From contig NBIV01000330.1 of the NCBI GenBank assembly GCA_003194525.1, positions 1 through 60,866 of the forward strand: 60,866 nt of DNA. The letters run 5' to 3'. Positions within the stretch are counted from its first letter, which is position 1. Every line of letters starts with the position of its first letter. This DNA is from Gracilariopsis chorda. Lineage: Eukaryota > Rhodophyta > Florideophyceae > Gracilariales > Gracilariaceae. The notes beneath the pieces are model-generated. The model did not search any database. It was not told the origin of the DNA and saw nothing but the letters and a program-made list of their open reading frames with translations. Below, piece by piece: positions 1 through 60,866 of this stretch. A program made the position numbers and the translations under genes.

Positions 1-191
1 GTTCAACGTGGTTTGCACAGCCTTCAGGATATAATCATTCGCTTCAGCGAATACCGTTTGGCCAGGGCGGGAGTCATTTGCCCTCTTGTGTCATAAGGAG
101 CTCCTAAGTCCGGTAGGTCAACGATGTACGGCGCAGGTGCATGTAGGAGGGTGAGGTCAAAGAGAGTTTTACCGGTGGACTTATGCACTTG
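1..191 (-). mobile_element. Ty3/gypsy element A, 3' part of integrase (split)
   Basis: On the minus strand this stretch encodes the region after the integrase catalytic core of a Ty3/gypsy polyprotein. It aligns residue by residue with element B near 59,800-59,950, sharing the pattern VHK.T....FDLT...AP.PY.VDL..LGAP with MTPA.AKRYS.KR. It is the direct continuation of the integrase that stops at 13,798; the 13.6 kb between is an inserted DNA transposon. The rest of element A (C-terminus, 3' LTR) lies left of the window. Element A is decayed, so this is not an active gene. Confidence 0.85.
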
Positions 192-215
192 CGTATGTGT
201 TCTCGGAACGCTAGT
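192..215 (+). repeat. Left terminal inverted repeat of the 13.6-kb transposon
   Basis: It matches the reverse complement of 13,774-13,797 at 21 of 24 positions (differences at positions 4, 11 and 18). It starts CGTA and ends in GCTAGT, the motif repeated through the subterminal region. The preceding TG is the target duplication. Confidence 0.85.
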
Positions 216-432
216 ATTTGGGGCTAGTTTGGTCTGATTGAAATATGTCGTCCAAAAGTTCTGCAGAAAATGACGGATCGCGAATGCAAAGGTAATTTTC
301 GTTAATTTTTTAGAGTGCAAGCTAGTTTTCGCATTCGATTCTAGCACAGAGTCTTCCATATTATGAATGCAAAACGAACGCAAAAGACGTCGCTAGTTTA
401 CCGTGGAGTTTTGTATGTCATTCGCTAGATGT
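200..432. repeat. Left subterminal repeats (GCTAGT / CTAG and GAATG motifs)
   Basis: About six CTAG-centred motifs (mostly GCTAGT or CTAGCAC) occur in some 230 bp, interspersed with GAATGC/GCATTC motifs. The right end has the same vocabulary at higher density. In CACTA elements such subterminal arrays are bound by an element-encoded protein. That role is inferred here. Confidence 0.7.
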
Positions 433-542
433 GAATAACGGGTCTGGAGCTTAAGAACCGCTCTTACCAAACCCATATCACGACGACACCCATCAAAACC
501 ACTCTCCACCGAGAGGCGGCTGCGTCTCCGTCTCCGAGAACG

Positions 543-1362
543 TTATTTGAAGAAGTCGTCCGGTACGCTCTCCTCCTTCTCCTTCTTCACTCTCTTCCCC
601 CAACGTCCACAACGCCTCTTCTCATCAACCTCACCAACCACCTCCCACCTCCTCTTGGGCTGATCACCCAAGATTCTCTCTGCCCCCCGCGCCTCTCCTA
701 CACTCCTAAGCGCACGAGTCCCCTTCCTAGCGCCCTTCTTCGCCTCTTTCCCTCCACCCACTCCACGCTTACCGCATCTCTTCAAGTCCCCTCTCACTAT
801 CGGCCTCTTCTCCCCAACCCTCCCCTTGCACACCTCCCCCTCGCTCTCCGCAGTCTCGGCCACAAACCGTACCCCCTCCTTCTCGACTTCCCCATCAAAG
901 TCCCGTCTCCAGGTCCAAAGTTTATCCCATCGCCATTCACATACCTAAAACCACCCGTCATCTTACCATTCGGCGTCACAGTCATGGGTGAGCCGCGCCG
1001 TCCACCACGACTCTCCCCAACTCCACCTCCCTCCTTCACCAACTTCTTCACCTCCCGTAGCCGCGTCTGAAACCTTTCCTGCTCCTCCCTCAACCCTCCC
1101 ACCTCTCGAACCACAAAGGCTGCAATCTTCTTCCCCATCCCACGCAAATCCCTCTCACCTCCTTCCCCACCTCCCTCACCATCGCCCTAGAACACAACGC
1201 AAGCACTCCCTCCAACCCTTCCTCCTCCGCTTCCTCCTGTTCCCGCTTCTTCCGCATCCCCAAAGCCACGGATTCCTCAATCTCCGCAAGGAACTGTCCC
1301 CAGCTGCGCGATCCGCGGCCACTCGTCATCTCAAACACAACACAGCTCAAAGAAAGCGGCAA
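543..1362 (-). pseudogene. Basic/coiled-coil ORF of the transposon, two frameshifts
   Basis: Three overlapping minus-strand reading frames (1362-1090, 1147-797, 863-543) give one coherent highly charged protein if two frame changes are allowed near 1,160 and 900. The N-terminal third is Glu/Arg-rich and coiled-coil-like (RKKREQEEAEEE, then REEQERFQTRLREVKKLVKE). The C-terminal third is Lys/Arg-rich with KRGVGGGKEAKKGARKGTR and ends KKEKEESVPDDFFK. I recognise no family. The plus-strand ORF over the same bases (988-1650) is Ser/Pro/Leu-rich and looks like its antisense shadow. Very short introns could replace one of the frame changes, but I see no good splice pair. A nuclear or DNA-associated role is only a guess from composition. 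Confidence 0.45.
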
Positions 1363-1885
1363 GGATCAAAAGAAGCGGTAGAGATCGAAATAAGTGGAAA
1401 GTCCCCGGTGAGAACCTCACGCGCCAGCCGCTCCCGCGCATTCACTTCCCCGCCATTTTACCCCCTTCCAAAAACCCCCATACACTGTATTTCAAAATAC
1501 CTAGCACTTTCCGCTGTTACTTTCATTTCTACCCCACCCAATAACCTCTCTCATATCGTCACCCCCTCTACCCCCAGATGTACCCCTTCAATGCCCAATA
1601 AACTCATATTCTTTACCTCTACCGCCATCCCACAGCCCCCATTTACGTAAACCTCATTATTCTCTTCTTCAATAACCCTTTCCCCCTTTTCCGCGCACAT
1701 TCTGGACCTCTTATACCAATTCTACCAGAAAAGTGTTTCTCATCTCCTTCGTCCTCACTTCTCAATATTTTGCATTGAATATGAAACAGAAACGCGTTCA
1801 AAAACGCATAGAACAACCGTTTGGTCTTGCCTTTAATCTTCCTTCATCTAGTCGCCATCATCTAGTTCAATAAAGCTATTCTGTT
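1363..1885. other. Pyrimidine-rich spacer inside the transposon
   Basis: The plus strand is strongly C/T-rich and low in complexity. I see no convincing gene. It may hold the promoter of the minus-strand ORF ending at 543 and, at its right edge, that of the following plus-strand region. Confidence 0.4.
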
Positions 1886-1889
1886 GCAT

Positions 1890-1896
1890 ATAAAAT
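1890..1896 (+). promoter_or_regulatory. TATA-like box followed by pyrimidine leader
   Basis: ATATAAAAT at about 1,889-1,897 is followed by a C/T-rich tract (CTCTCTCTCCCG) and by ATG codons at 1,972 and 2,019. This is a plausible core promoter for the region 1,972-3,030. It is motif-based only. Confidence 0.35.
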
Positions 1897-1971
1897 CAGA
1901 CACACCTGCCCGTTCCTCTCTCTCTCCCGTTCTTCATCAACAGTTCCGCCCTTGAGCTAGCACCTCTAAAC

Positions 1972-3030
1972 ATGTTGTTCGAGAACTTTCGCTCCCAACA
2001 ATACGTCTTCCTCCACAATGACGTTCGAGCAACTCTCACGTTCGACATTCTCCACAACAAAAGCTACTTCGTTTCAAACAATTGCTTGAAGCTAGAGTAC
2101 TGCAGGGACACAAACAAGTCATATCTTTCAGGCGCAGCAATCCATTATAAGTGATGAGTTGAAAGCCGAAATGACCAACATTGACCAACTCCTGCGCGAC
2201 AACCCCTCTGACCCCCGGTTCTTGCAAAATCAACCTTCTACTACAAGACCCCCCATACCTTTGACACATATCCAACTACATTCGTTCCTCTGAATCCCTT
2301 TCGAACAATCCATTCCATATGGCAAGTCTTCTTTCTCTACTAATTTCACCTCCCTCCTCTCCTTCGCCATCGAACTCTCTACGGTGTTTTGAAACCAGTG
2401 GTCACCAAATTCCTTCTATCCGGCCATTCCTCCTGTGAAGCGGAGACTGGATATACCATACTGTACAGTATCATCGATACAGTACTCCATATCTTGTTGT
2501 TCGACTTTGCAATCTCCCTTCACAAGGAGTTTGTTCGGCCCCCTCTCTTTCTGCCCAATGAACCCCATTCAACATTATGGCAGACTGGGCACCATCAGCG
2601 CAAGATTCGCAGGATTTGCAATAGCTGGACTCCTCGCCCTGAACGCGAACATACTCGCCGCCTACGAACTGCTACAACGCCAGCTTCCCTAAGGTGTTCC
2701 ATACGGAACGCCTCCATCGCGTTCTTTCCCGGTGGGTTCTTTTTCGCCCTAACAGTCTACTTTGTCGACAGATTGGCCGTGTACGCCCTCACAGGCCACC
2801 CGTTCAAACAACAGAGTCCTTCTCCATATTCGCCACACTATCTATCCAACATCATACAAATTTTTACGTCAACGGCCTGGAAGTCTCTTCGAAGAGCATT
2901 GTTCCTGGACGACATCGTAGTCTCCATTCGCACCTTTTTCGTCGAGTTGTGCCCGTCTCCTTCGCGCACTTCACTTCGTAGTCCATCCAACCTTCTGCCT
3001 TTTCAACCCACAGAGGTTTCCCTCCACTAG
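1972..3030 (+). pseudogene. Possible broken or multi-exon gene with membrane segments
   Basis: Several plus-strand frames contain protein-like stretches but no single frame is open throughout. One (2,132-2,293) reads AQQSIISDELKAEM and on, preceded by an acceptor-like TTTCAG. Another (from 2,560) encodes FAGFAIAGLLALNANILAA, a likely membrane helix. A third (2,710-3,030) encodes FFPGGFFFALTVYFVDRLAVYALTG, a second likely helix. A TATA-like box precedes it. Either a short-intron gene or a decayed small membrane protein would fit. I could not build a consistent splice model and recognise no family. Confidence 0.25.
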
Positions 3031-3678
3031 TGAATAACACTTTATTCATTCTTCTCCTCGTCTGCTCCAGCGCTATAGACTACGAAATCAAATATAGATT
3101 CAAGCGATATATTGCAGCTATCGGAACAAACCCCAGACCCCCAACCTCTCGGGTCCTTCCGTACGAATAACTTCTAGAACAACAGACCAACAATACAGAT
3201 TACCTTCGTTGTCGTAGCCCCTTCATCTTCTATCTTCCGCATTCCCTTCCAGTCGGCGTCTTTGCACAGCTGTTAAGATTTAGGATATGTGAGCTACATA
3301 CTATGCTTCTCTTCTATACCCCATTGTAGAGTTTTTTCTTATAACTATACCACTTTTTAATGTACGCGAGTGAGTTCATTGTACGTTTTACAAAGCGAGT
3401 GAGCTTGAAGTAAGATATGCAATGCCAAGGTTCTCCTTGTAGACGACTCCATACACGGTAGGAATTATATTTGGTTCATTCTGATTCAGAAAAACAGTTA
3501 GACGCATATTGTAGTATTAAAATATCAAGCTGCGCACGTGAAAAGCTGTTTAGATGTCGCGGAAGTACGGTTTTAGTAGAAAATTGGAGACCGAAATATT
3601 TGAGGACGGGTTAGCGTCGATACTAAATATCTCGCGTACTATATCGCGGCTTTGTTCAGAGCTTAAGCTATTTTCCCG
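3031..3678. other. AT-rich spacer inside the transposon
   Basis: No ORF of note. There is a degenerate internal duplication around 3,365-3,420 (GCGAGTGAGTTCATT and GCGAGTGAGCTTGAAG). It may contain the promoter of the ORF at 3,679. Confidence 0.35.
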
Positions 3679-4341
3679 ATGTCGATTGGGTACATTAGAG
3701 ATGAAGAACTGCTCACTCTTTTGAATCACAGGGAAGTCCCCGAAACGCCGCCCAGAGATAAAGCAGATGGGTATGAGGGAACAGAACAGAAGAAGAAGAC
3801 TGTTGGGATAGGAGAGCTGGGAGTTGGAGTAATGGCTGCGAATGGAGGAGGAGATGCAGGTGGTGGACCGGAGCACACATTCAGAAAGGATATGAAGGCC
3901 CGGGTTAAGGCTTTAAGTGCCTCGTTGAAGGAGAGTTTGTATACTTGTATGACAGATGTAGTGTTTGAGTATGTTGGCCTGTCTTGGAGCGTTTCTGATG
4001 GTGGGATTCCACTGGACGTGGTTACTATTGTTCGAAATCGGATGAAAATGGCAGGGGTCTTGATGAGGGATCATGTGGAAGGGATCGTGGAGTGCTTGGT
4101 GAGGGAAATAGGAGCAGTTTATCGAAAGAACAATGCTCTAGAAGACAGAGTGACTGTCCTTGAAATACAGCTTAGAGAGGCCGTTGATATTCAGGTGCAC
4201 TTGAAAAACAGAGTAAACGGAGCACAAAACGGGGCCGGTGGAGCAGGCGGTGCTCATAGAAGCTGCCTAGGGACGAGGAAAATAATGGAAGACAAAATTG
4301 AAGATGTGGAGCGAGGTACTCTCTTGAAGAAGAAACGTTGA
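3679..4341 (+). CDS. Unrecognised 220-aa transposon ORF with C-terminal coiled coil
   Basis: A single open frame from ATG to TGA. Residues about 60-75 are Gly-rich. Residues about 75-150 include a helical stretch (FRKDMKARVKALSASLKES, then MTDVVFEYVGLSWSVSDGG). Residues about 150-185 read as a coiled coil (RKNNALEDRVTVLEIQLREAV). The tail is Lys/Glu-rich and ends KKKR, possibly a nuclear signal. Size, charge and coiled coil resemble accessory DNA-binding proteins of large DNA transposons in a general way, but no domain is recognisable and no function is assigned. It lies upstream of and on the same strand as the methyltransferase gene. Confidence 0.55.
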   Translation: MSIGYIRDEELLTLLNHREVPETPPRDKADGYEGTEQKKKTVGIGELGVGVMAANGGGDAGGGPEHTFRKDMKARVKALSASLKESLYTCMTDVVFEYVGLSWSVSDGGIPLDVVTIVRNRMKMAGVLMRDHVEGIVECLVREIGAVYRKNNALEDRVTVLEIQLREAVDIQVHLKNRVNGAQNGAGGAGGAHRSCLGTRKIMEDKIEDVERGTLLKKKR

Positions 4342-4692
4342 CAGGTTAAGACATATGTTTCTGATGAAGAAAGAAAAGGACGACTCCTAGATCTTATGTG
4401 CATCATGATATAAATGAGACAATGCTTTATTTACGGCGGTACTAGAATGTATCTGTCATCGCTAATTATCTTCTTCCATATCCTCATCTCCCTTCTCACC
4501 CTCCTCTTCAGTATAAATGGCGTCGTCCGCATTATCATTTCCATCTTCATTAAGGTGGCACGAAGAAGTGGATTCGGTGAGTTCGCTCACAGGTCTTTGT
4601 GGAGGAAGCATTCTGGTCGCCCTTTCCACCTCTTCTCTAACCCCCTTCCTGCCACGCGTCAACGCTTCATTGCTTGCACCGACCCCCAGGCC
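4342..4692. other. Spacer after the 220-aa ORF
   Basis: No convincing coding sequence. Two overlapping ORFs of about 80-100 codons on opposite strands look like chance frames. Confidence 0.35.
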
Positions 4693-4841
4693 GGCGCAGC
4701 TGCGCCGGGTGGTCGGTCTTGACATTGTCGGTCGACAAAAGAACGACCCCCCGTAATTTAATCAAAAATCAACATTCTGGTGTCCGTGCTTGACATTGCC
4801 GACCGACAATGTCAAGACCATCTACCCGGCGCAGCTGCGCC
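4693..4841. repeat. 149-bp foldback (MITE-like) with palindromic ends
   Basis: The palindrome GGCGCAGCTGCGCC occurs at 4,693-4,706 and again at 4,828-4,841. Inside, the arms continue as an inverted repeat: GGTCTTGACATTGTCGGTCG on the left, its complement at 4,800-4,819 on the right. Arms of about 44 bp flank a centre of about 60 bp. It has no coding capacity and looks like a small nonautonomous foldback insertion or a structured regulatory element. Confidence 0.65.
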
Positions 4842-5211
4842 GTTAGACCGACAACCTGAACTGTGAGAACTGCGACGAATTCTCGAAGTTTCACCTTCTC
4901 CGTCTGTTCTGCAGTGCCCAACTCCCTCATTCAAAACAAAACCCTCCGAAGTTTCCCTCCCTGCTCCATTACACACTTCGAAATCAAATCTATTTGAAGT
5001 TCGACGGACGTGAATCATCAGAACGGGCGTCTTCGTTCCTCGGTTGCCACGAAGCATCTCCTTCGCAACCATTCAAACTCGAACGCAATCTTTCGTGCAT
5101 CTGTGCATCTCCCGCCGAAATTCCACCCATGTCGTTCCCCTCCACTAAACAGGGAGTAACTCAGGTGCACCCGTGATAGGGCATAGGGCTCCTGCGCACC
5201 CGCCCTCAGAC
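4842..5211 (+). other. Region upstream of the methyltransferase gene
   Basis: An open frame at 4,994-5,176 overlaps the start region of the methyltransferase gene in another frame (ending SFPSTKQGVTQVHP) and could be 5' coding sequence lost by a frameshift. A stop (TAA) at 5,146-5,148 lies in the methyltransferase frame. No clear TATA box was seen. Confidence 0.3.
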
Positions 5212-8200
5212 ATGAGCATTTCGGAAAGCTTCATAACCATCTGGAATGTGTTTATGTCCGTCCGTGATGCGTACGCGGAATCGAGAGGCTCCGGGGTCCC
5301 TAAACGCGATGTCACATTCGAGAAGATTGTAGAGTTTATGCTACAGAATCGTCGAGCGAATTCAGAAGTGCTCGGATTGTTGGAAAGATTCCTTGGTTCC
5401 TCCCACACCTCCTACAGCGACAAAGAGGTCACTGCTTATCTTTGCACCTCTGTACAGGGTCCGACGCAGTACTTCCGACAGGTTTATCGATATGTGGCAT
5501 TGTTCGATGAACAAGACGGGTCGAAAGACAGGCGTGTACGGGACTTTTACGAGTGGACCATTGACGGGAGGGGCGGAGGTGGAACAGGGATGGTACAAAG
5601 GGTGTTCAACAATGACATCTTCAAGAGGTATTTTCACGGAGCCGCTACGGGGAAGGGAAGGGGAACGTTTAGGACCGTTCCTGCTACTCGATTCCAACAG
5701 CTGCTGTACCTGTCGGTGGTAAAGCACATCGAGATTGAACGCACGGGTCGGGAACGGAAGCGACGCCTTGGACACGGAAAGAAGGTGAAGGCAGTGAAGT
5801 ACGTGGAAAGTTTCACCATATCTAATCACATGCACGGTCAGCGTATGGCGTACGGCGTACAGCACGTATGAAGGGCTTGGGACGCGTTCGATGTCGTTCT
5901 GGGTTTCAGAGACTGCGAGCAGATGATGCTTCCTTATCTCCTTATCAACAGAGACACTTTTAAGCTCTCTGATATTCACTCCCGAACGATTGGTTACAGC
6001 CCCAAAAACGCCGCGTACAAGCTGGGACAAGAAATGAAGCCGACGGTATCCGAGGACAGTGTTGTTACCTGGGCTATTGCTTTTTCGGATGACGTAGACT
6101 GCAATATGCGTATTCTGGCCAGAGAATTGGTCTCGGATCTTCGGCGTATTGTACTGGACAAGAAGATGTATGAGCTGAGTGAAACCGAGCAATGGCCAGT
6201 GCTATCTACTTTTACGCGAAGCAGCACGAACCCACCGGTTCGATTTGACTCCTTGTCCGAAGATATTGTCAAATCAGTGAAGGAAGCTTGTCCAAAGCAT
6301 AATGTTCAACCCAGCAAAGCTTGGTCGCGCCCTATGGATGTACATTCCAAACTATCCGCCGCTCCTGGAACCAAGAGCCACACGAAGAGCGTGCAGGCCG
6401 TTGGAAAGCAGCTCCGTGAGAGCTCCAATGGCTCCGGACAGACGAATGGGAGCGGTAGTAGCAGTGATGACGTAATTACCACGCCTACTGCTCCCGCTTC
6501 TGCGGAGATACAGGCAACGGTGGACGTTTCGGTGAACATCCTCCCTCCTCATGGGACGCTGGGGCCTGTGACTGCGAAGGCTACGAAGATTCTGGAGTCC
6601 GTGATGGAGAAGAACTTTGCGTTCTACTGCGTGGACTCCGAAGAGCTGGTGTACGTTCATGAAAATGTTCCGGGAGGCACCATATCTCCGAGGGGGAGAG
6701 TTCAACTCTCTATATCTGACGCGCCGTATCAAATTCGGGATACCGAATACGATCGCATCGGTCACCAGAAGATGGTTTCGTTTGCCTATCACAACTCGGA
6801 TTGCCTGCGTCCTGTTGGACACTTGTTCGTCTTCTGTTCAGGTTTTCAGTTCCCGATATGGTACAAGATTTTGACCGACTGCCAATACGTTGATGCAGAA
6901 GGGAGGATGAAGAAGTCTTTCACCGTGGATAAGACGTCCCTGTTGTGTTTGCGCCATCGCTCAAACCCGATGGCGTTCCCTGGTCGCAACAACATTAGCT
7001 TGTTCCCCGCACGGGAGCAGGTATTGCATGCGGTTCGGAATGGCATTCCCTATGCGGAGCAGAAGACAATGGTGAACTACCGTAAGTTCAACCATGTTGC
7101 CAGCCGATACCCTGGACATGTCGGAGTAATCGATCAGGTTCCCCATCGTGCCCCAGGAGAGAGACTGTACTGGAAGGTGCGGGATGGGCAACGATTTGTA
7201 AATCGTCAGATTCGCCCGGAGCAGAAGTCGAGACAGTTGATGAAAGAGCTCATAGCACGTTTTTCTCAACCTGGAGACCTTGTGATGGATTTCTTCTCAG
7301 GAACGTTTACCACAGCACTCGCGTGCATGGAACTTGTTCCGCACAGAAAGCTCATCGGCGGTGAGAATTATCGTAATTGTTTCATACATGCGAAGCATAA
7401 CGGTATAGTGCTTATGGGAAAGGTAATTGCCGACAATTCCCTCAAAGTCGGTGACTTGGAGTGTGATGAACGCATCGGTACGAATGCTGTTGTACAGGCG
7501 GCACTTCATGTGGCCATGGCGTATGAAGAGCAGATGAAGGAGGCGGAAGAGAAATTGTTGCCGAAAGATGAAAGGGGAGATCCGATCTTATGTGCGTGGA
7601 GGTTGTCTGGTTTAGACAGAATATGTTTCTCTGGTTATGACGTGAGTTCGAGAAAGTATGGAGAAGAACTAGATGACTTGTACTTCAAGAACGAATTGCG
7701 TGTGGAGGTGTTGAGGGAATTTATGGGGTACGACGCGGAGCGACCGTGCAGGGAACGGGAGACGAGCTATGTAGATGGAAGTGTGATGCATTTGGCGCGA
7801 TTGGATGCGTGGATTGCTTCTGTGGTAGAGGCATTGAAAGAAGATGTGGGGAGAGGAGGGAAGCGGCAAATGCTGTTTTCGAAATTGTATGCAAAGTATC
7901 TCCCGCTTGCTGTGGAGGATATCCTACTGACTGCGAGAAGGAAGATCGAAGGGAAGTACGGGAAGGAGCTTGTGAACTATGGTGTGAAAGCTGAAGATCC
8001 GACTGAAGTGGAAGGGAATGAGGAACGTGAGGGGACCGTTGCGTGTTGGATGCCGTCGAACCAACTGGTGTATCTGGGTGTCCCGTACGAGGTGTTTTTG
8101 GATGAAATGACTACGTACCTTGGTAATGTATTTGATTGCTACGTAGGCCGTTGCATGCCTGAAGAACGGGAATTTAAGGAGTTGGTAGCCGTTGAGGAAG

Positions 8201-8283
8201 AAATTTTGGACCCCAGAGAGGAAGGGGAAGGGAAGGAAGACGGAGAGGACGGTGGGCGTGGAGAAGAGATGGCGGAGGAATGA
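5212..8283 (+). CDS. Large protein with beta-class N6-adenine/N4-cytosine DNA methyltransferase domain; one in-frame TGA
   Basis: One frame runs 1,023 codons from ATG 5,212 to TGA 8,283, broken only by TGA at 5,869-5,871. After the stop it continues with protein-like WDAFDVVLGFRDCEQMML. The stop may be a C-to-T change of CGA, or lie in a tiny intron (60 nt, GTACGG...TTTCAG, or 57 nt ending at 5,922). Two methyltransferase motifs are visible. Motif IV is SISDAPYQIRD (6,706-6,738), a DAPY variant of the usual D/S-PPY. Motif I is VMDFFSGTFTTALAC (7,282-7,326), preceded by RPEQKSRQLMKELI and followed by IGGENYRN. The order IV then I is that of beta-class amino-methyltransferases (PF01555 type), which use S-adenosylmethionine to methylate exocyclic amino groups in DNA. 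The N-terminal 500 residues are unrecognised, with a Ser/Gly linker near residue 405. The C-terminus is acidic. It converges with the transposase. Target base and activity are inferred. Confidence 0.8.
5869..5871 (+). other. In-frame TGA in the methyltransferase gene
   Basis: TGA follows CAC GTA and precedes AGG GCT TGG in a frame otherwise open from 5,149 to 8,283. A CGA-to-TGA transition is the simplest cause. Splicing of a 57- or 60-nt intron would also remove it without changing frame. Confidence 0.85.
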
Positions 8284-8336
8284 GAAGTTTAAGAAGTTTA
8301 TTGCTAGAGTTAGCGGGTCTGTGTTTCTAAATTTGA

Positions 8337-11300
8337 TTACCTTGCGGTAGAATAAGCTCTTGCTCGTGGGTTGCGGAAGAATCTGTTCATATAGAACCGA
8401 TGTTGTTGCAATGGAAGGGGCGGAAAGAAAGGTCGTGCTGGGTAGTTCTGGCGAACAAGATGCACGGAGCTTTTGATGGCGGAGAAAGGAACAAGACCGA
8501 ACCAAGGTGCGGCATTGGGGCTAGGATTCGAGGTTCCGTGAAGAGCGGGGAGAATAGTATGGTCATGTTCATCGTCTGTCGCCCAACGGAGGGTAATGCA
8601 GTTAAGAGTTTCATCCACGTGATCAAGAAGATCTGTGAGTTCGAAGAAGCATATTCGCGTTCACCTGGCTCATCGTCTTTTATGCGGAAGCGGAGAAGGG
8701 CAAGAAGCTTACATACCCAAACCGTGGGGAACTTGCAGTTGGGTGGTAGAGTGCTTGAGACGAGAATATGAGAGAACTTTGGAAGTTTTGAAGGACCGAA
8801 GCTGGTGGTGGCAAAGATGCGCTGGAGAACAAAGGCCGATGGTTCTCTGAACCGGATGCATTTGAACGTTCTGTCGACGTCTTGCAAGGAAGGGGTGAAA
8901 CCACTGCGGATGAAGGCGGAGTTGACGACGGAGAAGTTGAGAGAAGAGAGGGAGGGTGAAGAAGGGGAAAGTCCAAGCGCTTCGAGGCATAGATTGTGAA
9001 ACGGTGAGATTGCGTCTCGTGAGATTTGGGTGATGAACGGTGGAGGTGGAAGAGGTGAAGATTTTTGAGAGAGAGGCATTGGAGCAGTTTGGGTTCGCCC
9101 GAAGGTACTTTTCTGCGGTGATTATATCCCGAAAGAGAATGGTGGTACCGTCGCGAACCATGGAATGTCTTCGAGCTGGGAGTGTGTGGGAGTTTGAGGA
9201 GGAGGAAAGGTGGTGGGGGATTGCAGTTGAGTTTCGAAAGCCTTCTGTGAGTTGAATTGCGTCGATTGTTTCTCTGTGAGTGGTTGAAGATCTTCGGGAT
9301 GTGCGCCGATAATGGTTTTTGAAGAGTAGTTGTGCGTGTTCGTAGATGCCAGCGTCAGTGAAGTGGAGACCTCCGTATAGTTTGATGTGGGCGACGATGT
9401 GATCGAGAAGGTGGAATTTGAGCGTTCTGAAGTGAGAAGCCTGGAAAGGGCCGAGGATGGAGACGCAGAGATGCTTGAAGTGCTTGATGAGTTCTTGGAG
9501 GGAACGAAGTTGTTGGTGTGTCCATTCTGAGGTGGTGTTGTAGTGGAGTGCGGTAGTGAAGAGGTCGGCGTATGTCATGAACATGGATGTGATGGGTGCT
9601 GTGTCAACTTCGTTGCAGCAAAGATCGAAGAAGGCGCCTACGAAGGGAAACACCATGTCGACTGCGCGGTAATCTTTTGCCTCGAGCATGCCTTTGATGC
9701 CGTCCGGGGTGAAGAAGCCGTTGAGGGATTTGCCCTTCTCTGCGGTGGAAAAGTCAATGTGAAGTGCCGGTGCGGAGAAGTTGACTTCGATATCTGCGAG
9801 GATGTTGTTTGCATGGGTGACAAGGGTGCTTCGAATGGATTTGAATGATCTCGAGGAGGAGCCAACAGTGGTGAAGATATTGTCGGACTTCAGGCGTTCG
9901 ATGGTTGCGAGTTTGACGAGTTTGGAGATACCGAGGTGGAAATTGTGAAGGGGTTCGAAGGAGAAGATGGAGTATGTGGTGAGCAGTGGGGAAATGTTTA
10001 GGAGGGGGTAAGATTCGAAGAAGGAGTGGTAGGGGGAGAGGGCGTTTGTGTGCAGGAGAGATGCTGCTTGATCTCTGAGAGTCCTGGCGACGCGCGGTCT
10101 GCGTTGTAGTTCGGTGTTATTTGCATCCTTGAGAAGGGCGTCGTGTGAGGACCTTGTTTGGAGGGTGTGGGAAGCGGTTCGAGGGGTTAGGGAGCTGAGG
10201 TGGAGGCTGAGGTCGGAGCGGGGGACGAGGCATCTATGGCAGGGCTTCAACGGTTTTGTGCCGTGGAGGACAGCGAGGATGTCTCTCGCTTCGGGGATGT
10301 CTGCAGCATAGTTTGCGATGACTGGGTGGCACTGCCGGATGATCTGGTCTTCATCCCGGAAAGGAAATCCTTTGAGTGCAACAGCTGCGAGGGGCTCGAG
10401 GATGGTTTGCAGAGCTTCTTGAATGAGTTCCATTCGGGTGGTACGGGTGATGGTGGAGGAAAGTGAGCGGTCTTCGAGGGAATCCTCGTCGGATGGGGAG
10501 GAAAGGGCTTGGAAGGACGTGGGGATGTAGCCAAGTAGGGTGTAATTACGGGATATGCAATGGCGGCGAAAGGAGTATGAAAAGTTGAGGAGGGTGATGT
10601 GAAGGGGGTAGGAGGTGATAGAGGAGTTCTTGAGCGAGGTGGAAGACTTGTCTGAGTAAAGCTGTACGAAGCCCATGAAAGATTCAATGCCAGTGATGTT
10701 GGAGTTGTGCCAAATAACATCTGGGTCTTCAGAATGCAGGATGTGGTGCTTGAGGTCCTTGTAGACGCATGTACCGAGTTTCGAAGCCATGGGGTGAGCG
10801 TGTGCGGGGGTACCGTCTGACGCGGACTTTCTTACTGGTTGGAAGAAGGTGCTTGCGCGAGAAGCGTAGCGGAGTTGTTTGAGGAGGACATCGACGGGGT
10901 TTTTCAGGTAGAGAGTTGCGGTTATTTTCGAGGGCTTGTGACGAATAGTTCTGGATTCGGAGCCGATAGAGCCGACGGTGTCCTCAAAGAGCTTTGCATG
11001 GAGTTCAAGGCAGTGGGAGACGGACGTTATTTGTTGGCTGAGTGCCTGGGAGCAATCCGGGTCTTTGAGGAGGTTGATGAGTTCCTCTGCTTTGCGTTTG
11101 CCGAGCTTGGTGGCGATGGAAGCGATGTAGGAGACAATAGGGTGGAGGTTAGCAGGTGCGGGGGTGCTGGAAGCAGGTGTGGTGCGTGTGGAGGAGAGAG
11201 AGGAGTGGAGAAGGTGGACGGCGTCTGTGGAGCGAAGGGCTATAGTGAGCTGGCTGGAATGGTATTCATCGTCTTCCGCGAGCGGAACGTTGTCAGAGGG

Positions 11301-11504
11301 GCGGTTTGAGATGCGAACGGAGCGGGAGTCTGCGGTCTGAATGCGTGGTCGTTTGGTGCGGGGTGGGAGCTGGGTGCCGTTCTTGGGAGTGGTGGCGAAG
11401 AAGGGGTTGGGGGTGTGGCGGAAGCGACAACGGCGCTGGTGTTGGACAAGGGAGGCGTTGAGTTTTGTCTGGAAGGAGCACCTGTGTAAGCGACAAGGCT
11501 GCAT
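8337..11504 (-). CDS. Plavaka/CACTA-like transposase, probable two exons
   Basis: The long minus-strand frame begins best at ATG 11,504 (an open extension to 11,690 exists). Residues 4-26 form a possible C2HC zinc finger (C-x4-C-x12-H-x3-C), as at the N-terminus of fungal Plavaka proteins. Typical elements follow in order: LYSDKSS with a candidate catalytic Asp, a KPCHRCLVPRSDL zinc-binding motif, and a late block KFHLLDHIVAHIKLYGG...EHAQLLFKNHYRRTS. The frame appears to stop at 8,709, but a strong donor (GTATGTAAG, intron from 8,716) and acceptor (CTCACAG, to 8,633) define an 84-nt intron. Splicing restores DLLDHVDETLNCITLRW and a C-terminus with WFGLVPFSAIKSSVHLV and YMNRFFRN, as in this group. 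The spliced product is about 1,027 aa and may be intact. It is expected to cut and rejoin the element ends. Confidence 0.75.
8633..8716 (-). other. Probable 84-nt intron of the transposase
   Basis: Donor GTATGTAAG at 8,716 and acceptor CACAG at 8,633 on the minus strand. Splicing is in phase, creates the codon GAT at the junction, and removes the three in-frame stops that separate two protein-like segments in the same frame. A frameshift pair using the 9,079-8,387 frame is the alternative. Confidence 0.6.
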
Positions 11505-11989
11505 GGTGCAGAGGAGAAGGATGTAAGTCTGTGGGAGATGAGAAAGACGTGGGAGGCGTTCCGGGAGAATATATGACCGCTCAGGAGCACCAATCAGGTG
11601 GCATTGTGATGCACCAGAGAGGCGCGTCGCAGGCACGGCAGGCATGGCACGTGTGTGGACGGGAAAGTGGTTTGGAATGAAAACATTCAAAGTTGGTAAA
11701 TTTTTTAAGCGACGGCGAGGACTTGATTATTTCGCATGAAGAGGTTGGGAAGATGTGTAGACGAGGGTGTAGATCAGTGTGATCTTCGGAGCGTGCGATT
11801 TCCTGGACGCTGGATGTGGCGGAACGTCCCGCTCATGCTTGCAGGTTCGTGAAGTGCAATTGAGTACGTCTCGTTTTTTCGTGTGTTGACATGTGCTGAC
11901 TCTTGCTACGCTTTCTATGTTGATTCGGGAGAGGGAGCAACGGCAGTGTTTTGGATGAAGCTAGGGGCTTAAAAGACTGCGAGGAACAG
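11505..11989. promoter_or_regulatory. Upstream region of the transposase
   Basis: Contains the in-frame 5' extension of the transposase to 11,690, then non-coding sequence. No TATA box was found on the minus strand. It borders the tandem array and probably carries the transposase promoter. Confidence 0.35.
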
Positions 11990-13060
11990 GTGAGTTTGCT
12001 ATGCTGTTCACTTTTCAATCTGGACGAGGACCTGACATGTTTTCTTTCTTGATACGGAGCTATATTAATGACAAGAGGTGGATCGGGTGAGCAGAAGTGG
12101 TCGCTACAAGGTGAGTTAGACTGCGAATGTTATCTGGTAAGGACTACGCGCGGCGATCTGACAAGATTTTGTTGCTGTCGCGACGCTTTGTGGATGCGGT
12201 GATAAGTGAGAGCGAATGAATGGCGAGCATAGAGGTGAGTGCGGTTGTGTTTTAGTTTTGCTCTGTTTTTGGATGGAGATCTGACATGTTTCTGTGTGTT
12301 AGCGCGAAGGGAGAGGCATGAGGGAATGGGTGCGAAGAACTGGTTGCTGCAAGGTGAGTTTCATTTAGAATGCGTTCTGGGACTGGCTACTTACGGAGAT
12401 CTGACACGTTCTTGTTTATTGATGCGAAGCGAGCGAGATGGGAATTGGGTTCGAAGAAGTGTTAAGTGCTAATTTTATCTGGTATTGGCTATGTACGGAG
12501 AACTGACAAGATTGTGTTGCTCTTGTGACGCGTTGTGGACGCGGTGATAGGTGAGAGCGAGTGAATGGCGAGCATAGAGGTGAGTGCGGTTGTGTTTTAG
12601 TTTTGCTTCGTTTTTGGATGGAGATCTGACATGTTTCTGTGTGTAAGCGCGAAAGGAGAGGCATGAGGGAATGGGTGCGAAGAACTGGTTGCTACAAGGT
12701 GAGTTTCATTGAGAATGTTTTCTGGGACTGGCTACCTACAGAGATCTGACACGTTCTTGTTTATTGATGCGAAGCGAGCGAGATGGGAATTGGGTTCAAA
12801 GAAGTGGTGGTTGCAAGGTGAGGTTAAGTGCTAATGTTATCTGGTATTGGCTATGTACGGAGAACTGACAAGTTTTCGGTTTCTGCTGCGAAGCGTTGTG
12901 GATACCGTACTAGGTGATAAGGAGTGGGTGTTTTTCTTAGAGGTGAGGGCGGTGGCGAAGTTATTTTGGATTGTTTATTTGATGGAGATCTGACTTTTGT
13001 TTGTTTATTGATGCGAATGTGCGAGAGAGAAGTTGCAGATTGGATGAGGTTTGATGGTTT
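11990..13060 (+). repeat. Tandem array, ~120-bp unit with AG/GTGAG and CTGACA motifs
   Basis: CTGAC recurs at 12,032, 12,158, 12,281, 12,401, 12,503, 12,626, 12,746, 12,865 and 12,990 (spacing 102-126 bp). Each of the first eight is preceded by about 42-47 bp by AG/GTGAG, except the one at 12,503 where that part is deleted. A higher-order repeat of 345 bp is clear: the segment around 12,154-12,498 recurs at 12,499-12,843. On the plus strand each unit looks like a splice donor, a branch-point-like CTGAC and a T-rich tract. It may be an array of duplicated exon-intron pieces or of protein-binding sites upstream of the transposase. There is no CRISPR-like spacer structure. Confidence 0.8.
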
Positions 13061-13264
13061 CTAACGAGTGTTTGTTTGTGTTTGCTTATTTGTATCTTCT
13101 GCAGGTGCGAATGGGGAGGTCGAAGGGAGAAGGTGCAGCGAGGGGGATGAGCAGAGGTTTGGATGAGGTACGTGTGTTCAACACAAGTTGGGTTATTGGA
13201 GGCGTAGTGATGAAAGAAGGGAGCGCATTCTAACTTTTTTCTTTGTGGTTTCGTTTTGTGACGG
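13061..13264. other. Spacer between tandem array and foldback
   Basis: A good plus-strand acceptor-like sequence (TTGTATCTTCTGCAG/GTGCG, about 13,090-13,109) is followed by a purine-rich exon-like stretch with GTACGTG. No gene is recognised. Confidence 0.3.
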
Positions 13265-13414
13265 GTACAGGCCTCGCCTCACCGTCTATCGTGGAATGGA
13301 GGCCGTTTTTGTTACCGTTTTCGATTTGTTCTAGGCGCGCTACGCCTGGAGCAAAATGAAACGACAATGAAAGCGGTTTCCATTCCACGATAGAGGGTGA
13401 GGGGAGGCCTGTAC
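13265..13414. repeat. 150-bp foldback element
   Basis: The ends GTACAGGCCTC...CTATCGTGGAATGGA and their inverted counterpart at the right (TCCATTCCACGATAG...GAGGCCTGTAC) pair over about 60 bp with few mismatches around a short AT/GC centre. It is non-coding and MITE-like, and lies between the tandem array and the right subterminal repeats. Confidence 0.7.
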
Positions 13415-13564
13415 TGGCGTAGTATAGATTCAAGATTACATCCATTAGACGAGGTAAAAGTGAATGAGTACCGCATCCGAAACGTCCATGTCTGCTAGAT
13501 TTCATCGCCGATGGTGAATGATCTGGCACTAGATGACAAACATTCACCCCTTCACTGTTCGTAG

Positions 13565-13790
13565 TATTTGTGCTCTAGTATGAATGAGAACTGAACGATA
13601 GACTGCTAGTTTCTTACTGCTAGTATGAATGTTGCTAGTTTTCTCACATTCACCTCTGCATTCATTTGAGGTAGTATTTTGTGCTAGATATACTAGCACA
13701 AAAATTCTGAGATTTTTTTGAATGCCCACCATAGACTTTCTAGCACCCCCAAACTAGAAAAACTAGCACTCAAACTAGCATTCCGAAAAC
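13565..13790. repeat. Right subterminal repeats (CTAG-rich)
   Basis: About eleven CTAG motifs, mostly GCTAGT/ACTAGC, occur within some 220 bp, with GAATG/CATTC motifs between them. The vocabulary matches the left end. A small palindrome GTGCTAGATATACTAGCAC lies at about 13,681. Confidence 0.75.
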
Positions 13791-13797
13791 ACAGACG
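13774..13797 (-). repeat. Right terminal inverted repeat of the 13.6-kb transposon
   Basis: Reverse complement of the left end with three mismatches in 24. It is followed by TG (13,798-13,799), the target duplication, and then by the integrase of element A. Confidence 0.85.
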
Positions 13798-13799
13798 TG

Positions 13800-14640
13800 A
13801 TTATTATACGCATAGACCAGCGATTGGACATAGTCATCCCAGTCCAGTTGGTGCTCGGAAACTTAGTGAGTCAACCTCGTGGCCAGGCTTCTGTTGAACC
13901 TTTCGGCTTGTCCATTGGTCTGAGGGTGGTACGCTGTACTGAGGGGATGTTGTAGACCTACGGCCGAGCACACATACTCAAAGAATTCGTATGTAAACTG
14001 AGAGGCGTTGTCCGTAAGGAGGTAGACCGGTAATCAATAGGGCTAAAGCCAATGGGCTAGGGAATCCATGGCAACCCCCGTAGCAGTCCTTGATTTAAGC
14101 GGAATTGCTCGGGTCAAGTTACTGAACCGATCGGTAACCACCAATATAAATCGGTTACCATGGGTCGACCTCGCAAATGGCCCTAGGATATCCAATGCAA
14201 TGAACTCGATCGGCCGAGCCACTGGGAATAACTTCAGTTTCCTTTGCTGTAGTGCTCTTTTCCCTCGGATTTTCGCGCATGCTGCACAAGTCCTCGCGGT
14301 TTACATTACGTCATTGGCCATCAGAGGCCAATAAAAATATCTCCTCAGGGTCTGATACAACTTAGTCCCTCCGGGATGGCCAGCCAACCTCGGCTAGTCA
14401 GCGAGGTAAACAAGGCGTGCCTGTAAGGCCTTAGGAACAACCCGCTGTATCGCCCCATCCAATGGTGACCTGCAACAAAATATCCCCTGGCGGTTGTATT
14501 CGAACAGCCATCGAGGAGTCTCTACTTTTTCTCCTACCTTGACGCAATAGTCGTCCTCTGTATGGGCCAGAAGAAATTCCTCGAGACGTATTCGTGTAAG
14601 ATCTGCGCTTTTTCGGCTGGGCCATATCGACATCCAGTGG
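13800..14640 (-). pseudogene. Element A integrase, zinc-finger and catalytic core
   Basis: Encodes the Cys pair of an integrase zinc finger (CAACAKIRG context) and a core with IALDILGPF and FILVVTDRF, as in element B. Stops and frame changes interrupt it. It ends within the AYNN motif where the DNA transposon entered. Confidence 0.8.
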
Positions 14641-14649
14641 TAGATCTTC

Positions 14650-16250
14650 CTAATCCTTGGTGCATAAGATCGCTGCGCCGTGTCCGTCCGTCCCTTCGTT
14701 CATTCTCACCTCAGCCATCCGTGGTTCCCTTCCCTCCTCTTCAGTGTCCTGTGGCACATCCCAGATGGTGGGAGTCTCATCTTCCAATGGAGTTTGTTCT
14801 GTACCATCTGTCAGAATGCGTGGAAGGGCATCCGCGGCTTGATGTTTCAGCCCTGGCCTATAGGTTACATTATAGTCGAATTCGGCCAGGTGCACTCTCC
14901 ATCGGGCCAAACGAGAGGATGTGTCCGTCATGTTTAGTAACCACCGGAAGGAGTGGTGATCTTTCCTAATGGTAGAGTGAGCTCCTTCCATAAAATGCTG
15001 AAGATGGCGCACTAACCACACAATAACCAGAAAACCTTTTTCCGTTGTGCTGCAGCTCCTTTCGACCTTGGTCCGGGACCTACTCCAGTAGCCTTTTGGG
15101 CGATAATCCTTAAAGAATTCCTGCTCTTGGAAAAGAGCACAGCCTACATATGTCGCAGATGCATCCGTATCCAGGATATACGGCTTATTTGCCCTGGGTA
15201 GCCTCAGAATCGAAAGTTTAACCAAATTGTCTCTGAAGTTCTGACAGGCCTCATATTGCTGGTCCGTGAGGTCGTCAAATTCCGAAGGGGTCTTTTTCTT
15301 CACCATTTCATTGAGTGGCACCGCGGTTTTCGCGAACCCCAGGAAAAACCTACGGTACACAATGCATAGGCCAAGGACGGAACGCAGTTCCGTATGGGTT
15401 CTAGGGGGTCGCCTTTCCCGTATGGCCATAGTTGCAGCTTTAGCTATTTGTAGTTTTCCAGGAAACACCACATAGCCAAGGTAGTCCACTGAGGGCTGAA
15501 AGAAGAAACACTGCTTCAGCCTCAATGTTACGCCCGCCTGTTTTAGCACCATAAGGACTGCCATTAAATGTGCAAAATGTTCCCTAATGGATCTGGAGAA
15601 GATAATCACATGATTTAAGTAGACAAAGGCGAACTTCCATTTGACCCTGGACAGAATGATGTCCATGGCCCATTAAAAAGTGGCTGGCGCATTCATGAGA
15701 CCAAAGGGCATCCGTGTAAATCGGAATAATCCCAATTGGGTCGTGAATGTGGTTAGCGACTTCGCCTTGTCGTCTATGGGTACTTGCCAATACCCACACT
15801 TGGCATCCAGCGTGGTGAAGATTTGCGCATCCCCAGGGGAATCCAGACAGTCGTCCATTCGGGGGATAGGATAAGTATCCCTTTTGGTCACCGCATTTAG
15901 TTTGCGGTAATGAATACAAACCCGTACGGTCCAGTCCTTCTTGGCCACCAACACAAAAGGCCTAGCTCACTCGGCCTCCGAAGGTAGTGTACCCTCAATG
16001 AACCCTGGGGACTTCATTTTCTCAATCTCTTTGGCCACCACCTCTCTTCCTTTTAGGCCAGTTCGATATGAGTGTTGATATTGGGACGTGGCCCCGTCAT
16101 TAAGGTCAATTCGATGCTTTGTGGCATTGATTTTGCCCTGCTTGCCACCCCATGCCAGCGAAGCCCTTGAGGAGATCATTGAATTGTTCCCTATATGGTT
16201 CAAACTCCTCGCCCGGGTTGACGCCGTTTTTCCAAGTGGCCGGGGTATCA
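14650..16250 (-). pseudogene. Element A reverse transcriptase and RNase H
   Basis: Contains ARPFVLVAKKD...RVCIHYRKLNAVTKRD, PFGLMNAPATF, and RNase H ILDTDASATYVG with the late FRWLLNMTD...DYNVTYRPG. The polymerase catalytic YxDD is changed to YLNHV, so the enzyme could not work even if the stops were read through. Residue order and spacing are those of Ty3/gypsy. Confidence 0.85.
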
Positions 16251-16599
16251 TCTCAAGAAGCAACTCTTCCGCGTCAATCTCCATAATGGCCACGGGAGCG
16301 GGCATAGATATCTCTACCACTGCATCCTTAGGCAACCTCGCAGGCTTGTCACGGAAGTAGCTCATGGTAACCGCAAAGAGCCAGTTTGGTACCACACTCA
16401 TTACTAAATTGGCCATGAGGGATAGGTGTTTCATTACCAACTTGAGATAGTTTTGCAACAAAACCAGACCTGAGGACTCACACACCACTGCAGCAGCCAT
16501 CTGATTCATAGGCGGTATGACTATCGCCATTGCCAATCTGACCTTGTTGGTCGCAGTCCTCGTGGGAAACTTGACGTTAGCTGGGGTAGCCTCGGGTCT

Positions 16600-17104
16600 C
16601 GGGCACGACCCGACGATCGCCATCGATGGTCGTCGATGGAAGTCAACCCTCTTTTGGCCAGGATAGATCTCTTTTACATATCTTTCAATAAAGCTCGTCC
16701 CTAGGATTCCTTCTGCTCCCGGGTTCGGGCAGACAAGAAAACAGTTCTTAACCTTCAGGTGGCCCAATCAGACATAAAGCGGCAGTATTACGCGAATGTC
16801 CATTGGCCGACGTGATGCGTCCGTTACCTTCGGTGAATTTTTGTCTTGTCTCATCCTTTCCCACCCCGATGGTAAGACCTTCGGATGTACCCGATTGGGG
16901 CCTGCTCCAGTATCCAACAAGGCCGTAAACCTCGTTACGATGCTGGCCTGTAGTCCCAAAGTTCCATGTACCTCGTAAGTATCCTTCCTTAGGACACAAA
17001 CGCCGTCCTCGAGGTCTTCCCATTGGTCCACACCATACACCTGACTCGAGACCACTGTCATTTCGTCCTCTGGTTTCTTTCGTTTCTCGGCTCCTGTGGT
17101 CCAC
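16600..17104 (-). pseudogene. Element A protease
   Basis: An aspartic protease with ALLDTGAGPNRVHPKVL, followed by LPLYV and LVCPNPGAEGILGTSFI. The frame is interrupted at the IRVILPLYV region. The active-site DTG is retained. Confidence 0.8.
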
Positions 17105-17150
17105 GAATCTGATTGTTCAAGGTGGCAGTTCTGAGAGACACGACACGCCT

Positions 17151-19340
17151 CTATGTGTCTCTCCGGTAGTTTTCCTTTGGCTTTGGCACTGCGGTATCGC
17201 CTTTTCCGCCCAGGTATTCGATGCTATCCCTTGGGTCTTCAACCATGTTGAACTGAGGTGGTTTCACCGGTGTGGTGAGAGGAGTCACGTACTTGAAGCT
17301 CCCTGGCGTCCTAGTGGTTCTTGATGGAAAGGTCCTCCGGAAGTAACCCTCGGCATGGTGCACCTGGTAGTTCTCCTCTTTTCCTGCCATACTCCCCGTG
17401 CGGATGTCCTCAGGCATGTAATTTATGCAGTCACATGGTCGGGCCGTGGAAACGCAAATATAACAGGCCTGATTGGAATTCGTAATGGCGTCCCTCTTGG
17501 AGGCGATCGGAGAATAACGGGGTGTCGCCGGGGTCGATGGGGTGGTCGTTCCTGACGAAACGGTCGATGGTGCTCCTGACGGAGCTGAAGAGAAGCTCAC
17601 CGCAAGAGCATCCGCGGTACCGGAATGTCCCAAGGCTGAGTCTGACTCCAATGCGTTCTCTACATGTAAGGCTTCATATCCCAGGATAAGAGTCTTGCAA
17701 GACCCCTTGTGTCTGCGTCACCCGTTCGACGGGAAGTGCTATAGGTCTTGCCGTATCCTTCGACATACGTCATCAGTTGACGCAGCGTCAAGTCCGGATG
17801 GGCAGTGTGGTTGTTTTGGACATGCGTCTGTGTCGCAGGGAGCAACCCTGCGATAAAATGTCGCTTCAGCTGACCCTCGGAGAACATATTCCCGCACCTG
17901 CGGGCTCTAGTACAAAGTTGGTCGGCGTAGTCCGTTTCGGACATGTTCGAGCTCTGGTGGTAGCCAATCACGTCCTGGTAGGCATCCATTATGTGGTCGC
18001 CAGTTGCATACGCTTCCAACAGGTAGTGAAAAACCTCTGGATAGGTCCTCAGAAGCTCCCGATCTCGAGCATCAATAGAGCTGGCCGAACCGGAGATCTT
18101 GGCAACTACTTGGTCCTTCGCTTGTCCACTTAGGAGGAGCTGGAAGCAATAGAGTACAGCATCCTCATTGAATCCATTCTGGTCACAGGCCACCTGGAAC
18201 GAACTCAAGAACTTAAGGACTGGAATGGGATCCTTCCCAGAAAACTTTCCCGGAACGGTTAGTTGCATTCTCATCGCCCACCTGGCAATCTTTTTGGCGA
18301 CCGAAGAGATGTAATGCATGGAATGATCCATTAAGCGTTACGTTTTCACCTCTAAGACCTTCTGGAAAATTTCATTGGTCGTGACCAATGCTTTGAGGTA
18401 CCGAACATCCGCCTCATCCATATCGGTGTTGGAAGAGTCAAACGAGTCCGAATGGTCATCGCTCGAGTCCAATTGGTGCCTCTTCCGATGGTTCGTCCCC
18501 GACTTAGGCCTTCGGCTGCCTTTCCTCTTTCTATGGGTCTCGATATCTACGAGGTCCTTTTTGGCGAGCTCTTCATCGTCCTTGAGGTACTTTCTGGCGT
18601 ACCGAACGCCATGCTGTCCATTGGTTTGATCTCCCGTGCGGCGTCTTTGGCTCTGGAGTTTCTCTTATCCAGGCGGTTTATAACCCAACGGACCTTCCTG
18701 TGCTGTACCCAGGCGAGAGGCTACTTCTATAGCTGCTCCCTGAGGGCAGGTGTATGATGGCCGATGGACATCCAATGGTAAACTTTGAGAAAACGCCCGA
18801 GGGCTTTGAAATGTGCCTGCCTGGCGGGTGACTTCTCGTTCGATGGTCGTGGCAATGGAATGTACAAGGAAGTATGATTGGAAAACCTGAGGAAACATTT
18901 GGTCGGCCAGAGAGGAGAGGCGCTCCCGTAATACTCTATACAGATGGTCCCTGAGGAATTGCTTCATTTGATTTTCGCAAAAAGAGGCGAGTTGTGGCCA
19001 TAGAAGATCAGAGACATCGTCCCCCATACGGGGGGTGTGTGCGGTGGCTGCTAAGTCCTGAGGCTGCTCTGAATCGTTCCTCGGGCCTTGCAGAAGGTTA
19101 ACCTGGTCCATACTCTCGCGGAGGCGAGCGACTAATGACCATTCTCTAGTTATCTTTTCGGGATTGTCTATTGGGTCTATGAAAAGTCCACTAGAGCAGC
19201 TGCAGGTACTTCTATGGTCACTAGTATTGTTTGGTTGGGCAGCCAATGCTGTAGCAGCGACTTTGAGAGGTGCGGCTGCATCGGGGGTTCCTTTGTGTTC
19301 TTCTTTCTTTGAATTTCGTTTTTGGTTACCTATACGGTCT
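17151..19340 (-). pseudogene. Element A gag
   Basis: Three open segments (19,246-18,665; 18,331-17,660; 17,651-17,151) correspond to one gag polyprotein. The middle one has a retrotransposon-gag helix region (VPGKFSGKDPIPVLKFLSSF, then LLSGQAKDQVV). A CYIC motif near 17,450 is the remnant of a zinc knuckle whose second half is out of frame. The start codon is lost. Confidence 0.75.
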
Positions 19341-19460
19341 TTTTTGCTTTTGAGCCAGTTGCGTCGACCAATAGTCCGATGGTTGAAGTCCTATGGGTAA
19401 AATTCTTTCGTTAAGGTAAAATAAGGCTGTTACTCTAGGCGTCTAGGTTAGAAGACCAGT

Positions 19461-19985
19461 TGTAGTAGAATAGTTCGTCCTTTGGCCAACTGGGGTAGTC
19501 GTCTACTAGGGAGTAGTAGCGGCAAAGAGCAACCCACTGAGGTGACAATCCAATGTATCTACTAGTGACGTGGGCACCATATAGCAGCGAGGCGCAATGC
19601 GTGGGCGCTATCACAAGTCTCTACAGGTCGGGAGAATGGTATAGATGGCTTGGAGGCCTTTGGCGTTGTACTGGCTGCATATGGCGGCAAGAAGACCGCG
19701 ATAGTGTTTGCCTTTACTCTTTGGAGGTCAGCGGCACTCAAGCCAACTTATCTTACTGGCGAGGCGCTCTGACCTCCTGAACCACTCTAAAATATTAAAT
19801 AAAATTAGCTACCTAATAAAACCTATGGCGACAATGCCCTGGTACTTGCACTATCCCCTGAAGTCCCCCGCACTGGCACCCAGCTTGCCCACGTGGAGTA
19901 TTTGGGCCAGCAATGGTCTAACCTCTGCCTGCTCATTCACGTGGTTACCTCACCACTCCGCTTACCCGATGGTCATTCTCTTACA
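19461..19985 (-). repeat. 5' LTR of element A (525 bp)
   Basis: On the minus strand it begins TGTAAGAGAATGACCAT and ends CTACA, matching the 526-bp LTR of element B in both position and sequence. The AT-rich tract CATAGGTTTTATTA is shared. Confidence 0.8.
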
Positions 19986-20384
19986 TTCTATACAGCCCTC
20001 TAACGCTACCCATCCCTCCGTTAAAGTCTCACAGCGACTCGTACCTGACGCTAAGCTTCGCCGATGGGAACGTCAGTTTCCATAAAGGTGTGAACACGCT
20101 CTCTAACCCTTCGCGTGAGGTGAAAAGTCTCTTGCCCGGCCCTGGTCGGGGGGGAAGGGACTATGCTAAACTTTGACAAATATGTAAGAGACTTTGTATC
20201 TTTTTGGACCTAAACTGTGCATCGCGAATACTACTTCTAGTCCAATTGAAAAAAAAGGTTTTGAATGCAAAACAACTTCACTAAAAGAGCATCGCTCTTA
20301 AGACTAAGCACTGATGATTTCAACACTATGAATGAGATCATTGCAAGGGGAAGAGCTCGGCTTACCGGAGGCTGAATCGCGATT
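19986..20384. other. Spacer right of element A
   Basis: Unique-looking AT-rich sequence. No gene or repeat is recognised. Confidence 0.4.
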
Positions 20385-22330
20385 TCAAGAAGCAGGAGGC
20401 TCCCCTGAATCAGAAACGTTTTCTTCAGGCGTATAAATCGGCAGTGCTGAAGATATAGAGCCCACTAGGGCCTGGAGTTGAGCAATGTTGGTCACTACAA
20501 GCGCCATGGAGCCGCTGGCTACTTCTGCCAGAATCAGTGCGTGTAAGAAGCGGAGCTTGGGCCTTTTGACCGGGGGAGGGTCCTCCATGGGGTCATCGTC
20601 CACTCCTGTTGTTTGCTTGGCGATTTCTTCGGGCCTGCGAGCAGCCACGTGCAGAGCATTCGTCTAGGAAGACCATTTAGTTACCGTAAGTGCAGTGAAA
20701 ACCTGCGTGATGTAATCTGTGCCCAGATTTTCAATGAGGGGTTTCCCTTCTTTGGCAGTGCCACACAAATGGCTTCACGTATTTCCAATGTACATCAGAC
20801 AGCGCTGAATACTACCCAGTCGCAAAGTAGATGCACGGGCCTGCATTCTCCATAGTGGGCACGGCAAACAGTGCTGCACACCTTGACTCTGGAAGTCACT
20901 GGAAACTCAGTGAACACCCCGTGTAGAAGTAGAGAAGATCACCAGGTCTTGTCGATGACTTCCAACAGAGTCTTCAGCCTCCGAGCGTTGGTGTCTCACT
21001 GTCATTTGGCCTCAGAAAAGGTAGCGGTAAGCCCAATGGTTCTGATGTCCTGGCCAACTACTGGTGGAATCCACCATAAATGCCCTGCTCGGGCTTGGTA
21101 TGTGAGGTGGCGTGCCACCTAGTAACCCCACTCCGATCAGAGTGCAGTGTTTTACGCCGGCTATTTGCAGCATTAAGACCTCCGATAGACCACCACTGGG
21201 GGCATTTTGTTGAAGAACCCGTAGAGTACTTTTATCTCGTGCGAACAGGATGAGAGGGTTGGATATATGCTGGAGACGACACTGCCGAAGAAGCTGTCGA
21301 TCTGGACTTGGTGGTGACATACCAGGAGCTGGTATTCGTGCCAGCGCATGCGCTCGAGTGGGCGCCAGTAAAGCGGTGGGTACACCGTAATCTAATGACG
21401 CCATGAGTGTTGGGAAGGGAGTTCCCTCGTGACTAAGTCTCCTTGTGCATTGCGCTTGCATGGGTCAAGGGCCCAAAGCTTGTTTTCGTCGACAACTACT
21501 GTAGGTGGAATTAAGTGCAATGTACGGGGAGCGCGTAATACGCGCTGGATGTGCTCGTCCTTCATGCAGGCATGGACCTCTTCAAGGGCCACCGTCCAGG
21601 TAAGTCCCAGTTCTACTTGGAAGAATTCCGTGAAGGAGACATACTGTTGTCTCACTTGGTGGGTTTTTCTCCAAGATATGTAAATAATGACATTAAGGTT
21701 TAGCCAAGCGTGTACGCTAGATCAACGTTGTCCGTGAGGGGGCCAAAAACGTCAATGTCGACCTTGTGGGCGATCTCGTCTGGGACTTCGAGATCAAAGT
21801 ATGTGAGGCGTTCACCCCCCTCCATAAAAAGGCGCTCCCGATGGCGGCGACTGTAGATCGTCAACCATGAATAAGTGTGTTTCGTGACCTCTTTCATGCC
21901 ATAAGAGACAAGATTCTGTAGTGGTCCGATGACCTCCTTCATCCAGGTGGCTGTGTCAGTCTGTCTGTGAGGGACCGCAGGGAGCGACAATGTCGTGACG
22001 GCACCTCATGCACAAGTTGTAGGGCTCTATCTTGAGCAGTTCGTAAGATTCCGGTGTGCATTTCCAGTTGTGACAATTCACTGTGATTGTGCGATGCACA
22101 AGGCTTTCCGGTTCCCACAGTTGCGAAGGCGTTGCCTCAAGTGTTGCGCGAGGATCACGTAGGTGGAGTAAGCATGAGTGCTCGCATAAGCTCGCGATCG
22201 GGTGATCACTTCAGGTGGTGCGCTAGGTCGCTGCACTCTGAGATGGGGGTGATGTAGTGCACTGGGCTTTGCCCTTATATAAAGAGGACAGGCCTGGCCA
22301 ATACGGTGCAGCCGCATTGATTATTTAGAG
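20385..22330 (-). pseudogene. Degenerate coding region, possibly an integrase-containing element
   Basis: Several minus-strand frames hold protein-like text without one continuous frame. About 22,040-21,700 reads LCMRCRHDIVAPCG in one frame, then TATWMKEVIGPLQNLV and VPDEIAHKVDIDVFGPLTD, the last resembling the start of an integrase catalytic core (..IDxxGPL). Further protein-like pieces lie at 21,655-21,392 and 21,461-21,012. The final piece, 20,648-20,385, is open (87 aa, KRPKLRFLHALILAEVASG). I cannot name the family; a retroelement or Ginger-like origin is possible. Confidence 0.3.
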
Positions 22331-24560
22331 GAGGGTGCCCTGAACTTTCTAGTTCTTGGTGGCATTGCCGCACTCTACTAGGCGTCCATCGGGCGTGGCG
22401 TGTCCACGTGTGGCACCAGCCGTTGGCAGAATGCCGGCGCAGGTGCGTGTACACTTGTACTATTACCTAGTTTTTGTATTAGAGTACACAAATTTTAGGA
22501 CTGCTATCGTAGTGGCGGACTATGTTAGTGTGCCGAGCTCACGCTCCAGTTTCTCAGAAACGTCCGCTGCACTCTTAGTGGCTTCAGAAATGTCGATGTG
22601 GTATTGCAACACAAGTCCTGCCGGAATCAATCCCACGTCGAAGCCGACATCACAGGCTCCAGCCCGCGCAACTATAGTCGAGGTCCACCTCCTGTTCCAC
22701 ACTTGCCACATATTACCCGTTCAGTACTTGTCGCTACTGGACTTCGGCAGCTGGTAGTATGCGTTGCGTTGTCTCTTAGCCCGTTGTGCTACTGGCAAAC
22801 CTATCTTCTGCGTAGAGAGCTGACATATTGTATCGAAACCTTTACTTTAGTGTGCACGCAAACAAAACTTAATGAGCATCTCTCACTTTGAGTGTCAGAT
22901 GGCGGAGCCATAGCAGACGTAGAAGTCTGGGTATGGCGCAATCACAAGAGTAACCTGAACTTCTGTTGCCACCTGATAAGAGTTCAGTCATAAAGTCATT
23001 CACTAAGGGAGCATAGTCCCTAGTCTGGGCACTGGTGCAATTTCGGGGCCGTGCCCACGTTCTTCGTTGCAGCGCGACGTTCCTGTTCTACTGATAGGTC
23101 TTTTATCGAGTCCAATACGTCAGGTATACGTCTACTAGATGCTCGTCACTTTTGGAGCTATGGGCATCGCCGAGTTGTCGTACTTGCATCGGAAGCATAG
23201 AACCGAGCTCGGGACTCGACTTATTTTGGGATAAATAGGCAAATCCTTCCAGATTGTGCCTGCTGTTAGCTCCGCTGATGGCGAATGGTTTATTAATTAG
23301 CACATTTTGCTACACATTGGATGTTTATACAGAGGCAAACGGCGTCTGCACAGATCTGTCTATCATATCTAACCCATGGTTGCACCAAGCGTAGTAAATC
23401 TGCAGTTCCAAGTCCATTATCTTCATCAAGTCCTGATTTTAAGCTCAATGGACCATGTTAAGGTCAATGTTAAGCACAATTTGGATTCTGCCACATCATA
23501 CAGTTCTCAGTCTTTCTATCCAAATCAGCGTGGTGAGGAAGACCAATTTCAATGCAATCTACCAGCGTAAAATGGTATCATGAGCGCATAAAGCATGAGA
23601 AGGCATGACAAATGAGGCGCAATGGTCGAAAATTGCTTTCACACAATCAGCAACTAAACCCCAAAGTGCATTTCTCTGCTCATCATATGCCCCGATTCCA
23701 CTGCAGGTAATACAGCTTCTAAGTGCTTCAAACCTATTTGATGACATGAAATTACGAATTGACACTAAAGCGGTGAGTCAAGAGATACGACTAGAAGTTT
23801 ATAAATCGTTACGATTAAAAAAAGCGGTTAATTAGAATGACAACCGTGAACAGTAAAAAAACCTTGCCACAGGATCTTGGAGAAAGATCTCTGCTTTCCA
23901 GAACTTAATTCGTATTTTATTTTACTGCTTTCAGATGTAAGATAGGAATCACTCAAATAAAGTGGTCGAATGAGCTCATGTACTTTCGAACATAACACTG
24001 CAAGGTGAAATCTCCGGCTGAACCAACAACATTCTATTGATGCAATTGCATACATCCGTCAAGTAGACAATGCGTCTCACAGGTGTTCCACAGAAGCCCA
24101 TGAACGATGGTTGAATGTTTGGATACATTTGTAAAAGATACGTGCTCTTTTTTATGCAAGGTTTTCTGCGACAGGGCATTTTTCCAAGAGTGACCATTAC
24201 AAGTCGAACGTGAGGCAGTTTGACTGGACTAGAACACTGCGGGTGGTTCAATTTGTTTCCGTCACCCTGCCCTAGTTGAAAACTACTCATGGACAAAAGT
24301 CACTGCTTGTATAGGTGGGTAGGTGAAGTGAATTGTGGCACAAATAGTTTTGCCCTTGATTCGTTTGATTAAAACACCTGCGACGTCTCTGTTGAAGTGC
24401 AACGCCCTCAAGGAGGGATTCTAGGTACTTGACCGTTTTCCGGATATTATCGGTTGTGTAGTGTGTATATGAACTACGCCCCACAAGGGTGGATATGGAC
24501 ACGTGGGACACGGTTTTGGGTCAATTGGCGGTTGGCCACAGTAGTGGATGTTGCCACGAA
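22331..24560. other. Long stretch without a recognisable gene
   Basis: Only short overlapping ORFs on both strands. A minus-strand piece at 24,511-24,287 reads DNIRKTVKYLESLLEGVALQQRRRR and is followed by broken frames to 23,830. This could be an old transposase but no signature motif is visible. Confidence 0.35.
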
Positions 24561-26120
24561 ATGTGGAGTATTTTAGTTGATTTTATTTATTGTTTTCACA
24601 CCCATTTCTGGGAAGCTAGTACTTAGTGCGACGGCGCACTGCCGTCGCACCAGTAAACCTTCCCCAACAAGGGACCCCAACCTGGGGAATTGGCTCTAGT
24701 TGTTACTGCTTGCGCGCGTGCTCTACTCCTCCTTGAAGGGAAACGCCGTAAACCACGGGACATCTAACCCCCTTGCACATCTAGAGAAGCCCATCCTTGG
24801 GAGTATAATTGTTCCAATCATATTGGTGTTTCGCCCTGTATAGGGAGTCCTGTCCACCGGCATTGCCGTATCTGTTCGTCGCTCCCGCGACCCACTTCGT
24901 CCTTCCTTCCTCCTCTTCACCCTTCCTTTTTCCCCTTCTTAGGGTAGTACCTCCCGCTATCCGCGACCCTCGTAGGCGCATCCGTTCACACACCCCCACT
25001 TACGTGGAAACATACCTTTACTGAGGATCACACTCCGCTCACGCGGATACCGATTCTTCGCCTTCACCTCCCTGCGCAAGTCGCGACAGGTGTCCCTGGT
25101 CTTCCGAACCGGCTTCGCCGTGACACCTCTGGGAGGGCTCTACCCAACTAGGTTCACCTCCACGGAGAAAAGATCCCGAACGTCTTTGGGTGTTTCTCCC
25201 CTTTGGGGCATTGCACCAAATCTGTTTAGAGTTTTGGTTTTGTTACGTCTGAATTCGGACTCACACATCACCAACCGAGCTCAAATATGGCCATCAGTAC
25301 AAACAGTACGACGTAAATCGGTTGACGCAGGCCTAAGTGCCAAGATTTTTGACGTTGACGCATAATCTCAGCAGCTGACATCTTGGTAGACATAAGAGTA
25401 ACGCTTTTTATACTATACCTCTAAAGATGAGATGATGGTGATGTGAAAACAAAAATCTTTTTAAAAATGAAAACTATTTGTAAGAATTTCATTCAATCAA
25501 AAGAGACCCCATACGAAATGTGAATCTGGGGTATGCCCTTGCCATGATGGCAGGGCGTGCGCCCCAAATTGCCATGCCCAGCCATCATGGCAAAGCCATG
25601 CGTCTGCATAAGCATGCCAACCATCCGCTCTCCCCACCGTGCACCTGCAGCGCCCTTCCCACGCCATGCGCTGCGGCCGCAGGCCCAACGGCCGGCCAGC
25701 GCGCTCCTCGTCCCTGTCCGCCGCCGCCGCCATTCTCGCTGTCGCTGCTCCTTGCTCCCCACGCACGGTCATGCCTCCTTACATTCCCTCTCCGCTCACC
25801 TTCCACCGTGGCGGACGGCACGGTGAGCCACACGAAATAACCACACGACACTGGCGCCCTCCGGGCATCCCGTCGCGCTCACCCACAGCCACGCTACCCC
25901 GCGCGACGGAACTCAACCCACCCGTCGCCGCTGGCCTCCCACACTGGCCGAAACACCTACCAACTGCACCCCATTAGTGCTGTGCCCGGTACCTGGCGGT
26001 ACTCCGTAGGTCATTAGGAAATTGGTAGATAGAACGAAACGAAAGTCAATTGGATCTTTATCAAAGATCATGATGCATTATGCAATCCTCAGCAAGGGAT
26101 TTGTATAACAAAGGCGTAAC
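24561..26120. other. Gene-free region with GC-rich block
   Basis: 24,636-24,660 is a hairpin (GTGCGACGG, 7-nt loop, CCGTCGCAC). 25,550-25,970 is strongly GC-rich with GCC runs. Its long ORFs on both strands follow from composition. CCATCATGGCA/TGCCATGATGG inverted motifs lie at 25,540-25,600. No gene recognised. Confidence 0.4.
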
Positions 26121-26588
26121 TTATTTTTCAAGGCGTCTCATGAGCATGGAAAGTAGAACGGAAATCGTAACAAGCCTCTGCACGCAGTAACACTTGGACG
26201 CGAACAAAACACCACGAAGCAGGCCCCGAATGCACAATGTGGACAGTTGACAAAGCATATCACTTAGGATTTTCCGATGTTCTCCAATGGTATTCTCTTT
26301 TCTAGGTATTGTTTCTAAAACCTCTTCCAATTCGAACATCAAAGAAGCCGACTATCCGAACCCAATGATCTTCTGCAGCAATTTTTGTTCTTCATCCTGA
26401 GCAGTGAAAACGGGTTGTAAAGAATGGAGAACCTCTTCAGCTTCCATATCAATGAGACTGTAATATGGACCAGGGTTGTTAGACGAGCTAGAGTCGTCTG
26501 ACATTTCAAGTAGGATGGAAGTTGCGTCGAGTTTAGCCATGTTAGAGTCGGTTGGAACAGAGTCAGTGGAAGGATTTCGTGGTGGCAA
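26121..26588 (-). CDS. Possible small unrecognised gene, one interruption
   Basis: Two consecutive minus-strand frames (26,588-26,352, then 26,342-26,121) read as one acidic helical protein. The first starts MPPRNPSTDSVPTDSN and continues LLEMSDDSSSSNNPGPYYS and QDEEQKLLQKIIGFG. The second continues FELEEVLETIPRKENTI. A stop lies between them. No family is recognised. Confidence 0.25.
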
Positions 26589-26741
26589 CTGAGACTATAT
26601 AGATAATATATGCCCTCACAAGAATAAGACCTTTGCCAAGCTGGTTTTTCATAGCAAGGATATACCTCTGGACAAGCTTTTATAAGATGTTACTTAGACC
26701 TAGTATGCAGGACTGGAGGATATGCATATAGAAAAATTGTC

Positions 26742-26749
26742 TATAAAAG
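26742..26749 (+). promoter_or_regulatory. TATA box with downstream CT-rich leader
   Basis: TATAAAAG followed 40-100 bp later by C/T-rich sequence (CTTCTTCTCCCTTCG). It looks like a promoter and could belong to an LTR. The downstream region has no intact ORF. Confidence 0.35.
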
Positions 26750-27189
26750 CCCGAGTTCGGCGGCCTCCAAGCCAGCTCGGACCAGACCACTTCTTCTCCC
26801 TTCGACAACCCCCACCTTCTCTTAGAGCAGTCTGCTCCTCCCTGCCATCAACCAAACTTTCCCCACCTACCCTTTCACTTGGTGCGGCTTGGTCTCCCCC
26901 ACCTTTACACGTGCTTGTACTAACACCGTCCTTGTTTGGGCTCATTATCTGTGGCACAGTGCACTTTGGCCACGTACTAGACCTAAAGTCTTGGTTGTGC
27001 GTGGTAGCCGTGGTGGTATATTAGGAGTGGTCATCAGCACTACGCTAGATCTAAGGTTTTGATCGCAAAGGTTATCCGCTGGTGCAGTCTCTTCGCTACA
27101 TTGTCCCAAGCTGGTTCGCTTGTTGTGTTATACAATCACTACCTGGCTCCTTTGCTACGTAATACATTGGTTATTTGACGCAGTTTGTT

Positions 27190-27345
27190 TCTGTTTACTA
27201 CATTGGCATTGCAAGCCTGTGCTGGTACTCTCGAGCTACGATTCTATTTCTGACCTGCCCTCCAGTGAAAAAGGGTACAAAAAGGACTGTCATCGTCCGG
27301 TGTCGTGACAAAGTGCAACATGACACTCACAAGAGGTCAACTTCA
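27190..27345 (+). repeat. ~150-bp direct repeat, copy 1
   Basis: Homologous to 34,510-34,655. Shared blocks include ATTGGCATTGCA, CCTGTGCTGGT and GGGTACAAAAAGG. Both copies contain a frame reading VKKGTKR. Origin unknown. Confidence 0.65.
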
Positions 27346-27983
27346 AATAAACACTAGAGGGGATGGATTGATCCACTTATTTGGAACCATTTGCTTCTAA
27401 TTCGGACTCATTCGTACTTTGGAGGGTACTGGAATCCTCTTTTGGATATTTCTTTTAAGGATGTCCAAAAGAGAATTCTACATGCCTCAGGTCAACCCAA
27501 CCGCGCATTACTCTATTTATATTATTGGAAAGCACACGAGACATTAAAGGCAGTTATATGAGCTTATGAATCGCTGATTCAGAATTTTTGAATCGAAACC
27601 GGTGCAATATATTGATGACCAGTAACACCATGTTGACCTACAAATATCTTTCGGAAGGCAGCTTCAGAGTTTCCGCCTTCCTCTGATCTATATGTGAAAA
27701 GAATGGCAATCACTTTGAGGTTGCAATCAATTTCATTTTCTCCCATATCTGAAGTGGAAGATGTCGTGTTCGTCGCCGTTTTCAACAGATGAACAGAACG
27801 AAAAAGTGTATTCGGAATCAGAAAAAATGCGTAGCCCACGCAATGTCTGAAAATTTACCAGCCATAAAAAATACGATAAATGGCATAGACGAGCAGTAAA
27901 CAGTTCCAACTACTCTGAGAAAAGCCTGTAGCATCGGAGGCAACTCGCATTTTGAAAACAATTTCTACAAGCAGACCTCAAAA
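27346..27983. other. Stretch without a clear gene
   Basis: One minus-strand frame (27,839-27,579, 86 codons) contains STSDMGENEIDCNLKVIAIL and could be a remnant. Nothing else is recognised. Confidence 0.3.
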
Positions 27984-29053
27984 GTGCTAAAAACCAGTAG
28001 AGTTGGTAACGCCAAAGTTCTGACGAGGCGAAATTTGATAACTACAAATATGGTGCAGAGAGAGATTACTATTTGGCATTTACGGCAGTTATTCAATGGT
28101 AACTTTGACAAGAGAGAAGGAACTTTCGAGTTTCTACACAAGATGCCGCATAAAACTGTGCGAGTAACAAGAACAAGCGAGGGAAATAAAGAAATTGACT
28201 ACGTGCGTGGAGGTGTGGCAGTGGGGTATCATGGAATTGTCATGGTTGGAAAACCGTCTCTACAAATGTTATATAACAATAAATTTTCTGACCATGGTAG
28301 AAGTCCACCGTTTGAGCAGGTGAGTTTTGCCGTTTGCTACATGTTCTTGCTGATGCAGGTGTGATAGTTGTCAGAGCAAGACTGATGGAATGTTTAAGTC
28401 GAAAAGATCTGCGTCAACCAATTGTTGATTCATGGTGTGAAACCATAGCCCAAATATTCAATGATCAAAGTTTCAACCCTGAGGCGAACAGAGTGCTATC
28501 AGGAGGCGTTGCGCTAAACGATATTAGCATGACAAACCCCGCTTAAAGGCCGTATATCCGTGAGGATAGTGTGCTCATAAGAAAATTTGCTGAGTTTAAG
28601 AGTTTGTATAGGACTTGTGTTGCCCGATTTGAGGCACCAGGACAGTGTGATCCAGAAGCATTTGCTACTTTTGCGGATGGTAATACTTGAATTATGTGCA
28701 GATACTGCTTCGTGCAGCTGAATCCATTACTCCAGTATTTTTTGACACGTGCTTTTACAAGAGATGCTAAGAGGGAAGAAGGTGTGAGCTATAGCATATG
28801 TCCATATGGTTATGGGTGTAGTATACCACGAGGGCTACACAGGCACGAAACGCACCATGGAAATTATGCAAATGTCATTGGCATGAGCAATTCAAGCTCA
28901 GCGTTGCGATTCCAACCTCAAAACGAGTCAGCAGATGTGGACAGTGTAGAATGCAGAACAATGCACTTTGAAATACTTGATGCGCAAGCATGGTCTACTA
29001 TTTCAGCACTTGAGGATATGGAAAGAGCGAAGCGCTTGTTATCTCAAGCATAA
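27984..29053 (+). pseudogene. Unrecognised broken gene
   Basis: Consecutive plus-strand frames (27,984-28,364; about 28,334-28,680 with one stop; 28,694-29,053) read as one protein-like sequence. Examples are REGTFEFLHKMPHKTVRV, LRQPIVDSWCETIAQIFND and YSICPYGYGCSIPRGLHRHETHH, the last having a Cys/His arrangement. An intron-like GTGAGT...GATGCAG lies at 28,320-28,358 but does not restore the frame. I recognise no family. Confidence 0.3.
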
Positions 29054-31340
29054 ATCGAAGGACAAAGGTCTTCGTTTGAAGGTGTTCTGCGAAGGCTCAA
29101 ATCCAGGGTTTCTGGAAGTGCTTGATTACCAAAATTGCCACCTAAACTCCTGTCCGCCGTCATTTCGGATTCATAAGCAATCCAAGTGCCAAGATGACAA
29201 GCCAGAAATCTTTCGTAGCGCAGAATGTTCCAGTTCTTGAGCTGAACAATCCATTCGAGTGAGAAAACAATCATTTAGACGCCATGATCACGGATATCTC
29301 AAAGTCAGGGAACGTGGAGCTACGACCATGTCGAGCATGTACTGCCACTTGGGCAAGGAAGGCTCCTTGAACTGTGTGATTCCAAGATGTCCATGAGCTG
29401 GAGATCTGGTCATAAAAGAGCAGCTGGTACATAAACGAATTACATGAGTAATATGTCATTAAGAAGACCAGGCCACAATTTATCTCACTTCCCTACCAAT
29501 AGGTAAGAACAGGTAACAGTCTGGATACCGTCAAAAGGCAAACGTGTTCCCTAGAGCCATTTCTCTGTCGAGGGAGGCCAGTACCTGCACGTAACAGTAA
29601 AGCTGAGGAAATAAATTACTCTTCACGCACTGCCCGCGCGTCACGTCCGGCTGCATTCCAAACCCCTCGCTGTAGTCCGAAAAAACTCGCTTCATCTTGT
29701 GGGAAAGTCCATGAAAACCAGTTTCAATGGTGGTTCTATCCAGAGAAAATCCAACCAAAACGAACAAGTAATCGCATGTTCAAGAATTGGTGGAAACGTT
29801 GTAGCTTCCGAGGGAGGAGAAACTGAGAAGAGGAGCTTTACAGACGGTTACATTTGCTTAACAGACGAGCATATTAGTGCTGAAAACTACATTGTGGTTA
29901 CTTGTGAAAGTTGTCATTTTGGGTCGGAGGTAACTCCAAAATACGTCCCAAAGAAGGCGAGGGTTTTAAAAACGATTCCCAGTTTAGAGGGGTTTCTTTT
30001 TATTTTTCAGATCATCAAATGGAGAGCTTTCTAAACTCATTTTAAGAGATATTGCTGAAGTGAACGAAAAAAGGCTTGGGATGCAGCCATCTTTGTATGC
30101 GAAATGAAAAAAAGTTTTGGAGAAGGCTTTTCCAGGCAATGAAGTAATATTCTCACGTTTTCTTCTGGCTTTTTTCACAACTAAGTGCGATTATCGCGAA
30201 GTTTTCATTTGCTTGCCGAGGGGGGAACAATTATCCGCTAGTATCATGGATTTCTGCTTTTGTGTTTTTTTCTGCACATCGCTTCTTGCAAAAGAACTCA
30301 TGCAGTTGCTCACATACGCCTCCTGCTCATGGCCACCGCTCTACATCTATCTTGCAAAACATTAGAAAAGGCCATTACATGCGGACGGTATTCATCTCCA
30401 ATAAAAGTGCAGCGAACTTGTTGTTAGGGACGTGGTCATTACGACGCTTGCCATATATGCGTATTACTGCTACTTCGATGCCAATTGGGTAGCTGATAGC
30501 CACGTCTATCTGTTCCTTGGCACCAGTGTGTTTGAATCTGTGCTAAGTGCGTATATTTTTGTCACGGGTTACGTACACATGCCACCAAAGCCACTAAAAG
30601 AACTCTTTCTAGTCACCGTCTATATTATGGGTCTCAAAATCAACCCGTCAATTCTCGGCCTCAATGTAAAATTCTTTTTGCACCGGCCGTCAATGTGTGG
30701 CTAGTGAATCAACAAGCAGTACTGCCTAGTCAAGAAATACAAAACGTTGAGCTTCCTTACAGGCAGAATGATGCTGTATCAAATCAATACGGCATGGTAT
30801 ATCTGATGATATCTCATTCATCAGACCAAGATGGTTCCTACTTAAGGTATTATTACGGAGCACTTTGGAATCAAGTTTGTGTCGTAATTCAAGGCCCTTT
30901 TACTTAGTTTGGCTTCAGGTACGCTTTATGCTACGCGGTGGCACGTTTTTCTTTGTTTATCACTAACTCCTGCTAACTTTTCGAGCCCAATTAACCCCAT
31001 TTCTAACTACTAGGAGCACCAGACAGAACTTTTTTCCACTCAGTGATATGAATCAGTTGTCCTACGTGAGTATAGCTCCAATTCTGGGCTTGTTCTATGT
31101 AGGCTTTGCAATTTCCCATAGAGCAAACTCGCAGAAACACCATTCCAAAGCGAATCCAAAAGCATCCGTTTCCGTGTTGGTGGTGTACTAAGTTTGCATT
31201 CTGTGCCATTATATGACAATCTCTCACCATCATCAAAACTGTTGGAACAAAGACCGTACCCACGCATGCAGTGGGTTGTAAATTTCAATGGCCTCCTGAT
31301 CTCAACACCCACCGTACTGTAATGATTTGTTCATGTAAAA
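29054..31340. other. Long stretch without a recognisable gene
   Basis: Short overlapping ORFs on both strands, none with recognised motifs. Composition is AT-leaning and non-repetitive. Confidence 0.4.
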
Positions 31341-31346
31341 ATAGAA

Positions 31347-33250
31347 GCGGCCTTCGGCCGCAAGCGTCGCTGCGTGGCGCTGAATAGGGATAAAATTGGG
31401 GGATCTGCAGGTGGTTTGTGCCCGCTAACCCTCGTAAACGGCCTGCGGACCAATGAGTGCCACTGCGCTGAGAATGATTTTGAGACTGAGAAGCTATAGA
31501 GGGCTCTTTTTTAACATATCAAATGCATTGCTAGCTAACACTCGCAATTGGCCTTCAGAACAATGAGAGCCGCGGTGCTGAGAATGATTTTGAGACTAAT
31601 AACCTATAGAAGACTCGTTTTTAACATATTTAGTGCAATGTAGAGGAGCTCTAAAGGGCAACTGTTTGTTTAGGCGAAATATCAAAACCTGCTTGCTGCT
31701 GTGTGCCTGACACTTCAGTAACTGTTTGAGTGCCAGCTACTAAGCAGCAAGCAGGCAATCAAAACGCAGCAGCAGCAAATGAGCTGTACACTTTGCTGCT
31801 GCTACTGAAATGTTTAAGTGCCACAGAGGCGTTGCGCCAAATGAGCGTTTGGCAAGTGTGTACAGGGGGATGCAAAACGATTTTGTGGCGTAACACCTCC
31901 CATCAGTAAACAACACCCCCCTCATACGCATGGAAATGTTTAGGAGTAGGGTGTTGAGACCAGCAGAAGCGGCCTTCGGCCGTGGGCGGTGCAGCGTGCC
32001 GCTGAATCAGGGTGAATTTAGGGATCTGCAAACATTTTCTGCTTGCTATCGCTCGCAATTGGTCTGCAAATCAATGAGAGCCGCACCACTGAGAGTGAGT
32101 ATCGATTAGAGTTGCAATTGAGCCCATACGCGTTGGTCATTGGCTGGCACTACATCTGTCTTTTTAGAGTACAATAGATTGTAATTGGCTGTCACTAGAG
32201 CTGTCTGTGTAGAGTACAGTAGATTGTACTTTGCTGGCCCTGTCAAAATGACTGCAGTGCCAGCCACTGCGCAGGGGGGTGGCTGGCAGTGCTGCAGTGC
32301 CAGCCACTTAGCAGCAGCGGCATTCAACATACAGCAGCAGCCAATGAGCGGTAAGATTTGCTGCTGCTGCTACTGCTGCTGCTTCATTTGTCGAATGGAA
32401 GGGAGGCGTTGCGCGAAACGCCATTTTTACCTCCGCCGAAAGGAGCATGAAAGGGGATTTTTCTTGGAAACGCCTCTCATCAATCAACAGCACCCCTCTT
32501 TTCACGTCTGAATCATTATAATGGAGAGATGAGCGGGGTGTAGTTGATTGACGGGAGGCGTTGTGTCAAAAGTGCCCCTTGCAAGTCCCCTTCAGTGCAT
32601 GCAATTTCCACTTCGGCGCAACTCCTCCCCGCCAATTGTAGAACTCAGCAGCAGCAGCAAAACTCGAAGCTTCTTGGCTGCCTGGCTGCTGCTTCATGTT
32701 GACTGCTGCTGCTGCTCACCGGCTGGCACTACAGTAAATGACTGCATTGCCTGCCGATTGCAATCAAGTGGACTTAGATCGCCACGTGTTTGTCAAAAGT
32801 AACTCCGGTTTAAGGTTGTGCCTCTACTATATTTTCGGATCCAAAAACCAATGTTTGGATCTGACGCAGCATGCAGATCTTTCGTTGCTGCGCAAAGAAA
32901 AACACGGATCTGAAAGCATATCTCAACACTGCCCGTACTATAAGAATTTGCTTCTCAACAAGGAAAGTATTGTCGACTGACAGTAGGGGTTGCGCAAATA
33001 AACACGCCCACACGCTTCTTTCAGCGCGTACAAAAACCTATTTCTGCGCAACGCCTCCATTCCCCTTAAAACATTCAAGAACAGCAGCAGCAGCAGCAGC
33101 ATCAACAGCAGCATTAGCAAAGCTCAAAGCTTACTGGCTGCTGCTGTATGTTGACTACCACTGGTGTTGAGTGGCTGCCACTACAGTAAATGACTGCAGT
33201 GCTAGTCACTCAGCAGTCGCTGGCTTGCACGATACGTGGCTGGCTTTTTG
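31347..33250. repeat. CAG/CTG-rich repeat cluster with GC-rich hairpins
   Basis: Degenerate copies of several motifs recur in both orientations: GGAGGCGTTGCGC-like (31,826; 32,402; 32,554; inverted near 33,045), CACTACAGTAAATGACTGCA (32,727 and 33,178), CAGCAGCAGC runs and TGCAGTGCCAGCCACT. The hairpin GCGGCCTTCGGCCG occurs at about 31,350 and 31,970. The cluster looks like repeated insertion or rearrangement of one nonautonomous element family. Confidence 0.6.
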
Positions 33251-33299
33251 CATTGTGCCAGTGCAGCACAATGCACAGAGCGTATACAGTATACTAAAA

Positions 33300-34360
33300 C
33301 CGCCTCCGTTTGTGGACTTGACCATCGTTTCATCCAGAGACTACTCCCAGCTGCTTCCAGTGGTGCCACATGTGTACATGAAGGCCGAGCCAAGTGGAAA
33401 TGTGAGATGAGTGTACGCAAACATTCACAACGAGTTGCCGTGGAAGAGTGATCTGTGCACATTGTGCGAGGTTCAAGTGCTGTACCTCACCGAACAAGTA
33501 CGCCAAGCCGATGATCCGGCATTTGCGTCGCTGTTAAGTTCCATTGCACGCAACAAAATATCCAAAAATGCTCCACTACCGCTCAGATCTACCAGTGGCA
33601 TGAAAAAAGCTTACCAAGTCGTGTGAAAGTGGCTCACAACACGAAGGAAAAAGGATAGGGATCTCAGCAAAATGGTCATTGCGTCCACAAACAAGTTGGT
33701 TGACAAAAATAATGCGGCAGTGCTCGATCTGTTTTGTGGTGAGCGCATCACTCTTCCTTCAGCAACGACTGTGCAATATGATCTTGGACAGAACTCAAAG
33801 TGACATCGCCAGTACTATCGTTCCCAAGTTTGCATATCAGTATGCGCATACTGGATTATTGGCTCATATCTTGCACTTGACGATCAGTTTGCCAGTTATG
33901 GTAATTTAAAACGTGCTGCATCTTGCTGTGGTAAAAAAGAAGCTGTTTTTTAGTCGTTTTTGTTTATCTTTTGACGATGCCGGTGGCTGAATTCGACGAA
34001 AACAGCAAAGTGCTCGAAAGACAGCTCCTACATCGTATTGAGTACAAATTCTCTTTTTCAGACACGTGCATGATTTTAAGGTAGTTCCTTATTCGTCTTG
34101 TGTTTTCAGCTACCGTTCAAAACTAACAATCAAAGAAATTCGATGGTTTGCTTGGGAATGTGCAATCCAACTTCTTATGCGATGGTCAGTTGTATTTCGC
34201 ATTGTCGCACTTTCAAAGGAACGACCATGTGCTGCTCCTGCATGACGCACAGCCTATATTTGCAAATGTGCACACAATTCATGCTATGGCTGTGCTCATC
34301 ACGAAACCAGTGCTGCTTGAAGCTATTCAGTTTTGCATCCCTCCACAACCGTAATTATAT
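33300..34360 (+). pseudogene. PIF1-like helicase remnant (C-terminal half)
   Basis: Broken frames encode, in order, QLLPVVPH; VLYLTEQVRQADDPAFASLL; MVIASTNKLVDKNNAAVLDLF; and, at 34,170-34,260, GQLYFALSHFQRNDHVLLLHD. These correspond to successive C-terminal motifs of the PIF1 DNA-helicase superfamily, also found in Helitrons. The ATP-binding N-terminal half is missing. Stops occur near 33,410, 33,625 and 33,800, and a deletion removes the SQG motif region at 34,125. It is a relic; without a Rep domain I cannot say Helitron or free PIF1. Confidence 0.6.
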
Positions 34361-34473
34361 TTCTTGCGGTCTTCATTCACAGAATTAAACTACTTGCTTT
34401 TCTGCTTTTGCTTTCTCCACCCCTTTGTTTTTTCTCACCGCTGTTTATAACTCCTCCACCGCGGCGCGCAGCG

Positions 34474-34488
34474 CCGTTCGCGGCCGAA
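34474..34488 (+). repeat. GC-rich hairpin, third copy
   Basis: GCGGCCGAAGGCCGC, complement of the hairpin at 31,350 and 31,970, next to a second GC palindrome (GCGGCGCGCAGCGCCG). It lies just 3' of the helicase remnant and could mark the 3' end of a mobile element. Confidence 0.5.
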
Positions 34489-34509
34489 GGCCGCTTCCTC
34501 TTGTCTCTT

Positions 34510-34655
34510 TCTGTCTGCTATCTATTGGCATTGCACTCCTGTGCTGGTGTACTCGCGAGCTACAAATCTATTTCCGACGTACTCTCCGGTAAAGAAGGGT
34601 ACAAAAAGGGCTGTTGTCGTCGAGTGTCGTGAAATCGTGCAACATGATGCTCACA
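34510..34655 (+). repeat. ~150-bp direct repeat, copy 2
   Basis: Partner of 27,190-27,345. The sequence after it (to about 34,800) has two overlapping protein-like frames, one reading IKKPGHTEQRNRTKFRTTS, of unknown identity. Confidence 0.65.
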
Positions 34656-35035
34656 ACTATGTTGACACGATGTACCTATGGGTGCAGGGCTCTTTACATC
34701 AAGAAGCCCGGGCACACGGAGCAAAGAAACCGTACGAAGTTTCGGACAACTTCTTATGCAGTTGCAATATATGATGTGGGGCGATGCGAAGTTTTAGAAA
34801 CTTGGTGAGTCCTGGCAATGTGAGTGAAATAAGCGCGCGCTTAAAGAGCTGGGTTGCAGTATTTCCTAAGGCCAAGTTTCAATGTGAGGGTGCTGGAGTC
34901 CGCGGGGTTAGACAATACATATCTAATACTCAACGCTGTGAAACGAATCAGCACGCTGTTGACAGGGAAGATACTCTACGCCAGGGTTATGGGGATAACA
35001 TTTCCAGTTATGCTCTCACCTTGATGCCTTGCGTC

Positions 35036-36352
35036 TTACGGAAGTGATTCAGAGATGTGTCTTATGACATCTTCAACCCCTGTTTCAAACCTGGCAGACA
35101 CTGGGAATATATCTATTTGACACCCCAATTCGTCTAACAAGTCGTTGAGGTTCTCAACAACAGCTCCTCCTGAATCCATTTTATTTGCCACAATACATCT
35201 GCTTCTTTGTGACAGACCTGGTTCGTGCTTCTCCAACTCGTTTTGCAGAACGTTGAAAGCTTTAATCGCACTTCCTTCTTCGCCAGAGACATCCAGAACA
35301 TACACGAGAAATGCTGTCCGTTCGATGTGACGCAAAAACTCATGGCCGAGGCCTCGGTTGTCATGGGCGCCCTCAATGAGACCGGGAATGTCAGCCACGG
35401 TGAAAATGCGCTTATCTTGTAGTTTCCCATCAGCATTCACCACACCAATATGTGGCCTTAGAGTTGTAAATGGATATGACGCAACTTTTGGCTTGGCGCT
35501 AGATACAGCCCGCAAAAATGTGCTCTTCCCCGCGTTTGGTAACCCAACCAGGCCTACATCTGCAATGGTCTTCAGCTCTAGCTCCAGTCTCCTCCTCTGA
35601 CCCTGCTCTCCAGGATCTGCGGTGGTAGGCGATCTGTTCTGAGACGACTTGAATGCGACGTTACCACGCCCGCCACCCCCTCCTTGCGCTACTTCTGCCC
35701 GTTGTCCATTTCTGTTTAGCTCACAAACAAGAATACCACGTGGACTTAAGTGATCTTCCATTTTCATATCGGACATCTCCATCTCTAGCAAGCCTTCGAA
35801 CCCATTGCTTCCATTAATGGCATCTAATTCACGCACTACGGTTCCAGGTGGTACTCTTACTACGAGATCACTGCCGTTACGACCATGTCGCTTCGCTGAC
35901 ATTCCAGGCCGACCATTTTCCGCTTTCAAATTGTGCGAGGACATCCGCAATGATGTACATTCAGTTGAAGCTTCAAACCAAACCGAACCACCTCTACCAC
36001 CATGGCCTCCGTCTGGTGGTACAAGTTCTTGATTTGGGCCTTTAGAGAACGATGCACATCCTGGTCCGCCGCTACCGCCTTGTACCAAAACAGTTATTCT
36101 ATCGACGAAAGATCTTCTTCGATTTGGAACTGTTTTTGCATTTCGGTGAAGACATTTGACATAGCGGTGTGGATCTGAAATGCTTGAGGATAGCGTGAAA
36201 GATCGGCCATGGTATAAGGGCGTGCTCAAAAGTGATCTATCGGGCGTCTGTCTCAAAAAGCTGGACCAAAGTCCTATAGCCTTTAGACTGGGAAATGGAG
36301 AGCAATGCGTGCTAGCTCTGAAGTTGGCGATCCATTGGCGGAAGTATGCCAT
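35036..36352 (-). CDS. Obg-family GTPase, organellar (mitochondrial type)
   Basis: A 438-aa single-exon protein. Residues 1-80 are basic and Ser-rich, a likely organelle-targeting peptide. Residues about 81-260 are the glycine-rich Obg fold (DRITVLVQGGSGGPGCASF, PDGGHGGRGG, VAQGGGGGRGN). The G domain has G1 GLPNAGKS (270-277), switch region YPFTTLRP, G3 DIPG (321-324), G4 NKMD (390-393) and a G5-like PVSA. Obg proteins bind the large ribosomal subunit and act in its maturation. Eukaryotic versions work in mitochondria or plastids. No C-terminal Obg extension is present, as in GTPBP5/MTG2-type proteins. The choice of mitochondrion over plastid is not provable from sequence. Confidence 0.9.
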   Translation of the reverse strand: MAYFRQWIANFRASTHCSPFPSLKAIGLWSSFLRQTPDRSLLSTPLYHGRSFTLSSSISDPHRYVKCLHRNAKTVPNRRRSFVDRITVLVQGGSGGPGCASFSKGPNQELVPPDGGHGGRGGSVWFEASTECTSLRMSSHNLKAENGRPGMSAKRHGRNGSDLVVRVPPGTVVRELDAINGSNGFEGLLEMEMSDMKMEDHLSPRGILVCELNRNGQRAEVAQGGGGGRGNVAFKSSQNRSPTTADPGEQGQRRRLELELKTIADVGLVGLPNAGKSTFLRAVSSAKPKVASYPFTTLRPHIGVVNADGKLQDKRIFTVADIPGLIEGAHDNRGLGHEFLRHIERTAFLVYVLDVSGEEGSAIKAFNVLQNELEKHEPGLSQRSRCIVANKMDSGGAVVENLNDLLDELGCQIDIFPVSARFETGVEDVIRHISESLP

Positions 36353-37480
36353 TCTCGTTAGATGTTTCGTAATACTCTATTCAAAGCACTGAAGCGAAAA
36401 TTCACAGGACTTTGTTGATTCCGCACTCAGATTGGAAGTGGGGTGCTGAACAGTAACAACCCTGAGACCCTCAGACGGTGGGTTTTTGATAGAGATTACA
36501 CCGTACCTGGAGAGGATCTTGCGGAAACATGACGTGGTTCGGGTCCGGAGTGATGATGGGTTGGGTTACGGGACATCACATTGCGCCCAACGGGATCAAA
36601 ACCACCAAAATACCTTTGCAATTGTACGATTACAGTGCTCTCAAATACAGGACGTCGAGCTGCGGAATCCGTGGTACGGATGCGTTCAGTGTGGATAAGT
36701 CTTACGGCTCGCTTAGCTTGGAGCTTCTCAACCTCCTCTCTTATTTTGTGTTTAGACGCCAAACATATCCATGCGATTTCTTCCTTACGAACATTGGTTA
36801 CCGCAACAAAAGCTAAAAGTAATTGTTTTGGTGGGCGTCTTGCGTGCTCAGCTGACGGCACAGATAGGGAATCTTGGTGATAAACATACTGCTCTTAAAC
36901 TTGAACTGCTGGGTTGCGGAATAGGGAGGATATGGCCGCTCTAGGAGGTGCGCATACTAGAAATCTCTGCTTGGGGGTATGGAAGCGACTATTTATTGTA
37001 TCCGTTACGGATTGGTCCATGCTTGAAGCAGATACTGCGGCCCGAGGCATCGCTAAGCATATAATCGGTTCGATACATTCTCACTTGCACGGACAAGTGA
37101 CGGGCGACAACTGGCCCTCTGAACTTCAGAGTCTGAAGAGATGCGGGAAGCAATCCTACCTTTGGTATGTACATCAAGGAGTCTGGAAGTCCTTTGCTTA
37201 CGTAGCCAACTGATGAAAATTAAGCACAATTTATGTTTTCTTCACCTTACATAAGACGCTCTTGCATACAGAATACTCTCCACGTTCGGTTGAGTTGATG
37301 CGGTGTGGCGAGCTTGCTAGTTCTGACCGCACTCAAACGGCCACAAGCTCAGTGCCATTCACCCCGCACCCGTCTCTTGCTCGCTGCAGAACGTGTTCCG
37401 TCACAGCAAGTTATTCGTTCTCTGTGCTACAACGGCCCAATAACCGCCGTTGACTTGTGTGCGTCGTCGTCGTCGTCGAT
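36353..37480. other. Intergenic region between Obg and coiled-coil genes
   Basis: Short ORFs on both strands (36,861-36,496 minus; 36,914-37,213 plus) have no recognisable motifs and overlap antisense frames of similar length. It may hold both promoters. A GTC triplet run (five copies) lies directly before the ATG at 37,481. Confidence 0.35.
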
Positions 37481-38296
37481 ATGGAACAAACAGTATGGCA
37501 TGAAGCGCTAGCCGATCCGCCGGAGGCGTCATGGGCAACACAAATCCCGCTTCTACGTGAAGAGGTTAAAAAGCTGACAGAGAACATGGCAGAACTAGAA
37601 AAAGAAGAAGAGGAAGCCGAGCAACAACTACATTCTCTCAAGTATGCGGTCGAACTGACTAAAAGCGAAGTCGCGCGTCGAAGGCGCTCCAACAACGAAC
37701 TTCAGTCAGCCTACGAATCTGAACAGCCCCCTCAAAACAACTCGTCCGACAAGCAGGTTCAGTCACTCGAAGCTGAACTTCTCAACGCGAAACGAGATGC
37801 AGCAAACCTCGTGTACGAAATAGAACGGTTGGAATTCCGCCTGAAACGCGCGCGAGAAATTCAAACGCATGATGCGAGTGCATATCGTGAACGTGTAGCT
37901 CCGCGCTCGCCGACTACAAGTCCAAGAGTATCTCTGAGCGCGGGAGCACTCACATCCCCGGCCCCCAGACCACTACGATTGATCGGGGACGTCGACGCGT
38001 TGGTGCGTGTTAAAGCGGATGCGGACAAGGACGAGGGGAGTGTAGATGATTTCGAGATGTGTCGTCTTGGTGTGTCGGCAGGGGGACATATAGCTGTATA
38101 TTCGTATGCAAATGCACAACCGATCGCTTATCTTGAAGAGCAAGAGCTGAAGGTACAAGGGCTGGACGAAGAGGACCGAGAGGCGATTCGAAAGGGGATG
38201 TCAAGCGTTCCCGTTCGCATCGGAGAGGAGGGGTATTCACTCTGTGGTCTCCGTGAGGCGGTGTTAAGCTGCAAACAGTTAATAGAGCGGTCGTAG
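37481..38296 (+). CDS. Unrecognised coiled-coil protein, 271 aa
   Basis: A single open frame from ATG 37,481; the frame extends upstream only through a GTC run. Residues about 20-75 and 85-115 are strongly coiled-coil (LLREEVKKLTENMAELEKEE; AELLNAKRDAANLVYEIERL). A Ser/Pro/Thr-rich linker follows (120-150). The C-terminal 110 residues look globular (VDDFEMCRLGVSAGGHIAVY, YSLCGLREAVLSCKQLIERS). The layout of N-terminal coiled coil plus small globular domain resembles kinetochore or tethering subunits, but I cannot assign a family. Tail-to-tail with the GRAM-domain gene, 56 bp apart. Confidence 0.75.
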   Translation: MEQTVWHEALADPPEASWATQIPLLREEVKKLTENMAELEKEEEEAEQQLHSLKYAVELTKSEVARRRRSNNELQSAYESEQPPQNNSSDKQVQSLEAELLNAKRDAANLVYEIERLEFRLKRAREIQTHDASAYRERVAPRSPTTSPRVSLSAGALTSPAPRPLRLIGDVDALVRVKADADKDEGSVDDFEMCRLGVSAGGHIAVYSYANAQPIAYLEEQELKVQGLDEEDREAIRKGMSSVPVRIGEEGYSLCGLREAVLSCKQLIERS

Positions 38297-38352
38297 GGAA
38301 AGGCGCGGCGCTACAAACCTAAAAACCAAAATGATAGTGAACAAGCTTTGTG

Positions 38353-38922
38353 CTAGGGCAGAGTGGGATGCATCATCTGCGTAGCCAGATGCAAATAACG
38401 CGGGTCTGTCGGGTCGACAAAAGCGAAATGGTTGCCTGTGGGCACGAGCTTCTCGTCCACCTGGGCGCGCAGAGCGCGCGTATGAAGAGCTAATCGTTGG
38501 GGATCTGCTATGAGGTCACGGAGCGCGAAGAACAGTGTGTCGTAGACCTGCACATCAAGAAGCTCTAGACGAAACTCCATGCTCTTGGAGAAGCGAAAGA
38601 TAGGGTCTGGGGTGTGCAACTCACAAGGGGTGAGCAAACCCGAAATGTGCTTGTTGTCGAAGAACGGGCGGCGAATGTGGAGCTTTTCGGGACGAAGCCA
38701 TGCAAGTGGAATGGAAAGATGGGCGCGTGAACTGGAGGGGGGAGTAACAGTAAAGAGCAGGCGGCACGTGGTGAGACGAAGAGTGCCGACGCCGTGGAAG
38801 GCGGCGAGCGAGGCCCATGTGGAAGTTTCTGTGGTGCTGAGAAAGAACTTGGTGTTCGGCCAAGTGGATAAGACGGTCTCGCCGGGGACGGGGCTCGGGC
38901 GGTGCTCGGAGGTGGGCTGCAT
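38353..38922 (-). CDS. GRAM-domain protein, WBP2 type
   Basis: Start placed at ATG 38,922 (MQPTSEHRPSPVPGE); the frame is open to 39,201 but the extension is Arg/Ser/Ala-rich and lacks family similarity. Residues about 20-100 match the GRAM domain of WW-domain-binding-protein-2 relatives: GVGTLRLTTCRLLFTVTP, IPLAWLRPEKLHIRRPFFDNKHISG. FRFSKSMEFRLELLDVQVYDTLFFALRDLI follows. GRAM domains bind lipids or proteins at membranes, and WBP2 is a transcription coactivator in animals. The Pro-rich PPxY tail of animal WBP2 is absent, so only the domain assignment is firm. Confidence 0.7.
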   Translation of the reverse strand: MQPTSEHRPSPVPGETVLSTWPNTKFFLSTTETSTWASLAAFHGVGTLRLTTCRLLFTVTPPSSSRAHLSIPLAWLRPEKLHIRRPFFDNKHISGLLTPCELHTPDPIFRFSKSMEFRLELLDVQVYDTLFFALRDLIADPQRLALHTRALRAQVDEKLVPTGNHFAFVDPTDPRYLHLATQMMHPTLP

Positions 38923-39572
38923 GGTTGGAGGCTGCGATTGGGTAGCGAAGAAGTGGCTGCGAGGAGCCGCTGGGCGCTGAACGGCAGCTGGCGAGCGAGA
39001 CAATGCAGCTACGGAGCCGTTCGCAGCTTCACTTCGCGTAGCTCCGAGAACTTTAGCTCGCACGCTGCTGCGTGTGCGCGACATGCACTTTGGTTTGGCA
39101 GATTTTGCGTAATGACGTGACTGTCCAATCGCACACAGATATTTGCACGCACCGTGGGATGGAAACAGTTGGAACGTGCCGGTTGGCCAATGCTTGCACA
39201 TCCACGTCGCTTTTCTTTACAGCTGTACGCACCCACCAACCTCCGGAATAAACAGTTCGCATCTTCTGTGTCTTTTTCTTGTTCATGTTGAGTGGCGCTG
39301 AGTCGCAAGTCCACACGACAAAGTGTGGTATCACACAACAACTTCCGTAGAGTTACCGTACCGTTGGTATCCTCCCCCAGAAATCGAATGCATGCATTTC
39401 TTTTCGTTCGCAAAACACCAAACCCGGAAAAAGGAACTACTCTTGTTTGGTGGCATGCCCCCCTTCCGTTCATTTACCCGTTGTAGCCACCGCCATGCCC
39501 TTTGCCCTTCAAATCCTTCTTTACCAGAGTACCCAAAAAGAAAAACGACCCGCTACCTACGACGGCACACAC
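38923..39572. other. Intergenic region
   Basis: Besides the doubtful 5' extension of the GRAM gene there is no supported gene. Short overlapping ORFs on both strands lack motifs. Confidence 0.4.
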
Positions 39573-41051
39573 TTAGCTGCTAAAGTCGAAAATCATGTTT
39601 CCAAACAGGCCCACAAGGCAAATCAACACGCCAAAGAATACGAATATGCCACCAATCACCAATCTCAGCGGGTCCCTATATTCAAAAGGCAACTCATTCT
39701 GGAATCGCACCATCAGTCTTCCAGGGAAGTAGAACATGATAAGGGCAATGCATCCACCGGCAAGAGTATTTGCGAGACCCAAGTCCGGTAGCGAAAGAGC
39801 AGCAATAGCCACAAACACGTTCAACACGCCTGCCAACAACAAACGCTTGGGGTCCTTGATCGACTCCGTCAATGACCCGAAGATCTTCTTCTCCAGTTTT
39901 TGGCGAAGCGGAATGATGAAAAGCGAGTACGTAATCAGCAGTAGACCGCCAATCGACCATGTAGCCACAAAACCGGCCAAAGATCCTTCCGGAAGCTTCT
40001 CTAGCACATTCGTTGTGATACCCTTACCGCTGTAAATCAAGTATCCCGCAATAGCCACCGGAAGGTAGCACCCGATCTGAATGCCAATGGTAGTGGCGTT
40101 CACAAGCGCCATACGCATACGTGTGGAATTCTGAAGCTCACACAGAGTTTCCGTGAGCACGTAATGGAAAGCATACACAAAGCAAATCATCGGCATCGAG
40201 TAGATGAGACCACCCAGATTGACCGACTCCCAAGTAGAGTCCTTGGGCGATTCCCACTCACCGTTCGTGAACAGCTGAAACACAAGCGCGGCCGCTTGCA
40301 AGTAGCAACCTCCTGCAGCGATGGCAGACGCCGGACCAAATGCCGCGAGACTTCCAACTAAAGTTACAGGGAAAAGCAATACAAGAGTCAACATAATGAG
40401 CACGTCACGGCCGAAGCACGCTGGAATCGGCAGCATTTTCTACAACCACAAACAGCACGGAGTTGAAACTCAAAGTTAGAACAAAAAGCTTATGCAATCA
40501 AAACCAAAAACAAGCAAACTGAACAACAGGTTGAATGGAAACGAATAACTTACCGGAAGCAGGTCAGCTAGTCCAACAATGTACGAGATGGCTGCCACAA
40601 TTAGAGCGATAGCGAGAAGAATTTCCGCGATAGTACCGTCAACCGGTCCGAAGTAATGTCTGATAATACCATCGTACGAGCTCTTGCCTACTCGAAGACC
40701 GGCATTAACAACGGCCTGAGCGGAGACGAACGCCATGATGGCAAAGATAACGATGAACTGTAAAGCTATGATTGGACCTGAAATCATCATAGCATACGGC
40801 AAGCTAAGCATAGAAGCACCCAATGCACATGCTGCCAAGTTCATAGCAGACGAAAAAACAGTACCAGTTGCTGGAGGTGCATCATCCGGAACTGGCCACG
40901 TCTTGTCTGAGACAAGGGTAGCGTTTCCGCTCTCAGCATCTCCAAGCAGCCTGGTTGCCTCTCCACTCGTCGGAATGGAGGAATACGATTCCGCGGCAAC
41001 GGCATCGCCAGAGGCATTGGGAATTGGAACACGATCAGTATTGTCAGTCAT
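39573..41051 (-). CDS. Amino-acid/auxin permease family transporter (SLC38-like), one intron
   Basis: Exon 1 is 41,051-40,554 and exon 2 is 40,439-39,573. The 114-nt intron has donor GTAAGT (40,553), an internal CTAAC branch-like site and acceptor TTGTAG (40,440). The spliced protein is about 454 aa. A hydrophilic N-terminus of about 60 residues is followed by the family signature SSAMNLAACALGASMLSLPYA and about eleven hydrophobic segments (for example FIVIFAIMAFVSAQAVVNAG, GGIFVFFGVLICLVGLFG). The AAAP family moves neutral amino acids with H+ or Na+ across plasma or vacuolar membranes; substrate is not predictable here. A polypyrimidine tract (minus-strand CCCTCCC runs) lies 20-50 bp before the ATG. 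Confidence 0.88.
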
Positions 41052-41643
41052 TGTGCTTCTGGCTCGCGGCGCAATAAAAAGGGGGAGGGGGAGGGGAAGG
41101 GAGGGAAAGTGAACTTCTCAGACGCTGAGCACCTCTAAGGAAGAGAAGCTCAAGAGTGGAATGCGGGGGGATGCTGGTATATAACGTGTGGCGCGCTAGA
41201 AGTGATGCTCGTCAAATTCAGGTGCAACCATAGAGACAACGTGAAAACCGTCGAGATGGGGCCGAGCAAATCCGTTGCGCCACCGTGTGCGTGTGCTCTA
41301 CCACGGGCTCGAGGATGTAGGCTGACGTTCTGTGCTGTTCGGCAATGTTTTAGTCTCGCGACGCTATCGTTCAAGACGTTCATACGGCCCAGGCCAGTGT
41401 GCCTTGTCCAATTCCTGTCAGAGTTGTCATTGTCAGGGTACGCGGTGCCGTAGCAGGGATAAGGGTTGACGCCGTAGAAAGTTGATGTCACTAAACCGCT
41501 TAAGGGCATAATGCTTAACCTCACGGATCGTCAACACATGTGCGTTCATGAGACGGTGTGGCGAATGTATGGACATGTGAAGGAGTTTGTTGATGACACG
41601 ATACACACGTAGGCGGCAATGAGCAGGGCCCAATTACAAAGCG
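41052..41643. other. Intergenic region, transporter promoter side
   Basis: Contains the GGGGGAGGGG purine tract at 41,080-41,105 (polypyrimidine leader on the minus strand). No supported gene; ORFs here are antisense pairs. Confidence 0.4.
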
Positions 41644-42957
41644 TCACCCCCGTCGCGGCTTTAACGGAGCTCCCTTGGGCATCAGAATGTCGTACTCTTC
41701 GTCATCAGGCGACACGGCAGAAAGGTTGAGTCGTTTCGCGTACCACATTTTTCCATCACTTGCTGTGTCGCCCATGCGTCGGGCCTTGACAACTTTTCCC
41801 TCAAAGGCCTTTAGTCTTCGCAGCGTCTCGTTATCATCCTTTCGCCGTCGCTTACGGCTTCGTCGGTCGTCGCGCTCATCCTCGGTCGTGACCTCTGCCA
41901 TGGCTCTGCACATGGCTTCCGTGTCATCTTCCTTGGGGTCGTCAGGTTTTGGCTGTTGAGCTTCTTCGGCATCCTTACTTTCCATGCCATGCAACTCCGC
42001 TTTCAGTCGCTCAAACTGTTCATTGGCCTCGCGCACGACTGCGGCGCGATGTGACTCGGGTCTTGCGGGCGCAGATTTGTTTGAAACTGGTACAGATGCG
42101 GATGCGGATGCAGAGGCAGAGGCAGTTGCAGAGGCTGACGCAGCTTTCTCTGTGGAATGAACGTCACGTGGCGGGGCGGGTGGTTTAGGACGAAGCAACG
42201 CAGTGTTGGCGTCAGAAATAGGTCGCGGTCTGCGTTTCGGCTGCTGTTGTTTAGCTGCTCGCGCAGTGGTGGCATCGTCATCATCTTCATCATCACCACC
42301 ATCATCGTCATCACTATCGCTATCGCTATCCGAATCGTGACCAAACGAAAGCAGCTTTCTGTTTCGCACGCCCGCGTTAGCAGGTCGCTTGGGAGCGTCC
42401 TGTTTTGTGGTGTGTTGCTTGACATGCGGTCTAAGTTGAGGAAACGGGTTAAGATGGATAGTGACGGAATGAATTCGAGGTGCATCGTCATCAACGCCAT
42501 CTCTTTCGCCCGTATTAGCTATGCTCAGAACGTTAAAAATAGTATCACCGGCGACGTGAGCGAAGATGGTATGTTGAGAATCAAGCCAGTTTGCCTTTGC
42601 AAGGGTGATAAAAAACTGCGATTTACTGAGACCAGCGTCATCGGCAACCATGGCAACCAATCCGCGACGACGAAATTTGAGACGACCGACGATCTCACGG
42701 GTGAGAGGCGCTGTGGCCGGTGGAGCGACTTGACCACCATGTCCGGTTCCGCTTGCATCGCCGGTCTGCACGAGCAGGTCCGGTATGATGCGGTGAAATG
42801 GTAGACCGTCGTAATAGCCGTTCAAACAGTGTTGTATGAAATTGCGGCAGGTTTGCGGGGTTTGCGCACTCCATAGACGGAGGTCGAGTGGACCGTGCGT
42901 GGTTTGCAAGGTGACGCGACCGTGGGTTGGCGGTTCAAGATTGTACACGGTGGACAT
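41644..42957 (-). CDS. CWC27: CWC27-type peptidyl-prolyl isomerase (spliceosomal cyclophilin)
   Basis: A 437-aa single-exon protein. Residues 1-175 are a cyclophilin domain beginning STVYNLEPPTHGRVTLQTT, with LPFHRIIPDLLVQTGDASG, GLVAMVADDAGLSKSQFFITL and HTIFAHVAGDTIFNVL. The start through EPPT.G.V and the DxxRIHSVTIHLNPFPQL exit are characteristic of CWC27/SDCCAG10 rather than other cyclophilins. The middle is acidic with an Asp/Ser run (about 210-232). Later charged helices (EANEQFERLKAELHGME; LKAFEGKVVKARR) match the family's C-terminal half. CWC27 joins the activated spliceosome with CWC22. Several residues typical of active cyclophilins differ, so isomerase activity is uncertain. A CCCTCCC-rich leader precedes the ATG. 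Confidence 0.9.
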   Translation of the reverse strand: MSTVYNLEPPTHGRVTLQTTHGPLDLRLWSAQTPQTCRNFIQHCLNGYYDGLPFHRIIPDLLVQTGDASGTGHGGQVAPPATAPLTREIVGRLKFRRRGLVAMVADDAGLSKSQFFITLAKANWLDSQHTIFAHVAGDTIFNVLSIANTGERDGVDDDAPRIHSVTIHLNPFPQLRPHVKQHTTKQDAPKRPANAGVRNRKLLSFGHDSDSDSDSDDDDGGDDEDDDDATTARAAKQQQPKRRPRPISDANTALLRPKPPAPPRDVHSTEKAASASATASASASASASVPVSNKSAPARPESHRAAVVREANEQFERLKAELHGMESKDAEEAQQPKPDDPKEDDTEAMCRAMAEVTTEDERDDRRSRKRRRKDDNETLRRLKAFEGKVVKARRMGDTASDGKMWYAKRLNLSAVSPDDEEYDILMPKGAPLKPRRG

Positions 42958-44428
42958 TTTGTGCGGTTACAGAGATAGAGGTTCGGGGAAGGGGGAGGGT
43001 GTCGAACGGGATAGGGAAGGGAGGGGGGGATGGCAGGGCGCTTCGAAGGGATGCAGTTTAAAGACTGCGAAGATGAAGGGGGTGTGGAACGGGTTAAAGG
43101 AGATTTTAGTGTGGGTTATAAGTCCATAGCTGGGCAGGGCGCGGCAGAAGCGCTGGGAGGTGGATGAGCAACGTAAGTTGCATAGGAGCGCTTGCGGACG
43201 GTGGGACACCGGGGACGATTGCGGCGCCGTACGCTGGTATCTATCGATGAACAGCAGCGGCACGCACTGTTCGCTCGAACTGTCGGTGCTTTCGCTTGGC
43301 GGTTCACGCGGCTGTATTCGTTCCATGACGTGGTCAACTGGTGATCGAACGGAAAAGTTTTTAAAATGCCAAAAAAAACGAAAGTTGCCATGAACAACCG
43401 CAGCATACTGTACAGTTATTAGATTGTGCGAGTTCATTGCTGTTAAGATAACGTAGGAAACGGTCTACAGAAGCAGCGGTCAGGCAAAACATTCAGCAAC
43501 AAAGATGGGCACTCGCTCCTCGCCTTCCACTCATGCCTCCTTCATCTTTACTGAGCCGTCTATCCGCTCTTATCGTGTGCAGTTGTGACCTTTCGCTTTG
43601 GCCACGCACAATTCAAACGCTGACAATTCTTGGCGGTGCGCAATCACGGCGGATTGGCAGTGCATTATCGCTTAATTGCTCTTACAACAGTACCAAGGGT
43701 AGATGCTTTCGAAGTGAACCCTGTGAGACGACTGGGCTACAAAAGTGTCCGGCCAGACACTGATGCGAGCTTGTCCAGCGATACTTGAAGTGAGCTTCCA
43801 CAAACCCTTTACTTTAGACTATGGCTACCGTACGGTAGACCTAGAACGTACAGGCTGTCGTGTCGTTATCATCTCTATTGGAGAATAATAACGACACGAC
43901 ACGTTAGCAAATGCGATTCCAATTTGATCATTGAAAACACTGAGCTTGCTCAAATCCGACTTGGTGCGCGACAGGGTAGATGGTGCCGCAGTTCCGCCCG
44001 CTCGCGACGGCGGAAGCGACCAGCGGGGAAAGCGATGCGAACAAAGTACGTGCCATACACCAGGCGCATGGTGAGACGAAGTGGATTACGTTGCCGAACA
44101 AGCTCGCGTTCACCCAGTAAGCCACCGTGTGGCCTGGGCGCGACCATGGTGGGGCCGTGAGCATATCGGTTTCGATGCACCGCCCGCACTACATTGTTCG
44201 TTCCACCTTCCCCTGGGTGGTTCACCTGCCTGTGCATTCGTTCCGTGGCGTAGCGTACGGTCAAGCCTCATCGAATCCCAAATGCACTCAAGTGCCAACA
44301 CAAGAAAATCTGACGAACAACAGCAGATAAACAACATGTGCTCATCAGTTGCTTTATTCCAAGCTAAATCTCACTACTCATTTCTGCCATCACGAAAGGG
44401 AACGGTGGCGATATACTGTGATTAGTAC
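42958..44428. other. Intergenic region with a short inverted repeat
   Basis: No supported gene. An inverted repeat lies at 43,856-43,901 (TGTCGTGTCGTTAT, 18-nt loop, ATAACGACACGACA). A stretch at about 43,930-44,060 weakly resembles the signal-peptide region of the adjacent secreted-protein gene and might be a truncated duplicate. Confidence 0.4.
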
Positions 44429-45376
44429 CTACAGACCGATGTGAACAGCGGTGCGAAGAACGTGTTCCTCCGCGGTGGTTGCGTAACGGGCTGCGAAGGC
44501 GGTGAACGTGAGGTCAGGCGAGTCTGATGGTATCTGCAAGGCCCGCGTGTATCGCGGACTGTTGACCAGCGTGATAGAACGCTCGCAGTTACCAACAAGC
44601 TCACAATACGATTTCATCATCATAGCACGCCCGCGGAAGCGCACCATATGTCCCGCAGTAGCGCAACTACCGTGCGTATCGCACAGCACACGCGCAGTCA
44701 TGTGCTTCCGATATACGAGTTGATGCGGTTGTAAATGACGGAGAGACTTGACGGCAATACATATTTCAGAGTCGTCGTCGTCGTCGTCATTGTTATCGTT
44801 ACCTCCATCCGTTGTGGTAGAGCTTGAACCGGGCTTTCCAGAAGTGCTAGACTCTTTGAAACGAGCTAAACAGAAGCCGTTATCTTCAAATCCAAAGGTT
44901 TCGGCCAAGCTGTCAAGAAGTCCAGCAGTGAGTTTAGCGCAGATGGTGTCAGGGACTGTGCAATCCGAGTCGCTCGAGCAAGACTTGGGTTCTTTCGCTG
45001 CTTCCAGCTGAGAGTCCGCAACACAGTTGTCCGCCAAGCACTCCTCGCCATCCGAGCAGTCCGAGTCGGAAGAGCAGCCGATCAAATCCTCGTCAGTAGG
45101 GACGCAAAGGCAATAATCTTCGTCGCGACACGACTGTGTGATACTTTGTAGTATGGCGAGGACTGTACCGCTATCAGGATTTTCCAGATCTTCACTTTGC
45201 GCGCTTTGAAAGATAGTACTGATGCTGCTGAGATCCAGAGCAAAGGCGCGGCAGGATCGTTCACCAGCGCAGTTGCTGTCCGAACGACATGGTGCCAAAT
45301 TTCCGCCTGCGGCGAAAGCGGAGACGGCGAGGGCGGAAAGAGACACGAGGACGATACGAGCAGTCATCAAGTTCAT
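44429..45376 (-). CDS. Secreted Cys/Asp-rich protein, 315 aa
   Basis: A single open frame. Residues 1-23 form a signal peptide (RIVLVSLSALAVSAFA, likely cleavage before AGG). At least three repeats of the type C.SDSxC follow (CRSDSNCAGERSC, CSSDSDCSDGEEC, CSSDSDCTVPDTIC), disulphide-bonded Cys-rich modules in appearance. A Ser/Gly/Asp linker (GNDNNDDDDDDSE) comes next, then a C-terminal region with further Cys residues and little regularity. Position after the linker is not recognised; a frame change there cannot be excluded. Function unknown; an extracellular or cell-wall protein is likely. Confidence 0.7.
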   Translation of the reverse strand: MNLMTARIVLVSLSALAVSAFAAGGNLAPCRSDSNCAGERSCRAFALDLSSISTIFQSAQSEDLENPDSGTVLAILQSITQSCRDEDYCLCVPTDEDLIGCSSDSDCSDGEECLADNCVADSQLEAAKEPKSCSSDSDCTVPDTICAKLTAGLLDSLAETFGFEDNGFCLARFKESSTSGKPGSSSTTTDGGNDNNDDDDDDSEICIAVKSLRHLQPHQLVYRKHMTARVLCDTHGSCATAGHMVRFRGRAMMMKSYCELVGNCERSITLVNSPRYTRALQIPSDSPDLTFTAFAARYATTAEEHVLRTAVHIGL

Positions 45377-45852
45377 GTTGGGGAGATGTGGATTGCGTTG
45401 CCCAAAAACGACACAAGCTTGCGTTTGTTGAGGGCAGGTGGGAACGATATAGAAAGTTCCGGTATACAGTTTATAAGAACACGCTGTGCTGGCTGGGGCC
45501 GTGAAGTACGAAGGGTAGTCGCGCGCTGCGCAGCGATGAAGAACAACAAGAAAGTTCTTGCTTTGCTGTTCTCATTGCTGTAACGTGACGTGGTCAACCG
45601 CAGATCTAAACGAAGATGTGAATTACCGACAGTGCCGTTTACACCTACCGATTCGGTAGTTGTGAACGGCACTGTAGTACCGAAGGGTAACAATGGTACG
45701 AAGGGTAGATCTTGGCACAGGTTCAAGTGCGCAGAACAAGTAAAGTAAAACGCTCAAGACCATATTTGGCAGAAACAACACTAAACACACATTACTGTCC
45801 ATTCCAAGCCCACTGCTCGCAACAAAGATCGTTAATCCCAGCATTATTTATA
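45377..45852. other. Intergenic region upstream of the secreted-protein gene
   Basis: Holds the hairpin at 45,629-45,675 and small antisense ORFs. No supported gene. Confidence 0.4.
45629..45675. repeat. Near-perfect 23-bp stem-loop
   Basis: ACAGTGCCGTTTACACCTACCGA is followed immediately by its inverted copy TTCGGTAGTTGTGAACGGCACTGT, with only two mismatches. It lies about 250 bp upstream of the secreted-protein ATG. It may be a regulatory structure or a decayed foldback element. Confidence 0.7.
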
Positions 45853-45917
45853 CACTCCGCCAAATTCAAATAAGTCCAGTAGACCGCCGGCCTAGCTCGC
45901 GAAGAGCAAGGCAGGTC
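45853..45917 (+). repeat. Left TIR of the mariner element
   Basis: Inverted match to 47,362-47,426 with scattered mismatches; preceded by TA. Confidence 0.8.
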
Positions 45918-46093
45918 AAAGTCGAAGAAGTACCTCATAGACGGTGGGGTAGAGTAGCATTAAAAGTGATAGTACCAAAACAACAAAGTAAAACTCAAAC
46001 AACAACTACTTTAGGGTTTAAATTTTGAAACTTGCTATAAACCAACAAAATTCAATAAGTCCAAAAAAAGACTTCTTAGCCAACGAAACACAT

Positions 46094-47091
46094 TCAATAG
46101 CCTGACGGCCCACCATTTGCGTCCAGCACGCATATTAAACTGTTATTGATAGAAGGGTAAAGATTTCTTACAAAAGCTTCTTCGATAACATTCCAAACTT
46201 ATTCAATCTTTGCAACAAGCTCTTTTAAAGTTTCAGACTGCTTGAAAAGCTGGTTAACATCTTCAACCATAGTACCCAAAACATTTTCGATACAAATTAG
46301 GTTCATACTATGAGTAGGCCGCTGTAGAACATTCACCTTCTTGGGTGCTATCCACTATTTGGTGTCTTTAGAAGGATGAATAGATGCCCCATCATGAACC
46401 AAATTCCAATTCTGGCCTAATGTTTCCACAGCAAACGTTAAAAGTTTCTCATCAAGTAGTTTTGCATACTCATCAAAGTTCTGATTATTGTTTAGTTCCA
46501 CTACCTGCAAAGCACCGCAGTAAGAAGTTTCTCCCAAAAGCATTACGGATCCTCTTTAAATGTTGGGTTTAGAAAACCACCTTGTTTAAGTGCGAAAGTC
46601 ATGCAAATACATGCAATTTCCATCAGATTTTTCCAGATTAAACTTTTTTTCATCCGTGAAAATAATATTCTTCCCATCAGTAGATTCTGATTGAAGGTTC
46701 TTCCTGGTAAATTCCATTCTTTGAATTTTGTGTGAAGCCTTCATGTATAGACCCTTTATCAATTTCTTGTACTTGAGGTGAGAAAAATTGTGAAGTATTT
46801 GCAAAACACGACGGGTTGTGACAGGTACTTGCATGTCACGACGCATTTCATTTTCACTAAACTCTCCAGTCAGGGATTTGCGAGTGATTCGACGCTCCGT
46901 TTTTTTCTTAAGCTTACGGTTGTTAGCTCTTCAATACTCGCATTTGGATTTGTAGGAGTTTTTCAGATCGCTTTGAACAGCTCCCCGGGATCAACCGACA
47001 GCATCAGCAATTTCTTGCTCGCTGATTTGTTCATGTCGTAAGGGAAGAATGATGTTTTTTCTCTTTCAGTTAGCGCTTTACCGCCAGGCAT
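46094..47091 (-). pseudogene. Tc1/mariner transposase (dead)
   Basis: Frames broken by stops. The N-terminus begins MPGGKALTEREK (47,091), as an HTH region. The DDE core is recognisable: NIIFTDEKKFNLEK (first Asp, near 46,670), NLVHDGASIHPSK (second Asp, near 46,380), and SMNLICIENVLG (third acidic residue as Glu), where SPDLNPIEN is usual. The C-terminus runs to a stop at 46,094. The transposase would recognise the flanking TIRs and cut at TA if intact. Confidence 0.8.
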
Positions 47092-47361
47092 TATTTCCAC
47101 CGTTAATTTAAACGATCTTCTTAACGAAATGTTTAGCCCTGCTTTGTTGTTGTCGTAGACGTTTTCTGCTTCAGATACGACAGCAAAAGGCACCAAAACA
47201 CATTGAAGAACTTTTTGGATTTATTGAATTTCGTGGAGCTATTTTATATTTCACATACAAAAGTGTGTACAAGTGTGTTCTATAGTTTAAGATGCATGCT
47301 TTACCTGTTATGTTAAGTAAACTACACCAGTCGCTATATGTTACCGCATTTATCCCTCCTC

Positions 47362-47426
47362 CACCAGCCTTGTTCTTCACGAGCAAGGCAGGTGTTTTGG
47401 TGGATTTATTTGACTTTTGGTGAGTG
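47362..47426 (-). repeat. Right TIR of the mariner element
   Basis: Inverted copy of the left end, followed by TA at 47,427-47,428. Confidence 0.8.
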
Positions 47427-47428
47427 TA

Positions 47429-47879
47429 CCATGGAAATCCAAACAATCGCAAAATAAGGCCCTTTCTATATCTGAAATGGGAAAACTGAAATGGAGACAG
47501 TTCTTCCAATCCAGTTGTCAAAAGGACTTTTTTTACTCAACGCACCATCTCCCGCCATAATGTAGAAACACCTCCGTCCTATGGCGCACCCTTTTTAGCG
47601 CAACACTTCGCGCCATACCACACGTTCTCTCATGTATAAAGAAACACTCAAAACGTTGCCAATGTCTGTTCCTGCCAGGCCATGGGCAGTTCCAAAGCTC
47701 ATTCGCCATGTACGATTCCCAAGACATGTCGGTCTCAAATCCTTTGCTAGTCCCCAAATTTATCCCGCATTAAACCTTTGCATAGCGCAAACCCCTTCAG
47801 CACCTTTTCTTAAAGATGAAACTCAGAGTCTTGTCTAGAAGGAGAAATTACCCTCGCGACCAACACGTACTACCGCAGA
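47429..47879. other. Spacer between mariner and Harbinger remnants
   Basis: Short antisense ORFs only. Nothing recognised. Confidence 0.4.
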
Positions 47880-48417
47880 TGCACAGTACTATGATGATGA
47901 GACTGTTCTTGTCTTGTTTCAAAGGATAAAAAAAGCGGGACATGTTGACCACAGAGCGCAAAAGAGAAGCTTGAAAGATGTTTTTGCTGGAGCAGTCATG
48001 CTTGCCGAGAACGAGCACGGTATTTCTAAAACTGCAAAAGGCTGGCAGAAGAAATTTACATGGATTTAGCAGAAGTACTCGGTCTTTGTCACAAAAGTCA
48101 AGATATGAGGACGCGATGATGACGAAGAGAATCTTTATAGTCGCCCAGAGTTCTTCAAGCAAATGCACGAGCTGGAGAACGGTAAGGCAAGATATGAGCC
48201 TCCGGCGCAGTACTCAACTGACGATGGTAGCACATGCTCAGATCTTTCCGAGTCTAGTTCACGGAAACGTATTAAACTTTCACGAGACAACACGCTGGCA
48301 GAGTTTATTAAGAAGCAAGAAGAGACGAATGCTTCCTTGATATTGAAATTGAAACGATGCAAAGAAGAACTTCAAAAGACTCGTTTTGTTCTGGAGCGAG
48401 TCCTTGACAAGATCTAA
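47880..48417 (+). pseudogene. PIF/Harbinger second protein, Myb/SANT-like (broken)
   Basis: In one plus-strand frame with two stops: AGAVMLAENEHGISKTAKGW and SGfgD-like GRDDDEENLYSRPEFFKQMHEL, a Myb/SANT-like DNA-binding layout. An acidic Ser-rich linker and a coiled coil (EFIKKQEETNASLILKLKRC) to a stop at 48,417 follow. Harbinger elements carry such a protein beside the nuclease, and it converges here with the DDE gene. Last 140 codons overlap the nuclease end on the other strand. Confidence 0.55.
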
Positions 48418-49936
48418 AACCCTGTTATTCCGCATTGAAATTGTTCGTAATATAATAAAGAAATAAGTCTCTGTGCCTTTTTCTGCCCTTGTTTTCGCAG
48501 TGACAGCCGCGTTTTGATCTTTGGTCTCATCTGGGGGCAGAAAAACTTCTTGCCCATCGCCATTTTCAATGCACATGTTATGCAAAATGACACACGCCAA
48601 TATGAAAACTACAAATTTGTCTTCGTGGTGAAGCTAGAGCCCGTCTTTAAGCGTAGGGAAGTGATGTTTTAACATTCCGAAGGCTCTTTGGTACAACCAA
48701 TCGGGTGTCAAGTAGCAGCGCAGTAGTTCGTTTGGAAAGCCTTTGGCGGGAGCGCGACGAGGGCTCGACTTGAAGGGTGGAAGTTGGGAAACCGAATGGG
48801 TGTGGCAGCACAAAGCCACTAGGGGCGCAAGATACACAGGTGGGCCTACTAAAACCAATTGGTAGTGTTGGTATTATAGCGCACACGGGTTAGTAAAGCC
48901 TGACTAGTCTTAACTAAACCAAGAGGTTGACTGTAGAAACCAGTTGGTATCACACTTACCCAAGAGGTGCTTGCCTTACAATGCTTGATGGGAGAGCGCT
49001 ACACCCACCTTAAGGGTGAGCGAGGCTCAACCTCAGTTGCACTCGGCTACGTTGCATACGTTTGGGCCGGCCCTAGTGGCATGGCCCCACACCACAGTAG
49101 TGGGGTATCACTACCTATCTAAAATAATTAATAACCCCTAACCAGACCCCTGCAGTAATATTTCGTTTCAATTTCGAGCGTTCGTACATCGTCGAGTCAC
49201 CAAGGACAACTGGTTTGCCGATATCTACATAGGTAAATTTCCTGACTGCTTTCACCACTGCAAACAAAACAATGCTAGGATACCCCTTACAGCACGTAGT
49301 CGTATTACCCATCTTGCAGGCATGCCGTCCAATTAATATGCGTTCCATCGATTGCGCCAACACAGTGTGGAAGCCCAGATATATTTTGAAACCCTTTCAT
49401 TGAGGTTGTAACCTTGTCCTCGGCTGTCGGGAAAGAAACCGATGTTTTTTCATGCTATGCTATCGCTTTCGAGACATCACGTGCAGAAGCGGACACACTG
49501 CCATGCCCAATTCCGAATTGTGACGCCACTCTTTCACATGTGGCAACACCAGCATAAACTAAAAACGCAGTGACTTTGCTTTCCGCAGGTTGGGATTTGC
49601 TGAACTTGGTGTTGCTTTTTTTTAAATCAGTGGATGCAGTGCGCTTGAGACTCTGTGAATTATAGGGTACGTAATGCGAAAGCTACTGCGCCATGAAGCA
49701 CTTCCAAAGAAATCACTTGTGAGAGCACAATCGAAGAACCATGTAGGGGAGATACGACGTCCCTTCCAGAGCCGTCCTGCAGAACCTTCTTTTGGAATCG
49801 TAGCAATCACTACTGCTGTCAACTTCGGTTTTTTTGTGGAAGCAAAGGTTGCTACTACATGTTCTGACGCATGGTCATGATCTGCAACGAGATTTGCGAT
49901 CGCAATCGCAAAATATCGGCGAGTGTGTGTTTCCAT
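48290..49936 (-). pseudogene. PIF/Harbinger DDE nuclease (broken, with insertion)
   Basis: Minus-strand pieces occur in family order. An N-terminal block FRITYPIIHRVSSALHPLI comes first (about 49,700-49,640). A core piece (49,363-49,115) has KGYPSIVLFAVVKAVRKFTYVDIGKPVVLGDSTMYERSKL. A later piece near 48,700 reads YLTPDWLYQRAFGMLKHHFPTLKDGL, and the C-terminus has ACVILHNMCIENGDG. Stops and frameshifts abound. Between 49,115 and 48,860 a segment of about 250 bp is unrelated to the family and is a later insertion, perhaps a solo LTR. Confidence 0.7.
48866..49114. repeat. Insertion in the Harbinger remnant, possible solo LTR
   Basis: Begins near TGTTGGTATTATAG and includes AT-rich AAAATAATTAATA near its right edge, a layout like the gypsy LTRs here. 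Ends and target duplication could not be fixed. Confidence 0.3.
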
Positions 49937-51250
49937 GCTGCACGGTGGGCAGAGGTCACGCGTGGGTCCGAAGTTTGGGTCGCTTCAGAGCGACCTCAAA
50001 ATGACGGGTATTTTAGACAGCTCCGTAGAAGCCCCCCAAAAAAAGGAAATTCCCTGAATACTGGGTATTGTGGACAGCACGTACCGTGAAACGTCTTAGT
50101 GTAGAAAGGGCGTAAATAACATGCCATTTGTACAAAAATCTAGAAAGGCACAAAGAGATAAACGAAGCTTGAAAACTCTGCAGAAATTGCCGAAAACTGC
50201 AACGAATGGGATCTCTTTACTGATACTGTTCCTCTGACGGGTCGATGATCTTCCTTCTTCACGGATTAACAAGCATCAAATTCGCTTATGTACACTATTC
50301 CTGCCGACCTTCGGACCATCTACGCCCCTTTCTATCCGCCCCACATCAGATTAAGACTTCAAGACCGTTCAATTGCTACACTTGCGACTCCCAGGAGGTT
50401 CAATTGTTATATAATTGCCATCTCACATATTAAATGAGGGGACTTCCGGTTATACCGACGGAGGTGAGATTAATAATCAGGGTACCAGCTGGTCAACGTA
50501 GTGTACAGGTCCGTTTGAGCGGTGCTCCGGTCCACGGAGAATCCAGAAAGGGAAAAGGGAAAAGCGGAGAAACCAAAAGGGAAGGTACAACCCGGCGGGT
50601 CGTGCGGAAAGCCGAAAGACTCCCGGTGGTGGGGGGTGTTCCTTGTTCAGCCAGCACGGAAAAACTCAATACTGTGTTGAACGGCTATCTGTTCGCAAAA
50701 TAGAAAGTAACCAAAACGGAAAAAACAGTGATCACTGGGCGAACCCACGTAAGACAGATCAGCGGTCCTTAGTGATACTGTGCGGGTGAGTATAACGAGA
50801 CCAAACGCTTTGAAACCCCGGCAAGAGTTGGTCACTTCGGGCAGGCGATAAACTCAGAGCCGAGTTACAGCTTGTCTTTACCTCAGGGTGGAACGGCAAC
50901 ACCGTCCTCCCTTAAGTACTGTTGGGTGACAATAAACTAAGAATACTACTACTGTAGTATGCCACACTTGTGGTCCACACATTTGTGTCACTTGGCGGCA
51001 CTGCCGGCCACGGCACAACACGACACGTGTGAATCATGCCAGCCATGAATAATATCCGTACGCTTGCCACTCGTCCATCTGTTCCAGATACCACAGAAAC
51101 CACCTACGAAGGTTCCAAATATGCCAATTAAAATTCAGATGGAATTTCACCCAATATTTCCGACGGTCCACTCGTACCTGAGTTGAACCCATACCACGTT
51201 AGTATTGAATCATTCAAGATCCATCTCGCCCAGAGAGTATGCGCGCACGC
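49937..51250. other. Spacer, probably including the 3' LTR of element C
   Basis: No gene recognised. The part next to 51,250 lies downstream of the chromodomain-like end of element C and should contain its 3' LTR, but I could not fix LTR borders. The ORF at 50,434-50,703 has no motifs. Confidence 0.35.
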
Positions 51251-53590
51251 ATTGCTCTACACATGCGTGCTTGAGTTCTCCAAAAGTGCCAACAACTGGT
51301 AGCCTCTACCGCGCTTCCGATGAGCAAAAATGCGCTCAACATTTAAAAACCGAACTTCTGCTGTAATACCAACCGGAGCAGGTGCAGTTCGGCTTGGTTG
51401 AGTAAGATCTTTGGGCTGACTACGTTGAGGCTTTGTGTGAGACGCGTGAATGACTGGATGAATATGCAAATATCCACGAAGATCTAGACGAACTGCATTT
51501 CTTCCAATAACCTTCAGGATCTTGAAAGCACCATACCTACGTGCTGATAAACTTGGAAATTGCTGCGCATTGCCGTAGGCGTCCTTGGACAGATTTTGAG
51601 ACATCCAAACGAGATCACCCTTGCGAGAGGTAGATCGCTTGTAATGAACACTTGCATCTGAATTTGCCTTGCTTTGGGAAGCTGATACGCATATTGAGCG
51701 TCATCCATCACAGCTTTCAGTTGCTCACGAAAATCATATAAAGACTCCAGACGAGTTGACCTTTGAAACAAAGCTTCAATTGGAACCTTTGGCTTCCATT
51801 CCATATCGACTTCGAACGGTGAGAGACTATTATTTTCCGAGACTGCAGAGCTGTACGCAAATTTTGCGCAAGGCAATCAAACGTCCCAATCATCTTGTTC
51901 ATACAAGCAAAAGCAACGAATGTAGTTCTTGACCATACGTTTCATCACTTCGGATGCACCATCTGTCTGTAGATGTTTCGCAAAAGCCACGCGTAGCTTC
52001 ACTCCACAGAGGTTCATAAGCGATTCCCAGAACCGAGATGTGAACTTTGGTTCTATGTCTGAGATTATGGCATCCGGTAGACCATGATGAGAAAAAAGTT
52101 TGGTAAAGAAGGACTGCGCGATATCAGGGGCATGATCTCGTTCCTTACACGCAACAAACCGCACCCGCATAGATAGGTGGTAGACCCAAGTCTCTACCGC
52201 ATTAAATTCCCGTTGTGTCTTTGGTAGCTTCACAATGAAATCAGTGCCGACAATTCACCAACGACGCGTCGGAAGCGGAAGAGATGCGGGATCATTCAAA
52301 GTCCGGCCATGCTAGTCCTTCTGCTGCTGACATACCGAACATCCGCAGCATTACTGTTTGAAGTCCTTAGTTTTGTGCTTCCAGTGAAACTCCGCAAGGC
52401 GGGCGATTGTCTTGGAAAATGCAAAATGTCCGAAAAGCTTAGGATCGTGAGCAAGTTGTAAGACAGCGTTGCGTGCATGAGTGGGCACACCAGCTTGCCC
52501 TTCTAAATCTGTTGTTCTGCGCTGAGAGAAAAAGAAGATAGTAGTTCTTCAAGGCGTCGCTTCTGCCTCGGATCTGCAGGCCATTTTCCTTGCAGTGTGG
52601 CCACGATCCAACCCAACTGCTGGTCCTTTCCATAACGGCCAATACTAGCTCGAAGATCCAAAAACGAAGGTTGTCAGCATTCCAACTTTTGAATCGAAAG
52701 CCGGTTTGGGATACAAGACAATGAATCCCCAAATGCATGGATTTCACCTCGTACAAAGCAAATTTCACGAAGGTTGAACGAAGTTAGAATATCCACCCAT
52801 CGTGCTTCGCGACGGTTGAAAGATTTCTTTGTCAAGAAATTTTTGACAACTTGATTGTCTGTTAACAAATCGAATGACGAACCTTGGAGATAATAACGTA
52901 ATCGTTGCAAGACAGTCACTAGAGCCTACAGCCCCCGCTCGTTTGCAGTATAGTTCTGCTCCGATGCCATTAGCTTCCTAGATGTGTACAAAATTACATG
53001 ATCACATCTTTCATCATCGCACTGCGTCAACGTAGCCCCAACAGCAAATTGAGAAGCAGTAATGTGCACAGGAAACGTGCGGGACCAATCCTGAGCCACT
53101 AGAATCGGAGCATTCACCAGAGCCTCTTTCAGGTCTACAAATGCAGCCTGGGCATCGGTATCCCGCTTAAGAATACCTGAACGCAGCTGACGAAAAACAG
53201 TGAGAGGGGCAGCGCGCGACAAAACTTTAGGGATAGAGCGACGAAAGACCTGGAGTAGCCCCAGAAAGCTACGCAACTTAAAGAGATTCATCGGCCGGGC
53301 CCAATTCTGAATCACGCTAAGCTTCTGAGGGTGGACTAGAATCTCATCTTGACAGACAACAAGACCAAGAAACTCGGTATCAGCTTGCAAAAGGAACAAT
53401 TCTTGGGAGATGCATAAAGCTGATGCTTACGTGAGCGCTCCAGAATCATACGAACATGAGTCAAATGTTTCACACGCATGTTGATATAGATCAGAATATC
53501 ATAGATATAGACAACAATAAAATGGTCGATGCAATCATGGAACACCCGATTCATCAAGGATTGAAATGTGACCGGTGCATTGCACAAACG
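51251..53590 (-). mobile_element. Ty3/gypsy element C, RT middle to chromodomain-like end (decayed)
   Basis: Minus-strand pol of a lineage different from A and B. Reverse transcriptase starts abruptly at LCNAPVTFQSLMNRVFHDCID (53,590), then has VVYIYDILIY where YLDD is expected. RNase H (ALTQCDDERCDHVILYTSRK, RLRYYLQGSSFDLLTDN) and integrase core (HGLPDAIISDIEPKFTSRFW; HLQTDGASEVMKRMVKN) follow, then the GPF-like end ARRYGAFKILKVIGRNAVRLDL with PVIHASHTKP. Stops occur throughout. The upstream half of RT, protease and gag lie beyond element B, which is inserted here. Confidence 0.85.
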
Positions 53591-54116
53591 TGTAGGAGAA
53601 TGACCATTGGGCAGGTGCAGTGGTGAAATAACCATGGGGCTAGGCTGGCAGAGGTCAGAACATTGCTGGACGGAATATTCCACGTGGCCAAGCTGGGTGC
53701 CCATGCAGGAGATACGAGAGGACAGTGCGAGTGCCAAGGCACTGTGGCCATAGGTTTTATTATGTAGCTAATTTTATGTAATTTGTTAGGATAATTTCCG
53801 GAGATCAGAGCGCATCGCCAGCTGTATAGGTTGGCTGGAGTGCCGCCGGTCTCCGAAGAGTAAATGCCAGCACCCTCACCGTTTCCTTGCCGCCATATGC
53901 AGCCAGTAGGGCTCCAAAGGCCTCCAAGCCATCGCTACAATTTTCCTGACCTGTAGGGACTTGAGATAGCGCCCGCCCATTGCGCCTCGCTGCGAGTTGG
54001 TGCCCGCGTCACTAGTAGACCCAGTGGATTGTCACCCCAGTGGTTGGCTCCCTGCCACTACTAACCCCTAGTAGATTACTAGCCCAGTTGGCCAAAGGAC
54101 GTAGTATTCTACTACA
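53591..54116 (+). repeat. 5' LTR of element B (526 bp)
   Basis: Begins TGTAGGAGAATGACCATTGG and ends CTACA; the terminal TGTAG/CTACA are inverted repeats. Similar over its length to the LTR at 19,461-19,985. A TGG two bases after the LTR (54,118) is a candidate primer-binding site. Confidence 0.8.
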
Positions 54117-54242
54117 ACTGGTCTCTCGACCTAGAAGCCTACAGGAACAGCCGTTTGGACCTTAAAGAAAGAAGTTTACGCTTAGGACTTCTACCATTGG
54201 ACTATTAGTCTACCCAACTGGCTCGAAAGCAACACCGACCGT

Positions 54243-56426
54243 ATGGATAACCAGCAGCCCAACCCAAGGAACGAAGACCAACAAGGAACCCCGGGTGTAG
54301 CCGCACCTCCCGCAGTCGCCGTAACCTCATTGGCTGCCCAAGCGGACAATAGTAGTGACCGTGAAAGTACCCACAGCCGCTCTTGTGGACGTGTTATAGA
54401 CCCTGTGGAAAATCCTGAAAGCATAACCAGAGATTCGCCATTGCCCGCTCGCCTTCGCGAGAGGATAGATCAGCTCAATCTTCTGCACGACCCAAGAAAT
54501 GATGCAGAACAGTCTGAGGACTTAGCAGCTACCGTAACCACTCCCCGTATGGTGGACGATTTCGCCGCTCTCCTATGGCCTCAACTCCGCTTTTGGTGCG
54601 AAAAACAAGTGGAGCAGTTCCTTAGGGTTAGGGACCAACTGGAAAGAGTATTACGGGAGCCCCTCTCCTCTTTGGCAGACCAACTGGTTCCTCAGGTTTT
54701 GCAATCAGATATCCTCGTGGAGTCCATTGCCACGACCATCCAAGGGGAAATCACCCGCCAGGCAGGCACATTTCACAGCCCTCGGGCTGTTTCTCAAAGT
54801 GTACCATTGGCTGTCCATCGGTCACACACACCGGACCTCAGTGAGCAGCTATAGAAGTAGCCCCTCGCTTGGGTACAGCATAGGAGGGCCCATCGGGTTA
54901 TACACCGCCTAGAGAAGAGAGACTCCAGAGGCAAAGAGGCCGTGCGGGAGATAAGACCAATATACAACACGGCGTCCAGTACGCCAACAAGTACCTCGAG
55001 GACGATGAAGAGCTCAAAAGGACCTCGTAGATACCGAGACCAATAGGAAGAAAAGACGCAGCCGAAGGCGTAAGTCGAGGACGAACCATCGGAAGGGGCA
55101 CCACTCCAACTCGACCAATGACCATTCGGGCTCGTCGGACTCTTCCGATTCCGAGACGGATGAGGCGGATATTCGGCGCCTCAAACCATTGGTCACGACT
55201 AATGAGCTTTTCCAGAAGGTCTTAGACTTGAACACGTACAGTTTGATGGATCTGTCAACGCGGTACACCTCTTCGGTCGTCAAACAGACTGCCAGGTGGG
55301 CGAAGAGAATGCAACCGACCGTTCCGGACAAGTTTTCTGGGAAGGATCCCGTTACAGTCCTTAGGTTTTTGAGCTTGTTCCAGGTGCTCTATGACCAGAA
55401 TGGTGTCCATGAAGGAGCGGCGCTTTATTGCTTCCATTTTTTCCTAAGTGGGCAAGCGAAGGACCAAGTGGTTGCCAAGATCTCCGTCTGGGCCAACCCC
55501 ATTGATGCCCAAGATCGGGAGCTCTTAAGGACCTATCCAGAGGTTGTTCATTACCTGTTAGAAACGTATGCGACTGATGACCACGTAATGGATGCCTATC
55601 AGGACGTAATTGGATACCACCAGAGTCCCATAATGTCCGAAACGGATTACGTCGACCAATTTTGAACTAGAGACCACAGGTGCGAGAATGTGTTCTCAGA
55701 GGTTCGGCTGAAGCGACATTTTATCGCGGGATTGCTCCCTGCGATACGGACTCATGTCCGAAACCACCACACTGCCCACCCAGACTTGACGCTGCGTCAA
55801 CTGGTGACGTATGCTGAAGGATACGGTAAGACCTATAGGACTTCCCGTTGAACGGGTGACGCGGATACTCGGGTTCGCGCAAGACCATTGACCAGAGGAG
55901 TGAACGCCCACATGGTAAAGTCCCCGTCGGAATCGGACTCGGCCATTGGAAATTCAGACACCGCAGATGATTTTGCGGTGAGCTTCTCCTCAGCTCCGTC
56001 AGGAGCACCATCTGTCTTTTCGTCAGGAACGACCACCCCATTGGCCCGGCGACACCCCGTTATTCTCCGATTGCTTCCAGGAAGGACGTCATTACGAAGT
56101 CCAATCAGGCCTGTTAAATTTGTCTTTCCACGGCCCGGCCGTGTGACTGCAGAACGTATATGCCTGAGGACATCTGCAAGAGAATTATGGCACGAAGGGA
56201 GGAGAACTATAAGGTGCGCCGAGCCGAGGGTCACTTCCGTACGACATACCCTCCTAGGACCACTGGAGTGCCAGGGAGCTCAAAATATGTGACTCCCCTG
56301 ACCACACCGGTGAAGCAACCTGAGGTCAACATGGTTGAAGATCAACGGGATAGCGTCGAATACCTGGACGGACAAGGCGATCTTGCGGTGCCCACGCCGC
56401 AGGAAAATGACCAGAAGGACGCATAG
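54243..56426 (+). pseudogene. Element B gag
   Basis: Starts ATG 54,243 (MDNQQPNPRNEDQQGTPG). It is open to 54,854, then continues in other frames: 55,189-55,665 with VPDKFSGKDPVTVLRFLSLF and LSGQAKDQVVAKI, then 55,888-56,426. A zinc-knuckle remnant near 56,110-56,160 is split between frames (PGRVTAERIC). Gag forms the particle shell of the retrotransposon; frameshifts make this copy nonfunctional. Confidence 0.8.
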
Positions 56427-56464
56427 AGGCGTATCGTCCGTCTTATAACTGCCGCCGCAAACCA

Positions 56465-56905
56465 TTGGACTCGCAGACCACAGGAGTTGAGAAGAGAAAG
56501 AAACCAGAGGACGAAATGACAAGGGTCTCGAGTCGGGTGTATGCTGTGGACCAATGGGAAGACCTGGAGGACGCTGTTTGTGTCCTGAGGAAGGATGAAT
56601 ACAAGTTACAGGGAACCTTGGGACTACAGGTCAATACCACAAGGACGTTTACGGCCGTATTGGATACTGGAGCCGGCCCCAATCTGGTACATCCGAAGGT
56701 CTTACCATTTGGCTGGGAAAGGATGATACAGGAAAAGAAGTCACCGAAGGTAACGGACTCATCACGTTGGCAGATGGACATTCGCGGAATACTTCCGCTG
56801 TACGTCCAATTGGGTCACCTGGAGGTTAAGACTTGGTTTCTTGTATGTCCGAACCTGGGGGCAGAAGGGATCCTAGGGACGAGATTTATTGATAGATTTG
56901 TATAG
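56465..56905 (+). pseudogene. Element B protease
   Basis: Open segment with AVLDTGAGPNLVHPKVLPFG (active-site DTG), ILPLYVQLGHLEVKTWFLVC and GAEGILGTRFIDRFV. A stop separates it from the RT segment. Confidence 0.85.
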
Positions 56906-57022
56906 GCAATCTATCCTGCCCAAAAAAGGGTCACTTTCCATCGAGGACCACCATTCGCGATTGTCGGCTCGCGCCCTGGACCCGAGGCTGCCCCAGCTAA
57001 GGTCAAGGTTCCCACGAGTACC

Positions 57023-58800
57023 GTGTCCAACAAGGTCAGATCGGCAAAAGCGATAGTCATACAGCCTCTGACCCAGGTAGCCGCTGCAGCGGTATGCGAG
57101 TCCTCAGGTCTGGTTTTGTTGCAAAACCATCCCAAGGTGGTAACGAAACACCTTTCCCTCATGGCCAACGGAGTAATGAATGTGGTACCCAACCGGCCCT
57201 TTGCGGTCACGATGAGCAACTTACGTGAGAAGCCTACAAGGCTACCCAAGGGTGCAGTGGTGGGGGTATCTATGCCTGCTCCAGTGGCCATTATGGAGAT
57301 TGATGCGGAGAAATTGCTTCCTGGGGGTGAACCACCGGCCCATTGGGAAAACGACGTCAACCTTGGCCATGACTTTGAACCATATAGGAAACAAGTCATT
57401 AATCTCCTCAAGGACTTTGCTAGCATATGGAGTGGAAAGCTGGGCGAGATCGATGCGACAAGGCATCGAATTGATCTTAAGGACGGGGCCACGCCCCAAT
57501 ATCGGCATCCATATCGGACTGGCCTAAAAGGACGAGAGGTGGTAGCCAAGGAGGTTGAGAAAATGAAGTCCACTGGGGTCATTGAGCGCGCACCATCCAC
57601 TGAGGCCAAATGGGCTAGCCCTTTTGTCCTAGTGGCCAAGAAGGACGGGATCGTACGGTTTTGTGTTGATTACCGCAAACTAAATGCGGTGACCAAGAGG
57701 GATACTTATCCTATCCCCCGTATGGACGAATGTTTAGATTCCCTTGGGGACGCGCAAATTTTCACCACGTTGGATGCCGATTGTGGGTACTGGCAGGTTC
57801 TTATGGACGACAAGGCGAAGTCGCTGACTACCTTCACGACCCACGAAGGATTATTTCGATTTACACGGATGTCCTTTGGTCTTATGAATGCCTCAGCTAC
57901 TTTCCAGCGGGCCATGGACATCATTTTGTCCAGGGTCAAATGGAAGTTCGCCTTGGTCTACCTAGATGATGTGATCATCTTTTCCAGGTCCATTAGAGAA
58001 CACTTCGCACATGTGAAGGCAGTCCTTAGGTTACTCCAGCAGGCTGGTGTCACACTGAAATTGAAGAATTGTTTCTTCTTCCAGCCCTCCGTGGACTACC
58101 TTGGCTATGTGGTCCTGCCGGGTAAACTCCAAGGGGCCCTAGTTACAACAAAGGCCATACGGGAAGCACGACCCCCTAGGACCCATACGGAATTGTGCTC
58201 CTTCCTTGGCCTATGTAATGTTTACCGTAGGTTTGTCCCAGGGTTCGCGAAAATTGCAGCACCTCTCAATGAGATGCAGAAGAAAGGGGCCCCTTAGGAA
58301 TTTGACGACCTCACGGACGAGCAGTATGAGGCCTACCAGAACCTCAAAGAACAGTTGGTTAATCCGCCGGTCTTGGTGCTACCCAAGGCCAATAAACCGT
58401 ATATCCTGGATACGGACGCATCTTCGACCCAAGTGGGCTGTGCCCTTGTACAACAGCAGGAGTCCCTAAGGGTTATCGTCCAATTTGCTACTGGAGTAGG
58501 TCCCTGACCAAGGCCGAAAGGAACTATAGCACCACGGAAAAATAATGTTTGGCCATCGTGTGGTCAGTGCTCCATCTTCGGCATTATTGGGAAGGAATTC
58601 GCTTTACCATTAAGACAGATCACCACTCCCTCCGCTGGCTACTGAACATGACGGATGCATCTTCCTCTCTGGCCCGATGGAGATTGCGCCTGGCCGAATT
58701 CGATTACGGAGTGACCTAAAGGACAGGGCTGAAACATCAGGCCGCAGATGCGCTGTCACGCATCCTGACCGATGGTACGGACCAAACTCCCCTGCACGAT
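57023..58800 (+). pseudogene. Element B reverse transcriptase and RNase H
   Basis: Open from 57,023 to 58,297, then broken. RT motifs: WASPFVLVAKKDGIVRFCVD, KLNAVTKRDTYPIPRMDE, SFGLMNASATFQRAMD and an intact LVYLDDVIIF. RNase H starts ILDTDASSTQVGC (58,405) and includes DHHSLRWLLNMTD. A TAG at 58,295-58,297 ends the long frame and further stops follow. Confidence 0.88.
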
Positions 58801-58860
58801 GAGATTCCCACCATCTAGGACGGACCACAGTACACTGATGAAGAAGGAGAGGAACCACCG

Positions 58861-60306
58861 GTGGCTGAGGTGAGAATGGCCGAATGGACGGACGGACACG
58901 GCGCAGCGATCTTATGCGCCGTGGACTGGGAAGATCCACTGTTGGATGTCCATATGGCCCAGTCGGAAAGCACGGATCTTACGCCAATACCACTCAAGGA
59001 ATTCCTTCACGCCCAGAAAACGGACGAATACTGCGCCCAGATAGGAGAGAAAGTAGGAACCACTGGGTCGCTGTTTGATTATGACCGCCGAGGCATATTA
59101 TGTCGCAGGTCACCATTGGACGGGGCGATACAGCGGGTTGTGCCTAAGGCCTTACAGGCACGCCTCCTTTACCTCGCGCACTATCCGAGGTTGGCTAGCC
59201 ATCCTGGAGGGACTAAGATGTATCAGACCCTGAGGAGATATTTTTACTGGCCCCTGATGGCAAATGACATAATGGAGACCGCAAGAACTTGTGCAGCATG
59301 CGCAAAAATCCGAGGGACAAGAGCGGTATATCAAGGGAAACTGAATTTATTCCCAGCGGCCGGGCATTTGGAGTTCATTGCTATGGATATCCTAGGGCCA
59401 TTTCCGAAGTCGACCCACGGCAACCGATTCATATTGGTGATTACCGATCGGTTTTACCAAGTTGACCCGAGCATTTCCGCTCAAATCAACAACCGCCACA
59501 GACGTCGCCATGGCTTTCCTTGTCCATTGGATTTATCCCTATGGACTGCCGCTCTATCTCCTTACGGACAATGGCTCTCAGTTTATCTCCAAATTCTTTG
59601 AGCATGTGTGCTCGGCTTTAGGTCTAAAATATCTCCTCACCGCATCGCGTAACATCCTCATACCAATGAACAAACCGAAAGGTTTAACCGAACCCTGGCA
59701 AAGAGGCCAATTCACTACGTTTCCGAGCACCAATTGGACTGGGATGACTATGTCCAGCCACTGGTCTATGCATATAATAATCAAGTGCATAAGTGCACTG
59801 TTCCAACTCCTTTTGACCTCACCTTCGTACGTGCCCCTGAGCCGTACATGGTTGACCTACAAAACTTGGGAGCACCTCAGGACATAACGGAGGAAATGAC
59901 TCCCGCCCAGGCCAAACGGTATTCGCAGAAGCGAATTGATTCTATCTTGAAGGCCGCACAGACCACGTTGGACAAAGCGCAAGCACGCTATAAGGCCGAT
60001 TTCGATCTTTCCGTTTGGTTTGCACTGCAAGTGGCCGTGGGAGATTACGTCCACTTGGACAGACCACCGAAGGAAAAACCCGAGGACGAGGACATCACCA
60101 AGCAGCTGTTGCCAAAATCCACTGGGCCCTTCAAGGTACTTAAGTCCTTGGGCACACGGTTTCTATCGACCGAGATGGGCTCCAGGACACAATCACAATG
60201 GACCGAGTCTCTCTGGCGCCACGCCCACCTTCAACTGAACCATTGGACTTGCGCGCTCTCCTTTCGTTCCAACCCCCACCCTCCATCCCTATGCAACCAC
60301 TTGTAA
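58861..60306 (+). pseudogene. Element B integrase
   Basis: Zinc finger H-x6-H...CAAC (LAHYPRLASHPGGTKMY, TARTCAACAKIRG), core AMDILGPFPKSTHGNRF with VITDRF, LLTDNGSQFISKFF and, after a frame change, NEQTERFNRTLAKRP with the catalytic Glu. The region up to 60,306 gives DYVHLDRPP and a GPFKVLKSLG-type module. The segment from 59,770 is the part split to 1-191 in element A. Confidence 0.85.
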
Positions 60307-60479
60307 ATGATCCTACGGTCCTTCAGGAACCACAGGTCTCCGCGGATCCAGAAGGCCCTTCCCCCGATGGCCACGGTCCCTGGACGAAATGGTACTTCCT
60401 GAAGAAGTACCCATCCCTATAGACATCGCTACGCGGACCCCGACGCTGTTCCTTCGGACGCTGATGGATACGGCCCATT

Positions 60480-60700
60480 GGACCAAATGGACTTGCCAGA
60501 GGACGCCGAAGTCGACAACCAACGGGAATATGTTCTTGACCCTATCGTCTCCGCTGGGCTGACGGACGACAGCGAAGTGCCCTAGAAAGTCCGCTGGTAT
60601 GGCTACGAGCCCAAGAACGATACTTGGCTCCGGAGGTCAGACATCCGGACAACTTTGTGGCCCGCTATTGGTCAAACACAGGCCACACGAAGCATGACCT
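60480..60700 (+). pseudogene. Element B chromodomain
   Basis: REYVLDPIVSAGLTDDSEV is followed by a stop and then VRWYGYEPKNDTWLRRSDI, the core of a chromodomain (hydrophobic-Lys/Arg-Trp-x-Gly-Tyr...x-Thr-Trp). A second frame gives PDNFVARYW. In chromoviruses this domain guides integration into chromatin marked by histone methylation. Confidence 0.75.
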
Positions 60701-60866
60701 TAAGGAGGTGGGTATCCCTGACCACAAAGTTGTGCCAACACGGGCCTAATCCGCCTCCACCCAATAGGAACACTGTAGCTGCCCACGGAACCGCCTCTCG
60801 CTTGCCGCCGCCTGCCACGGCGCATGGAAACGCCGCTCGCTCACCCCCACTCGCTGGCCTCAAGCA
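60701..60866 (+). other. 3' untranslated part of element B
   Basis: A purine stretch (AAGGAGGTGGG, 60,700-60,711) is a possible polypurine tract. The LTR start TGTAGGAGAATG is not present before the window ends. C-rich sequence follows. Confidence 0.35.

What the first reader, a model, noticed from the sequence alone, without database searches (positions are those of the whole stretch)
192..13797. A large DNA transposon that pairs a Plavaka/CACTA-like transposase with a DNA methyltransferase
The element is complete (matched TIRs, 2-bp duplication, clean split of a retroelement). It carries a transposase and, convergent with it, a 1,000-residue protein with beta-class DNA amino-methyltransferase motifs. 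The KDZ transposons of fungi are associated with DNA-modifying TET/JBP enzymes, and CACTA transposition in plants is methylation-sensitive. An N6A/N4C-type methyltransferase as a component of such an element could mark or unmark the element's own CTAG-rich ends. I do not know of this combination being described for algae.
Basis: partly seen in the sequence, partly recalled or inferred. Interest (0 to 1): 0.92.

Follow-up and report, generated by a model that had tools for sequence, protein, structure and literature searches.

The report
Jumping gene carrying a chromatin-marking enzyme
This is a decayed copy of a large jumping gene in a eukaryote genome (possibly an alga); younger relatives in the same genome carry, beside the jumping enzyme, an intact protein that joins a bacterial-type DNA-methylating domain to a histone-methylating-type domain, which might help the element escape silencing.

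Summary
The element at 192-13797 is real: matched inverted ends, a 2-bp duplication (TG), and a split Ty3 retroelement whose uninterrupted relatives match at 40 of 40 scored places. It carries a Plavaka transposase and, convergent with it, a beta-class DNA amino-methyltransferase (MTase). This copy is decayed: a stop in the MTase frame, a deletion of about 3 kb that fuses it to another gene, motif IV DAPY, a frameshifted transposase tail. Relatives show the full form: an MTase fused to a SET (lysine methyltransferase-like) domain, open over 1,060 aa with DPPY in a younger family with near-identical ends. Of 69 listed MTase loci, 31 lie within 12 kb of a listed transposase (about 1.4 expected), 31 of 31 convergent. 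The MTase domain differs between two families at dN/dS 0.19, like the transposase (0.18-0.20). Some TIR-bounded copies seem to lack it, so it is dispensable in cis. Best reading: a transposon-borne writer of DNA adenine and lysine methylation, probably against silencing. Activity and function are inferred.

The parts
192..13797 (.). Plavaka-type DNA transposon, family A copy (decayed)
   Evidence: TIRs, TG duplication, empty-site match in 40 of 40 scored Ty3 places
192..215 (+). left terminal inverted repeat
13774..13797 (-). right terminal inverted repeat
190..191 (.). target-site duplication TG, left copy
13798..13799 (.). target-site duplication TG, right copy
192..481 (.). left subterminal CTAG-rich stretch (6 CTAG in 290 bp)
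13508..13797 (.). right subterminal CTAG-rich stretch (11 CTAG in 290 bp)
3679..4341 (+). ORF1, 220 aa, element gene of unknown function (only sub-threshold Pfam hits)
   Evidence: 185 genome matches, not all listed: a close group at 74-100% and a distant one at about 29-58% identity; Pfam
5212..5868 (+). N-terminal part of the MTase-SET gene, ends at TGA 5869-5871
   Evidence: frame and homology to P0001
5872..7522 (+). MTase-SET gene, N6_N4_Mtase domain; motif IV DAPY 6718-6729, motif I 7273-7308; SET part deleted
   Evidence: PF01555 2.3e-12; copies that keep SET
7510..7522 (.). junction of a deletion of about 2,989 bp relative to C249, 13 bp shared
7510..8283 (+). 3' remainder of ORF3, fused in frame to the MTase by the deletion
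8709..11690 (-). Plavaka transposase gene; Plavaka domain about 9921-10667; C-terminus frameshifted
   Evidence: PF18759 1.2e-21; alignment
12021..13017 (.). direct repeats upstream of the transposase (345-bp tandem unit and shorter related units)

Best explanation
The window holds a decayed member (family A) of a multi-gene cut-and-paste transposon group with Plavaka-type transposases. Fuller elements carry four genes between short inverted ends: ORF1, an MTase-SET protein, ORF3 and a convergent transposase. The transposase moves the element and makes 2-bp duplications. MTase-SET joins a CcrM/MboII-like DNA amino-methylase to a SET domain in one chain, and most likely writes N6-methyladenine and a lysine methylation on element chromatin, so that the element stays expressed or available for transposition. 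Shown here: anatomy, copy number, recurrent linkage, domain identity by sequence and (for the MTase) fold, constraint on the MTase domain between two families, decay of this copy. Inferred: catalysis, adenine rather than cytosine, histone as SET substrate, anti-silencing role. My odds: element group with MTase-SET as a selected component about 0.9; anti-silencing or permissive-chromatin role about 0.45.
Confidence: 0.6

Rival explanations
1. The MTase-SET gene is a passenger: a host or foreign gene captured once by an ancestral element and carried without benefit to it.
For: Some complete copies seem to lack it; in family A it is decaying.
Against: Present in families whose proteins are only about 35% (MTase) and 49-52% (transposase) identical, in one convergent layout (31 of 31); dN/dS 0.19 between two families; frame open in 4 of 5 full-length family B rows.
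Confidence: 0.15
2. The DNA methylase controls transposition itself by methylating transposase-binding sites at the ends, as Dam does for IS10 or methylation does for Spm/CACTA (recalled comparisons); the SET part serves another step.
For: 17 CTAGs in the two 290-bp ends of the window element against about 0.9 expected from its interior; CTAG contains an adenine; the one family B end read still has 2-3 in its first 290 bp.
Against: CTAG richness is strongest in family A, whose motif IV is DAPY, and weaker in family B with the DPPY enzyme; SET is left unexplained. The other end of family B was not read.
Confidence: 0.2
3. In family A the protein is no longer a DNA methylase (motif IV DAPY) and worked, if at all, as a DNA- or chromatin-binding or SET-only factor.
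For: DAPY in 9 of 9 family A copies read (7 distinct sequences), against DPPY or DPPW in 7 of 7 homologues; ratio 0.57 against L023; SET sequence still readable in several family A copies.
Against: The effect of this change was not tested, and the motif may only record decay of one source copy.
Confidence: 0.15
4. The association is an artefact of assembly or contamination.
For: The assembly has 1,081 contigs; window contig C330 shares the element's left end and left flank with C1, so haplotigs or duplicates exist.
Against: The pair recurs on many contigs, five of them (C3, C12, C14, C27, C37) over 400 kb; the window also holds ordinary host-like genes.
Confidence: 0.02

Closest known systems
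Plavaka DNA transposons of fungi, including TET/JBP-carrying Plavaka (PMC12730594, passages and section 26 read)
   Same: Plavaka transposase domain; 2-bp target duplications as in PlavakaA; in some families an accessory DNA-modifying enzyme gene
   Different: Accessory enzyme is a DNA amino-MTase fused to SET, not a TET/JBP dioxygenase; termini CGTCTGTGTT..AACACAGACG, not TGT..ACA or CATCA..TGATG; host not shown to be a fungus
Bdelloid rotifer N4CMT (PMC8885841, passages read)
   Different: N4CMT is a host gene that methylates transposons, with SPPY and a chromodomain; here the gene lies on the transposon, with DPPY (family B) and SET
Plavaka-flanked giant repeats of Amoebidium (PMC11244446, passages read)
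   Same: Large Plavaka-associated multi-gene repeats
   Different: Cargo described in the passages is largely tyrosine recombinases; no MTase-SET mentioned there
EnSpm-Plavaka elements in the green alga Auxenochlorella (PMC12633428, one passage read)
   Same: Plavaka-type cut-and-paste transposons in an alga
   Different: No methyltransferase term in that text
DIRS and other retroelements with DNA methyltransferase genes (recalled, not checked)
   Same: Transposable element encoding a DNA methylase
   Different: Retroelements; no SET fusion recalled

Membership tests
Plavaka DNA transposons | Plavaka-type transposase domain (PF18759) | tested here: met
   E 1.2e-21, 77.7 bits against cut-off 26.3
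Plavaka DNA transposons | C(2)C and H(3-4)H motifs between second D and last E of the transposase | tested here: inconclusive
   CHRC and HNFH are in the window sequence and shared by most aligned relatives; spacing and catalytic residues were not assigned against a structure
Plavaka DNA transposons | 2-bp target-site duplication | tested here: met
   11 end pairs examined: clean in 4 (window TG, C228 AG, C98 GT, C320 TA); 2 with one altered terminal base (C28 AT, C125 TA); absent in 2 (C12, C3); undetermined in 2 (C105, C53); 1 dropped (C17, its two ends do not fit one element)
PlavakaA / PlavakaB | Termini TGT..ACA (A) or CATCA..TGATG (B) | tested here: not met
   Termini are CGTCTGTGTT.. 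(family A) and CGTCGGTGTT.. (family B)
Beta-class DNA amino-methyltransferase | N6_N4_Mtase fold, motif IV before motif I | tested here: met
Beta-class N6-adenine DNA methyltransferase | Catalytic motif IV DPPY | tested here: not met
   Window family DAPY in 9 of 9 copies read; family B and 6 of 7 homologues DPPY, 1 of 7 DPPW
Beta-class N6-adenine DNA methyltransferase | Adenine methylation activity | not testable with these tools
   No activity or modification data
SET-domain protein lysine methyltransferase | SET domain (PF00856) | tested here: met
   For the homologues: above cut-off in 5 of 7, below in P0001 and P0007; short profile hits to SETD8, EZH2, MLL. The window copy itself has lost it
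SET-domain protein lysine methyltransferase | Histone or protein lysine methylation | not testable with these tools
   No substrate data

The most novel reading that the evidence does not exclude
A DNA transposon that carries its own two-headed chromatin writer: one chain that puts N6-methyladenine on DNA and a permissive lysine mark on nucleosomes of the element, keeping copies expressed and mobile in a host without detectable C5 DNA methyltransferase. It would be a constructive counterpart to the TET/JBP erasers carried by fungal transposons.
Probability: 0.35. Interest if true: 0.93.

Novelty: new variant of a known kind. Interest (0 to 1): 0.8.

Why it matters
Fungal transposons are known to carry enzymes thought to erase DNA methylation. 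A mobile writer that joins DNA amino-methylation to a SET domain in one protein would be another way for transposons to manipulate host chromatin, and a route by which bacterial-type DNA methylases can spread in eukaryote genomes. Family B is young (near-identical transposases, open MTase-SET frames), so methylation on its copies can be tested directly by nanopore sequencing of the source organism.

Tried and rejected
CTAG ends as a general methylation target: not supported as general (2-3 CTAGs in the first 290 bp of the family B end read; the other end was not read). C17 as a target-duplication case: dropped, its ends do not fit one element. Prokaryotic origin of the fusion: the genome-contig scan gave 76 loci; the matched query residues lie within 499-795 and never reach SET. 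A viral carrier: one locus in viral contigs, L084, whose frames read by eye as phage-like with a small MTase. Protein database: window MTase 7 hits, candidates capped; P0001 found only itself; transposase 2 hits, candidates capped. The structural second looks list MTase chains only, so they say nothing about SET; both models are of middling quality (mean pLDDT 62.6 and 69.7). One search used three loci in the wrong orientation; one search is the corrected run. The 18S search for host identity did not complete. The Rfam scan of the window found nothing. No promoter, tRNA or composition scan and no tree were run. Prior description: searches listed no paper that, by title and abstract start, describes an MTase-SET on a transposon; of the listed papers only five were opened, by passages or one section. 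Most subscription papers are not held, and a 2016 review of adenine methylation in eukaryotes that I recall was not seen.
Full report
The window is contig C330 of an unnamed 91.3-Mb eukaryote-type assembly in 1,081 contigs. The element at 192-13797 has matched ends, CGTATGTGTTCTCGGAACGCTAGT on the left and CGTCTGTGTTTTCGGAATGCTAGT on the right strand, and a TG duplication. The flanks belong to a Ty3-type retroelement: an RT/RNase H frame lies at 14650-15666, and 350 bp of joined flank match uninterrupted in 40 of 40 scored places (157 candidates) at 84-89%. The TIR pattern with up to one mismatch occurs 164 times in the genome and never for the reversed control. The left 369 bp match 30 places and the right 383 bp 25. 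So the element is real and belongs to a populous group.

This copy is decayed. The MTase frame is cut by TGA at 5869-5871. Compared with contig C249 it has lost about 2,989 bp, with 13 bp shared at 7510-7522. The deletion removed the rest of the gene and fused the frame to a third gene, ORF3. The transposase C-terminus is frameshifted. Motif IV reads DAPY in 9 of 9 family A copies read (7 distinct sequences), where 6 of 7 homologues have DPPY and one DPPW. Family A copies differ from each other nearly neutrally (pooled pN/pS 0.82 over 34 of 36 pairs, two identical pairs left out).

Other copies show what was lost. In several family A copies the sequence continues into a SET domain, often with stops or frameshifts (for example YHDISQRP..YINDPRY..GEELFLRYGNDY). 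The same fusion is in the seven database homologues: Pfam SET is above cut-off in 5 of 7 and below it in P0001 and P0007. A profile of the seven hits adenine MTases over the first domain and, over short stretches of about 30-50 positions, SETD8, EZH2 and MLL SETs over the second. Foldseek of a second homologue model (P0004, mean pLDDT 69.7) against viral structures also reaches SET proteins at E about 2e-4 to 1e-3.

A younger relative, family B, carries the open form. P0001 matches five full-length rows of this genome at 94%, four of five without a stop. Three read copies have 1,060-aa frames and differ at 10 sites in each pair, mostly amino-acid changes, as expected of copies drifting after insertion. 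The family B transposase is 49-52% identical to the window's; 26 of 55 listed matches, the query included, are 98-100% identical and cover at least residues 1-765. Nine of nine read copies share one end, CGTCGGTGTTTTCGGAATGCTAGTTTG, with different flanks; one has a single change within it. This end is nearly the same as that of family A.

The link between the genes is not chance. I merged listed transposase places (23 of 51 rows, 53 of 55) and listed MTase places (26 of 67 rows, 43 of 45). Left out were ORF3 rows (residues 529-786), second fragments of one locus, and loci already in the other list. Of 69 MTase loci, 31 have a transposase within 12 kb; about 1.4 are expected; 31 of 31 are convergent. 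The other 38 had no listed partner; the tool scored only part of its candidates, so the true fraction is unknown. One TIR-bounded family B element, C27:206634-217801, holds all four genes; its MTase row is the compact form and its ORF3 has one stop. ORF1 lies on the MTase strand in family A (for example C12) and on the opposite strand in family B (C27, C53).

Selection. Between family B and a third family (C460, L163) the MTase domain has dN 0.168, dS 0.876, ratio 0.19, over 259 codons at 73% identity. The transposase of family A (L033) against four relatives gives 0.18-0.20. The MTase was thus held about as tightly as the transposase while these lineages diverged. Results on the other side: family A against L023 gives 0.57 for the MTase gene (346 codons), and window against L033 gives 0.53 for the transposase. 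SET was not tested separately.

Results against a strict need for the enzyme. Three TIR-bounded family B copies (on C14, C15, C23) have a transposase and no MTase in the capped lists or in the part fetched; the unread remainder beside ORF1 is about 1.3 kb or less, too short for the 3.2-kb gene. Fifteen listed copies start at residue 420, keeping the MTase domain but not the N-terminal region; 14 of 15 have no stop, but 11 of 15 end at residue 1014, before the conserved end of SET. So short derivatives multiply, and SET is not always kept.

Mechanism. Plavaka transposases resemble those of EnSpm/CACTA, and some fungal Plavaka elements carry TET/JBP enzymes thought to counter methylation-based silencing (PMC12730594, passages and one section read). 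Here no PF00145 C5 DNA methyltransferase was found in the assembly, while the control rang in 10 of 14 genomes (six-frame search, so introns or gaps may hide one). An anti-5mC role is therefore less likely. 6mA in protists accompanies H3K4me3 and permissive chromatin (PMC12695648, passages). A fused amino-methylase and SET could mark the element as open chromatin. This is inference. The alternative that the methylase acts on the ends fits the 17 CTAGs at family A's ends, but less well the 2-3 CTAGs in the family B end read.

Host. A single phycobilisome-type match above cut-off (28.1 bits against 22.2, C193) makes a red alga or another phycobilisome-related plastid bearer plausible. It is not shown.

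Novelty. Ten searches of the paper library (listed under Tried and rejected) listed no description of an MTase-SET on a transposon. I file it as a new variant of a known kind: a Plavaka-type element, with termini outside both Plavaka types described in PMC12730594, carrying an accessory enzyme that I have not found described.

Noticed in passing
window 1-500 and G000:C1:1345363-1345462: C1 carries the same left flank (50 bp read) and element left end as the window, with ORF1 100% identical in protein; probably a haplotig or recent duplicate, though its MTase hits are broken by many stops.
   Followed up: partly
window 4692-4842: A 47-bp inverted repeat (91% complementary) with a GCGCAGCTGCGC core between ORF1 and the MTase gene.
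   Followed up: no
window 13265-13414: A 56-bp inverted repeat (84%) near the right end, perhaps a small nested insertion.
   Followed up: no
G000:C3:355381 and C228:1455: Two element copies share the 50 bp of left flank read but have different right flanks, which suggests recombination between copies or a duplicated left side.
   Followed up: no
G000 whole assembly: No PF00145 C5 DNA methyltransferase match; suggests a host without 5mC machinery, subject to introns and incompleteness.
   Followed up: no
P0007 residues 1-110: The N-terminus of this homologue reads like a ParB-type domain by eye (no Pfam hit at 0.01), and phrog_67 is the best phage family for P0001 and P0003; a phage-type origin of the MTase is possible.
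   Followed up: no
window 57023-59601: Frames that read by eye as a second Ty3-type retroelement with RT and integrase-like parts.
   Followed up: no
window 35036-36349, 39573-40433, 41644-42954: Ordinary host-like genes: Obg-type GTPase, amino acid transporter, cyclophilin.
   Followed up: partly
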